A stretch of 64,000 bases of DNA from contig JAYKXP010000076.1 of assembly GCA_037176845.1 (NCBI GenBank), positions 1 to 64,000 of the forward strand, given 5' to 3'. The position numbers were made by a program, and so were the translations under genes. Below, piece after piece: positions 1-64,000 of the stretch (its first letter is position 1; every line of letters begins with the position of its first letter). Under the pieces are notes generated by a model. The model searched no databases. It had not been told where the DNA came from and was given only the letters and a program-made list of their open reading frames with translations. Origin of the DNA: Paramarasmius palmivorus (lineage: Eukaryota > Basidiomycota > Agaricomycetes > Agaricales > Marasmiaceae).

Positions 1-2399
1 ACCTACTTACCTGCCCTACCATTCCGACATACTTCGGGTTTGTTGGCGTAGCTTCTTCTTCGGCTGAATTTCCTTCCCTTCGGAGTTTCGCTTGCGTCGC
101 TTTCCTGTTAAAGTACCCTCTGTCACTTGCACGGCAATACATCTTCCGTATCAACGTTACGTTTGTAGGCAGATCTGCGTGCTGGGTAAATGCAAAACAA
201 CTTGACTTGTCTCCTGCCGATGAACGAGTACACCCTGTCGGTGATCCTTGGGCCTCTGTGCTTCAATACATCCTTACTGGAGCGGCTTCTTGTTGCCTGT
301 TTGGCCAAAAGATCCTGCTTCTTGAAGAACTCGTCGGCCATAATGCCTAGTGCATTTACACTCTCGCAATGCCATCAGCCATGCCAGCCATCCCCGACTC
401 ATATGCACGTGCGCACTGTGTTCTGGATTTAGAACGTCAAACTCAGAAGAATGAGAGCATGCTGTTGAGACGTCATTTGTTGAGATGTCGTTTCTAGATT
501 TCCATTGGACCCTGACTCGGTGTATTGTATCTGTTGTAAAAGGCGCGTGGCATCGAAACCGACAAGAGTCAAGTTTGCTTGCGACAAACTGTTTAAAAAG
601 CCCCATACCAGCTCTACTCCAATGGTCGAATAGAACTCCTGCAATGTACCCATCAAATGTTTGCCGCCAGAACTGAAGGTCTTGACTCGACCGACAGCAG
701 GGCTATGAGTTCCATAGTTGCCAAACAAGGCGGGACCATGTAGAGCAATATTGGCCGTACGCTTTACAGCTTGGTCTGGAAAATATTGAACAAAAGCTAG
801 GCGGTTGACTGCAGCAGCAGCATTCCACAATTCCTGGGCAGTGTTGGCAAGAGGATCTGTCTCCCATTCGTCGAGTCGAACATTTACCACGAGGCTCTCC
901 ATATCCTCGGCCTCTTCAGTTTTAATAGAGATCTGACGACCGCCATGGATAGTTCTCCCATCAAACACTATGTTGATGAACCATATGTCGGAAAAGGGTA
1001 TGTGAATGCCGTAGCGAGCGAGTAGAAATGAGCCTCCCGCAGCCTTTTTATCTGTTATGCTGAGTCAAAACCATACAATTTGACAAGTATAAAGCATGTA
1101 CATACGTTTCGGAAGGCGTATCATGATGGTCAGCAATGTTGGTGTTGTGAGACAATCTTGAGAATCTGGATGCAGAGACCCTTGCACTCGCCCAATCGAC
1201 TCGCCCAAGTCAGCTCCGTCATACACATAGTATGATGCGGAAACATTCATTTGAACCGATACTCCTGCCGGTCCCCTACCCCCTAGTGTGAAGACGTTAT
1301 TGTCTTGTAGTTGAAACTTCAACATCTCCCATTCGTACTTCGATATTGAAAGTGGAACCAGAATGCGGTAAAAGGCGGCCAGAATCTGGAAAACCTCGGC
1401 CAGCTGTTTTTCAAACTTGGGCGTAGACAGTTGCGATACAGGCTTGACTATTCCAATTCCGTGTCCTTTCTCTATCGTAGTGCCAAGACTGTACGAACCT
1501 TCGAACTGTACTCGAGTTTTGGCTGTACCCTTCTTAACTCCAGACCGCTTTGAACGATCATTTTCCTTCAGTTGCGCATACGCAAAGAGTGGGAGAATGC
1601 TCTCCTCAGAAGGTGTTGTTGCTCTATGGCCAAAAGCCAGATCCTTCAATCGGCTCGCCAAAGGAGCAAGCTCCTTCCACACCTCAGGATAGTGGAGTTC
1701 TAGAGAGGACGGCGTATGATAGGCAGCAAATGTAACGGAGCCTTTAAGACCGACACCGTTATCTATATCGGTTCGTAATGGCCAGGATGCAGGAGGTGTT
1801 ATGCAGCCCGGTACGATAGGATAAGAGTATTTCTCTTGCTCAACATCCCATATAGCATCTACCTCAGGCGGAACAGCAAGATTGAGCTGATGTTCTCGTT
1901 CCTGCTGAATACTGGCTAGGTCTGCCGAGCGTGATGCTACGTAGCACCAATGGAGCGCATATGATTCGTCTCTAGTCTTTGTCCAGACAGGTGAGGAAGG
2001 ATATGTATAACCTTGAGGGGGAGTGCGATTGGTTGACATTGGAATTAGTTGATTGGGATAGTTATGGGGAATGACAAAGCCTTGAGGAAGTGTATACAAA
2101 AAATGTTCTAAGGGAGGGGGTTGCAGCGCTATACTGGCTAAATTGCCATGCCCATAGGGATTGACCTGCGTCTTCTCAATTTCATCTGAATTTGAGTGAG
2201 TAATAGATTACTATCCGCATACTGGGCACTCACTAAGAATGGCCTCCTGATTTCCATGCCCCGTATTTGTGCCGAATGTGTTTGTGTCAGACAAAGAAAC
2301 CTTAGATCCAATTTCAGCCAAAATGAGAAAATAAGACACAGGTTGATTGAACACATACACTGAGTAAGTCCATAACTGCTGAATAGTAGTAGTAGACAA
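1..2399 (-). CDS. Putative 2OG-Fe(II) dioxygenase-like protein of the transposon, copy 1 (3' end cut by window edge)
   Basis: The gene reads leftward. A first exon may start at the Met at 2399 and join through a GT-AG intron (AG at about 2188) to a long exon that reads through 2099 to about 1107; a second intron leads to an exon reading from about 1053. The last two exons contain the features that suggest a double-stranded beta-helix dioxygenase: an H-x-D (LHPDSQD) near 1168-1190, then GGSFLLARYG and a block ending in WFINIVFDGRTIHGG near 950-1030, where the last His would complete the iron triad. Spacing and order fit the 2OG-Fe(II)/TET-JBP type fold, but this is motif reading only. Frames break up left of about 540, where the sequence carries many small indels compared with copy 2. 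The chromodomain seen in copy 2 would lie just outside the window. Confidence 0.5.
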
Positions 2400-2439
2400 G
2401 AGAGAAACAGCCGCAGTGAAGCAGCAGTGAAGCAGCAGT

Positions 2440-2525
2440 TAGCGTGAGAAAATGAAGTGAAAAGTGCAACAACCACGCCCCGGCAGACCTGGTTGTTGCA
2501 CTTTTCACTTCATTTTCTCACGCTA
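2440..2525. repeat. Perfect 36-bp inverted repeat (hairpin), copy 1
   Basis: Arms 2440-2475 and 2490-2525 are exact reverse complements, with a 14-base GC-rich loop between them. The left arm starts TAGCGTGAGAAAATGAAGTG. It lies about 40 bases upstream of the proposed dioxygenase-like start and about 30 bases before the 160-bp tandem repeats, so it sits in the presumed regulatory gap between two minus-strand genes. It may be a cruciform-forming regulatory or replication signal, or two fused ends of a small older element. Confidence 0.9.
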
Positions 2526-2557
2526 GTTGTTCTGCTCTAGTCACTTCATACACCAAC

Positions 2558-3666
2558 ATAGTGAGTTCACATTTACCTCTTTTGTTATGGCGATGTTATC
2601 AATCAATTTAGCAACCTCAAATGCCCCTGCTTCCAACCCAAGTATGTCCCAGTTTGCTCAGGGTCAAATGCTGGAGATAGGTGGTAAATTTCGGAGATTT
2701 TTGGGGAAGATATCGACGTAGTGAGTTCGCGTTTGTCTCGTTCGTTCAGCTGATGTTACCAATCGATTCAGCGACCTCAAATACCCCCGCCGCCAACACC
2801 AGTATGCCCCCGTTCGCTCAGGTTCAAATGCTGGAGATAGGTGGTAAATTTCGGAGATTTTTGGGGAAGATATCGACGTAGTGAGTTCGCGTTTGTCTCG
2901 TTCGTTCCGCCGATGTTACCAATCGATTCAGCGACCTCAAATACCCCTGCCGCCAACACCAGTATGCCCCCATTCGCTCAGGTTCAAATGCTGGACATAG
3001 GCGGTAAATTTCGGAGATTTTTGGGGAAGATATCGACGTAGTGAGTTCGCGTTTGTCTCGTTCGTTCCGCCAATGTTACCAATCGATTCCGCGACCTCAA
3101 ATACCCCTGCCGCCAACACCAGTATGCCCCCGTTTGCTCAGGTTCAAATGCTGGACATAGGCGGTAAATTTCGGAGATTTTTGAGGAAGATATCAACGTA
3201 GTGAGTTCGCGTTTGTCTCGTCTGTTCCGCCAATGCTACCAATTGATTCAGCGACCTCGAATACCCCTGCCGCCAACACCAGTATGCCCCCATTCGCTCA
3301 GGTTCAAATGCTGGACATAGGCGGTAAATTTCGGAGATTTTTGAGGAAGATATCAATGTAGTGAGTTCGCGTTTGTCTCGTTCGTTCAGCTGATGTTACC
3401 AATCGATTCAGCGATCTCAAATACCCCCGCCGCCAACACCAGTATGCCCCTGTTCGCTCAGGTTCAAATGCTGGATATAGGCGGTCAAAAATCTTGGGGG
3501 AAGACGTTGAGGTAGTATGTTAGCTTTTACACCAATCATTTTATTGATGTTACCAGTCAATGTAATGACTTCAAATATTCTATTTTTCAACCTAAATACG
3601 TCTCTTGTTGTCTAAGTTCAAATGCTAGAGATACATAGCCATTACGTTTCGGATCAGGTTTCGGAG
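2558..3666. repeat. Tandem array of about seven 160-bp units, copy 1
   Basis: Units begin with (G/A)TAGTGAGTTC at 2558, 2718, 2878, 3038, 3198 and 3358, exactly 160 bases apart, then a shortened unit ends at 3511 and a degenerate seventh runs to about 3666. The four central units are nearly identical; the outer ones have diverged, as is usual at array edges. The period is not a multiple of three, and no unit stays open in one frame across the array, so the short ORFs in it are not genes. Each unit contains TTCAAATGCTGGA and AAATTTCGGAGATTTTTG. The array lies between the hairpin and the 3' end of the integrase gene. Confidence 0.92.
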
Positions 3667-3726
3667 AGTATTAGATAGGCAAATGGTCTTGACAAGGAAT
3701 TCAATAATAATAAACAATTAGCAAGT

Positions 3727-5596
3727 CTAGTCCATTTCTTCGTCGTCATCATCTGAAAAGCGATCAACGTAGGTATCTATTAAGTCCTCCTCCCACTCGG
3801 GTAGGCCGACTGCAGGACCAAGCCCGCCGTTCACACCTCCAAGATAACATTCGCCTTCGTCATCAGCCAAACCCTGATACACTGCAATCTCCTTCTGTAG
3901 TTGCTCAGCTGAGTAGTCCTCTTCATCTTCTTCATAGGGTAGCAGAGTCATCTGACCCACTGTAGGTTGCTGCTCCAGACGCAGAAGTAGATCCATGTAG
4001 ATCTTCCATACGTTATCCCGAGAAACCTCTGGTTTACCGAGAGAGGTATATATGGCTTCAATTTCTACCTCGAACTCTTTAGGAACCAGCTCGAATACTT
4101 GGTGCTGTGGGGGCGCATAAATGGCTTCCGCATCTTGTAGAATAGTATTTGTTGGATCAATTCTGAGCTGGAAGAGATAGTAGGCATTGGTCAGATTTGT
4201 TTTGTCGGTAAAATGATTGACGTGCCTTGAAATTAATGAACCCATATTCTTCGGGATACTCATCCATATCAGCTGGTGAGCCCCCCTGTGGCGTTATCTT
4301 ATGTTTCTGATGGCGCTTTCGAGTATTGTTGATACGGTCGGCGTAGGCGTCTAATTCTGCTTGTAGCCAAGGTATGAAAAGCCATTTGAAAACATTACTA
4401 GTAATTCATTGTTGCTGAACGTTTCATCTAAGAAAAATAAACAATACAACGCTTACTATTGCAAGGGATCGCTCCTGTCATATCTAATCCCCAGTTGAGG
4501 ATAGCGTTCGGGTGCCTCCAAGATGTCTTCAAAACCGGGGGTCCAACGTGTACGAAGGTTGGACCAGACAATCTCTGGGGGTATGTTCTTCTTGTCTCTT
4601 TTCCATCGATGCTGGAGCGTACCGACTAAGCCCGGGTCCAGAGATTGTCGGATATAGGAGTGCGCTTTCGCTAAGGAGAAATTCTCCGTCCCAGGATCAC
4701 CCTGCGTAACTAGGCAGGTATCTGAGTATAGTAACTACATTAGACCAATTGGAATATATGATATTAGGGAGTACTTACATCCAAGACGCCTAACAGTTTC
4801 CAGATAATATCGAACGATAAGTCTTGGGTTTCGATTGGAATGCCATACTTTGAGCCATTTGATATTGCCCAGAAAAGGATCCACGGCAGTATGAAGCCCC
4901 AAACCATACCGTTTCCACTTGTCATGCTGATCAACACACCACAAATCATTGCCACCTGCTGCCCAGAAGCGCTTTCTCCGCAGTCGTCTATGCCGCCTTT
5001 GTCGAACTAAATCCTTCTCGTAACGATGAAAATAGTCCTCAACAGTTCGTCTGAAAAGGCTTTTTAATTGAGGAGCTCTTCCCAAGGCGCTTGAAACGTA
5101 CCGGGAAACCCGTTTTTGCCGCTCTGTCCACAACAGATTAATGATGTCTTGTCGTCCAGCCTTAGGATACTGTTGCCGGAGGACGACCATATCCTCTGTA
5201 ATTGATTCCAAGGTGTGGCCTATTGAATGCTGTTCGTCAATATATGAAATGGACAAGGTAGGAAAATAATACCCTGTTGACGCGTTCCAAGCAGCCCGAG
5301 TTCTTTGCGTATTTGGCGAAATTTGGTCAATCTAGGGGAGGAACAGTTATCGCATGGTCCTGCCAGAACAAGTGGGATCTCCAATGCGCCTTACCCTAAG
5401 CCATATTGCTGAGTATCGATGTGCCTAGCTAGAAGACGATCAAGGATTTGTCGTTCAGTGAGATGTTTGCGTTTCCAAAGGGATTTGAGAGGCGCTTGGA
5501 AAGATTCAAGAGGCGCTACAAAATGTTTGAGTAAGTCTTGGCTTTAAAGGGTTGGAACAAGTGAGGCTCACGATTGGGCTTATGTTGGTTGGGCAT
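3727..5596 (-). CDS. DDE integrase-core protein (candidate transposase), copy 1
   Basis: Seven exons can be joined: 5596-5572, 5515-5395, 5331-5273, 5219-4779, 4721-4457, 4397-4226 and 4167-3727. Together they give 1,524 nt, an open frame of 507 residues. The integrase core shows the first catalytic Asp in WCVDQHDKW, the second in LVTQGDPGTEN, and a Glu 41 residues later in NIPPEIVWS. The segment after it (VFKWLFIPWLQ, then IYAPPQHQVFELVP) is typical of the integrase-core family widespread in Agaricomycetes. The last intron (4225-4168, 58 nt) has a GC donor and a CTGAC branch-like motif; without it the frame stops. The acidic C-terminus ends in SDDDDEEMD. The gene is divergent from the alpha-kinase. 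As the only recombinase-like gene in the element, it is the likely transposase. Start and exon 1 are the least certain parts. Confidence 0.85.
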
Positions 5597-5781
5597 CTAA
5601 AAAGAAAACATAAATCTGCGATGAGCGGGAAGAAGAAAGAAAAGAAAATGATTCGATATGGAGTCCTGACTCAGCAACTTCAGAGGATGGGCTGTCGGAT
5701 AAAAAAACAGGCAAAGACCGGATATATTTTCTCTGTCTCTTCCATCTTCTCAATCTCCTGCTGTGAACACGGCGATATAAT
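5597..5781. promoter_or_regulatory. Divergent promoter region between integrase and alpha-kinase, copy 1
   Basis: The 185 bases between the two proposed start codons are the only upstream space for both genes, so they should be transcribed from one bidirectional region. No convincing TATA box could be fixed. The gap is conserved base for base in copy 2 (53945-54129). Confidence 0.5.
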
Positions 5782-8689
5782 ATGGACCCTGTTCAATTCA
5801 CCAGTGACCAACGAGCAGAGAAGGCATTTCCATGCCAATCTAGCAGCTGCAGAGAGATGATACAGGCAGACGAAAAATATTTCTTCGTCGGAAATGGGAC
5901 CAAAATCAAGATGGTCTGCACCAAGTGCAATGATCGTTATAAACGTCAAGCCACAGTAGCAAGAGAAACCTATCAAAGTAAGTATTACAACCTATTCCAA
6001 AGGCAAGATTGGCTTCTGACTTTGACGTCGTATAGGAGCAATTCCAGCATTGCAACCAACAGCTAACAAAAACACCGACGGTGAGTTCAGACTCAAAAAA
6101 TGAGAGGAGTAATTAAGCTTACAAGAATGTAAATGTTCTCAAAGCAAACGTGCAATTGGGAAGATCGTTGTTCACCCCAGCTGCTCCTGCTTTATCCTCT
6201 GGATCATCGTTGGGTCGGACATCACAGGAAGCTCCACCTGCTTTAATGTTACCTCCACCAGTGCCTAAAGTTTCTCGCTACCCAACCGCTGCAAGTAATC
6301 ACTCCGGCATGCGTCCCAATCCAAAGGTTATATCAGAGATGGTGATAGCGTCCCACAAGAAAGGTGCGTGGGTATTTTTTGGATGCACGCAGATGAATGA
6401 TGCGGTTTACGTGTAGACACCCACAAATTCTACCAGAACAAGGTTGTTCCCATCAGCTCGACTGCTCATCATGGCCCAGCAATCAATTTATACGCTTCGT
6501 CATCATCTGGAGTACACCCTCTCGCTCGCCTTCCTGCTACCGGCTATAGTAGAGATCATAAATTCTATGAGGAGCAGAAGAGTGTTTATCAGAGAGCAGC
6601 CTATGCAAAAGGGGGCGATGTATTGCCAGTCAGGCTGACTTTGGGTCATGGAGTCTTAGGAAAACCTGGAGTCTTTATCGAGCTATCGGTACGTTTGATA
6701 TTTCTTTCTCCTGGTGCGCTATTTTAATTCAGGTGTGTTGGTAGGAACTCTCCGACTTAAAGCCCCAGTTTGATGCTCATGCGACTATTCCTGAAATCCG
6801 GAGGGAGGCTATGAAATACGCTATCACCCGACTACAGGCTCATGGGGTGCAAATCTCAGAATACCAAGATTTCGTTTACGAGTGGAATACCGATAACTTC
6901 AGCCTTCGCGACATCACTATAAACGGCACAAAACAGTATGGTTCAGGGGTTGACCTTGATACGGAGGAAGTTGCAAAGCAGTATGGGTTAAGCAGGCCTT
7001 ATCTCTTGAACGTCCACGGAAAGATAGTCACAAAGGGAAAGAATGGGGACACGAAGTGGGAGCCAAACAAGAAGACTGGATGCGTGCTTCGAGTCTCAAT
7101 CCGCGGCGCTGATTGGGAGCAGTTTGTTGATGCTGTGGAGCAGTATCGGGTATGCATCTTGCTAGCCTCTCATACCAACTCTGTACTCAAGTTTATTGTA
7201 GGAGGAGCAAGAACAGAGTTCCACCGCTATGGCCCGTACGATGTCAAAGCAACTTTCCAACAATTTTGTCTCAAGTTCTGCCCAAGAGGTGTCTATTTTG
7301 ACGTCAGGAAAGAGAGCAAGAAGCGTGCGTTGCCTTACTCACCTTACAGTTCCTAGATATTGACTTCTCACTCAACAGGATTCATTAGCTAAGACTCCAC
7401 CTCGCAACGCAATCCGTTTGCCACCCATGTGGAAGTCACCGCAACAGCACGTTGTAGAAGAAGGACTGGCACAGGGAGGACGCATGGAAAATAAGCCAGT
7501 AGTACCTAACGGTGTGTTATCTATTAGTGTTGCAATTGTAGCAACGTGAGTCTAACGTAAAACCAGATGTTCCATTTGCGATTCAGGGACTTTTTGCGAT
7601 TATTCCTCAACTCGATATTCAAGTCATACTCAGCAACAAAAGCCTGCAGCGGCTAGATCTCTCTAATCACATAGTGGGGCCAGCGATGCTGATGGTGAAC
7701 TTTGGTTCTGGTGAATCAGAACTGGGCATAGGTGCATTCAAGACGGCGCACAAAGGTCGACTGTCTTTGCTTGGCGAGTTCGACAAGGAGAGGTTTCCTG
7801 GAATCGACTATTTGCTCGATAGAAAAGGCGAAGTATGTGTGAAGCAGTTTTACACTCATAAACAGAAGTACGTGTGTGGTAGCTTTATCTTCAGGCTGGC
7901 TACTGATTTATAGTTGTAGCGGTCAAGGACATCAGGTAAAAGTGAGGCTCGAAAAGGATTTGGAGTACAACAAGATTCAGATGGAGGCCAACGTTCATTA
8001 CTGGAGTGCAAGTCTCATAAACATGGGGTACTCTTATGCTGCAGCATGTCAAGCGGACGCCAGTACGTATATTAATATAATCTTGATTGAGCGAAAGCTG
8101 ACGGATAAATAGCTTGGCCTGTACCCTTCAGCGACATCCCTCAACTACGATACGTCGCTGCAGGAGTGTTTTTGGTATTGAAAGAGGGTTCAAACGAGCT
8201 CAAGCGCCTGAATGGTGCTCAAGTTTCTCGCTCCTTTCTGATTGAGGAAGTAATTCCTGGTGACGACTTTGTCAAGTATGTTCACAACTCTTGTGCAACT
8301 CCGGAGATAGGACCAGAAGACTCCGACTTTCCAAAAGCTGAATTCCTGTTGGCAATGCAGCATGTGCAATACGAAAAGCTGTACCGTACAGTCTACGTGT
8401 CGGACTTTCAGGGGAGCGGAAATCTTCTGACAGACGCTCAAGTGATGACATCGCCGTACGTGTACTCCATGACATCATCTGCGCCAATCTCATCCGCAAA
8501 CACAGTGCCCTCGTCGAAGAGAATACTTCTATGTTTGGTGATGGAAATGTGGATGTGGCTTTCAAAAACTTTCCAAGACAGCACGTTTGCAACCCCTGGT
8601 GTCGTTGGTTTGGGTTTAATGACTTTGTCTTTGATGACTTGTATTCTGAGACGCCTCGGGACTCATGCTTTAGAAAACCCAAGGTCTAA
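5782..8689 (+). CDS. Alpha-kinase (atypical protein kinase) with N-terminal Cys-rich segment, copy 1
   Basis: Eleven exons (5782-5977, 6036-6080, 6145-6363, 6417-6688, 6745-7149, 7202-7324, 7379-7511, 7567-7867, 7920-8062, 8113-8455, 8506-8689) total 2,364 nt and give a continuous frame of 787 residues. The N-terminus has a possible zinc site, CQSSSC followed by CTKC. The C-terminal third is an alpha-kinase domain: GAFKTAH in the nucleotide-binding region, the Lys in VCVKQFY, then QHVQYEK, VSDFQG and LTDAQVMT in the catalytic region. The closing HVCNPWCRWFGF is the zinc-binding hallmark of the family. Alpha-kinases phosphorylate Ser/Thr, often in helical contexts; the substrate here is unknown. 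Alpha-kinases are strongly expanded in some Agaricomycetes. It lies between a divergent integrase and the right inverted terminus, so it behaves as cargo of the transposon. All key residues are present. Confidence 0.9.
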
Positions 8690-8921
8690 CGTGTAGCAAG
8701 TTTAACTATATTGTAACCTCCCATCCAAATGCTACTAATATTGATTTTATAACATTGAAATGACACTCTTGAACTTGAATCAGCAAATTATTTGTGGGCA
8801 AGCACATATTCAACAAGTCTTGGGCCGAGCGGCACAGGATGGGGAAAATAATATTGTTATTTCTCGACTGAATTTGTTTTATCTGAGTCTCTGGGGTCCT
8901 AGCCCAATTTGATCCCATCAT

Positions 8922-8948
8922 CTGAGCATGACAGTCCGGCCTTCCATA
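8922..8948 (-). repeat. Right terminal inverted repeat, copy 1
   Basis: Read on the minus strand from 8948 it begins TATGGAAGGCCGGACTGTCA and continues to 27 bases, matching the right end of copy 2 exactly and the left end of copy 2 with one mismatch. Confidence 0.9.
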
Positions 8949-11329
8949 GGAATCAAGGGCAGGTTCAAATATGATCGCGTCCGGGCTGAAAATTTTTCGT
9001 TCGGCAAAACGATGAGGTCGTAATATATGGTGGAAAATTGGAATATCTGGAATGTTACTCCGCACTTGTCCACGTCACACCTGGACTGCGAGGGTCAAGC
9101 TTTTGAAGACTGTCCTCCATTGTAGATCTGGGCGAGAAAGAAAGGGGAGGGTGGAGGTGACGTTCAAGACAGGATGTGGGGAAGCGGAAGCAAATGATTA
9201 AGGAGCCGCGGTCTTTACGGACGCAGGGTTTAGAGGGGTTGAGCTACTAACACTACTTACAAGTCTCACTATGCTCGGGTGATATTGCTGCTCATACGGA
9301 GAATGAAGGAGCAGTCGTCCACTTAAGTCGTCGATGTCGGCAATCTTGAATATGCGATCCATGGAATTTTCGATAGACGTGAATGCGGCGGCGGCCGGAA
9401 CCTAGGCCTCATCCGAGTCTCTGAGCGAGACATCTCGCTCAAGGTGTCTGTGGCATGTTGGCCCCCTTTTCTCGAAAATTTTCGTTTAGACCACAACGAG
9501 CGCTATCGGGGAAGCAGAAATCATCAGGAGTTTCCCCAGTGAGGAAAAATAATGATGCTAACAACTAGACCTTGGTGAATATTCTATCAGGTCAAGTGGG
9601 TAACCTCCACTGGCACACGTTAAGAACTACAGCTCAACAGGTTCATGGTTCCACCGTTCTGTAGCGAAAATCGATGCGTCAGTAAGAGCCAGAGCCACTC
9701 TAGTGCGACGGCAACGTACGGACAAAAAATTAAGACACAAATAGATATTCTGCAGACGAAGCCCGTTAGAGATGCGTCTCAGAAACGTTAGACTTGATGA
9801 TAGGAGTATGCAAACGTTGATGTTGGATACAATGTTAGGTGGCAATTTCAGAATCTCATACTAGGACTGAAGAATCATTAGAATTGTGCGACAGTAGAGC
9901 GTGTATAGGAGAGTGTCATGTGCGAGATCGGATACTGACTTCGATGAAAATAGACCGTTTCCCCGCCGGTTCTTCAGAGTGTTTTGGATCTTTTAAAATG
10001 TCCAAAAGGGGGCTGTTTTCCAGAACGCCTCTGGAATTATATCCGTTTTGCACAACTCCTCGGAATCACGGCGTACGCTGATCAAGGAATTGGGTGGGGA
10101 CCTGCAATTACTGCAGCGGGGAGAAAAAGACATGTATACAAAATTATCAATTATCAGCTGTAAAAAGTCCAAGGGCTTAAAGAGCGATGAAGCATGCGTA
10201 ACCTGAAGAGCGTTTTGGTCTCAGTATGAAGATGAGATCGCAGTCCTGGTATGGCCCGTTGCGCGTTAAGACTCCAAGTGTATCCCCCGAACCCGACTGA
10301 CGATGAGCGCATTGTATGTTGCAGACGGTCGATCCGAAAGTACGCGACTGAACTGGTTACGATAACAAATGCCAATTCAGGCAAAGGTTGCATTCCTTGG
10401 AGACAGCGCGAGCGCGTGGCGCATCCATCAACGATAGTGTTGTTGGCCGAAAGATGAAGAGGGGCACTGGAATGTCGCAAGAGACGTTGATTATCGGAAC
10501 TGGCCAGAGTGAAAAGCTGTACAGACCTTTGAAAAGTTGCCGTTCCCCCAAACAGGTATGTATGACAGACGTCAATATGCACCCAAATCCTATCATACCC
10601 TGAACCTGTGGAAACCTAATGTTAGCAGACATGGGGAAATACCTGAACGCATAACGTACAGAAAAGTAAGTTGGGACATTCTACTGGCCGTTGAATGAGA
10701 ATGCAGCATGCTATCGAGCCCAGATCGTCAGATTTTTTACTTCACTTGATCCGGGCTAACGCGGCGACATCCTATGAGTTGGGTGAACGAGGCCAGTGCA
10801 AGTTTTTTCGTGGTCTTCTTCGACGTTTGCCCCCAAGGGAGATAGCAACCTGATTGTTTAAACAACTTGCGATATCACTGAACCAAAAGATATAACGCCC
10901 AGATAGTCGATTCTTTGAGATTCGACGCCTTGAAACGGGTGCTGCGAGCAGAGAAGATGACGGTAAGAAGGGGCCCGAAAAGGTGAAAATTTCCCATCAC
11001 TAGCGTGACACTTACTGACACCGAGACTACACCGTCCACTTGCTCTAGTCCACCACGTTGGAATGTAATTAAAGATAAGGAGATGAAATGGGAGAATTAT
11101 ACTGTAAGTTTCCCGATTGATATCGACGACAATATCAGCTAATCCCATGCAGATTTCAGCAAGTCGGCGTAACGATGGACAGAAATCTGTATGTCTACCA
11201 CCTCAAAATCATCTTCAAGGACTACTTTGTTTGCTGGGTATCATTGTATAATCTCTTGCACCGATTTTGCTAACTTGTAATACATTATAGGCTACATTGT
11301 GTCAATCATTCCCAACAATATGCGTTGCT
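8949..11329. other. Intergenic, no recognisable gene
   Basis: Only short overlapping open frames (up to about 140 codons) occur, on both strands, without recognisable motifs or convincing splice structure. No RNA gene or repeat was found by eye. It separates the right end of transposon copy 1 from the 3' end of the peroxiredoxin/MLKL-like gene. Confidence 0.5.
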
Positions 11330-14300
11330 CTATGTATTGCGCTTGCTTTTCATTATCTCTAACAGCTCTTCGAATGCGGTTGCTATCCGATCCAAGTTCC
11401 TATCAATTGACGCCAGTCGTACTGTGACTTCCTCTGGTATTGCGGCGACTACCCCGCCGGAAATAGTGCTGGTTGGGTTTGCAGGTCCAGTTTGGAGCTT
11501 GGCTTGTTCTGGAATTGTATCGTCAAATTCGTCGTCCCAGATCGGCTCGTCTTCTATCAAGCTTTCTAATACTGGCATCGTCACCTTCTCGACCGCGTAT
11601 CTGACCAGTCTCTTCTCAGCCATCACATCACCATACTCTGGACAAGGGAGGTACTCCAGACATGCGTAGCCCTGGCTTCCTCGGGCCTGGCTGAGCAGGA
11701 TTTTGAAGGCATAAACGCGTCTACAGCTGGTGTCGACCAAAGCCAAGGTCTTCCATTCCCATTCGCCTGGTGAATTCGTGTTCCTCTTCTCGCCAATCTC
11801 AAGATCAACCTCGGATTCCCCCGTTTTCATTGCATGATGAACAGCTTTCTGTAAGCTTCTGACAGAGATATCTTTGCCTTCAACAGAAAGCACGCATTCC
11901 TCCCTGTCTGGAATCTTGATATGCAGGGCGTGCCTCTCAAAAAGAACGGGGTCGTCGATATAGATGAAAGACAGGTCGTCGTCCTTCCGCAGCTCCATTT
12001 TGAAGGGCGTATACACGTATTCCAGCACTAAACTCGCTTCTTCTTCCTCAATATCAACGAGCGTCACTTTCAACCTCAAAGGTTGTTTCCTTGCCACAAA
12101 CGCCCGCTCCCACCATTTCACTTCCAGCTTGCTATCTTCTTCTGTTCGCGGCACGGCTGCCTGGAAGTTGAGTATCCATGTTTCTCGAGGATCAATGGTC
12201 AAAGGAAGTTGTGCGCCATCTAGGAACGAGAACGATTTTACGGGTTTATACGTCTGTTCCCCGACCATCCGCCATTCGACTCTGACTTCCGATATCGATA
12301 TCGGATTAGTTGTTCCAGGTGAGTGCTTATTGAACACCGATACCGCCCCATGCAAATAGTCAACGTCTGTTGCTGCCATTCTAGGATTTGCCCTGAGCGG
12401 TGTATCTGCCACTTCCTTCATTACTACAGGCAAGCTGGCAGACGTGCGTGTCTTGAAGTCCTTCCTAGCAGGCCTCTTCGCTATCCCTGGTAATTCAGGA
12501 GAAACTCGTTGGCCTGGCGGTAGGGTATAGCCAGACGACGGCGTGTAGCTCCTCAGACCACCTTCTGAGATACACAGAACCTCGCCAGACTTCTCCATCT
12601 TCTCCGTATCAAACAAGCAGACGCGTATAAACGGCGTCAAGGCTGTAGCCACCTTGGCTGTTAACCTCACACCTGTGATACCACCATCTTCTCGCGTCAC
12701 CCATTCAGCCATAGCGTATTCGGAATCCGTGGGCTCAGAGCGAAAGATAATCGTTTGGCGTGTGATCTCGATGACTCTCGACTGAAGATCCAAGTCTTCT
12801 TTCGTGAATGTACCAAAATAGTAGGGCTCCTTGAAGTAGGTACGGCCGACACGAATGAGGATGGTTGGCTGATCAGGTGCTGCACCACGGGTCTTCCACT
12901 TGAGCAAGCGCGAGATGGAGGCGGTTTGGGTTTCCTCCGACTCGAGGTTGAAGTCTTCAACTTCGGCCCACTCAGACGTGGTATCGGTATACCCAGTAAT
13001 ACCTCTCGCATAAGGGAAGAAAGGTCCATAGGCATAATCAGAATGATGTTTGGCTCGGTGGGCATTGAACTGGCAGGGATGTGCTGTGCCACAGCATTTG
13101 TAGCTACGTGACCAAGAATCGTATTCCGCCCGGTGGAATGAACATGCTTGGGTGTGATTGGTGGACTGTTTGAATTCCTTTTCGCACTGGACACAGATAA
13201 GCGTTTGCTCCATGTCTACCTCCTTCGACGTCAGAGAGGCGCGAATGGTGTCATCTAGACGACGTTCAAGCTGTGCCTGGTGCTCTCGTAAGAGGTCGCC
13301 GAGGTTGGCATTGAGCGTCTCCATAGCCTCTTCCTCTACGCTGACACTCAGCTTCAACTCCTCCGCGAACTGCTTCAAGAGCCCTTTATCCGCCTTGACA
13401 ACAGCCTCGTCCCCTGCTCCATATTGCTCCACAAATCGCTTCGCCTTCTCGTCCTGGGGATCTTGGGGAACACTTCGCTGGAGGATTGTGTCGATCTGGA
13501 CACTTTGGTGGATCTGGAGAGACATCATTAAATCCTTCGTGATCTCCGCCAATGCCTTCGCACACCTCTCAAACTTCTCCTTGTTCCGTAAAGACAATCG
13601 GCGGGCCAAGACACCTTGGTTACGGTACGCCTCAATAAGGGCTGCAGTCTCTTTCAAGACTGAATTCATCTGATCGATGACCTGCCTCTGAGGCGACGAC
13701 GAGGAAATGGAAGGAAGGTTGGAAAGGGCAGGCAAGTGACTGAGCATGAAGGTAACCCGCAAAACCAAGTCCCGGCACTTGGTATCCACGTCTCGAGCTC
13801 TCTTCTCTACATCCACAATGACCTTGAGTAGAATAAAAGCAGGAGCCACGAATGGTAGCGCCTTTCCGAGGTCAGAAAGTGAATCGAGAAGCTTGACAGC
13901 GCTGTCGACATAGTCGGATGTAGCGTTAGCATCTCTGACGTTTTGATAGGTAGACGAAGCGTGGTAGACACCAATGGATGCAAGAGTGACGTCGACGGTG
14001 TTGCTCATTGAGAAGATGTCGGAGGCGGCGTTCAGGGTAGTACTACTGTCGTGATTTCTCGTAAGTTCAGGGGTGTAGATTTTGCCTCGGCCTGTTGAGT
14101 CGAGGTTGAATGAAGAGTTGATTTCGTCCGTCGAGGAGTATTTATCTATGAATCTAAGACGTCGCGAATGAGTAAAATAGGAGAAAGGTCATAAATATAG
14201 GACTGACTGGAGGATTTTGTCCACATTTTTACGGAGAGTTGCTGGGTATGCCAGAGCAAGACGAATGGTACGCTTTGGGTCGATAACAAAGGCTGTATAT

Positions 14301-14781
14301 GGCTCTGCAGAAGAATCTTCGTCGTTTATCATCCCGTACAAAGACGCGACTTCTCCTGCGTCATCCGCGATCTGTACCATGTTTTAACAAAGCGAGAAGT
14401 ATGGAGAGTAAGGCTTCGAAACGTACAATCTGGACACTCTTATCTGCCATCCCAATTCTCATGCCATACTTCACCTGGCTCCCTTTCCACTTTCTCTGGT
14501 CATCCAGCCAGTTTCCTGAAACACCAATGACTTTGACCCGCCTCTTATCGAATTCCACAAACTGCCGAGCGACTTCCAGGAGTTCTAAAGGAAAAGAGGT
14601 CCCAGGATGCGAAAACAACACCGACTACAGAACAATGAGAATGAGGTGACTATGTATTGGAGAAACTCACCCAGGAATCCTTGGCCCAATGATGGAACCT
14701 CAATGGCCCACTCGCTGTGTGAGCCTCGAAATCTGGCGCAGTCTTTCCGGGGCCAATTTCTGAGGTCAAGTAATGGGCCAT
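11330..14781 (-). CDS. Predicted fusion: cysteine-less 1-Cys-peroxiredoxin-like domain + MLKL-like helical bundle + Cys/His-rich region
   Basis: Four exons (14781-14671, 14624-14427, 14371-14208, 14153-11330) sum to 3,297 nt, a frame of 1,098 residues. Residues 1 to about 165 follow 1-Cys peroxiredoxins: GKTAPDFEAHTASGPLRFHHW, then SHPGTSF, then IIADDAGEVASLYGMI and FVIDPKRTIRLALAYPAT. The family's peroxidatic Cys (in PVCTTE after SHP) is absent, so peroxidase activity is unlikely. From about residue 236 a helical stretch (SAVKLLDSLSDLGKALPFVAPAF onward, quoted only in part) resembles the MLKL-type N-terminal four-helix bundle common on fungal STAND and kinase-related proteins. Near residues 470-545 there is a Cys/His-rich segment with CVQC, CSFH, YKCCG and HRAKHH. 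The C-terminal half is unrecognised. An independent MLKL-like gene starting at 14008 is the alternative, but the upstream exon stays in frame without a stop. A NACHT gene follows downstream. Confidence 0.72.
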
Positions 14782-15417
14782 TATGGATATATGAGCCCAC
14801 ATCCCTGCGCCTAGGCTCTATATACATACTCCCCCAAGGACCCTGGGAACGATGGACAGATGCCAGCGAAAGGCGGCATGATACATCTGGCGCTGTCAGG
14901 AAACCAATGCACGATCATTGATGAAAGGTGTTGAAGATGTCGATGAATGTTTACTTCATTTCCAGCTTGGCCGCTCGATGAGAAGGTTCGATTTTGGCAT
15001 CGGCAGTGACGACGTTGGCGACGTTGGGCGCTGAAGGTGTCGACTCGGATGGTGGGAGTTTAGAAGAAAGCTATAGCATTTTTACCATGGCACTCAGACA
15101 AGCCCGGCTCTAAGGTACCCGGCTTCAAAATCAACTTTGTGAGATCTGGTGATTTGCTGGTGATAGCACTAGTACAGGAGCTATTTATTCCACTATCTCG
15201 CATTCATCGCTATTGAATACAGCAGGTCTACTTGATATGGCAGTACACGGGGATTATTACATTGCTGGTGGAAGAGACCAGTTGCCCCGGGGGTTATCCA
15301 CTTGAAATGAACGCATCTCTGCTGGTATTGACGCGGGGAACCTTCCGTTGGGCACAGGCGGTTCCGTACTAGATTTGACTGCGCTCTGTAAGGATTCTAC
15401 TGCCAATGAATTAATAT
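14782..15417. other. Intergenic
   Basis: No coding exon or RNA gene was recognised. It holds the promoter of the peroxiredoxin/MLKL-like gene and the 3' flank of the broken NACHT gene. Confidence 0.5.
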
Positions 15418-16950
15418 CTATGGGCCACCGGTCAGTATCTGGAACATTGGGAACGGATACGAAATCATAGGCGTACCATGCCCTTGTTGGGGCATAACAA
15501 GACGACTAAGGCGCGCTCTTTTCCTTGTTTCAATCGTTCTCGTCAGTAGTTCATCCCATGTCCTTGGGATATCACTCGCGTTATGAGGCGGAAGCTCGTG
15601 AGCAAACCTCTGACGAATCAATGCCTCCAAAGGGCATGCTGGCAGTGCAACGAGATACATAGCTAATGGAACCGTTGCTATGCTGTGGTAGAATGTAAGG
15701 AGGAATGTTACACAATCCCTGAGGATGTCCTTATGGTCTTGGAACGCCTATTGGCTATTGTGAGCCTCGATATGCAGATCTCAAAGATGACAGTGACATA
15801 CCTCATGATCAATAATACGGCGAAGGGTCTGAAGAGCTTTCGCCAAGTCCCCAATACAAATCATACATTCAATCCAGTGCAACAAATGCTTCTGAACGAA
15901 GACATCTGTCTCCCGAACCATTTCGTCCGGGTAGACTGGACACATGAGCATATGGTGAGCCCAGAAACGGCAAGCATATCGCAATGACCCAGGAATGCGT
16001 TGTTCACGATAAGCACCCGGGACCATCGAGACGTGGATTGGGCCTGAGGGAAGTTGGCATATATTACGCTGGAGCATGCCCGACATTAATTGAAAACAAC
16101 AGTGGGTTATGGCAGCATGCTGCAATGAGTAGTTCAAGTGGTAGATTCCAGATCTCCTCTCGTCGAACATGAAATCTCGGAAAGATTGGTGATATATCCG
16201 AGTTGGCTCTGAAGAGTCGACGTGCATCGAGGAAGGTAGTCGCAGTATCGATGATAAACGCTCGAGAATAGTGATTACCTGGTCGGCATCGACCCGAGGG
16301 GCCAAGAGATGCGATAAGTCTCGTATGGATAAGGGTACGAAAAGGGACATGACGGACCCTATCACCGCATGGAGCACAGGGATATAATCCTGAACGATAG
16401 AGAGTATGTGAAGGTATAGATGATCCAAGGGAGCGTATGGATGATCTTTGTGGGGAGATGATATCGACGCCTGGCTTTCAAGTAGTGTCGATAACCGCCG
16501 AACCGGGCTTTCAAACCAATGATCCACGAAGTGGACGATACTGGATGCGTAGATAAACAGGCCAGCGGAATCATCCATCAGTCTGTCAACCACTTCATCC
16601 GATGGCCATTGAGAAGATTCCGGGATGGTTGTCATCCTCCGCCAGTTTCGGGACCGTATATTGTTGAAGGAGGCGACCAAATAAGAACGGATATCCTCCC
16701 TAGCATCGAAGTCACCAAGGACGACCGGTCGTGTGAGACCACTAGCGATACTTTTGTAAAAGCACTCCTGTATTTTACTTCCCGGTCGACTCGTTATGAT
16801 AACCTTGAAGAGGTGAGGAGTTATATACATCGACATGAGCACAAGGGGCTCTATAAGCGACGCAAAATCGTCGCTTTCGTCCAGAGCTTCAATGATAATG
16901 ACGCTTTGGGGCACTGCCTGATCCACCCAATCCACGCTATCGGTAGATGC

Positions 16951-17119
16951 TGTAGTAGGGGGACCGGGGGTCGGGACGGACCTTTCCGGCATGTTTGGCA
17001 GTGTTTAGCATAGGCTTTGGGCGCGTAGTCTACATTCCGTGTACGTAGTTAGCTAGCAGTATTCCACCACCAGCTTGGTCTTTGGCATTGCGTTGGCCAG
17101 ACCGCCCGGACCTGCCCCA
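16951..17119 (+). repeat. 5' LTR of the gag-only element
   Basis: 169 bases, TGTAGTAGGGGG to CTGCCCCA, identical on reading to 18334-18502. Confidence 0.93.
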
Positions 17120-17203
17120 TTGTGGTGACGAGAGCGCGATTCGACCCACGCACCTTTCAGTCTGTCTTGACCCCCTCCGTACCACCTTTTTTCGACTTCT
17201 ACA

Positions 17204-18271
17204 TTGCCAGCAAAGCACCCGGTTCGCTCCATGGATACAGTACCCGCGTTTAATGGCAACAGCGACGCGTCAAAGTGGCTACAAAGCTTCGAGGAGAAGT
17301 TCAGGAAGAAATCGAAGTCGCAAAAGTTGAAGAGACTAGAGAATTTGTTGGAAGGAGAGTGCAGGCAATGGTGGAACGAGCTTGGTTATGAGACGAGCGG
17401 ATACGATTCGGCTAGGGAAGCATTTGTTACTCGTTGGGCTGGAGGCAACGCTGTTGCTACTGGATGCACCGCAAACGCCACCACCATCCCGGTATACTCA
17501 GTTTCGACCAACACCGCACCACCACCTGTTCCCGAGCGAGAACCTTCCGAAACACACCCAATCTTCTCGGTACTTGTTCACACAAGTATTGTAGACCCAC
17601 GACACATTTACGACATGGCATTCACGGAATTTTCGAGAGCAAAGGATCAAGAGGAGATGTTTAGGGTGATTTGGGACGCTGCATTTGAAGCAGGGAAGCA
17701 GTGTGGTATATGTCAGGGACGGGGAGAAGTCAGAGCAGAGAGTATTGAGGAAGGAAGGCAGCTTGGGATAGCCCTTGCTGAAGAGGTTGCAAAGAAGGAG
17801 ATGGAGCTACGAGAGTCGCGCATGGCCTCCACTGCAGTGGATACCTCTGACCTCCCCCAGCCCGACCAAACCATGACATTCGCAGTCCCTGGATCACCAC
17901 CGACACTTGACTGGGCAGATGATGCTGATACCATCCCCACAGCTGTCCTCATCCCGCCGCCTACACCTCCAGCACGCGACCTCAGTTCTTTGCGATCACA
18001 TGAAGCTCGACCTTTCGACTCGCTAAAGCGTCGTGCTGTTCGATTCCGTCGCAGTCGTGATGCCTATCACGCGTCTGCACATCTGCAGCAGTTCCTCACA
18101 CGCCGTCATCCGTCAGGAATCGGCCCAGGGAAACCAGCTCACGTCTTTCATTGGCATCCTCACCAGTCACTAGCGAACTGTAGCTCCTTACCACCGCTGG
18201 ATTGGGACAGAGATCCTCGTTTGGCTCAGTTAGGGAAGATCTTAGGAGATTTGGGTTGGGTCAGGAGGTAG
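17204..18271 (+). CDS. Gag-like protein of the LTR element
   Basis: A single open frame of 355 residues; a Met at 17231 (MDTVPAFNG) may be the true start because the domain begins there. Residues about 10-75 resemble the retrotransposon gag capsid N-terminal region: FNGNSDASKWLQSFEEKF, then LLEGECRQWWNEL and a following REAFVTRWAG. The middle is an alpha-helical, charged segment with a lone CGIC, and the C-terminus is Pro-rich then basic. No zinc knuckle (CCHC), protease or polymerase motif is present, so the element must borrow the enzymes of an autonomous relative. It is oriented opposite to the NACHT gene it interrupts. Confidence 0.82.
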   Translation: MPAKHPVRSMDTVPAFNGNSDASKWLQSFEEKFRKKSKSQKLKRLENLLEGECRQWWNELGYETSGYDSAREAFVTRWAGGNAVATGCTANATTIPVYSVSTNTAPPPVPEREPSETHPIFSVLVHTSIVDPRHIYDMAFTEFSRAKDQEEMFRVIWDAAFEAGKQCGICQGRGEVRAESIEEGRQLGIALAEEVAKKEMELRESRMASTAVDTSDLPQPDQTMTFAVPGSPPTLDWADDADTIPTAVLIPPPTPPARDLSSLRSHEARPFDSLKRRAVRFRRSRDAYHASAHLQQFLTRRHPSGIGPGKPAHVFHWHPHQSLANCSSLPPLDWDRDPRLAQLGKILGDLGWVRR

Positions 18272-18333
18272 TTCATTTTTCTGTCCTTTTCTCAGCGCGA
18301 CGAGGACGCCGCGCATTTTTTGGAGGGGGCACA

Positions 18334-18502
18334 TGTAGTAGGGGGACCGGGGGTCGGGACGGACCTTTCCGGCATGTTTGGCAGTGTTTAGCATAGGCTT
18401 TGGGCGCGTAGTCTACATTCCGTGTACGTAGTTAGCTAGCAGTATTCCACCACCAGCTTGGTCTTTGGCATTGCGTTGGCCAGACCGCCCGGACCTGCCC
18501 CA
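18334..18502 (+). repeat. 3' LTR of the gag-only element
   Basis: 169 bases, direct repeat of 16951-17119, followed at once by the ATGC target duplication. Confidence 0.93.
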
Positions 18503-19040
18503 ATGCAAGGGACCTCAGTGGTGACAGAATGAGCCGAAAAAGTTGGTCCTTTGGAGAAAGATCTAGGATTGACGAATCTTCACGAAGCGCCTGAAGTATG
18601 GCCCCTCTCATCCCAGGAAAATTATTGCTTAACTGATAAGCAATAGTCGGGAAAACTCGCGAGGCATTCTTCCGGTCGGCATGCGCCCTAGAGAAGAAAA
18701 AGCTGGCTGCAAGCTTTCGAACCATGGCGGACGAAGTAATACTAGCAAGCCTCTCCGCCAAGGTTTGAGCAATAGCCGACTTTCCTTCTCCAGCAAGACC
18801 GTTTAGCCAGAGAATACGTTGAGGGTTCTTGGGATCAGGATTCTCGACCCAATCCATGATTATCTGAATAACATCTTCCCGGGTTCCAGGCGCACATCGA
18901 GGGGTAGCTTTCATTCTTTCTCCCGAGTTATAGGCTGCATTCAGTGCGCTGGAATTGCGAAGAAGGTCGTGCACTGATAGACTCAGCAAAAGAAAGGCGG
19001 CATACAAGACAATACGCACTGTAAACATTCGTAATCTCAT

Positions 19041-19465
19041 AATGGTCTCTCTGTATGTTGTAAAATCCTCCCCCAGTGATATGGAAGTTCGAGGCGTTTT
19101 GAAACATTTTTATGGGTTATGCTCGTTCAACCGCAACCCGCTGCGCGGGTTCTTATCATGGCAGTAACAGCCTCCATTGCTGTTGAATATAAATCAAAAA
19201 TGCTTATAAACAAGAACCTAGCACGTACCTGTTAAGCTGCCGGGAAGCAAAGGGTAAAAAGCCTCGAATGATGTCATGATGCATAAACCATGGCGGTAGT
19301 CTTTGATGAAGAGTAACTACGTGGGAATTTTCAAAGATGACATCCTGTAATTGTCTTGTAACGTTGCAGCAATAGCCATGACCACTGCCACCTTCTGTAT
19401 TCGATAGGGAACATATACTCTATAACGGTGACATTTGGGCCAAGATCCTCGAATGTACTGTAAAA
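19041..19465. other. Intergenic
   Basis: No gene recognised. It should contain the 5' part and promoter of the broken NACHT gene, possibly with an unidentified N-terminal exon. Confidence 0.4.
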
Positions 19466-21810
19466 CTAAATCTCCCTATGACTGGCAGTCACTCCATCAA
19501 TCACCAACGTACATGAAATCCCCGGGTAAGTGTGATTCGGAAACACCATGTCTGCTCGCTCGGGAATGAGCCTATGCAACAACATGAACAGGAAGATACT
19601 CACTCCAACCGGACATGCTGGATGACTTCGGCGCGTTTCGCGAGATTTTCAACATGTGCATTGCAATGCCCGCATGCCCACAACTCTCGTCCATCTGTAC
19701 GATCAACCCCTTCATCGTCTTGACATAAAGACCACTTCGGATTCCACGAAGGCCGGCGTGAACACTCATCATATTGGGCTTGCTCTATTGCGTATCTGAT
19801 CTGTGGATGACACTTGTGAATGCTGAAGCTCGTGAAACGAGAGTAAACCTACGCATGGCCTCCAAGTCCCGACAAAGCATGGCTCCACGTGGGCGTGAGA
19901 GCTACGAAGGCCGTTGATGCACCGATAAAACGCTCCTATATCATCCATTTCGTCGGCAGTGGCGCTGTCCGGATCCAAACCCGACAGCGCAGCCAGACGT
20001 CGAGCTGTTTCTTTTCCCTCGCCATCCTGGAGTTTCGGAACCGCTAGTGGTACGCCTGGTGACTTGGTGGCACTACATGTGTGCCGAAGGGCGGCACTTA
20101 GTGATGAGGTTACGCGTCTGCAGCACATGGTTTTGACTATAGTCGTCGCCGACTCCCAAGGGGAACTATTGGCGTGGAACGTGTCAGCGAGGGGTGCAGT
20201 GCGCTCTTCAGCGAGATTAGATGTTGCAGATTGGATCCAGTCATCAATGGCTTGAGGTAGGGTGTTGAACGCCGCAATTATAGGCTCTTCTGGAACAACA
20301 GTCGTGTCTGGTGATAAGAGGAGTTGATACAGTGAGGGTAGAAGTGTAACAGCGAAGTTAACAGGAGGAAGATTCCGCCATTGACTTGGGATTAATGAAC
20401 CTTTGTATCGGGTATACAGGTTGGACACGAACTGGCGGCGAGTAGCCAATACTCCGTCCGTATCAGTAGACAAACGATATGCACGTTCATCCTGTATTCT
20501 GGAAGTGACTTCTCGCATGATAGCCGACCACCCTGAAATGAGTGATCAATCTCATTATCTGTTGTGCAACCAAGAGGGCGTACTTCGATCCGTCAAAGTC
20601 TCTTTGGGGTGGATCAAGTCGAGGTAAAACCATTGGACACTCCTGTCATCCTGTTCTGAATAGCCCAGTTGTAGAATTCGATGTTTCACCCTGATGTTAG
20701 TCGTTAGCATAGGCACAACATCTCTGAAGGTGCACTCACTCCAGCATGCGGGCAAAATGGGCATCTTTAACCTCCTTGAGAGCCCGTCCCCGCTCCTGTT
20801 CCATCCAATTCATACAATGTGATGCATACTAGTGACTGTGTTCACTTGGTACGAGTGAAAGAATGCACACTAGAAACTTGCCTTCTTCAGCCTCTCGTTA
20901 TTAGTTACCCTTTCTTCTTTATACTTCTCTTGTTCCTCTGGTGACTTCCCGTCAAGGGCTGAGAGAACAGCTGCGACCTCCTTTCGGCTGTAGTACAACC
21001 TCCCTTGATAACCTAGCCAAAAAGTTAGACGAAGTAAAATATCAGAGAATAGCTATACACGCCTGGAGTAGGTATTATACACTCTAGAATCCTTGGATCT
21101 TTACCCGGAAAAGACGATTTGAATCGTCCTTCGCTTACACCTCTTCATGTCGATCAGCAAAACATTAGAGTATGTGCAAAATGAACGCACTGGAGCTTGA
21201 TACATTTACTACAGATTCGCATCTGAAGTATGAAGTCGATTTTCGGTATTCCTCTTCCACCACAGACCTGCACAAAGTGCGGCCGTTGAGCTGATACGCA
21301 TGATGAAGAGAGTAGAGTCTACTACATGACAGGTGTTTTCGCCGAAAAGCAACCATGCCCATTCGTGCTCTGAGAGATCCGGTGTCGGTTCCGGTACCTT
21401 ATGGACCCTTCGCATCGTAGTCCATACAGAAACTGCCACTTTGGAGGAAAGGGTGTCGCGAAAAAGACGATCGACTCTTGTGAGTGACACGAGTGTTGCT
21501 GGGGGAAGAAAGCTGCATATCTAGACGAATATAAACAGGCACCGCCGATTTAACAGACGATCTGATGACATTGCTTTGGACGCACCATAAATAAGATATC
21601 CATGGGCATTGTGAGCAACAGGCTCAACTTCCCTGCGTCTCTGTCCTCTTTCCCCTTCCCCTTTCTTTTTCCGAGAGACGCGTTTCTGCGTGACCTTTTT
21701 CTAGTGTATTTCGTGCCTCCTGGTCCACTATCCTCCCTGTCGCTGTCAGACTCTTCCATAGAGTATGTCTTTCTGGTTTGTTGGGAAATTCGTTCAGAAC
21801 GACGACACAT
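19466..21810 (-). CDS. F-box protein with zinc ribbon, agaricomycete-specific family
   Basis: A multi-exon gene starting at the Met at 21810. The N-terminus is basic and acidic (KRKGKGKEDRDAGKLSLL), then an F-box begins with MPMDILFM and, after an intron, continues ICSFLPPATLVSLTRVDRLF. It is followed by the family signature PDLSEHEWAWLLFG, then CHVCGG and, 20 residues on, CSKC, which together form a likely zinc ribbon split by an intron. The centre (20518-19769) and a C-terminal WACGHCNAHVEN segment match the long form of these agaricomycete proteins. The F-box would bind Skp1 in an SCF ubiquitin ligase; the target is unknown. Exon borders between 20520 and 21170, and the exact C-terminus (stop proposed at 19466), are uncertain. 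No frameshift is needed in the parts I could read. Confidence 0.75.
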
Positions 21811-22721
21811 TTGGGACGTGGATGTGGATGTGAATAAAAGGGATTGAATTAGAGCTTATCCAAGACACGATAACATGAGGAATATCAAGTGCAGCACTGA
21901 CTGAGTGCTGAGCGCTGAGCGCCGAATTGGCTGGCTCTGACTCTGAGGTCGCATGTGGGAAGATCTTATGTAACATCAACGCGCGCCTTCCACTGCCAGT
22001 TTGCAGAAAGCTCAATGATTTAATTACTCTCACCAGCCCACAAACTCAGCAGTGACTCCGAGTCGAGCCTCGGCTGCCTTTGACCCTTAAAGTTGATCTT
22101 CGCCACTCTAATGTCAATTTCAAATGAACTTTCTTCTAGCAAACTTGGCCGAGGTAGCGATTAGCAACGTTACAATTTCGACGAACAATTTGCTGACGAT
22201 CCTGCTAGACTTCTGCGTTCTCGACACAAACTTAGCATTCTTCCATTCGCAAGTAGTGCTACTATGCTGGTGTCTTTGACAACGCTCCAATAGATCGTGA
22301 TATGCGTCCATTTGATGCTCGACAAAAACGCTGGAGCGAGACTTTCGGTCAGTAGACCGACAACGCCGTGCCCGTTAGCTGACCAGATTGTGCTAAGTTG
22401 CTTTACTTTAATTACTTCCTGAAGTGGTGGTTTCATAGTCGCTTTTCCTCATCGTCTACTGGCTCTAGATCCAAATGGTGCTTCATCCGTACCCTTAGGA
22501 GGCAAGTCGAAAGTGAAGCTCACTGTTCCTCGTGTTCCATTCTTCTCAGGCGCGATACACTTTTACTCAGAGTCAGAGGGGGCGCGGCGTTAGGCAGAGG
22601 TGTACAGAAAACGTCGACGGTGATCTCAAAACCCCGACCAATCCTTCATACATATAGCGTGCGTCCCCTTAGTTAGTCTTCAGTCTTGGTTGGCCACCAC
22701 AATCTCTCCCTTGCATAGAGA
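21811..22721. other. Intergenic, divergent promoter region
   Basis: The 0.9 kb between the F-box start (21810) and the transporter start (22722) holds no convincing exon; the short open frames overlap on both strands and lack motifs. Both flanking genes should be transcribed outward from here. Confidence 0.5.
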
Positions 22722-24588
22722 ATGCAATCCTCCAAGGAGCACGCGACTACAATCTGGAAAAATAACACCAATTGTCGATGGTGGAAGGACCCTGGTCTAC
22801 GTCGAAACGTAGCCTGGATTGGGGTCCTATATCTCGGAATGTATGTTTCTCGTCTTCTCTATGACAAGTGTTCTGATTTCTCCCCGACAGATTTGCAGTG
22901 GGATATGATGCGAGTCTCATTGCTGGGCTAATGGCAATGCCTCAGTGGAATATCTACTTTGGTAACCCAAGTGGTAGTCAACTCGGGAACATTGCAGCCA
23001 GTTTGTACTTCCCGACATTGGTGTAAGTATGTTTATGGTCTTTAGATGCCCTCATGCTCATATCTACCCTGACACTAGACTGGTTCCAGTGATCTCATAC
23101 CTGAACGATGAGTTCGGACGGCGAATAGCTATCGCAGCTGCTAGTTCATGTATCGTTAGTATTCAATTTCCGAGTGTGAACGTAAAACTTAAACTTCTTA
23201 TTCAACAGGTCATTGGTGCCTTCATAGGCTGTTTCGCCCAGAATGTTGCCATGATAATTGCAGGTCGTGTCATCGTAGGTTGCGGCGCATACGCGTTACC
23301 TGTATCCTGCCTGTGCCTCATCAACGAGATTCTGCATCCACGTCTTCGAGGGTATGATAGTTTCCTAGGAGCAACGATATACAGCTCATTGATCCTCTTC
23401 CAGAGTCGCGTCGGCCTTGTTCACACCCAACTACTCCGTTGGATCCATTGTCGCGTCTTGGTTCACATATGGAACCATTACTTGGCAATCCGAATGGTCG
23501 TGGCGTCTTCCTCTTCTCTTCCAGGCTCTCGGTCCTATTTGCCTCCTGCTTGGTGTGATCCTCATGCCAGAATCTCCCCGTTGGTTGATCTGCCAGGGAC
23601 GAGAGGCTGAAGCGCTGGCTATCTTGGCAAAATACCACGCGAATGGTGACCGTACGGACGAGCTGGTCGTGAACGAGATGCTTGAGATTAAGAGCCATAT
23701 CAAAGCCGAAAGAGAAGTATCAACGAGCTGGTTGGCATTGGTGAAGACACCAGGAAATAGAAGACGGATGATCGTTGTTACGATTGTAGCTGCTGGCGCA
23801 ATTTTAAACGGAAGTAAGTTGAAATCAATGTCTTACTATTTCGAAAGCTAAACCCTATCACAGGCACTATCTTGAATGTGTACCTTGTGCCTGCCCTACG
23901 TCTAGTAGGAGTCGTCGAACCCTCGAAGCTAGCCGGAATCAACGGAGGGATGGCTATCTTCTCCTGGGTGGTCGCCATCGCTGGCGCTCTCTGTGTAGAT
24001 ATACTCGGACGTCGACCACTTTGGCTTATATCCACTTCTAGCATGTTCGTGACCTTCGCCGTCATGATGGGAGTAGCTGCAGGATTTACTCAAACTGGGA
24101 ATCCCTCATACGGCATGGCCTTCGTTGTCATGGTCTTCTTGTGCCAGGGATGCTTCATGTTTGCCTGGAACCCGCTGAGCTACTCTTACCCCGCTGAGTG
24201 CTTGACGTACACGATCAGGGCGAAGGCTTTGGCATGGTTTGCCTGGGTACAAGCCATCTGCTTGGTTTTCAGCTTGTACGTCAATCCAATTGCTCTCGAT
24301 GTGTTGGGAGTAGGTTGTTTTCTTCCTGTCTCTCTCTCTGAGTGCTGAATACATCGCGCACAGTGGAAATACTACGGGGTGTATGTTGCCATTCTGGGTG
24401 TTCTGCTCTTCCTAATCTGGTGGCTATTTGTGGAAACACGGTATGTTTATGCTATTGGTCCCCTGACGTCTGGCTGATGCATGTTCAGTGGTGCAACAAT
24501 TGAACAGATCAGTGTCATTTTCGACTATCACTGTCTAGGTCGCCAGAGGAGCATCGACACACTCGCAGACGAACCGGAGGTCATTTGA
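22722..24588 (+). CDS. MFS sugar transporter (fungal STP/lactose-permease-like)
   Basis: A multi-exon gene whose joined exons give a major-facilitator sugar porter with about twelve membrane segments. Landmarks in order: FAVGYDASLIAGLMAMPQW in the first helix; the loop motif YLNDEFGRR after the second; AGRVIVGCGAY; the family signature PESPRWLI after the sixth helix; then a long cytosolic loop; LGRRPLW after the eighth; and VETRGATIEQI at the end of the twelfth. The last exon ends with stop TGA at 24586-24588. Short introns of 45-60 bases separate the exons, all with GT-AG ends. It should carry a sugar with protons across the plasma membrane; the substrate cannot be told from sequence. No broken exon was seen. 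Its 3' end is 150 bases from that of the convergent dioxygenase gene. Confidence 0.88.
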
Positions 24589-24736
24589 GTTCTGACGCCA
24601 ATCCTGACAGCAGCGCAACCCCAGAATTCATCGAGAAGCGACTTCCATGCGACCCAAACATTTCTCTCTTGCTAGTTTACCTAAATAATACACATGATGA
24701 ATAGATTCCGTTTGTTTTGTCTAATGGGTATGAAAA

Positions 24737-26141
24737 TTATGACGTCTGGTGCATGGAAGGGATCACAGTCTCTGCCGTCTGGTTTCTGACACTCTTCAAG
24801 AACTTTACTAAGTTTGTACCACCGGTACCCTTCAAGGCCTCTTGCCTCTCTTTTTCCTGCTTCTCTCTATCTTCTTTAGCCTTCCTCGCCCTTCTCGCCG
24901 GTCCGATGATGTACAAGGTCACGATAATCATGTGTGCATCTCTGAACTCCTTCAACGCCGTCACTGCCTCGTTATACGCTTGTAAGAGCTCCGGATTATG
25001 TACTCCATTCTCTTCGACAAACTTCCTCAAAGGTAGATGCGTGTCTGCCAGATGATCGAGGAAGAGACGATGGGAACGCGGCATGTATACTTGCATCCTT
25101 GCCATGAACGATGGCTTGCCTTCTGGTGAAGGTCGGACATTGTCCACACCCAAAAAGCAGTCCAGTGAATGAATAAGAGAGCTTTGGCCAGCACTCGCTC
25201 CTGAGAGCTCCTTCGGCTCCTCTATTCCCTCGTGATCCTCCAAGCCCTCAAACACCCACTTCCGCTTTGATTCATCCGAGTCCTCGCCTCTAAACCATGG
25301 TCGTACGTCATTGTAGTATACTTGGGGGTCGCAGTCCTTTCGAACATCGAGGATAAGCTGCCTAAGCTCATGAATGACAACCGCGAGGCGATGGAGACAT
25401 TTGGTGATACGCCCGACGGCAAGGGTGTCACCGACGAAGATCTCATCCATGGTCATCCGCATGATATCGAGAGCCTCGACACCGCGAAGCTCGATGCGTG
25501 CAGACGAGAGATAAAACGCTTCTTCGTCTGCTAGACCGCTAAATAGGGTCTGGGAACGCAAGTTGTCGAGCGCTGGAGGAAATTGCAAAGGGTCTAACGG
25601 CGTTTTGGTCGTCCAATTGTACAAGACCGTATCGGCAAAGGTGACTACGGGAGGCATGTCGAGATATTTCGATACATGGAGGATAGGGATACTGATGGAT
25701 CGCGGAATGATTACTGGGGATGTTACGGGCAACGTTTGAACGTAAAAATGAAGGAGAAACGCGAGGACTAAATGGGCGCGTCGTAATAGAGGCAAAGAAG
25801 CCTGAAGTTGCTCGGTAGGTAAGATAGGTACCTGACAAACGCGTCAGTAATGAGGTTGGACAGGATAAGGAAAGGCGTACTTGACGAACACTTGCCCGCC
25901 ATCTTTCTGAGCACACTTCGTCCTCTTCCGTTAATGCGACAGTATCTCCCGGTCGAAGTTTTCCTTGGATGGCCGCGTCAAGGAGTAGTTCCCATAACTC
26001 CCAATGTTCGGGCAGTCTTGAAACCGGAATGTTAGGAGCCATAAAGCCGGTTTTGGGGTCGACCTCGAAAACAGATGTGGAATCTGCATTAGGAATGGCG
26101 GCGAGCTGAAGAGGTACTTGGATTTGGCTTTGGTTATCCAT
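24737..26141 (-). CDS. Indoleamine 2,3-dioxygenase (tryptophan to N-formylkynurenine)
   Basis: Two main exons, 26141 to about 25882 and about 25830 to 24737, join through one intron (donor after ASVRQ, acceptor before VPILP). The protein has the IDO landmarks: VVTFADTVLYNW, then RKDCDPQVYYNDVRPWF, then GASAGQSSLIHSLDCFLGV, and the C-terminal PLRKFVEENG with FRDAHMIIVTLYI, whose His is the proximal haem ligand. The length (about 440 residues) suits a fungal IDO. It uses haem and oxygen for the first step of the kynurenine pathway, leading to NAD; the yeast counterpart is Bna2. The C-terminus adds a charged coiled-coil stretch (RKAKEDREKQEKERQ). Nothing appears damaged. Confidence 0.9.
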
Positions 26142-26880
26142 GAAGGACGAAAGGATGAAAATCCAGACCAGAGACCTTCCACTCTTATGGTAGACCGCCT
26201 AGACGGATCTTATCCGAAAGATAGTGGGATCAAAGTATCGACGGTCGAGGCGGGTTCCTTGATAATCTCCATGGCCCCGGTTGGGATATTACATGCAATT
26301 CTCCAAGACGTTCGCATGACGTTGTCATTACCATTAGAACCTTCGGAGTAGCACGATTCAGTGTATGTGTGCGGTAAAGTATATAAGTAGGGTGAGACGC
26401 TCCTGAGACATCCGCTTGACGCCCCCTTGACAACAGCGGGCAGAGATAAGCACAGCTTGAATACTTTCTCATGACGTTCATTCGGCCATTCACAGGTGCC
26501 AATCCAAAGGCCAATCTGATGTGCTGGATGAACTAGCCGGTCTTAGTAAAGAGTATTCAATGAGAAAGCCACGACGCACAGAGGATACGGAGGATCGATC
26601 TGTCGGCCGATGTTTCGGGAGGCACGCTATCCTGAATGAACGCCGGTTTCTTTTTGCCGGAAAGCCATTTTGCTAGGTCTAGTAACTGGAAGGCATTACA
26701 TGTAACTTGCTGGAGCTGAGGGAGCTGATTGAACCGAGAGCTTCAGGATGCTGGACGGTGACTATGAGAGTAAAATTAAAAAGCGAACGGGCCCGAGGGT
26801 TAGGGTTCAAATACAGTTGTATCGTGAGACTAGCGTGACTTGGGCGCTTCAGGGCTTGCTCCTTTTAATTTATTACCACG
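26142..26880. other. Intergenic, divergent promoter region
   Basis: No gene recognised between the start of the dioxygenase gene and that of the HNH protein, which point away from each other. Confidence 0.5.
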
Positions 26881-28240
26881 ATGCTCTTCATCCCTCAGCG
26901 TTTTCCTCACCCTACAAGGCCTCTTCAGTACGGCAACTCCTCAGTTGAACTCTATATCTCTGCTGCTATAGATGCTAATCAGGATATCAACTTGCCTGGA
27001 AACCGACGATGGTCCGAAAAACCAGTCCTTACCATACCAAAAACGTTTTTACATTCCTTGGACCTTGCAGGGAATAACTGGGTTCCCTGGCTACGCTATG
27101 CATCTTATGCTATCTCCGGCCAGTCTGGTTTCATTTCCCTCGATCCCGGTGGCCCTCCGCTCTCAACCTCGCCCAACGCGCTCTACGCTCCTACGAATGC
27201 CTCCATTTTCTATCATCCAACGAGCCACGTTCAATGTTTTATTGACCCAGACCTGCCAAGCTGCACAACGAGCTCCTGTGATAGCTCACGGCGTGCAGGC
27301 TTTCGCGACCAGGTCATTAGACGCGATCATGCGTGTGTGTGGACTGGGCGCAATCCGGCTAATTGCGACGCATCCCATGTAATCCGTCATGGCAAGACTC
27401 TTGCAGTAAGTGTTTTGCACAATTATGTCCATTGATTCAACATTGATTCATTTCATTCTAAGTATGTTAATCGACTCTTGCGAACTCGCGCGGCAGACGA
27501 GGCCTACGATACCATAGACGACGTCAGAAATGGGCTATTGTTAAACAAGATATTGCACACCGAAGCGGAAAAGGGGATACATGCATATGTACGAGTAAGT
27601 AACGGCTTTGCTCCCTAGTGGCGTATTGCCTGACCCAGTAAAACAGACACCGATTCCGAATATCATTAACTCTTCTGACCTGCATCCGAACTGCCTACCT
27701 CAACAAGACATCTTGACTGCACACTTCATCCATGGCGATGTATATGATACCGCTTTTATGTTGGAGCTTCCGCCCAATGCATATATCAACACACCTGGTG
27801 ACACCGATACTGCCCCTTCTCATGTCCTTCTTGACGCCGTCTACGGTGCACACCTGTTCACCAAGTTTGGCGATGACGAGGTTGTAAGACAGATGTTCCC
27901 GGATTGGGAGATACGTGAAGAAACCAAAGAGCAACAAGCTCGCGACCGAGCAGATCGTGCTAATAAACGGTCGAACAGGGAGAATGGGCCCAACAAAGGC
28001 ATTGAATCTTCTGATTGCAATTCAGACTCGGACCTGGAGACGTGGAAACCTCCACAAAACTTTGAAGAGGCCACCCCTATGGATAAACTTCTCATGATTC
28101 GTAGCCAATTTGTCACGTTCGTACCTCGACCCTCAACTCGATCGGAGGACGAGGACCAGCATCAGCCCCCGTCACAAAAAGGCCGGTTCCAGGGGAAGGA
28201 CAAGGACATCGATACTTGGCGCCACCAAATTATACCCTAA
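26881..28240 (+). CDS. HNH-nuclease-domain protein, fungal family
   Basis: Three exons: 26881 to about 27404, about 27463-27596, and about 27647-28240. The centre carries the HNH core as found in a large fungal family: FRDQVIRRDHACVWTG, then NCDASHVIRHGKTLA with the first catalytic His, and after the intron VRNGLLLNKILH with the Asn/His part. The N-terminal 130 residues are a variable domain (GFISLDPGGPP), and the C-terminal part is charged and low complexity (ADRANKRSNREN). Proteins of this family are common in basidiomycetes, but their biological role is unknown; nuclease activity is suggested by the motif only. The start at 26881 is the first Met of the open exon. No sign of damage. Confidence 0.75.
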
Positions 28241-28469
28241 CTCGTCAACTTACGGTTCCAGGTTCTCCTATGTACGTACTTTATTCGTGTAACTCAATGT
28301 GTAAAAAGTTATCATACCGATTTCTTCAATGAATTCGACACGGTGCTACCTGATCAACAATTGAAAAGAATCCGAGGCAAGACTCGAGTATAGTAGTGGG
28401 TATAAACGAATGTGTATATCTCAAAACAACTGTCCCAATGCCCATAAAGACAATGTGCTCACACTCAAC

Positions 28470-29832
28470 TTACACCTTACCCCAAACAACACCTAGCCTA
28501 TCCACCTCATCTCCCGACCTTCCCCAGAAACCGACTACACCCCAACCATCACCAGGTGCATTAAGCGTTTGGCAATCGCTCGTGCTCTTTCCACCTTCCA
28601 ACACTTTTCCAGTGTTGGTGGTGAATTTGACGTAAAAGACACGACTAGAATCGTTCTTCTTTCCTGTACAACCCGTCACCTGAGTAATACGTTCGGTGCT
28701 AGCCAACGTTAGTGTTGAAGCTGAGCCTCCACTACCGCCGCGAGCGGTACCGCCGTTGACGGAAACGGCGTCGACGCGGTCTGCGGCACGAACCGTTATG
28801 GATGATAGCCTCTTGACGGGGTTGAGCGAGGGAAGATCGGTGAAGGGATCACCGTGGGGTCCTCCAGCGATTGGATCTGAGAGGCGAACAGTGTCCGACG
28901 TTGTCCAAGTCAAAGTTGAAAGAAGGGGGTAGTGGTCACTTAGTGGCGCACCACTTGCATTCACGAACGAGAGGTGGTCGTTTTTGAACGCACTCGGGAC
29001 CAACGAGATAGCGGAGCTACCACGCACGAGCATTTTATCGACCGTCTCGCATGCGTCCATTGTGGCTTGAGATGTACCCACTGCGAAAGGGAACGGGCAC
29101 ACCAAGGCGCTGCTTCCTTTGGTAGGAAACGATCCACCTCGGATGTTCTTAACCCATGAATCAGTCAATCCTGCTGCGTCAAGAAGATTGTGCAGCGAAT
29201 CAGAGTCGACGTCGCTTGTGTAACGAGAGTTGGTGTCTCCCATAACCACAACTGGCATGCCCTCGCTCCACTTTGCAATGTAATCCCTGACTTGGGCCAA
29301 GTTAGATGCTCGGGCATCTCGGTCCCCAGAGTCGGACCCTGCGTCCGTGTGGAGGTTGTAGAAATCAACTAAAACGCCGTCCGCGACTCGGACACGCATG
29401 TAGGTGAACCCCTTGGGTGTAAGACAATCACCGTCGTTGACGTTACATTTACTCCACGTAATGCGGTCCAAGTCGATGTAAGAGAAGTCTGAGAGTGTAT
29501 TCAAGCCACTGCCGAACGGTACTCCACCAGATGTTGGGGTGCGGTAGGCGTGGTTGTCGTTGGCGTAGAGGGCAGCATGATAATTGAAATCTTCTTGGAC
29601 ATGAATGACGTTGTAAGGAGCGAGTTTCGGGGAAATGAGCGGTGTATTGGTTGCAGGATTTCCGGAGGAGAGAAGTTCTACAAGTAGTCAGTTCGGGATG
29701 GTACGATGGCGAATATCAAGGGACTCACCAGGAAGACCGGCTACATTATAGGTCAAAACACTGAACGAGCCTGAGGTCGCCGCAAATGCCTGGGATATCA
29801 AGGCAGTGGATAACACCAGAGAGGCGATCATG
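28470..29832 (-). CDS. Secreted endonuclease/exonuclease/phosphatase-fold protein with C-terminal jacalin-like lectin domain
   Basis: Exon 1 (29832 to about 29730) encodes a signal peptide, MIASLVLSTALISQAFA, followed by SFSVLTYNVAGLP, the first strand of the fold with its metal-site Asn. After a short intron a long exon continues: HVQEDFNYH (the catalytic Glu region), VDFYNLHTDAG, VVVMGDTNSRY (the GDxN motif) and LSDHYPLLSTL (the closing SDHYP with the active-site Asp-His). All main catalytic motifs of the DNase I/sphingomyelinase-like superfamily are present. The last about 130 residues (GGPHGDPFTDLPSL, then RAADRVDAVSVNGG) look like a jacalin-type beta-prism lectin domain. The protein is probably extracellular and uses the lectin to bind a glycan while cleaving a phosphodiester; whether the substrate is nucleic acid or lipid is open. 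Confidence 0.85.
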
Positions 29833-31512
29833 GCGGTCCAATATAGAATCGTTAACGGTTTCCATCGGCGACTTTATATGACAAGTTGTGTCTCTGCTTT
29901 CGCCTTCTTGGGTACCTGATACCTGCCCGGGAGAACGTTTGTTCCTTTCATATGACCGATGCCTTCTTTTGCGACCGTGGGCCAATGTTCCGCGTGGCTG
30001 GCAACGAGATTACATGGTTGCTATCAGTCGAGCTTATTAGCTGGACTTAGCATTGACAACTCCGACGACACACGTGTACATGCTCTTCGCGCCAAGGATG
30101 AGTTGCTTGAGAGAGATCCAAGTTGATGAGGGATTGAGTTGGGATTGAGAATGGCTTGCACGATTTTGAGCTCGATGCCACCACTATGGCAGACGTAGTA
30201 CTCGAAGTTTCACCTTCGTCATCACCTTCGTCATCACCGAAAAGCCATGGAATGAATGCGCCCCAGCAGAACAAGTCCATACGAACAGGCACCCGACTGC
30301 GCTCGGCTATGGAGGTCAGGTGTTGGCGAGCAACGGACACCGGGGTGCGCATCCACGAAAAGCACAATCTACTGGTAACCCGCTTCGCAAACCTATCAGT
30401 CATTTTTTAGGATTGTGCATGAATAAAACATGGGTGGATTACACATGCCTTAACTAACATTGAACGCCAAAGACTGGGTGAACACGCGGGAAAATGGCGT
30501 AGTGAACGAAGGAAGGAATGTTTTCGTGTGGAAATTATTTAACCATACGACTGCGAGTTGTGAGAATTGATAGAATTTCGAATTTCATAAACAGGCACTA
30601 AAAGGCACACGTACTCCATTCACTATGATATCTGCTTCTTCAGATTTCGGGGACTGGTCAGAGACTGGTCTCGCATTCCACTTGATTTGCCCGAACAGTC
30701 TTCTGTCAATATTTGAGGTGTACGCGTGAAGGGTGAGATAGGCTCTCTGGGTATGAGCTGATGGGTCGTAGGATGGTGTAAGCTTTTCGTTACGCATGCC
30801 TGGGGTATAGAGTATGTGATGCTGGGGCTGGTTGTGCCCGCATGAAACCACAAGGATCTTCATATACTTTTTGAGCACGGTTCATGCCTCGGATCCTGGA
30901 TCAGTGTGGATGGTATCAGTGACTAATATGAAATGGTGAGTGTATCGTCACACCTTGCCCCATATCAGCCATCGTCTTCCAGAAGTCCCTTATACTTGAG
31001 CAATTTTTGTTTCAAAGGACACTACTTCTCTTTCTCATCGACCTTCCCTGGATTTGCAGCCAACACAAGAACGACGCCAGACAGCTCCATTCGATCTATC
31101 GTAACCAAGCGTGAAGCCAAGGGATTTTGGGGATATTTCGGTCATCGTGTAGATGAAAAGGAGGTTTATACGACATGGAAGACAAGAGGACAGAAAACGT
31201 TCATGGTAGTAGAGGAAGAGCCGCGGGCAAGGCTCAAGCGCCCACGTACACGCACCCACCCTGAATATTTGAATACAAAGTCTGCACGTATCCTTCAAAG
31301 TCTCCTAGACAAACTTATATAAATGTGACGAGCGTGTAACGTTATGAACCTTTTATTCTACTCGCCGCATATAGTATGGATATTCAGATGATGAAAATAT
31401 AACCAAGTGAAAGAGCCCAGAAACAGAAGGAATGTGGATTCGTACTTAATGAAAGAATGAAGGATAAATCAGGAAAAAACCAGTTCCGTGATGCCCAAGA
31501 ATTGTAGGAACA
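29833..31512. other. Intergenic with one doubtful ORF
   Basis: A plus-strand frame at 30933-31322 (129 residues, basic C-terminal half) is the longest here, but no domain or homologous motif was recognised, and open frames of similar size overlap it on the other strand. It may be a small lineage-specific gene or chance. Near 30200-30240 there is a short imperfect repeat of TCATCACCTTCG. Confidence 0.35.
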
Positions 31513-33020
31513 TTAGACCTTATCCATACTATCCGCGTCACCGATCTTCTGGTCGTCCATCTGTACAACAGCTGTCTTGTGAACTTGAACATCTGAAAGG
31601 ACATTCAGCGTCAGCAACAGGAGAATGTGTGTCAAACTTACGAATCCCATCCATCCGACTCTCGTTATGGTTACCACGCATGGGCAGTGGGATATGACGA
31701 CTCTGATCGGGGTTGCTTGGGTAGCTGTTATTATTGTCGCTGCTGCCTTTCCCGTATGATCTGACGTTCAGGTTGTACAGCTATCGATGCGATATTAGAG
31801 TATAGTCTTGGAGTGGAAACAGGAACATACCAGAGTGATGGCGTAGATACGACCCAAGCAGAACGCAAACGCAACTGAAACTATCCGAAAAGTCAGCATA
31901 ATGATGTACGGAAGAAGGAAAGCACGATGTACTGTTAGATGATTTATCATTAAGGAAAATGATCAACGCTATCGTCGCTGCCACTGCTGCAGGTGTACCT
32001 GTCTTGACTGCCAATGAGGTGAGGCGGTTCAGTACACTGGTTGGAAGTCAAATCGATTTTCTGTGTAGGATGGGAACTATGAACGTACGTCTGAGTACCC
32101 TTGAATACTGTCTTCATGTTTCGGAACTCGAATATGAGAACGGCAGTAATGTTCACGTCGACTACGGCTGTGGCGACAAGCCAGATCCTACGAGAATCCT
32201 TTAGTACATGTTATCGGAGTTGTATAGGTGTTTTACGTCGCGGGTATAAGGACGGCTCCACGTTCAGAAATACTTGACTTGGTGACGATAATGATGGCTG
32301 TTGATAGAGCTCCTGCCATCTATGACGAGTTAGCATGTTTTTGAATTCAAACTCGGAAGAGGGCTCACCGTAGTCCAGCTTTCCAGAACGAGGAAGATAG
32401 ATATTAGCCAGTTCCTCGAGCTAGGGGAAAGTCTTAAGAAAAAGAAATGACAAGCAGTGAGGCACCTACACAGTCCAGTATCTGTAAATCAGATAGTGTT
32501 GGACAACGAATGCGGAGATGCCTGTCGTGACGACGTAAACTGGGATGGGCTGTGAAAGAAATTAGCTACACTTGGTGCATCTTGATCAAAGCCTAGCGAA
32601 CCCAGTATTGATTCGAAAGATATTCCTTGTCGCCCCAATGAGTGACAGTGTACTACGCCGGCATTAGTAAGAGGAACTCAGAGACGTGCTAAAACGGTGA
32701 CGTACCAGGTAAACACAGGCATAGTCACCAAGCACTCCAAGTATATCAACAGCCAAGATACCCAATACCATGAGCTTTAGGGTGATGTGGTCGGTCTTGT
32801 ACCGGGAAAAGTATTGGTACATCATGATGATTTCTATCATGAATAAGTACTGAAAGAGTGCCAGTAAGTATTGGCGTCACCATCTCACTGTACAATAGTA
32901 CTCACGGAATTGGCCCATGTTCCGCCGAGCAATCCTCTGCAATGATAGATCAGAACTGAAAGTAAAACTCGATGATGGAATTGAGCCATACCCGAGAGTC
33001 TTGTCGAGGAGCCCAATCAT
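31513..33020 (-). CDS. DUF6534-like seven-helix membrane protein
   Basis: At least eight small exons, beginning at the Met at 33020 (MIGLLDKTLG), then GLLGGTWANS and a first-helix region VLYSFQYLFMIEIIMMYQYF. Further segments are LKLMVLGILAVDILGDYACVY, PIPVYVVTTGISAFVVQHYLIYRYW and, near the end, LAVKTGTPAAVAATIALIIF and CLGRIYAITLLYNLN. The last exon ends HVQVHKTAVVQMDDQKI and stops at 31513-31515. This order, the Gly-Arg in the last helix and the tail with VQVHK are usual for the agaricomycete DUF6533/6534 membrane protein family, whose function is unknown. The plasma membrane is the likely site. The middle exons are approximate. Confidence 0.75.
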
Positions 33021-33571
33021 GATGAGGGAGGATACAAGTCTACCTTTGCTGTTCTCTAGTTTTATCCCATTCTACACCCTCCTGTATGTCATAGCTGTGA
33101 TCTGTCCGACCCGGAGGATGTAGTGTCCGAATGGTGCTGTCTCATTTTATTTCAATCTAGAGCACCGATGCAATGACGGTGCCTGGGTCAGTAAGTCAAG
33201 ATAACTATGATCAATATGATTGATCGCCTTGCATGGATGGATCGATACTTGAGAATCAGCGGTGAATCACAGCGCATCAACGCCCTGCAGAACGATTGAA
33301 AGAGTTAGAGTATCGAGCACTCTGGCGATGGTGTGCTCGTATGAGCCACACATACATTCGCCACACATTCACTGAGTGTTTCTCTGCTCCTATAACGGAA
33401 GGTTAGTACGCCTTCTAAAGAAGATGATCGACTCAGACTTTTCCAAAAGATAGTCGGCGCTTCGCTGAGACAAGACTCCTGTTAATTCCTGTGAAGTGTC
33501 ACTCTTCCGCAGCCCAACCATATATATCCAATCTATGCAAATGAACAGACCAAAAGCTTATGATACAATAC
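33021..33571. other. Intergenic
   Basis: No gene recognised; it holds the promoter of the membrane-protein gene and the 3' flank of the hydrolase gene. Confidence 0.5.
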
Positions 33572-35935
33572 CTATACAGCAAATGCCCCTTTCTCAACCT
33601 TGCAAACCGTTCCGTTCTTCGGTAATCTGCCAGCAAAATAGTCACGTTGAATCTGTCGGATACATTCCGACGGGAAGGAGGTTGAGCAGTGCTATCATGT
33701 TCATTTAGTTATAGCAAATTCGAAGATATTATACGAGATGACATACCCCAGGTCCATCTTGAATAGCCAACACTGACGAATCTGGCAGGAGCGAATTCAC
33801 CAGTACACCACTCGATAGCGGCGTAATCCTTGGTCTTGCATCAGGTATGTGGCGCGTGAATGAAAGGAAACAGAAACTTACGGGTCCGCCTGTAAAGAAT
33901 ACCGCATGAAAACCTTCACTCCTGGACAGGACAGCAAATTCACTTACTGTATTGCTAATCACTAATATCTTTCCATCGTCCTTCAATTTCCCATTCGCAT
34001 TCCCAAAATTGACATTATCCTCTTCTCTCCTCTTTACAGGCCACCATTCACACCCACCATCAGGCTCACCAACACCCGTACTTGCGCCAAAATGCCTAGA
34101 CACTGTATTGAGCGTGAACAATCCTTGCTCAGTGTAGTCTTCCGCGCTGGGATACGCTTCATCTGGAGGATAAGGCGGCGGTGAGTCCAAGCACGTTATA
34201 GCTTGCCTCTGAAGATCTGGCGTAAATGGGGGCAGAATGTCCGTGAAAGAGGTATTGGGACTAAGAGGCGGCGGAATATGAATGTTGTACAGAGCAGTGG
34301 CATTGCCTTTCATAGCCTCGGCAAAGTTTTGCGCAGTCGCTACCCAGTGCTTGGGATTCTGGAGCGAGATGAGGAGGAGAGCTACAAAAACATCATGTCA
34401 GGCAAGTGGTTGGGAGAAGCCTGAAGCCTAGAGATGTAATCACCTCGTGCAGTTCCGGACGTCAAGACACCTGGTCTATGGCCATCAGGTACTGGAATAG
34501 GACGACGAGCTGTTTCGTCGAAGAAGAATTCTAGCCGACGCTCAATAGCCTCAGGGAGTTCTCCTTGTGAAAGCGCCAGTGGACAGCGCTCTGGCCCAGC
34601 CTGATAATATGAATGATTCCATTTAGCATTCGCTCTGGATGAAGCTTGAAGCGCTGCGGTACCTCAGAGCAATCTTCCAGGAAAATTCCGTACGTTTTCT
34701 CTGCATCTAATAGCCAGTTTGCAGGCCATTTATGCGTGGGTTCAGCTAGGAGAGTCATATCAGTGAATGTCAATGACCGCTAGGATGGGCCTACTGGTTA
34801 GAAGAACGGGATTGACGACACCGTCGATGACAACCCGACCGATGCGCTCCGGGAACCTGTAGCATTGTATTAGTTTTTCCATGGAAAGAGCGGATTCTAG
34901 ACGCACAAATTGACCAAGAACGATCCAATGACAGTCCCATAGGATTCACCCCAATAGTTTCTGGGAGCTTGGATAAGTCATTACGGTCTTGACTGGGAAA
35001 TTTTCTTCTTACATCGGTGTATCCTTCCCATCTAATACCCTCGACATGAACTCGACATCTCTTGCTACTGTCGCCGAGCCCATATACGCCAATTCATCCC
35101 CCATACTGTCACGACAAATCCCACCCTGTGCACGCTTTAAGGAAAGAAGCTCCTCATATTGCAATAATAGTGCTTCACGAAGGTCCGGCGACGATAGGTC
35201 CTTGATAGAAGGTACAGTGATACCGCGCTCGACGACCGTGTTGGCAAACATGTCACGATAGCTTTGAATGTCGGAGAAGCAGCGTGTTGACGGGCTAGAC
35301 AATATCATACCGCTAAGTGAACGTCCCAGCGCATAGCAGAAAGCAAACGTACATCGTCTTTCCAACACCGCGAGGGTCAAAACCAACAAGATCCCAATCT
35401 TCCCCAATGATCTGGGCCATTTCGTCGCCTTTTTGCATCGCAAGATATGTCCCTGGATGTCCTGGACCACCAGGATTCATGAAACACGATTCCTTTCTTC
35501 GGATTTTTCTTCGCCTTATATCTCGCTATCGCAATCTTTGCCGTCCCAACAGTTTCATTAAAATGGTCTTTCGGTACGCTTTGAGTTTTGAAGCCGTTAG
35601 ATTCGCGGAACAGATATCGAAATCCAATGCACGTACATTAAGAAACCACACTCGACATTGTCCACGGCTGGTTCACAAGGGACGGATAAAAGGGTTCCTG
35701 GCTTGTCCGAGTATTTTGCACCCTCCGAGTCTGAATGCATGTGATGATGAGAAAGGTCGTATCGACCCATTGGCATTGGTGCTAGCCCAAAAAGCGCGAG
35801 GCAAAAGGTGAAGAGCAGGCATATCTGGATTTTTCTGCGTTTTCGGTTCTTGGGTGTAGGTGGTGGTACCGTGTCGGAGTCATCGACGTTCAGAGGTTGG
35901 TATTCCGAACCTTCACGCATTTCACGTAGCACCAA
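33572..35935 (-). CDS. Tripeptidyl-aminopeptidase-like alpha/beta hydrolase with an apparent 1-base frameshift
   Basis: The gene starts at 35935 (or at the internal Met of MREGSEYQPLN) and has a short basic N-terminus followed by one membrane segment, ICLLFTFCLALFGLA, so it is probably a type II membrane or secreted protein. Later landmarks: ECGFL then VPKDHFNETVGTAKIAIARYKA; the oxyanion-loop motif NPGGPGHPGTY (the family usually has GGPGGSGT); DWDLVGFDPRGVGKT; the nucleophile in NYWGESYGTVIGSF; and after the last intron GHCSTSFPSECI with the catalytic His, stop at 33572-33574. Between GIVF and MNPGG there is one extra base (35481 on the plus strand), which shifts the frame; no intron explains it. 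Either a sequencing error or a recently inactivated gene. Active-site Ser and His codons are intact. Confidence 0.75.
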
Positions 35936-36345
35936 GCAGTTGCTAGTGGTGATAGTAAGAGTGAAGAATCATAGCAGGGAGGATGACTGTGACAGCGGGT
36001 AGTGGATGATCGCAGCTAAGTATTAGGAAAGGGTCAGCGCCCTGAATTCTGTCGTTACTGGCATTACAGTACGTACGTAACACAATACACCGTTTAAGAG
36101 AATACAGTAGAATACACAGCTAGGTCAATTTAGAGTGTACAAATGTTCTACACTAGGCGTAGCCACGAAAGGGCGGCAGTAACAGGGATACAAAAAGGGA
36201 TATATCCCAGGTATGCGCTGTACAAGTTGCCATTCCAGCAGAGGAAGGTCAAGAAGTAAGCAGTCCCGTCTGTCTTTCTTGACCCAATAGTCCACCCAAT
36301 GGGAGTACTGTCCGTGTTGAAACAAGAAAATACCTGGCCAGCCCA

Positions 36346-37537
36346 TTAACCGCTTCCTTTCCTGTTTTTGCTTCCCTTCGGCCGTCCTCTCGGTCTCTTT
36401 CCCTGGGGCTGTCCATCAGCTCCAATCGTTGATGTCGAAGCTGCAGCCGGTGCGGGAGCAGGTCTCTTGTTATTTGCATTGATGTCGGTACCATTAGTGT
36501 TGGCGGGGGCGGGGACAGCGTTCAGTCTGCGTTCGTTTAGGTACCTGAGGCATTGTCAGTATAAAAACGATTCACTAATAAGCTAAATCTCACTGAGATG
36601 TTTTTTCATCCATCATAGACTGTAAACTCGGTAACGGGGTCTGCCCTAGTTCCTGGCGCAGCTTGTCGACTTGAAGTTTTGCTTTCGCGTATTCGCCTTC
36701 GGAAATTTGAAGAATTTTGGTTCGCAGTTCGGTGCATCTGGAAGCGGTGTCATCCAAGGGATACCGTACAGTTGGAGACGTCAACGAACTCTTTTTCGAT
36801 GCCAACTTGCAACATATCCACCTAGTGGCATAGTGAGCCAATGAAAGTACAGCATGGTTATAAATCAACCTTGTCACGATCCTCGTTCACTTGTCTCAAG
36901 CTCTCTAGCAGCCTTGCGCGTTCACTGTCGAGTCTACACATGGTCAAGTCAATACCAAGACAGAAACCAAAGGAACGTATATTATGTACTTGTTCTTTTG
37001 CTCCTTGACGTCTTGAATCGCCTTGCTCTTTTGCTCCAACAGCGCATGAGAGGAAAGTATATGTGCAGTGTGTAATTGAAGTGTCAAAGCGTGTTTCCTG
37101 AAGTAAGAACATGTTAAAAGCGACAAGCTAAAACCCAAAGACACACACTTCAGCTCTGCCGTCTTCGCCAAATGAACCAAATCTTTCGTCCAATCTCCTT
37201 GAGCAGTAATGCCATTGGCTGGTACTGAACTCGTCGAAGTCGCCGGCGTCGATGTTGAAGTAGAGCTCGATGGCACCGGTGCTGGTACTGGCGCTGGCGT
37301 ATTCACTGTTGAAGATGGCGCAACTGTGGTCTGCAGGCGAGGCTGACTCGTGCTCGCTGTCGGTTGTGGTTGAGGGGTATACGACTTGAAAGTTACATCC
37401 TTGGGCGCTACCGTCGTCGGCAGCTGTGCTGGAGTCGGTGTCGTCGTGGACACTGTCCTCGTCGTTGCTGCCGAAGGACTTGTGTAATGAACATAAGTGG
37501 TCGTCGTTCGAGGTGCACCTGTTGCAGCTGGCTGCAT
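36346..37537 (-). CDS. Low-complexity nuclear protein with coiled coil and C-terminal AT-hook
   Basis: Five or six exons. The N-terminal 130 residues (start proposed at 37537, MQPAATGAPRTTT) are rich in Thr, Ser and Pro. After an intron come charged helical exons (LLEQKSKAIQDVKEQKNK, then ARLLESLRQVNEDRDKVD and EYAKAKLQVDKLRQELGQ) that look like a coiled coil. The last exon contains KRPRGRPKGSKNRK, a classic AT-hook with GRP core and flanking basics, and ends at 36346-36348. It probably binds AT-rich DNA in the nucleus; the family is not known to me and no function is proposed. An upstream Met at 37645 would extend the N-terminus. Confidence 0.65.
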
Positions 37538-40500
37538 TGGTTGTTGTTTATCTCCGAGTCGAAATCGAGAAAATATCTTGGAATGATTGCTATCTTTGCG
37601 GATTCGTTTACTGGTATTTTTGGAGAAATCTCCGTCGAAAATCAAGAGGAAAAATAGGAAGAGACCGGTTTGCTGGCGGTTTCGGGGTCCTCCCTCCCGA
37701 CAGCGTGTCAGGAGGCTTTGTTGATACTTTGTTTGGCTTTTTCCCTTTTGACGCCCGGCAAGCGCTTGCGCTTTAGTATCTTGTAGGTGGTACAGGATCT
37801 CTTCCTCAGCTAGAAATCAGAAGACTGCTATTAGGTGAATTTTCTAGTAAGATAATCAAGGGATGCCAGAGAACCGGTCAAATTTGCCACCGGAACCAAT
37901 TGCAAAAGTCCAAGAATCATTCGATGTGGCATGAGTTTAACGTAGCACCTTGCTAGTCGGGCGAGTTTACTGCCGTCTAGTCTATCTAGCTGCTGTCCTA
38001 AATCTTGTACGTAGATTGAGCTGACCTAGGATTACATCGAAGGGGCCACACACTTCAAGACTACAAAATCGCAAACCGCCGAGCTTATCTTTATCTGATT
38101 GAGTTGAATACGAAATCTTGAACGACAACATATCTTCTCCGACGAGCGAACGAGTTTGAAACCCCTCACTAACCGGTTCGCCCACCCTAAGAGCACGACT
38201 CGCTCCGACAAACAAGCTCCTGATGCGCCTCGTCTCGTTCTATTAAACTTCCCCGGCGCCACAATTGCGATTCGAACGCCCTTACGGTTCATGGATGTAG
38301 TTTACATGACCGTGACTACAACTCCTAGATCGACACGATATCATGTCTGAGAAGGTGAGAAGAAGATGATCTCACCGGAAGTGAAGGGCCGTCGACAAAT
38401 GGAACGTAAAAATGCCAACTCGGAGATATACCAAGGATGAGAGCCTATACTGTGGATTAGATTCAAAGGCGGGAGCATGAGACTCTCTGGAGGGGCTCAC
38501 CTTGAGTATATGTCGCATACACTGGCCTTCGACGATAACTCTAGATACGCTCTCCGATGATCTGTTCCTCTGAATCTGATCGCAGCGGCGCTTGATTTCT
38601 CTTTCTTACCTAGCCTTGTCCCCGCACTTCTGCAATCTATGTAACAAAACCTGTCATTCGGACGGCTCCCCGCCGGTCCCTAAACGAACTTTCATTCCCG
38701 CTCATCCGTCGGCTAATTCCACTAATCTTCAATTATGCGGAGACCGTTCATATCTCTCTCATAGTACCCCATACACGGTCCTGGCCCGAGATCAACGTAC
38801 CGGTTCTTCAGCCCACCGGACTCCGATCATCATTCATGAAAGACTTTGAAAGCCAGAACGACTGCGAAGGGGTCTTTAGTGGTTTATGGCGATCAGCGGT
38901 GGACCTGAGATCTGCGAAGCTGTATATTTACTCACTATTACGCGGCCGTCTTGCGCTCTACGTACAAGCCAAACATTCTCGCAGAAAGTCCAAGACCGAC
39001 CATCCCGCTGCCCTGAACCCACTATTCAGTCGGTTTTCGGAATCCACCTTGAATCTACCTTCCAACGTGCATTCCTATGTGGACCACACTTGTCCGCAAT
39101 ACACAACCTGTCTCCGACTTCTTCAGCAGCGGGTTGACATAGCCTAGGCCCTAGGAGACTTCTCAAATGTTTGATGAACCATAACCGAGCCACACTCACC
39201 GTGTCGTACAAAAACATTCCCCACTCGAGTCCAGCAGCAACCTCTCCTCCAAAGCCACCAATTCCGGGAAGCAACGCATCGTGGGGGTTGTAAGCGCGCC
39301 TCGTTCCCCGCCTCATGTTATATATCAAGCGCCCGACGTTATTCTTATCACTCAGGTGATCAAGCGCTGCGCCTACACACTGCAAGCGCCACCATTCTCA
39401 CCCATTCAACTGGACCGGCTCAATGTCCGAATCGAGCCTCATGTCTTCGTCATGTCGGCTGAAGAGCTGTATGGCGTACCAGAAGCAGGGTTCTCGGACA
39501 GCCTTGTCAATAAAAAGTCGTACGATTCTGGTGTTTTGGTGTTCTGATGTTCTTGGCTGTTGCTGAAAGGCCGGAAATTGACATAAAGTATCGCAGCAGG
39601 CAACCTGTGGCGGGGTCCCAGAAAAGGCTAAGGACTTTAATCACCTGTTCATCTGGCGACAGCACACTTTCTAAGGCGGCAACGAACTGGTTTGCAAGGA
39701 GATAAACACGCACCTTCGACAAGATTAGTGACAAGCCTCTCCTGATCAGCGTGTTCAAGCGTATGTTCTTATCGTGGCGATATCCTGTACACTACCGAGT
39801 CATTATTAGAATTCATCAGTGTCAGCTGAACACACTGCTGCAGGTAGTGACTCACTGGAAGCGTCATGGGTGCTATATTGTCGATGTGGAAGATTCCAAG
39901 CCCTCGAAAGGTCCTTCCGGTTTTCGATGATTCGAGTCATTTCTAGCAAGATATTCGGAATCGAGGAGGGTATCTTCGGAAAAGGACCGGTTTGTTTTCG
40001 TGAACAGCTGTTGAGCTTCCCGTGGGGGGTATTGGTTCGAACAGCGAGGTTTTCACCTATTCTTCTCCATAGAATTCCTCTCCGTTCAGCCCTGTGGTGC
40101 GTATAGGCACTTTCGGTTGATTATTGGTATATCGCGTGAATGACTGTCATAAGCAAAGAGAGGCATCACAAACCCAAACAAAATCATCGCCACCAGGCAA
40201 CCTTTTGATGCTGACTGATTTTCTTCTTATCAGCACTAATCAATCTCAGCTGGGATGGAAAATCCAATTCTCTAGAGAATCAAGGTCCGCTTTTGCTATC
40301 GGATCATGGTTTTCATCCACAAACCCTGTGGTTTGGAGCAAAGGAATCAATGGATTTTACAGGAAAAGTAAGTTGGAGCCTTAGTGCCCAACTTTACGGT
40401 TCTTCGCTTATGCCGACGAGTTGTCGGTTTTCATCTGGCAGCTCGATACCGTTCTCCAGCGTTGCCCTTGGCTCTACTTAAGAGGCGGAATTTTCATGCA

Positions 40501-43500
40501 CGAATGGACAATTGAACAGTATATCCGCCTATCCCACTCTTTAACCATTACCAAGCGAATCGGCTCGTCTCATGAACCAATCGTTTCAAGGCCGCCTCTG
40601 CGAGTAAAATCCGCCATTCCGCGTCGATCGTTCGTCCTGAAAGGACCGCAATTCCGAATATATTTGTCAAGGCTGCCTGAATGAATTGTGCGGATGTTTC
40701 ATTGGATTGAATACTCAGTTGGCATAAACGGCCCTGATTCTGCGACACCTTCGGGCCCTGGAAGTTTGTCCGGCACTGGCATCCTCAAGGCCTGACCGCT
40801 TTCCGAAGTTCTGAGATCCCTTGCCTGCAAAAATGAAACTTACCACCTGATTCAACTCTCAACCCGCAAAGCCCCGGCATAGGTGCATCATGGAACCTTT
40901 GAAACCTGTATTCAAGCTGGCATGTGATAATTTGAGGGGCTAATTCTCTATAGCTTATCCATAGCTCCAGTCGCATTCCATACACGATTCCGTTCGATTT
41001 TTCAAGGGCACTATAGATCTCAAAGATTCGCTAATACGGCCGCTATACCGGGCACTGTAATTCCTCGTTCTGATTCGACCTAGAGGATTATGAACCCACA
41101 AACTGTTTGCACATCAAACATCCTAGACTGACCCCAATGTTATTTCGTAGTTTTGCAGACCGGGTTTGTTATGAGCAGCTTGCCTACCTTGTCATTTGCG
41201 CTCGCTGCCATGGGTCTTCACCTTCGATTTCTTAACTTGCCGTATATGCTATCTGTGGCATGATAGCTACGGGCTCAATGCGGCTTGATGTCAACACGCT
41301 CGTCCCAACGAACGCATACTTGATCATATGCTACTTGAACGCGCTAGCAGTAAACACATCAGGGTACTAAATAACAGATATGGTCTTTCATGCATATAGC
41401 TCTAGCGTGATCTATGAAAACGATGGCCACGAGACGCCAACGAGTACGAAACATCTCTTTGAGTATCGACGTCATCTTTCTAGATTGTCTGTTATAGGAA
41501 TGTCCATGTGAAGTATGCTAACATACGCAGTAGTTCTCAGATGACGCTAGGACCAAAGGCTTGGATACAATCACATCGTATGAACCGAATGAACCACCGG
41601 TTCGTATAGGTGGCGCCGCCATTTTGTCCAAAGCGCGTGACGTCACGCGTCGCAGCAGTGCTGATGTCATTGAGCGCTTTGAACATCGACGTCAAGCAGT
41701 TGCGTAGACTTATTTCGTGTGAGAATGGAAGGCGCTAGTACAGGTGGTAGAATTCCGGTATTCCGGTGGACAGGCAATCCAGAATAATGTTCAATCGGAA
41801 ACCAAGGGTTCAGTCAAGGTTCGGTTCTTGCAAGTGTCTAGAGTGCAACCGCAAGTTAACCGAGAGGCGTTGAGCTGGGATATTGGCATGCCATGGGAAT
41901 GGGAGCATCATGATACTGAATCAAGAGAATGCGACTAAACTTGTAATGATTCTCCCGCGTCCCAATTGATCTCAAGGCAACCAACTTCGGGTACCTGACG
42001 TTCAACGTCAGATTTCAAGTGAATACCTGGAGCGCCGTCATACAGTGTTGCATCAAGACCAAGTGCCTGGTGGCAGTGGACACCGAAAACGACGTGAAAA
42101 CCCAAAATACGTGAGGAACATCATTGTGGAGTAAGGGGACTTTGAGATGTTCGTCGACCCAATACTGTATGTGATGATGGGTATCACCGCAGCATGCAGA
42201 GTCACGGTCACGGTAATCATCCTCGTCATACAGCACGAGGTTCGCTTGGCAGACCACCCTTTAGAATGTTCATCCTCAGTGGGGTTCATCGACGCGATTC
42301 AGGCCTATTCTCTATGTCCTCCACGATTTGTCGCTAGCCTTGTGAAACTGACGATTAAAATTCATACATCCACGCGACTCCAACCAAAGGTAGAAATGTA
42401 TCAGTATGGACATGGGTGAGTAAACAAACCGTGGAATTGCTCCGTGATATCGCGTGAGTGACAAAGCTATCGTTTGGCCACTGTGTTCTAATGACCGAAA
42501 AGAGTATCTTGATCCAGGTGAGCATTCCTCGGGCTTGATACGTGTATTCAAATGACTCATTGTCTCCATTTATCTATATCAGAATCCGTACAAGGTATAG
42601 TGGTTCAAATGTGTCACTGGTGTTGAGCAGAAAGAGCGTAGTTATCAAAACGTACCTTAGCCACTGATATGTACTATCAAAGCTCAGATAACTCTGAATC
42701 TAATGCTTTTGAATCATCCGTTCGTCATCGCCCATTTCTCCTGCTAGAGCTCGCAAGTATAGATCTGCCACATCCGTTCTCCATAGAAGGTCCGAGCCAT
42801 ACTTGGTAGTCTTGTGGAGGTCAGATAGGCCGGTTCATGGATGCATTGGGGCCAAGAACCAAGGAACTTAGCCGAGCACAGGAGATATGAGCCGGTGGAT
42901 CAACTCGATTCCCGAAGATTTTGGTGAGATTTTCGGTTTGTTTTCGGTGGTGAACAGTCTGAGTCAAGGAGGAACGCACTGAGCATGCCACGACAGCCTA
43001 CACTGCCACCACGTGTTATTGCTATCATTAGCGCCCAATAAACTCCCCTTGACGCGGACGGATCGACAGACTCCCTGTTCTTTGTGAAAACAGTTCTCTT
43101 ACTGGCTCAAATTATCTCATCCTCGCAGCTCAAGAAGAATACAGCTTATATGTGTCATATGTACTCAAGTTGAAATGTCTTGCATTTCGCCGCAGTCTCG
43201 GCGAGACGCAACAAGAGTACATGAGCAGATGCCAGACAGGTGACATGCAGTAGCAGACGCTCAGTATATCTGAAAGTGCTCTCCGTGGTTTATCCTTCCC
43301 ATGGTCATACACCTCTGACCTGAAAACAGTAACAGGTTCCTCCAGCAAAACCATGACTCGGAGAAACTAATTTCTGCCGGAGAATTAGATGCTTTGCGGT
43401 GGCTTTCATATCGGCAGATCTTCATAAGAAATAGACGTTTGGAAAATCTACTAGAACATGTCAAAGCGCGCACAAACCGCAACGAACGTTGAACGCAGTC

Positions 43501-45180
43501 ACGAGAACCAACACGATTGGCATGGACAACCACCTATGCTCCTGGCCTATATGGAAGGCGACGATAATGCGGAGTATACAATTAAGGGACATATACAGCG
43601 ACGTAGGGAATATCACCAGCAGGCACTTCACAACACATGAGTATAGATTTGCTGTGTTCAGATAAATCATCGCGGAAGATGTGCGAGCCTAACGCGGCGA
43701 GGCTTGGACCTCGTGCGAGTCCGACAGTAGCCGCTCCTCTTCTGCCAGCACCTGAAGTACTAAGCTTAGAACGCCTCGAAGAATGCAAGGCTAATATCCC
43801 AGACCATCTGACAAGTGAGTTTACGTGGAATCCAACACCGTGACGAGTTTAGCTCCGCACGCAATTTCCATGCACCAGAAGTCTCTTCTCCAACGTCGAT
43901 AGAAACGGATATCAACCACTACACTAGATACCCGCGATTATCAAGGGTTCGGTCAAAAAAATGTTGCGGTGGACTTGCGTGAGTATCCTGCTGAGGCGGA
44001 GGACGACAAGTGAATTATTTAGATGCCGGACGAGCGCTATGAAAGCTGATTGGACGCTCACAGTGATAAGGTTGGACCGGGCTGGGTCTTGGGATCACAT
44101 AACCGAGCGCTGCGGGGTTGTCGTCAAGTTTGAGGTTTAAGCCAGTGTGGGGTTAATCCTCCAGGAATAGGTCGATCGATCCTTGACACTAGTCGCCCTG
44201 AACTCAAGGAGACATCGACAAAGAAGAAAGCCTCAAAGAAATCTAGCCCATGCTTCCTACGGTCCGCACAAAGAAGGCATTCCACTTGCACGCATCTCGC
44301 AAGTCATATGAATCAGATTGGTCGCGGCTTCGGACGCTCGAGAAAGAAAGAACAAAGAGAACTCTTGAACACGAGAAAATGTCGGGTGGGCGTCTCTCCG
44401 CAGACATCGCAAGAACCAGTTCGATTGATGCCACGAGGAGGTTCACTTTAGAACACGAGCGGCTGATCCAGAGATATGACTGATGGTGAACCACGATTAG
44501 CCGGAACAGGTCATTCTGCTCTTAAAGAACCTGATCACTAAGAACATGGAAGAGGCGAGTGCGAGTTACTATGAGAAAAGCAATCGCGCCATCAGTTCTG
44601 TCAGCTTCCGAGTCAGCATTGCTCGAATCTTTGTGATGGAAATCAAAAGCTGATAGATATATGACTCACAGACGTACGCATGTAGGTGCATGTCCGGGGT
44701 TGATTTGAACCCTGTTGCCCGGTCCTCGGCATCGAACCGTGTCGAACGTGAAATGTGAGTATTGTCGAGGCAAACATGAAAGGATCGCACTATCCATTAT
44801 TCATTGATCTTCAATAAATTCATCGATTTCGGTTTGAGGGGGTCGATCACGATCGAGTATGAGATAACCGAGTAGTTTTCGTCGTTAAGAAAAGCGCGTG
44901 CCGAGGCTTGATACATAGTGAACACGGCGAATACAGGGCAGTTATAGATAGCAACAAGGCGCTTTAAGCAGGCATGAAGTCAAAGAGCGCTTCAAAAATA
45001 GAGAAGATGACGCCTAGGGGATCCTCGGATATGACGAGGTCAACGTGACAATGCCTATTTTCAGAGACATGGATACTGGAAACGAAGCTTATTCCAGCAG
45101 CACGACTAGAGTGAGGGTTTGGTGTGGTACTGAGAGCGTAGCGCTGAATCAACGAGTTCTAGCCCATCACTCCGCTGCCA
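37538..45180. other. Gene-poor region, no recognisable genes
   Basis: 7.6 kb with only short, overlapping open frames on both strands (longest about 120 codons), none with a family motif I can name. No long repeat, LTR, tRNA or reverse transcriptase motif was found by reading. It may be decayed transposon sequence or a lineage-specific non-coding stretch. Its right edge is the target duplication of the complete 12-kb transposon. Confidence 0.5.
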
Positions 45181-45186
45181 GAGTCT
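45181..45186 (+). repeat. Target-site duplication, left (GAGTCT)
   Basis: Directly precedes the left inverted repeat and equals 57297-57302, directly after the right one. Confidence 0.85.
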
Positions 45187-45213
45187 TATGGAAGGCCGGA
45201 CTGTCACGCTCAG
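45187..45213 (+). repeat. Left terminal inverted repeat, copy 2
   Basis: 27 bases; matches the reverse complement of 57270-57296 except for C versus T at position 21. Confidence 0.88.
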
Positions 45214-45425
45214 TTAGGACGTATCTACCTTGGTACAGTTAACAAACATGGAAATGGGACCCCGGACACCATGTTTTGGATTTTTTTTTTTGGTAACGAC
45301 GCGCCGCCAGTGGCAAGTTGCAAGTTGAATTGGACACTGGTAAAGTATTGTAGATAAAATGAAGATACATACTGGAAACTTGAATTATACCTCCGGTCTG
45401 GCTACTTTGGATCTACTGTCTTATC

Positions 45426-47610
45426 TCAATTTAAATCATCCTGCACAAAGGTCATAGAAGCCGTGACAGGAATCGGAATATCCAATCCTGTGTGGCCCGA
45501 GAGTGTTAGTTCGCCTACTCGCGACTCAAGTTCCTCAGCAATTTCCTTCAGATTGGGGATCTTATCCGTCCAACGTGAGATTTTGCAGAGACAATGTTCT
45601 GCTCCGATAACGTTATCTTGCTTCGCACCCTAATTTATCTCCCTCCATTCCGGTATGCAGGACTTTCCAGATAAGCCTTCAAAAGCATGTAAGAGAAACT
45701 AATACGCATCTTCACTAATCATATTGAAGCCAATCAGCTTCACCTTTGAAGGCACCAAGCTAGCCAAGGCGGCATGAGACATTTTGTGAATTTAGGACAA
45801 TGTTGGGGAAAGGAATAACTGCAAGACAAAGTGCTAGCGATTGACCAGTGTCAGAGCATGTGAGGCACCTATTGAAGCCCGCAATTTTTCCAGCTGATCA
45901 CTTACTCAATCGTTATCTGTCCTGAATTCGCGATTTTGAGAGCACGCGCAATATTGGTGCAATCGAATCAGATCTCCGAGAAACTCCTGTCCATTTCTCG
46001 CATATTGTATTGTCCAATAGGCGGAACACTTGTCTCATAGGGCGTTGTCTAAGCTGCTTTTCGGGGAAATTGTTTCAACCCACGAGTTGTATGTTTGAGT
46101 GTTGCAGAACTTAGCATGTTGGATGGCGGGCCCATACCATCCCCAGCATTCGCATAACGAAAATGCCCTGAGATCTAGCGCCTCAGAGAAACCTTACATG
46201 CTCAGGCGATATCTGAACGATCTGGTCTGCGACATGCCAAGACCTGATTGTGTATCTGGGCACTAAGAAATGTGATGCAGACGTTGCAATGTTGCCGACC
46301 AAAACGAGACCTACTACCCGCCTTCTGTGTAAAAAGGCTAGGAACCGCGATGTTTTTTTATAACTTGACCACCATTTCCATACCAAGAAAATACAAGGTG
46401 TGACATCATATTTGGGGTTTATTGTCGCACACCCTCGGCATATCTCATTCATCAATAACTAAGCTTACCCTGTGCGTTTGGCGGATGGATACAGCATAGA
46501 TCTGATCTGGACTGAGGCAAGTATCTCCCTGTGCGGATATCTATGCCCATGGTAGATTAGCGACATGTAGGTTCTGCAGTATGGCGTCTTGATGCCGTAG
46601 CCCGCCGCGATTTGCAGGGGAGATAGCGCCAATCGCCCGAAGGAAAGATGGCTTCGACCAATATTAATGCTTCACGGGATGTCAAAACTTGACAAAAGCT
46701 AGCCACATCGCCTTTTAGATAGTAGCGAGTGATTGGATTGCTCTGCTGCTTGGGTTAGACCTTTCTACTCCCTGATACTCGTCATCAGACATTCGTCCGT
46801 CCAGCTATAACTCTGTAATATTTCCTTTATGGAATGCATAGCCGAAACACATGCCGCGTCCCAGAACCTGCGACTTCCTGAAGCCCATAATCGAACGTGT
46901 GGAGAGATGACAGTTCTGGATCTTCCCGAATGTTTTTGCAATCCTCTTGACCGACATCTTGAGACAGCGTCATTCCATCGCCCTTACGCCGCCTTTGGAA
47001 GACGAAAGTATCAATTCTGGCGGAGAAGAATATGACTCATCATCCAACCCCTCGGCAAGTGCTGAAGGATTGCCCCTCGTACAACAGTCCCTCAGAAGAT
47101 ACACTTGTATCTCGCGCTTCCTGGCACTTTGTTTTCTTCCAGGCTCTTGGTCGAAACCGTTTGGCTCTGAACTTCCGAAGTAAGCATTGCAAGGAACTCA
47201 AATGAAGCGCGTCGTTCAAGGACCTGGTTTGCAGCAGGGGAGAGCGTCATCTCCACCATCGATACATTTTCCTTGAGGGACAAAGGCCCTCTGAAAAGTG
47301 AGAGTCCCTGCGCAACCCATAAGGTTGATGGAATTGGCCGGAGAAAATTGGAGCATCCGGCGGCTTTACCTCTTGACGCCTGCATTGTTGATCGTAAAGC
47401 ATGAGATCTTGCATACAGATCCACCATGGAAAAATTTGCCGGTAATGGTTGCTCAAGAATTATTCGGTCCTTGAACTTAGTCTGTGTTACATATTTAAGA
47501 AGCATTGAGCATTCAAACAAAACGAATATCGAATAAGATGAGAAGAGAGCGGCATTCCTGGCGACGAACTGCAGCGGAGTCCCATAGTTTAAGCGTATAG
47601 CATGGGTGGA
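45426..47610 (-). CDS. Unrecognised multi-exon coding region in the left arm of the transposon
   Basis: Several open exons read leftward: about 47603-47092 (HAIRLNYGTPLQFVARNAAL onward, then LPANFSMVDLYARSHALR), a segment near 46500-46690 (LSPLQIAAGYGIKTPYCRTY), one near 46183-46455, and a last exon from about 45624 (RWTDKIPNLKEIAEELESR) to the stop at 45426-45428. Their borders could not all be fixed, and no family was recognised. A donor near 47695 and an acceptor near 47604 would join the first of these in frame with the chromodomain gene upstream, so this may be the C-terminal part of that protein and not a separate gene. It belongs to the transposon by position; copy 1 of this part lies outside the window. 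Without a second copy its sequence accuracy cannot be judged. Confidence 0.4.
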
Positions 47611-47665
47611 CTGGCACTCTCAAAGGTCTGAGAGAGCAACCTTGGAAGCGAAAACACAGAGCTAA

Positions 47666-50600
47666 TTAGGCGGTACATATTTGATCGACTGGCTCCACGC
47701 TACTTGTTGGGACTCTGAGAGGTGATTTAATCAGCATGCTTGTCCAGGCAAACTGACGATCATTCATCGCAGTATAGCTAGTAATAAATGCTGTAAGATC
47801 GGAATATCCTCCAGAAATGGAGGATCGGTTGGATATGAACCGGTCCTGCAGCTTCTTGAATGTGTCAAGCTCTTTCGAAAGCTTTTCCGCATCAAAAAGC
47901 TTATCCAAGCAGTGTCTGGAAAAGTTTTTGTACCGCTTTGAATCGCAGACTGTTAACGTATCATGAAGACTCCAGCAGCTCTTGTAAGCGCGCAATAGGT
48001 CTTGGGCGTTGCTAGATTGCATAGTATCAGTATATAGCCCTAAGTTCTCAGGAATGCCCAAATCTCACTTCAAATCTGTCTCTGGAATCCACTCGTTGTG
48101 GTCTTCTGAATAATGCTTCCACTGAACCAAGTACTTGTACATTCCGCCATGAAATGCCTAAGGTTTGCCAGTCAGTGGACGTACGGAAACCAAGAATGCA
48201 ACTCACGTGTCCGATAATTGCTTCAATCTCGAACTCAGCATAGGTTCGGGTACCCTCTTCAAATTCCTAATGATAGCTAGGCTTGAATCCATTTGCTTCA
48301 GAATGTGCAAAACCTACTTACCTGCCCTACCATTCCGACTACTTCTGGTTTTTGGCGTAGCTTCTTCTTCGGCTGAATTTCCTTCCCTTCGGAGTTTCGC
48401 TTGCGTCGCTTTCCTGTTAAAGTACCCTCTGTCACTTGCACGTGCAATACATCTTCCGTATCAGACGTTACGTTGTAGGAGGATCTGCGTGCTGGGTAAA
48501 TGCAAAACAACCTTGACTTGTCTCCTGCCGAGAACGATACACCCTGTCGGTGATCCTTGGGGCCTCTGTGCTTCAATACATTCCTCTGGAGCGGCTTCTT
48601 GTTGCCTGTTTTGGCCAAAAGATCCTGCTTCTTGAAGAACTCGTCGGCCCATAATGCCTAGTGCATTACACTCTCGCAATGCCTCACCCATGTCCAGCCG
48701 CCATCCCCGACACATATGCACGTGCGCACTGTGTCTGGATTTAGAACGTCAAACGCATGAAGAATGTATAGATGCACTGTTGAGACGTCATTTGGTTGAG
48801 ATGTCGTTTCTTCTAGATTTCCATTGGTCCCTGACTCGGTGTATTGTATCGTTGTAAAAGGCGCGATGGCATCGAAACCGACAAGAGTCAAGTTTGCTTA
48901 GCGACAAACTGTTTAAAAAGCCTCCATAACCAGCTCTACTTCCAAAAAATGGTCGAATAAACTCCTGCAATTGTCCCACCCATCATAATGTTTTGCCAGA
49001 ACTGAAGGGCTTGACTCGACCGGAAGCACAGGCTATGAGTTCATGGTGGAGATGTAAGCCAAACAAGGCGGGACCATGTAAGCAATATTGCCGTACGCTT
49101 TAAACAGCTTGGTCTGGAAAATATTGAACAAAAGCTAGGTCGTTGACTGCAGCAGCAGCATTCCACAATTCCTGGGCAGTGTTGGCAAGAGGATCTGTCT
49201 CCCATCTCGTCGAGTCGAACATTTACCACGAGGCTCTCCATAGCCTCGGCCTCTCAGTTTTAATAGAGATCTGACGACCGCCATGGAAAGGTTTTCTCCC
49301 ATCAAACACTATGTTGATGAATTCCATATGTCGGAAAAGGGTAATGTGAATGCCGTAGCGAGAGCGAGAAGAAATGAGCCTCCCGCAGCCTTTTTAATCT
49401 GTTATGCTGAGTCAAAACCATACAATTTGACAATATAAGCATTACATACGTTTCGGAAAGGCGTATCATGAGTGGTCTGAGCAATGTTGGTGTTGTGAGA
49501 CAATCTTGAGAATCTGGATGCAGAGACCCTTGCACTCGCCCAATCGACTCGCCCAAGTCAGCTCCGTCATACACATATATGATCGGAATCATTCATTTGA
49601 ACCGATACTCCTGCCGGCCCCTACCCCCTAGTGTGAAGACGTTATTGTCTTGTAGTTGAAAACTTCAACATCTCCCATTCGTACTTCGATATTGAAAGGT
49701 GGAACCGAATGCGTAAAAGGGCGGCCAGAATCTGGAAAACCTCGTGCCATCTGTTTTTTCAAACTTGGGCGTAGACAGTTGCGATACAGGCTTGACTATT
49801 CCAATTCCGTGTCCTTTCTCTATCGTAGTGCCAAGACTGTACGAACCTTCGAACTGTACTCGAGTTTTGGCTGTACCCTTCTTAACTCCAGACCGCTTTG
49901 AACGATCATTTTCCTTCAGTTGCGCATACGCAAAGAGTGGGAGAATGCTCTCCTCAGAAGGTGTTGTTGCTCTATGGCCAAAAGCCAGATCCTTCAATCG
50001 GCTCGCCAAAGGAGCAAGCTCCTTCCACACCTCAGGATAGTGGAGTTCTAGAGAGGACGGCGTATGATAGGCAGCAAATGTAACGGAGCCTTTAAGACCG
50101 ACACCGTTATCTATATCGGTTCGTAATGGCCAGGATGCAGGAGGTGTTATGCAGCCCGGTACGATAGGATAAGAGTATTTCTCTTGCTCAACATCCCATA
50201 TAGCATCTACCTCAGGCGGAACAGCAAGATTGAGCTGATGTTCTCGTTCCTGCTGAATACTGGCTAGGTCTGCCGAGCGTGATGCTACGTAGCACCAATG
50301 GAGCGCATATGATTCGTCTCTAGTCTTTGTCCAGACAGGTGAGGAAGGATATGTATAACCTTGAGGGGGAGTGCGATTGGTTGACATTGGAATTAGTTGA
50401 TTGGGATAGTTATGGGGAATGACAAAGCCTTGAGGAAGTGTATACAAAAAATGTTCTAAGGGAGGGGGTTGCAGCGCTATACTGGCTAAATTGCCATGCC
50501 CATAGGGATTGACCTGCGTCTTCTCAATTTCATCTGAATTTGAGTGAGTAATAGATTACTATCCGCATACTGGGCACTCACTAAGAATGGCCTCCTGATT

Positions 50601-50747
50601 TCCATGCCCCGTATTTGTGCCGAATGTGTTTGTGTCAGACAAAGAAACCTTAGATCCAATTTCAGCCAAAATGAGAAAATAAGACACAGGTTGATTGAAC
50701 ACATACACTGAGTAAGTCCATAACTGCTGAATAGTAGTAGTAGACAA
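47666..50747 (-). CDS. Putative 2OG-Fe(II) dioxygenase-like protein with C-terminal chromodomain, copy 2
   Basis: Exon order follows copy 1 (+48,348): possible start at 50747, a long exon to about 49665 where the frame first breaks, then the H-x-D and TIHGG-type regions, here interrupted by several 1-3 base indels not shared with copy 1. Downstream the frame reopens at 48618 with a basic segment (GKRRKRNSEGKEIQPKKKLR). After an intron two exons encode a chromodomain: EFEEGTRTYAEFEIEAIIGH (48250-48207 region) and MYKYLVQWKHYSEDHNEWIP ending at about 48071, which contains the aromatic cage Tyr/Trp/Trp positions. A helical tail follows (AQDLLRAYKSCWSLHDTL, 48000-47950). The chromodomain should bind methylated histone tails; the dioxygenase assignment is motif-based. 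The indels are probably sequence errors because they scatter over both copies. If real, this copy is a pseudogene. Confidence 0.55.
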
Positions 50748-50787
50748 GAGAGAAACAGCCGCAGTGAAGCAGCAGTGAAGCAGCAGT

Positions 50788-50873
50788 TAGCGTGAGAAAA
50801 TGAAGTGAAAAGTGCAACAACCACGCCCCGGCAGACCTGGTTGTTGCACTTTTCACTTCATTTTCTCACGCTA
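50788..50873. repeat. Perfect 36-bp inverted repeat (hairpin), copy 2
   Basis: Arms 50788-50823 and 50838-50873, 14-base loop, identical to 2440-2525. Confidence 0.9.
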
Positions 50874-50905
50874 GTTGTTCTGCTCTAGTCACTTCATACA
50901 CCAAC

Positions 50906-52014
50906 ATAGTGAGTTCACATTTACCTCTTTTGTTATGGCGATGTTATCAATCAATTTAGCAACCTCAAATGCCCCTGCTTCCAACCCAAGTATGTCCCAG
51001 TTTGCTCAGGGTCAAATGCTGGAGATAGGTGGTAAATTTCGGAGATTTTTGGGGAAGATATCGACGTAGTGAGTTCGCGTTTGTCTCGTTCGTTCAGCTG
51101 ATGTTACCAATCGATTCAGCGACCTCAAATACCCCCGCCGCCAACACCAGTATGCCCCCGTTCGCTCAGGTTCAAATGCTGGAGATAGGTGGTAAATTTC
51201 GGAGATTTTTGGGGAAGATATCGACGTAGTGAGTTCGCGTTTGTCTCGTTCGTTCCGCCGATGTTACCAATCGATTCAGCGACCTCAAATACCCCTGCCG
51301 CCAACACCAGTATGCCCCCATTCGCTCAGGTTCAAATGCTGGACATAGGCGGTAAATTTCGGAGATTTTTGGGGAAGATATCGACGTAGTGAGTTCGCGT
51401 TTGTCTCGTTCGTTCCGCCAATGTTACCAATCGATTCCGCGACCTCAAATACCCCTGCCGCCAACACCAGTATGCCCCCGTTTGCTCAGGTTCAAATGCT
51501 GGACATAGGCGGTAAATTTCGGAGATTTTTGAGGAAGATATCAACGTAGTGAGTTCGCGTTTGTCTCGTCTGTTCCGCCAATGCTACCAATTGATTCAGC
51601 GACCTCGAATACCCCTGCCGCCAACACCAGTATGCCCCCATTCGCTCAGGTTCAAATGCTGGACATAGGCGGTAAATTTCGGAGATTTTTGAGGAAGATA
51701 TCAATGTAGTGAGTTCGCGTTTGTCTCGTTCGTTCAGCTGATGTTACCAATCGATTCAGCGATCTCAAATACCCCCGCCGCCAACACCAGTATGCCCCTG
51801 TTCGCTCAGGTTCAAATGCTGGATATAGGCGGTCAAAAATCTTGGGGGAAGACGTTGAGGTAGTATGTTAGCTTTTACACCAATCATTTTATTGATGTTA
51901 CCAGTCAATGTAATGACTTCAAATATTCTATTTTTCAACCTAAATACGTCTCTTGTTGTCTAAGTTCAAATGCTAGAGATACATAGCCATTACGTTTCGG
52001 ATCAGGTTTCGGAG
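50906..52014. repeat. Tandem array of about seven 160-bp units, copy 2
   Basis: Same units, same order and same edge degeneration as 2558-3666; copy number has not changed between the two elements, which argues for very recent transposition or for assembly copying. Confidence 0.92.
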
Positions 52015-52074
52015 AGTATTAGATAGGCAAATGGTCTTGACAAGGAATTCAATAATAATAAACAATTAGCAAGT

Positions 52075-53944
52075 CTAGTCCATTTCTTCGTCGTCATCAT
52101 CTGAAAAGCGATCAACGTAGGTATCTATTAAGTCCTCCTCCCACTCGGGTAGGCCGACTGCAGGACCAAGCCCGCCGTTCACACCTCCAAGATAACATTC
52201 GCCTTCGTCATCAGCCAAACCCTGATACACTGCAATCTCCTTCTGTAGTTGCTCAGCTGAGTAGTCCTCTTCATCTTCTTCATAGGGTAGCAGAGTCATC
52301 TGACCCACTGTAGGTTGCTGCTCCAGACGCAGAAGTAGATCCATGTAGATCTTCCATACGTTATCCCGAGAAACCTCTGGTTTACCGAGAGAGGTATATA
52401 TGGCTTCAATTTCTACCTCGAACTCTTTAGGAACCAGCTCGAATACTTGGTGCTGTGGGGGCGCATAAATGGCTTCCGCATCTTGTAGAATAGTATTTGT
52501 TGGATCAATTCTGAGCTGGAAGAGATAGTAGGCATTGGTCAGATTTGTTTTGTCGGTAAAATGATTGACGTGCCTTGAAATTAATGAACCCATATTCTTC
52601 GGGATACTCATCCATATCAGCTGGTGAGCCCCCCTGTGGCGTTATCTTATGTTTCTGATGGCGCTTTCGAGTATTGTTGATACGGTCGGCGTAGGCGTCT
52701 AATTCTGCTTGTAGCCAAGGTATGAAAAGCCATTTGAAAACATTACTAGTAATTCATTGTTGCTGAACGTTTCATCTAAGAAAAATAAACAATACAACGC
52801 TTACTATTGCAAGGGATCGCTCCTGTCATATCTAATCCCCAGTTGAGGATAGCGTTCGGGTGCCTCCAAGATGTCTTCAAAACCGGGGGTCCAACGTGTA
52901 CGAAGGTTGGACCAGACAATCTCTGGGGGTATGTTCTTCTTGTCTCTTTTCCATCGATGCTGGAGCGTACCGACTAAGCCCGGGTCCAGAGATTGTCGGA
53001 TATAGGAGTGCGCTTTCGCTAAGGAGAAATTCTCCGTCCCAGGATCACCCTGCGTAACTAGGCAGGTATCTGAGTATAGTAACTACATTAGACCAATTGG
53101 AATATATGATATTAGGGAGTACTTACATCCAAGACGCCTAACAGTTTCCAGATAATATCGAACGATAAGTCTTGGGTTTCGATTGGAATGCCATACTTTG
53201 AGCCATTTGATATTGCCCAGAAAAGGATCCACGGCAGTATGAAGCCCCAAACCATACCGTTTCCACTTGTCATGCTGATCAACACACCACAAATCATTGC
53301 CACCTGCTGCCCAGAAGCGCTTTCTCCGCAGTCGTCTATGCCGCCTTTGTCGAACTAAATCCTTCTCGTAACGATGAAAATAGTCCTCAACAGTTCGTCT
53401 GAAAAGGCTTTTTAATTGAGGAGCTCTTCCCAAGGCGCTTGAAACGTACCGGGAAACCCGTTTTTGCCGCTCTGTCCACAACAGATTAATGATGTCTTGT
53501 CGTCCAGCCTTAGGATACTGTTGCCGGAGGACGACCATATCCTCTGTAATTGATTCCAAGGTGTGGCCTATTGAATGCTGTTCGTCAATATATGAAATGG
53601 ACAAGGTAGGAAAATAATACCCTGTTGACGCGTTCCAAGCAGCCCGAGTTCTTTGCGTATTTGGCGAAATTTGGTCAATCTAGGGGAGGAACAGTTATCG
53701 CATGGTCCTGCCAGAACAAGTGGGATCTCCAATGCGCCTTACCCTAAGCCATATTGCTGAGTATCGATGTGCCTAGCTAGAAGACGATCAAGGATTTGTC
53801 GTTCAGTGAGATGTTTGCGTTTCCAAAGGGATTTGAGAGGCGCTTGGAAAGATTCAAGAGGCGCTACAAAATGTTTGAGTAAGTCTTGGCTTTAAAGGGT
53901 TGGAACAAGTGAGGCTCACGATTGGGCTTATGTTGGTTGGGCAT
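52075..53944 (-). CDS. DDE integrase-core protein (candidate transposase), copy 2
   Basis: Exons 53944-53920, 53863-53743, 53679-53621, 53567-53127, 53069-52805, 52745-52574 and 52515-52075, the exact counterparts of copy 1. The 507-residue frame, the catalytic residues (Asp in WCVDQHDKW, Asp in QGDPGTEN, Glu in NIPPEIVWS) and the GC-AG last intron are the same, so both copies appear able to make an intact protein. No difference from copy 1 was found. It is the only recombinase-like gene between the two inverted termini. Confidence 0.85.
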
Positions 53945-54129
53945 CTAAAAAGAAAACATAAATCTGCGATGAGCGGGAAGAAGAAAGAAAAGAAAATGAT
54001 TCGATATGGAGTCCTGACTCAGCAACTTCAGAGGATGGGCTGTCGGATAAAAAAACAGGCAAAGACCGGATATATTTTCTCTGTCTCTTCCATCTTCTCA
54101 ATCTCCTGCTGTGAACACGGCGATATAAT
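53945..54129. promoter_or_regulatory. Divergent promoter region between integrase and alpha-kinase, copy 2
   Basis: Identical to 5597-5781; shared upstream space of two divergent genes. Confidence 0.5.
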
Positions 54130-57037
54130 ATGGACCCTGTTCAATTCACCAGTGACCAACGAGCAGAGAAGGCATTTCCATGCCAATCTAGCAGCTGCAG
54201 AGAGATGATACAGGCAGACGAAAAATATTTCTTCGTCGGAAATGGGACCAAAATCAAGATGGTCTGCACCAAGTGCAATGATCGTTATAAACGTCAAGCC
54301 ACAGTAGCAAGAGAAACCTATCAAAGTAAGTATTACAACCTATTCCAAAGGCAAGATTGGCTTCTGACTTTGACGTCGTATAGGAGCAATTCCAGCATTG
54401 CAACCAACAGCTAACAAAAACACCGACGGTGAGTTCAGACTCAAAAAATGAGAGGAGTAATTAAGCTTACAAGAATGTAAATGTTCTCAAAGCAAACGTG
54501 CAATTGGGAAGATCGTTGTTCACCCCAGCTGCTCCTGCTTTATCCTCTGGATCATCGTTGGGTCGGACATCACAGGAAGCTCCACCTGCTTTAATGTTAC
54601 CTCCACCAGTGCCTAAAGTTTCTCGCTACCCAACCGCTGCAAGTAATCACTCCGGCATGCGTCCCAATCCAAAGGTTATATCAGAGATGGTGATAGCGTC
54701 CCACAAGAAAGGTGCGTGGGTATTTTTTGGATGCACGCAGATGAATGATGCGGTTTACGTGTAGACACCCACAAATTCTACCAGAACAAGGTTGTTCCCA
54801 TCAGCTCGACTGCTCATCATGGCCCAGCAATCAATTTATACGCTTCGTCATCATCTGGAGTACACCCTCTCGCTCGCCTTCCTGCTACCGGCTATAGTAG
54901 AGATCATAAATTCTATGAGGAGCAGAAGAGTGTTTATCAGAGAGCAGCCTATGCAAAAGGGGGCGATGTATTGCCAGTCAGGCTGACTTTGGGTCATGGA
55001 GTCTTAGGAAAACCTGGAGTCTTTATCGAGCTATCGGTACGTTTGATATTTCTTTCTCCTGGTGCGCTATTTTAATTCAGGTGTGTTGGTAGGAACTCTC
55101 CGACTTAAAGCCCCAGTTTGATGCTCATGCGACTATTCCTGAAATCCGGAGGGAGGCTATGAAATACGCTATCACCCGACTACAGGCTCATGGGGTGCAA
55201 ATCTCAGAATACCAAGATTTCGTTTACGAGTGGAATACCGATAACTTCAGCCTTCGCGACATCACTATAAACGGCACAAAACAGTATGGTTCAGGGGTTG
55301 ACCTTGATACGGAGGAAGTTGCAAAGCAGTATGGGTTAAGCAGGCCTTATCTCTTGAACGTCCACGGAAAGATAGTCACAAAGGGAAAGAATGGGGACAC
55401 GAAGTGGGAGCCAAACAAGAAGACTGGATGCGTGCTTCGAGTCTCAATCCGCGGCGCTGATTGGGAGCAGTTTGTTGATGCTGTGGAGCAGTATCGGGTA
55501 TGCATCTTGCTAGCCTCTCATACCAACTCTGTACTCAAGTTTATTGTAGGAGGAGCAAGAACAGAGTTCCACCGCTATGGCCCGTACGATGTCAAAGCAA
55601 CTTTCCAACAATTTTGTCTCAAGTTCTGCCCAAGAGGTGTCTATTTTGACGTCAGGAAAGAGAGCAAGAAGCGTGCGTTGCCTTACTCACCTTACAGTTC
55701 CTAGATATTGACTTCTCACTCAACAGGATTCATTAGCTAAGACTCCACCTCGCAACGCAATCCGTTTGCCACCCATGTGGAAGTCACCGCAACAGCACGT
55801 TGTAGAAGAAGGACTGGCACAGGGAGGACGCATGGAAAATAAGCCAGTAGTACCTAACGGTGTGTTATCTATTAGTGTTGCAATTGTAGCAACGTGAGTC
55901 TAACGTAAAACCAGATGTTCCATTTGCGATTCAGGGACTTTTTGCGATTATTCCTCAACTCGATATTCAAGTCATACTCAGCAACAAAAGCCTGCAGCGG
56001 CTAGATCTCTCTAATCACATAGTGGGGCCAGCGATGCTGATGGTGAACTTTGGTTCTGGTGAATCAGAACTGGGCATAGGTGCATTCAAGACGGCGCACA
56101 AAGGTCGACTGTCTTTGCTTGGCGAGTTCGACAAGGAGAGGTTTCCTGGAATCGACTATTTGCTCGATAGAAAAGGCGAAGTATGTGTGAAGCAGTTTTA
56201 CACTCATAAACAGAAGTACGTGTGTGGTAGCTTTATCTTCAGGCTGGCTACTGATTTATAGTTGTAGCGGTCAAGGACATCAGGTAAAAGTGAGGCTCGA
56301 AAAGGATTTGGAGTACAACAAGATTCAGATGGAGGCCAACGTTCATTACTGGAGTGCAAGTCTCATAAACATGGGGTACTCTTATGCTGCAGCATGTCAA
56401 GCGGACGCCAGTACGTATATTAATATAATCTTGATTGAGCGAAAGCTGACGGATAAATAGCTTGGCCTGTACCCTTCAGCGACATCCCTCAACTACGATA
56501 CGTCGCTGCAGGAGTGTTTTTGGTATTGAAAGAGGGTTCAAACGAGCTCAAGCGCCTGAATGGTGCTCAAGTTTCTCGCTCCTTTCTGATTGAGGAAGTA
56601 ATTCCTGGTGACGACTTTGTCAAGTATGTTCACAACTCTTGTGCAACTCCGGAGATAGGACCAGAAGACTCCGACTTTCCAAAAGCTGAATTCCTGTTGG
56701 CAATGCAGCATGTGCAATACGAAAAGCTGTACCGTACAGTCTACGTGTCGGACTTTCAGGGGAGCGGAAATCTTCTGACAGACGCTCAAGTGATGACATC
56801 GCCGTACGTGTACTCCATGACATCATCTGCGCCAATCTCATCCGCAAACACAGTGCCCTCGTCGAAGAGAATACTTCTATGTTTGGTGATGGAAATGTGG
56901 ATGTGGCTTTCAAAAACTTTCCAAGACAGCACGTTTGCAACCCCTGGTGTCGTTGGTTTGGGTTTAATGACTTTGTCTTTGATGACTTGTATTCTGAGAC
57001 GCCTCGGGACTCATGCTTTAGAAAACCCAAGGTCTAA
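54130..57037 (+). CDS. Alpha-kinase with N-terminal Cys-rich segment, copy 2
   Basis: The exons of copy 1 shifted by 48,348 give the same 787-residue frame. The Cys-rich N-terminus (CQSSSC, CTKC), the Ser/Pro-rich linker (PPPVPKVSRYPTAASNHS), the catalytic region (VCVKQFY, VSDFQG, LTDAQV) and the zinc-binding C-terminal HVCNPWC are unchanged. The stop TAA at 57035-57037 lies 259 bases from the right end of the element. Preservation of an eleven-exon kinase frame in both copies suggests that it is useful to the element or too young to have decayed; the two cannot be told apart here. Confidence 0.9.
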
Positions 57038-57269
57038 CGTGTAGCAAGTTTAACTATATTGTAACCTCCCATCCAAATGCTACTAATATTGATTTTATAA
57101 CATTGAAATGACACTCTTGAACTTGAATCAGCAAATTATTTGTGGGCAAGCACATATTCAACAAGTCTTGGGCCGAGCGGCACAGGATGGGGAAAATAAT
57201 ATTGTTATTTCTCGACTGAATTTGTTTTATCTGAGTCTCTGGGGTCCTAGCCCAATTTGATCCCATCAT

Positions 57270-57296
57270 CTGAGCATGACAGTCCGGCCTTCCATA
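57270..57296 (-). repeat. Right terminal inverted repeat, copy 2
   Basis: 27 bases, reverse complement of 45187-45213 with one mismatch, identical to 8922-8948. Confidence 0.9.
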
Positions 57297-57302
57297 GAGT
57301 CT
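57297..57302 (+). repeat. Target-site duplication, right (GAGTCT)
   Basis: Follows the right terminus directly and equals 45181-45186. Confidence 0.85.
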
Positions 57303-60300
57303 AGAGATAGGTACATTCCGCAGTGAAATCGGGATTGTTCTTGCCGCTAACTTCGTAGTGTTCTAGCTGAGAAAGCCAGAGGTGTAAGTCCAACATAGCA
57401 ATGGTGCCTGTAAGTAATGGTGAAAGAATGATGCTCGAAGAAAAACATTCGACAACTTCCAGTTTCGTGCGGAGACATTGGTCTCGAACAAAGCCCAGAC
57501 CATCAGGAAGGAAAGGCTGTCAGGTACAATCCACGACCAGCTGAGGATTCAGACTTGTCGTTTGCAGCACGCCAATTTCCCCTGGAGACAATCACAGAGG
57601 TACCAAAGTTCTAGAGCTGTAAGCCCAATAAGCGGCTGCAGAGGATGGGGTCGACTCTCGAGGAGAGGAAAGCTTGAAAGCCAGGGAAAGCCCTAGAGGC
57701 TAGCACAGCCTCCAGACTTTAAATGTAACAGCAACGCGTCACATCATGTGATAAGTCAACCGATCACGCGTTGAGTACTCTGATCAAGAAACAAGCCTCA
57801 GGCCTCAGGCTTCATGTAGAGACCTCATCAAAACCACGACGGTGTATTTGCACCGAAAACTGTGTCACCGGTGGGCTGGTTCTTCAACACGTCACGCAGC
57901 GATGAGATTCGGAAAGACGCTTCCATTACCATCAACATCATATAACACTCTGCGGTTTCTCCTGAACATTAACGCCCACATACCACACATTTCAACCCCA
58001 TTGGCACCGTGAACTTCCAAATGATCTTGGCCTTTAGATCCTTGGGAACGGCAAATTCAGTAACGAGCTTCAGCCTCAATCCCTTGGTTGCGGGAACCCA
58101 ATTCAGTATATCATTCAAGGATTCCGCATGACGCACTGAAGGGTCAATTATTCTTGTTACTGTCGAACGAACGAACTCGTACGAATCAACAGTTTTCCTA
58201 TCTAGGCTCAGACATACGCGCTTCATTGTCTGCGTCTTTTACGGCACATCATCTCTTTATTACAACCTGCACGCCGCGAAAGGATAGACGTCATCAAACC
58301 CTGTTTGAACTGGAATCAGCATCCGCTGAACGTTGTGTACTGCAGCCGATGCTTCCCATCTTGATATCCTCGTTTTGGTCACACGAGAAGCGGCGAACTG
58401 GAACGTCTGTATGGGATACCCTTGACGCCGTGTCGTGTGTTGGGAAACATATCACTGGTGGCCACAGATCGGACACAAATACTCCAAGAGACGTTAGCAA
58501 TATGACTATTACTAGTCTGGACTTGTGTTGTGTAAATTTTCAAATAGGACTCGTACGACGTACGTGAAATTGTTCTATCCAGAGCTTTGTCCATCCTTCT
58601 ACGTTATATCTCGGTTCCCGAAGTGATAATTGAACATACATGACACCTCTCCGCGGCACCACTTCCGAATACAATACAGTAAGGTCTTTGGGTTTACGAG
58701 CTTTACGAACCACGAACGATCTCTTCCAAAAACTGATTAGCCTCTTCGACCCTTACAAACTCGTATCTCTTACCCACTCATCACCTCAAACCTTCAATCA
58801 ACCCATTGCCCAGCTCGTTGCTCTCACAACCGACCCGTAACCCCAACGTCCGCGCCTGAACGCGATAGCGATGCATGATGCTTAACAGCCCGACACCATC
58901 AACAAGTATCATCGATCGCAGATATAGCAGATACCCCTACAACTTCGTCATTGATGCACGTCGACCTCTGATGGCGCATCAGTATAGCTTTAGTCCTCGG
59001 TGGTTAGGAGGTGCTTTGAGCTGCTGACCACAGAGACGAGTGGATTGTCAATTAAAGATTACCCGGCAACGCAGAATAACAGAGAAACAATCTCACTTTA
59101 ACGTATGATGGACTGGCAGGCGGGATGATCCCCACTATGCCAATACTTCCCGACACTTTGACAAAAGGAAACTGAACTGGTTCCTCGCTACCCCAAGTTG
59201 TCAGGACCAGTGCAAAAGTCGGCGAATAAAGTTCAAGGGGTGTGGAGTCCCGACTCCCGAGGAGAATGCTCAGGAATGTATCGGATAATGGAAGAAGAGG
59301 AACATACGGCTAAAAGAGAACATTATCCGAATCATGGTAGAATAGGAACTCAACTCCTCCTTGATCCTGCATGATTCAAACCAGAAATAAGAGACAAGCA
59401 TGCCCCGCCTCTCTGAATGAGATGAATGACCCAGACGCAACGCAAGACAACCGGGAAAGGCTGATCCTAGGTGAAACGAAACCATAACCCGCACAAGAGG
59501 CCTGGACCTACAGACTCCCATTCTGTTGCTGTCGAAAAATAGAGGGAATCGTCCGAATCGCCCGAGTCGTCCGTCTTCAGCTCGAATCAGCAGTCCCTAC
59601 GTAGGCCTCGAACGACCGCGGACTACCTTCCTGGAACGGTCCTTGGCGTTTTCCACAGCTGCACAAGTATGTCTAAGCGCCATGTCTGTGTCTAATGTCC
59701 ATCTATCAGCTCAAGACACAAAGACAAAAGGTACCGAACATACACACTTGGAGCGCCGACCCGCCGTAAAATCGAGCGGCTATAGGGTTTAGAAGATTAG
59801 AAGATCAGTATCTCTTCGAGATAAGGACGAGACCCTAGTACGCACCATGAGTGATAGTTTAAACGACATTGTCGTTTCCGTGATTCGATTCAACATCAGA
59901 AACCTTTCGAGTCTCCTTCGTTTTCGTATGTATCCGCATGATGCGGGGCTCCAGCGTCAAAATAAGTATGGAACTCTGTTGTCTGACGTCTTACTGTATA
60001 CATTCTGATAGCAACCAATAGGTAGAGATGGCTGATACCTTCTCCCGTCTTCTAAGATGATGCATAGTCACTGATCGGCATTGGAGATGGAAACTTGCTT
60101 CATTGAGATGAAATCCGAGGTAAACGGTCAGACTCTGAGAATCGATGAAGACTCCTCCGAGTTGAACGAGTGAATGTGTAGTGTGGGAGTTGGTGGCTGC
60201 GTGGCTGGGTAAAGGTACGTCTTGGTGGCTGACCATGGGAGAGAACGGCTTTTCAAAGTGTTGAATCCTGCGAAGGTTGGTTCTTGGAAGACGACTCCAA

Positions 60301-63300
60301 GTAAAAAGCGCCCACGCAATGACTCGAGTGAAAGAGTCCGATGGAGTCAGGGAGCGGGAGGAGGCAGGGTACAAGACAGAGTAACAGAAGCCACCACTGG
60401 CAAACGGTTCAGTTCGTTGAATGAGAGTCGGGTGAGAGTTGTTCCTCACTGAGAAACGCCAACGAATCCCTCGGCCCGGCATGTCCCGACTCCCGACCTT
60501 CTTCCACGTGACACAGATGACCTCATTCTGAATCCTTGGCAGTCTCTTCGACGATTAACCCTTTCCATTTCTCCTCATCTTCAGATGCCAAACCTTCAAG
60601 CCCAGCCTCAAGTCTCTGGATCCTGAACCAGGGGAATGTGTTGAAACGAACCAGCAAACTTTCTACGTCACTTTTCACGTCAAGGAACCCTAAAAGTCGT
60701 ACTATTCTCAGGTGAACACACAGACACGCATAGACAATCTGGAGGACGGAAATGAGATCGCGGGGTCCAGGGGAAAGAGGAGGTATATTGACTTGACAAT
60801 GAGATCGCAGGGAGGTCCAGGTTTAGCGTCATCGTACGATGATGATAGTCCATGGAAATGAAAATGGTGCGTTTCTGGTGTGTTTCGCAGCTTGGTATCT
60901 AGCGCTGACGCTCAGGCCACAGGATTCGGTCTCACAAGGTCAAGTGGAGTAGAAAGTCTTCCTTCCAGAGCCTCAGCTTGCGTCTGCTGTAGTGACGCAA
61001 CTCGTCCGGACATCGATTTCGAATCACCTCTTTCCCCAGGACCGTGATCTCCGTCGATGGAAGGAAATGGCCAGGGCACTCGCTATCGATCTCACTAAAT
61101 GTCCTCAAGTAATTATGTCGTACGATAATAATCATAATCAAACCATGGTTCGACTTGACGGTTGCTCCTGAAAACACGTTCGACTGCCATATGAAAAACC
61201 GAATCGTATCATGTCCTATAATCGAATTTCGGGCTGGCCATAACCCAAAACACATTCGCGTTCGCGTTCACATTATCACCTGCCTACATAATAATTATCG
61301 TCTCATCTCATAAAGGCAACAGGCTAGAAAAACTGGAGATTAGTTATTCCTTAGCCTAAGCCTTGTGATTTTCCTCGGTATCTCATTTTTCGGTATTCCA
61401 ATGCCTCATGAAATTCGAATCCACTTTTATGCGCACGCATGATTGGCTCACAGGTGGTTCAATAAATTTTCTTGCACTTTCCACTACATTTCCACTTTCT
61501 TTTCGGAGGCATGGGGCTAGCTTGAAAAATCGAAAATCAGAAAAATTAAAACGCCGGATGCCAGGAACGTATACGAGTGCGGGGAAATGACCGACCAACG
61601 TCATTGGAATTACAGAAAAAAATGTACGTCACTCGTTTTCATTCTCGAAGGTATAAGAAGAGTAGATAACGAGCTGCAGAAACGAGGAAGAGCTATTCCT
61701 GGTATGTACGCCTTATCCTCCTTAGGGCCGATGGATGCGAGGATAAGAGACCGAATAACCGAACATGAGCAAGCTGTCTTTCAGAGCACGGTTCGAGTTC
61801 AGGAGGGGATGTGGAGACTTGGAGTGTATACCGACCTGTTAGCTGTAAGTCTTCTAGCTGCTTCTACGTGCTGTATGAACGACAGGAAGTTCTGCAGCTT
61901 GTAGAACATCACATCAAACAGCGCCGCTGTACTCCCGACGTCTATACATATTGCTGTTGACCTAGAAAACACGAGACTCATGCTGAGGACGCTACCGCTG
62001 TTGCTGTAGTTTAGATGTAGAATGTCGACTCAGAGTATTCAAAGTTCAGAGCAGCTACTTACTGCTAAAAATTCACTTTCAGAACGGTTCATCTTTATTG
62101 TCGCGTGCAACCGTGAGCCAATGAAAACCTTCCTCTCCTTGACGTCACCTCATTCGTTCGCGTCCTCTTCCGATAACTCCAGCCCATGTCATCCCACCTT
62201 ACGCGTCAACTATGTTCCTGATTCTCCAGTCCTGCCTCCCGCCTCCCGATATGGCCCGTCGCTGCGACTCGGATGTCCTGCGAGTGATGGAGGAAGTGAT
62301 GACTCAAATACGGTTTGTCAAAAACTCAATCCCTCAACTTCCAAGCTTCCGAAGACTCTTGATGTGGAAAAGGTGTGGAAAGAGTGGGCGCCCGGCGCTG
62401 CGAGTTGCGAGGGGAACTGCGAATCCGTCGGATATCAATTGTCATACACCCACTCGGGCTCGGTCAGCAATTGCTGCTAAAGTGTCGACTCATGATTTCT
62501 CGGGATATCGATATATAATTATAATCTTACTGTACTGGAATACTCTGACTCGGTTGTCTAAGTAAGCATCTTCTGAAAGTCTCAGTCAGCCCCACGAGAG
62601 GCAGCGCAACCGCTGGAACATTCCTCTGACTCGTTTTCTGGGAGTTTCTAGCCTAGGTCAGCTGGTCCTCGCAAGTCGTGGAACTTGGACGTTCAACAAG
62701 CGCAGCCACTGCGGTCGTCAGGGGACACGGGACAAGACACGTATGTATATAGACTGTGTGCGAACCTATATGCGATTGAATTCGAATTCAACCAATGACC
62801 ATTGCCAGGAACGGATAACAAGACGCCCGAGGCGTGCTTCCAGTTCATCTGCAGAGCAGGCCTTGAACATGAGACTCTGACTCTTGACTCTGAGATGTTA
62901 TATGAAGGCTAATAAAAGCTAGTCTGAGAACCGAAGACACACTCCACAGGAGATCCTCGGTGGTCCTTGTTCACCAGTACAAGAGCTGAGCGCTGAGAGA
63001 CCTCGGGAATTCCCATGCTCACAAGCGTCACGCTCATGTTCGTGTCCTTGTTTAGAGTCTTTGGTTGAATTGACCAAGTTCACGCGCAGCAAAGACAAGG
63101 TAGTTCGTCAAAACATCGTCGTCGTATTCATCGAAAATCTGTATCTAGTCTACCTATCGTAGCTAGCTAATGCAAGTCCTCTAGACTTGTAATGTGAGGA
63201 AGAGAGAGAGAAAAAGGCAAGTAGAAATACATGTGGAAATGCGAATGCGAATCATAAGAAAGTGTGATGAACGTGGATGTGGATGTGTACAAATGCAAGC

Positions 63301-63515
63301 AGGCATAACAAAGTCGAGAGTAAACAGAAATACAATCAATCGTTCTGTTCATGAGTCGAGGGGTATGGGTATAGCCAGGGTCCTAATGACCGGCGGCGCG
63401 AGGCTCTGGGATGGAACCCCAGTGGTGGTGGTGGCGGTTGAACGGCAGCGAAGCCCAAAAGACGTGTGTATCGCATATGCGTTGGTTGGTTGGTGAGAAA
63501 CCCCCTCTACCTCTT
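57303..63515. other. Region without recognised genes
   Basis: 6.2 kb with scattered short open frames (up to about 160 codons) on both strands; none shows a known motif or a convincing set of spliced exons. Before the transposon arrived this stretch was continuous with the gene-poor region left of 45180, so the element landed inside a gene-poor segment of about 14 kb. No RNA gene, LTR or inverted repeat was found by reading. Confidence 0.45.
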
Positions 63516-64000
63516 CTACCTTTTCAACGCCTCCTTGACTCTCCTCTGCGCTCGGAAAACACCAAACCGCACGCTAAGAGACATTGCGTGCCATTGCTTC
63601 TTCATCGCCTCACCGCAAGTCGCTTGGGACTGTGGCTGCGACTTTTCCTTGGTAGGAACGGAAACGTCGGCTTCCTCGTCTTCATCATCCTGGAAGTTGT
63701 CCTGGGATGAGAAGGGGTGAACGTGCTCTGGCCATAGGCGCTTTGTGAGCTTGTGGTGATGATGACAATGGGGAAGATCAGAATCTGAGAGTGTGGCGTT
63801 GTATGAACGCGGTGTCGATGGACCACTAGACGCGGCAGTCGTCGTCGACGTGTAAGACGAACTCGTCGATGGTGGTGTGAGTGATGAAGAGTAAGTGTTT
63901 GTCGACGTTACTGTGTTTTCGCGTCTCCTCCGACGTGTAGATACGTGGTGGTATGTGGGCGATGAAGAAGGAAACTCGTCATCTTCTGCACCGTCGTTGT
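63516..64000 (-). CDS. C-terminal part of a Ser/Thr-rich hypothetical protein (5' end beyond window)
   Basis: One frame is open from the window edge to the stop at 63516-63518, about 160 residues. It starts NDGAEDDEFPSSSPTYHHVS, contains RRRRR, then a long Ser/Thr stretch, a His cluster (HCHHHH), an acidic patch (FQDDEDEEADV) and ends in a more conserved-looking helical segment, KKQWHAMSLSVRFGVFRAQR. The composition is like that of regulatory or membrane-associated fungal proteins with a disordered tail; no family can be named. The opposite-strand frames over it are shadows. Confidence 0.6.
   Translation of the reverse strand, partial: NDGAEDDEFPSSSPTYHHVSTRRRRRENTVTSTNTYSSSLTPPSTSSSYTSTTTAASSGPSTPRSYNATLSDSDLPHCHHHHKLTKRLWPEHVHPFSSQDNFQDDEDEEADVSVPTKEKSQPQSQATCGEAMKKQWHAMSLSVRFGVFRAQRRVKEALKR

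What the first reader, a model, noticed from the sequence alone, without database searches (positions are those of the whole stretch)
45187..57296. 12-kb TIR transposon carrying an integrase together with an alpha-kinase and a chromodomain/dioxygenase-like gene
Seen directly: 27-bp inverted termini, a 6-bp GAGTCT target duplication, a second independent insertion at 1-8948, and intact integrase and kinase frames. Known: the integrase-core family and alpha-kinases are common in Agaricomycetes. Inference: the kinase and the chromodomain protein are cargo or helpers moved by the integrase. I know of no described element with this gene set, so it may be a new family of large fungal DNA transposons, and it would offer a mechanism for alpha-kinase spread in these genomes.
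Basis: partly seen in the sequence, partly recalled or inferred. Interest (0 to 1): 0.9.

Follow-up and report, generated by a model that had tools for sequence, protein, structure and literature searches.

The report
Fungal IS3EU transposon carrying three genes
This is a young 12-kb cut-and-paste transposon of a mushroom-forming fungus, of a kind already known to carry an alpha-kinase, that also carries an undescribed chromatin-reader gene with an oxygenase-like domain which may help it escape silencing.

Summary
Window 45187-57296 is a complete element: 27-bp inverted termini (26 of 27 bases equal), 6-bp target duplication GAGTCT, and an integrase and an alpha-kinase that splice without internal stops. 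The genome holds 11 copies of the terminus (control 0). Ten of them form five insertions with exact 6-bp duplications: three of the 12-kb element, two of a 2.2-kb form with the same ends. Three copies are identical over the last 7,542 bp. The host is Paramarasmius palmivorus.

It is not a new superfamily. Termini, duplication and integrase type fit IS3EU, and Kojima (PMC12730594) already reports transposase plus opposite-strand alpha-kinase in TET-carrying fungal IS3EU. All 6 alpha-kinase catalytic-domain matches found in this genome lie within 17.6 kb of an integrase-like match.

New here is the third gene (1,559-aa database model): a domain with an invariant HxD...H motif, whose low-confidence models resemble Fe(II)/2-oxoglutarate oxygenases, then a chromodomain and an unknown C-terminus. 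No recognisable TET is present. A paralog lies between a distant integrase and a kinase on contig C47; a relative in Marasmius crinis-equi is predicted fused to KDZ-associated domains. I read it as a mobile anti-silencing module; that function is inferred.

The parts
45187..57296 (.). complete element, copy A, 12,110 bp
   Evidence: termini, 6-bp duplication
45181..45186 (+). left target-site duplication GAGTCT
57297..57302 (+). right target-site duplication GAGTCT
45187..45213 (+). left terminal inverted repeat, 27 bp, starts TATGG
57270..57296 (-). right terminal inverted repeat, 27 bp, ends CCATA
45413..50721 (-). gene 3: HxD...H dioxygenase-like domain, chromodomain, long C-terminal region. 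Frames of this copy are broken by what look like assembly errors; it is read from C29 (to the contig end) and from the C55 database model P0001
49501..49520 (-). codons of the HPDSQD (HxD) motif of gene 3
48127..48148 (-). part of the gene-3 chromodomain (GGMYKYLV)
50788..50873 (.). 86-bp palindrome just upstream of gene 3
50907..51833 (.). tandem array, 160-bp unit, 5.8 copies, 3' of the integrase gene
   Evidence: other matches found in the genome: the other copies, C378 and beside the C213 integrase/kinase pair
52075..53944 (-). integrase-type DDE transposase, 507-aa model, 6 introns
54130..57037 (+). alpha-kinase with N-terminal cysteine cluster, 781-aa model, 9 introns
   Evidence: PF02816 E 1.9e-9 on one exon frame, model
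1..8948 (.). copy B, right-hand 8,948 bp of a second insertion, cut by the contig start
8922..8948 (-). right terminus of copy B
8949..8954 (+). right target-site duplication of copy B, GGAATC; same six bases left of C55:221617
1..2373 (-). copy B, N-terminal part of gene 3
2559..3485 (.). copy B, 160-bp tandem array
3727..5596 (-). copy B transposase gene
5782..8689 (+). copy B alpha-kinase gene

Best explanation
The element is an autonomous IS3EU-type DNA transposon of a marasmioid mushroom. Shown: the element with its termini, 6-bp duplications, several insertions, and a 2.2-kb form that shares only the ends. Inferred from established knowledge of integrase-fold DDE transposases: the transposase binds the termini and perhaps the internal 160-bp repeats, joins both ends to a target with a 6-base stagger, and also moves the 2.2-kb form in trans. 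The alpha-kinase and gene 3 travel as accessory genes rather than chance cargo: a kinase recurs beside integrases at three other loci here (C213, C223, C47), and gene 3 recurs at one of these (C47). Inferred function: gene 3 is a chromatin-targeted Fe(II)/2OG oxygenase. Its chromodomain reads a methyl-lysine mark on silenced copies and its oxygenase domain removes a methyl mark on DNA or chromatin, the role proposed for TET/JBP in other fungal IS3EU elements. The kinase most likely modifies a host or element chromatin or repair protein to allow expression or transposition.
Against: Both models of the gene-3 domain are poor (mean pLDDT 43.7 and 40.4) and all Z are below 8. No family match supports the oxygenase by sequence: Pfam none, PHROGs none below E 0.1, solved structures none. 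No rust IS3EU protein was compared, so superfamily membership was not tested by phylogeny. C213 has no recognised termini; none were sought at C47 or C223. The C47 integrase stretch has two stops in the frame read, so that copy may be decayed or have an intron there. C40 carries a gene-3 paralog with no PF24764 match on that contig. C1:234645-235421 is a kinase fragment with no integrase match on C1. Most of the 26 integrase-like loci have no kinase match within 20 kb. No expression data.
Confidence: 0.7

Rival explanations
1. The kinase and gene 3 are incidental passengers caught by this young family and have no role in its life cycle.
For: The 2.2-kb form, whose interior does not match the 12-kb element (only 82 and 64-65 end bases do), still has matching 6-bp duplications, so the interior is not needed in cis. 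The C213 pair has no gene-3 match in the 10 kb searched.
Against: A kinase match lies near integrases of four kinds in this genome, and Kojima reports it in all TET+ IS3EU families. Gene 3 recurs at C47. Between C29 and C130, 9 of 16 gene-3 codon changes are synonymous against about one third expected for transitions, after I set aside the 7 changed codons at the alignment edge (1437-1444); 3 of the 9 are also seen against C55. This is only a hint.
Confidence: 0.2
2. The element is composite: an integrase/kinase IS3EU ending near the 160-bp array, fused with a separate gene-3 transposon on its left.
For: C55 and C130 copies break off at element base 5725, next to the array. A gene-3 paralog occurs without an integrase match (C40). 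At C213 the array lies outside the gene pair, on the kinase side.
Against: The break in C55 and C130 is an LTR retrotransposon at that base, and C378 runs from such an LTR into the array. Left and right termini match over 26 of 27 bases, and the 2.2-kb form keeps both ends.
Confidence: 0.1
3. A Polinton/Maverick-like or Ginger element.
For: 6-bp duplication and a retroviral-type integrase (Polinton features are recalled; duplication).
Against: No polymerase, capsid or other virus-type domain in the 20 reading frames of copy A scanned or in P0001. The modelled transposase has a single cysteine before its first candidate Asp, two residues from it, so no HHCC motif.
Confidence: 0.02

Closest known systems
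TET+ IS3EU transposons of rusts and Tuber indicum (Kojima 2025, PMC12730594)
   Same: 6-bp duplication, TAYGG..CCRTA termini, DDE transposase, alpha-kinase on the opposite strand, an additional gene of oxygenase type or likeness
   Different: No gene lies between transposase and kinase here; the extra gene lies on the far side of the transposase, is a chromodomain protein and is not recognisable as TET/JBP by profile; TIR is 27 bp, not over 30; host is an agaricomycete, for which the sections I read list no TET+ IS3EU
GingerRoot (as described in PMC10045372)
   Same: 6-bp duplications, mostly TA..TA ends, one clade with IS3EU
   Different: Known from a clubmoss and supposed in animals in that text; an alpha-kinase was not mentioned in the passages I read
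KDZ (Kyakuja-Dileera-Zisupton) transposons carrying TET/JBP
   Same: Transposons of the same class of fungi that carry a base oxygenase; a gene-3 relative in M. crinis-equi is predicted fused to KDZ-associated CxC5/CxC6 domains
   Different: Different transposase; 7-bp duplications for Kyakuja (PMC12730594)

Membership tests
IS3EU | 6-bp target-site duplication | tested here: met
   five insertions with exact 6-bp matches, two of them on one contig
IS3EU | TA..TA termini, TAYGG..CCRTA in the TET+ rust families | tested here: met
   TATGG..CCATA
IS3EU | TIR longer than 30 bp (stated for the TET+ rust families only) | tested here: not met
   27 bp with one mismatch, then divergent; a property of a subset, not of the superfamily
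IS3EU | DDE integrase core, first catalytic D 100-300 residues in, no HHCC motif | tested here: met
   PF24764 (below cut-off on the single exon); conserved D/D/E columns; one cysteine only before the candidate Asp. Which of D148/D151 is catalytic was not decided
IS3EU | groups with IS3EU transposases in a tree | not testable with these tools
   Repbase sequences are not held; no rust protein among the 120 listed of 411 hits
IS3EU of fungi with alpha-kinase | alpha-kinase gene opposite to the transposase gene | tested here: met
   also C213 divergent, C223 convergent, C47 opposite strands
TET+ IS3EU | TET/JBP gene between transposase and kinase | tested here: not met
   185 bp separate the two start codons in A
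TET/JBP dioxygenase (gene 3) | HxD...H iron triad | tested here: met
   12 of 12 sequences as a sequence motif; metal binding not tested
TET/JBP dioxygenase (gene 3) | sequence profile of TET/JBP | tested here: inconclusive
   no TET/JBP family among Pfam matches up to E 10 for 12 members; distant members can be missed
TET/JBP dioxygenase (gene 3) | PE-type HxE hallmark | tested here: not met
   all 12 have HxD
Fe(II)/2OG oxygenase fold (gene 3) | double-stranded beta-helix fold | tested here: inconclusive
Polinton/Maverick | family B DNA polymerase and virus-type genes (recalled) | tested here: not met
   none in 20 frames scanned or in P0001

The most novel reading that the evidence does not exclude
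Gene 3 is a new class of transposon-borne eraser: a chromodomain brings a nucleobase- or histone-acting Fe(II)/2OG oxygenase to heterochromatin formed on silenced copies. It has taken the place of TET in agaricomycete IS3EU elements and passes between IS3EU and KDZ transposons, with the alpha-kinase as a second anti-silencing arm.
Probability: 0.3. Interest if true: 0.78.

Novelty: new variant of a known kind. Interest (0 to 1): 0.6.

Why it matters
Alpha-kinases are described as highly expanded in rusts (passage in PMC4469406); the family is also listed in a domain table of a wheat-rust paper (PMC5295586; table heading not seen). Here 6 of 6 catalytic-domain matches sit near an IS3EU-type integrase, so such expansions in fungi may be transposon genes counted as host genes; this can be tested in any fungal genome. 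The element gives a young, clean multicopy family in which to ask what the kinase does. Gene 3 points to a second, non-TET way for fungal transposons to work against silencing.

Tried and rejected
Chance termini: rejected (11 matches against 0 for the control). Reading gene 3 in copy A: rejected, private errors. Long inverted repeats around the C213 pair as its termini: rejected, they begin AGCCGA and have no duplication. Empty-site allele: none, each right flank occurs once. A sequence link of the gene-3 domain to a named family: none in Pfam or solved structures, two PHROGs matches at E 0.12 and 1.1 in one member each. NCBIfam: one of the 12 full sequences matched HMG-CoA reductase TIGR00920 at E 4.1e-6; which member and which part was not shown, and the gene-3 fragment itself had no match, so I left it unexplained. 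The profile of the longer alignment matched solved structures; the 60 shown of 63 matched at its chromodomain stretch. Viral contigs with a gene-3 relative: none confirmed among 18 pattern matches. Foldseek against viral models: nothing at E 0.001; the model is weak. KDZ near the gene-3 paralogs: none seen at C40 or C47:372k in the listed part of 178 matches; the list is cut. Rfam: no match at gathering threshold in the window. C55 as a simple whole copy: rejected, it runs into an LTR retrotransposon at element base 5725 that C130 shares, so C55 is either rearranged or misassembled there. The plain Foldseek 'pdb' search was not obtained; the pdb_via second look was used. Kojima's supplementary files and Repbase could not be read here; they may hold agaricomycete IS3EU families.
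Full report
WHAT IS THERE. The element at 45187-57296 is bounded by 27-bp inverted termini that agree at 26 of 27 bases and by GAGTCT on both sides. The terminus, with up to 3 mismatches, is found 11 times in the 68.3-Mb genome and its reversed control 0 times. One of the 11 (C233, 3 mismatches) has no partner that I found. The other ten form five insertions with exact 6-bp duplications: A (GAGTCT) and the 2,236-bp C2 element (TACAAG) on single contigs; and three pairs across contigs: C55 left with C76:8948 right (GGAATC), C71 left with C29 right (AAATAG), C89 left with C187 right (AAAGTC). Twelve pairings of 3 left with 4 other ends would give about 0.003 six-base matches by chance (12/4096). 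C71, C29 and C76 break at contig ends; C55, C89 and C187 do not, so rearrangement or misassembly is possible there. C89 matches C2 bases 1-1513 at 96% and C187 matches 1842-2236 at 98%: this pair is the 2.2-kb form. C2 shares only its end 82 and 64-65 bases with the 12-kb element, and its longest stop-free frame is 113 codons. Copies A, the window-start copy and C29 are identical over the last 7,542 bp, so movement was recent, unless conversion or assembly explains it.

HOST. Protein P0001 (VNI00_012157, Paramarasmius palmivorus) lies on a contig of 371,446 bases and P0007 (VNI00_008426) on one of 586,142. These equal the lengths of C55 and C29; the host is inferred from that.

A CAUTION ON THE WINDOW SEQUENCE. 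In element coordinates 500-2500 and 3000-4700, copy A differs from C29, C55 and C130, which agree closely; the changes are spread over all base types with many indels. C71 has such blocks elsewhere, and C55 near base 5000-5700. I read these as unpolished long-read errors, not as decay.

THE SET RECURS. C213 holds a second integrase/kinase pair in the same divergent order, with a 160-bp tandem array like that of our element, in opposite orientation on the kinase side. Matches to the array were found in the three long copies, C378 and C213 (that search skips very common words and scores only its best candidates). C378 joins such an array to an LTR like the one that interrupts the C55 and C130 copies, and is probably the other side of one of them. 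C223 holds a convergent integrase/kinase pair. C47 holds a distant integrase (PF24764 E 1.5e-48; 28% identity to ours over 106 columns; two stops in the frame read), a gene-3 paralog 4 kb on and a kinase match 9 kb further on the other strand: the same trio, with gene 3 where Kojima reports TET. All 6 PF02816 matches found are within 17.6 kb of one of 26 integrase-like loci that I merged by hand, 5 of 6 within 3.9 kb; a random place has a 1.5% chance. Three of the six are copies of one family, and most of the 26 integrase-like loci have no kinase match near. The C1 kinase fragment and the C40 gene-3 paralog are exceptions without an integrase match on their contigs.

WHAT IS KNOWN. IS3EU: TA..TA ends and usually 6-bp duplications (PMC10045372, passages and one section read). 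PMC12730594 (abstract, found passages, sections 18, 23, 25 and legends read) reports TET+ IS3EU in rusts and Tuber, with TET between transposase and opposite-strand alpha-kinase; the parts I read list none in Agaricomycotina. Searches for alpha-kinase with transposon and Agaricomycetes, alpha-kinase with fungi, expansion and transposable, alpha-kinase with transposase, IS3EU with Agaricomycetes, and chromodomain with dioxygenase, transposon and Basidiomycota listed no title or abstract start that describes this trio. PMC13297926, PMC8955403 and PMC12411881 were seen as listings only. So transposase plus kinase is known, and the trio with gene 3 is, to these searches, not in print; Kojima's supplement and Repbase were not read.

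HOW IT MOST LIKELY WORKS. Integrase-driven cut-and-paste with a 6-base stagger is inferred from structure and family. The accessory genes are retained because they help the element against silencing or in repair: for gene 3, by targeting an oxygenase to marked chromatin. This is inference from domains and from the parallel with TET.

Noticed in passing
window 16951-17119 and 18334-18502: Perfect 169-bp direct repeat 1.2 kb apart outside the element.
   Followed up: no
window 11330-14188: Stop-to-stop frame of 952 aa on the minus strand between the two element copies, not identified.
   Followed up: no
C55 (L024, L025), C130 (L033, L038), C378 (L064): An LTR retrotransposon with 267-bp LTRs sits at element base about 5725 in the C55 and C130 copies; C378 has an LTR-array junction.
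   Followed up: partly
C89:65485 and C187:6560: The two halves of one 2.2-kb non-autonomous insertion with duplication AAAGTC lie on two contigs away from contig ends: a rearrangement through the element or a misjoin.
   Followed up: partly
C40:343028-347381: Paralog of gene 3 spanning most of its length (26-30% identity) with no PF24764 integrase match on the contig.
   Followed up: no
C1:234645-235421: Fragment of a related kinase (up to 84% identity) without an integrase match on the contig.
   Followed up: no
whole genome: KDZ transposase domain PF18758: 178 matches, a lower bound.
   Followed up: no
C213:10837-12282 (L061:838-2283): Palindrome with 707-bp arms, 98% complementary, beside the second integrase/kinase pair, with 0.8-kb inverted repeats further out at C213:10055-10854 and 20880-21710.
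   Followed up: partly
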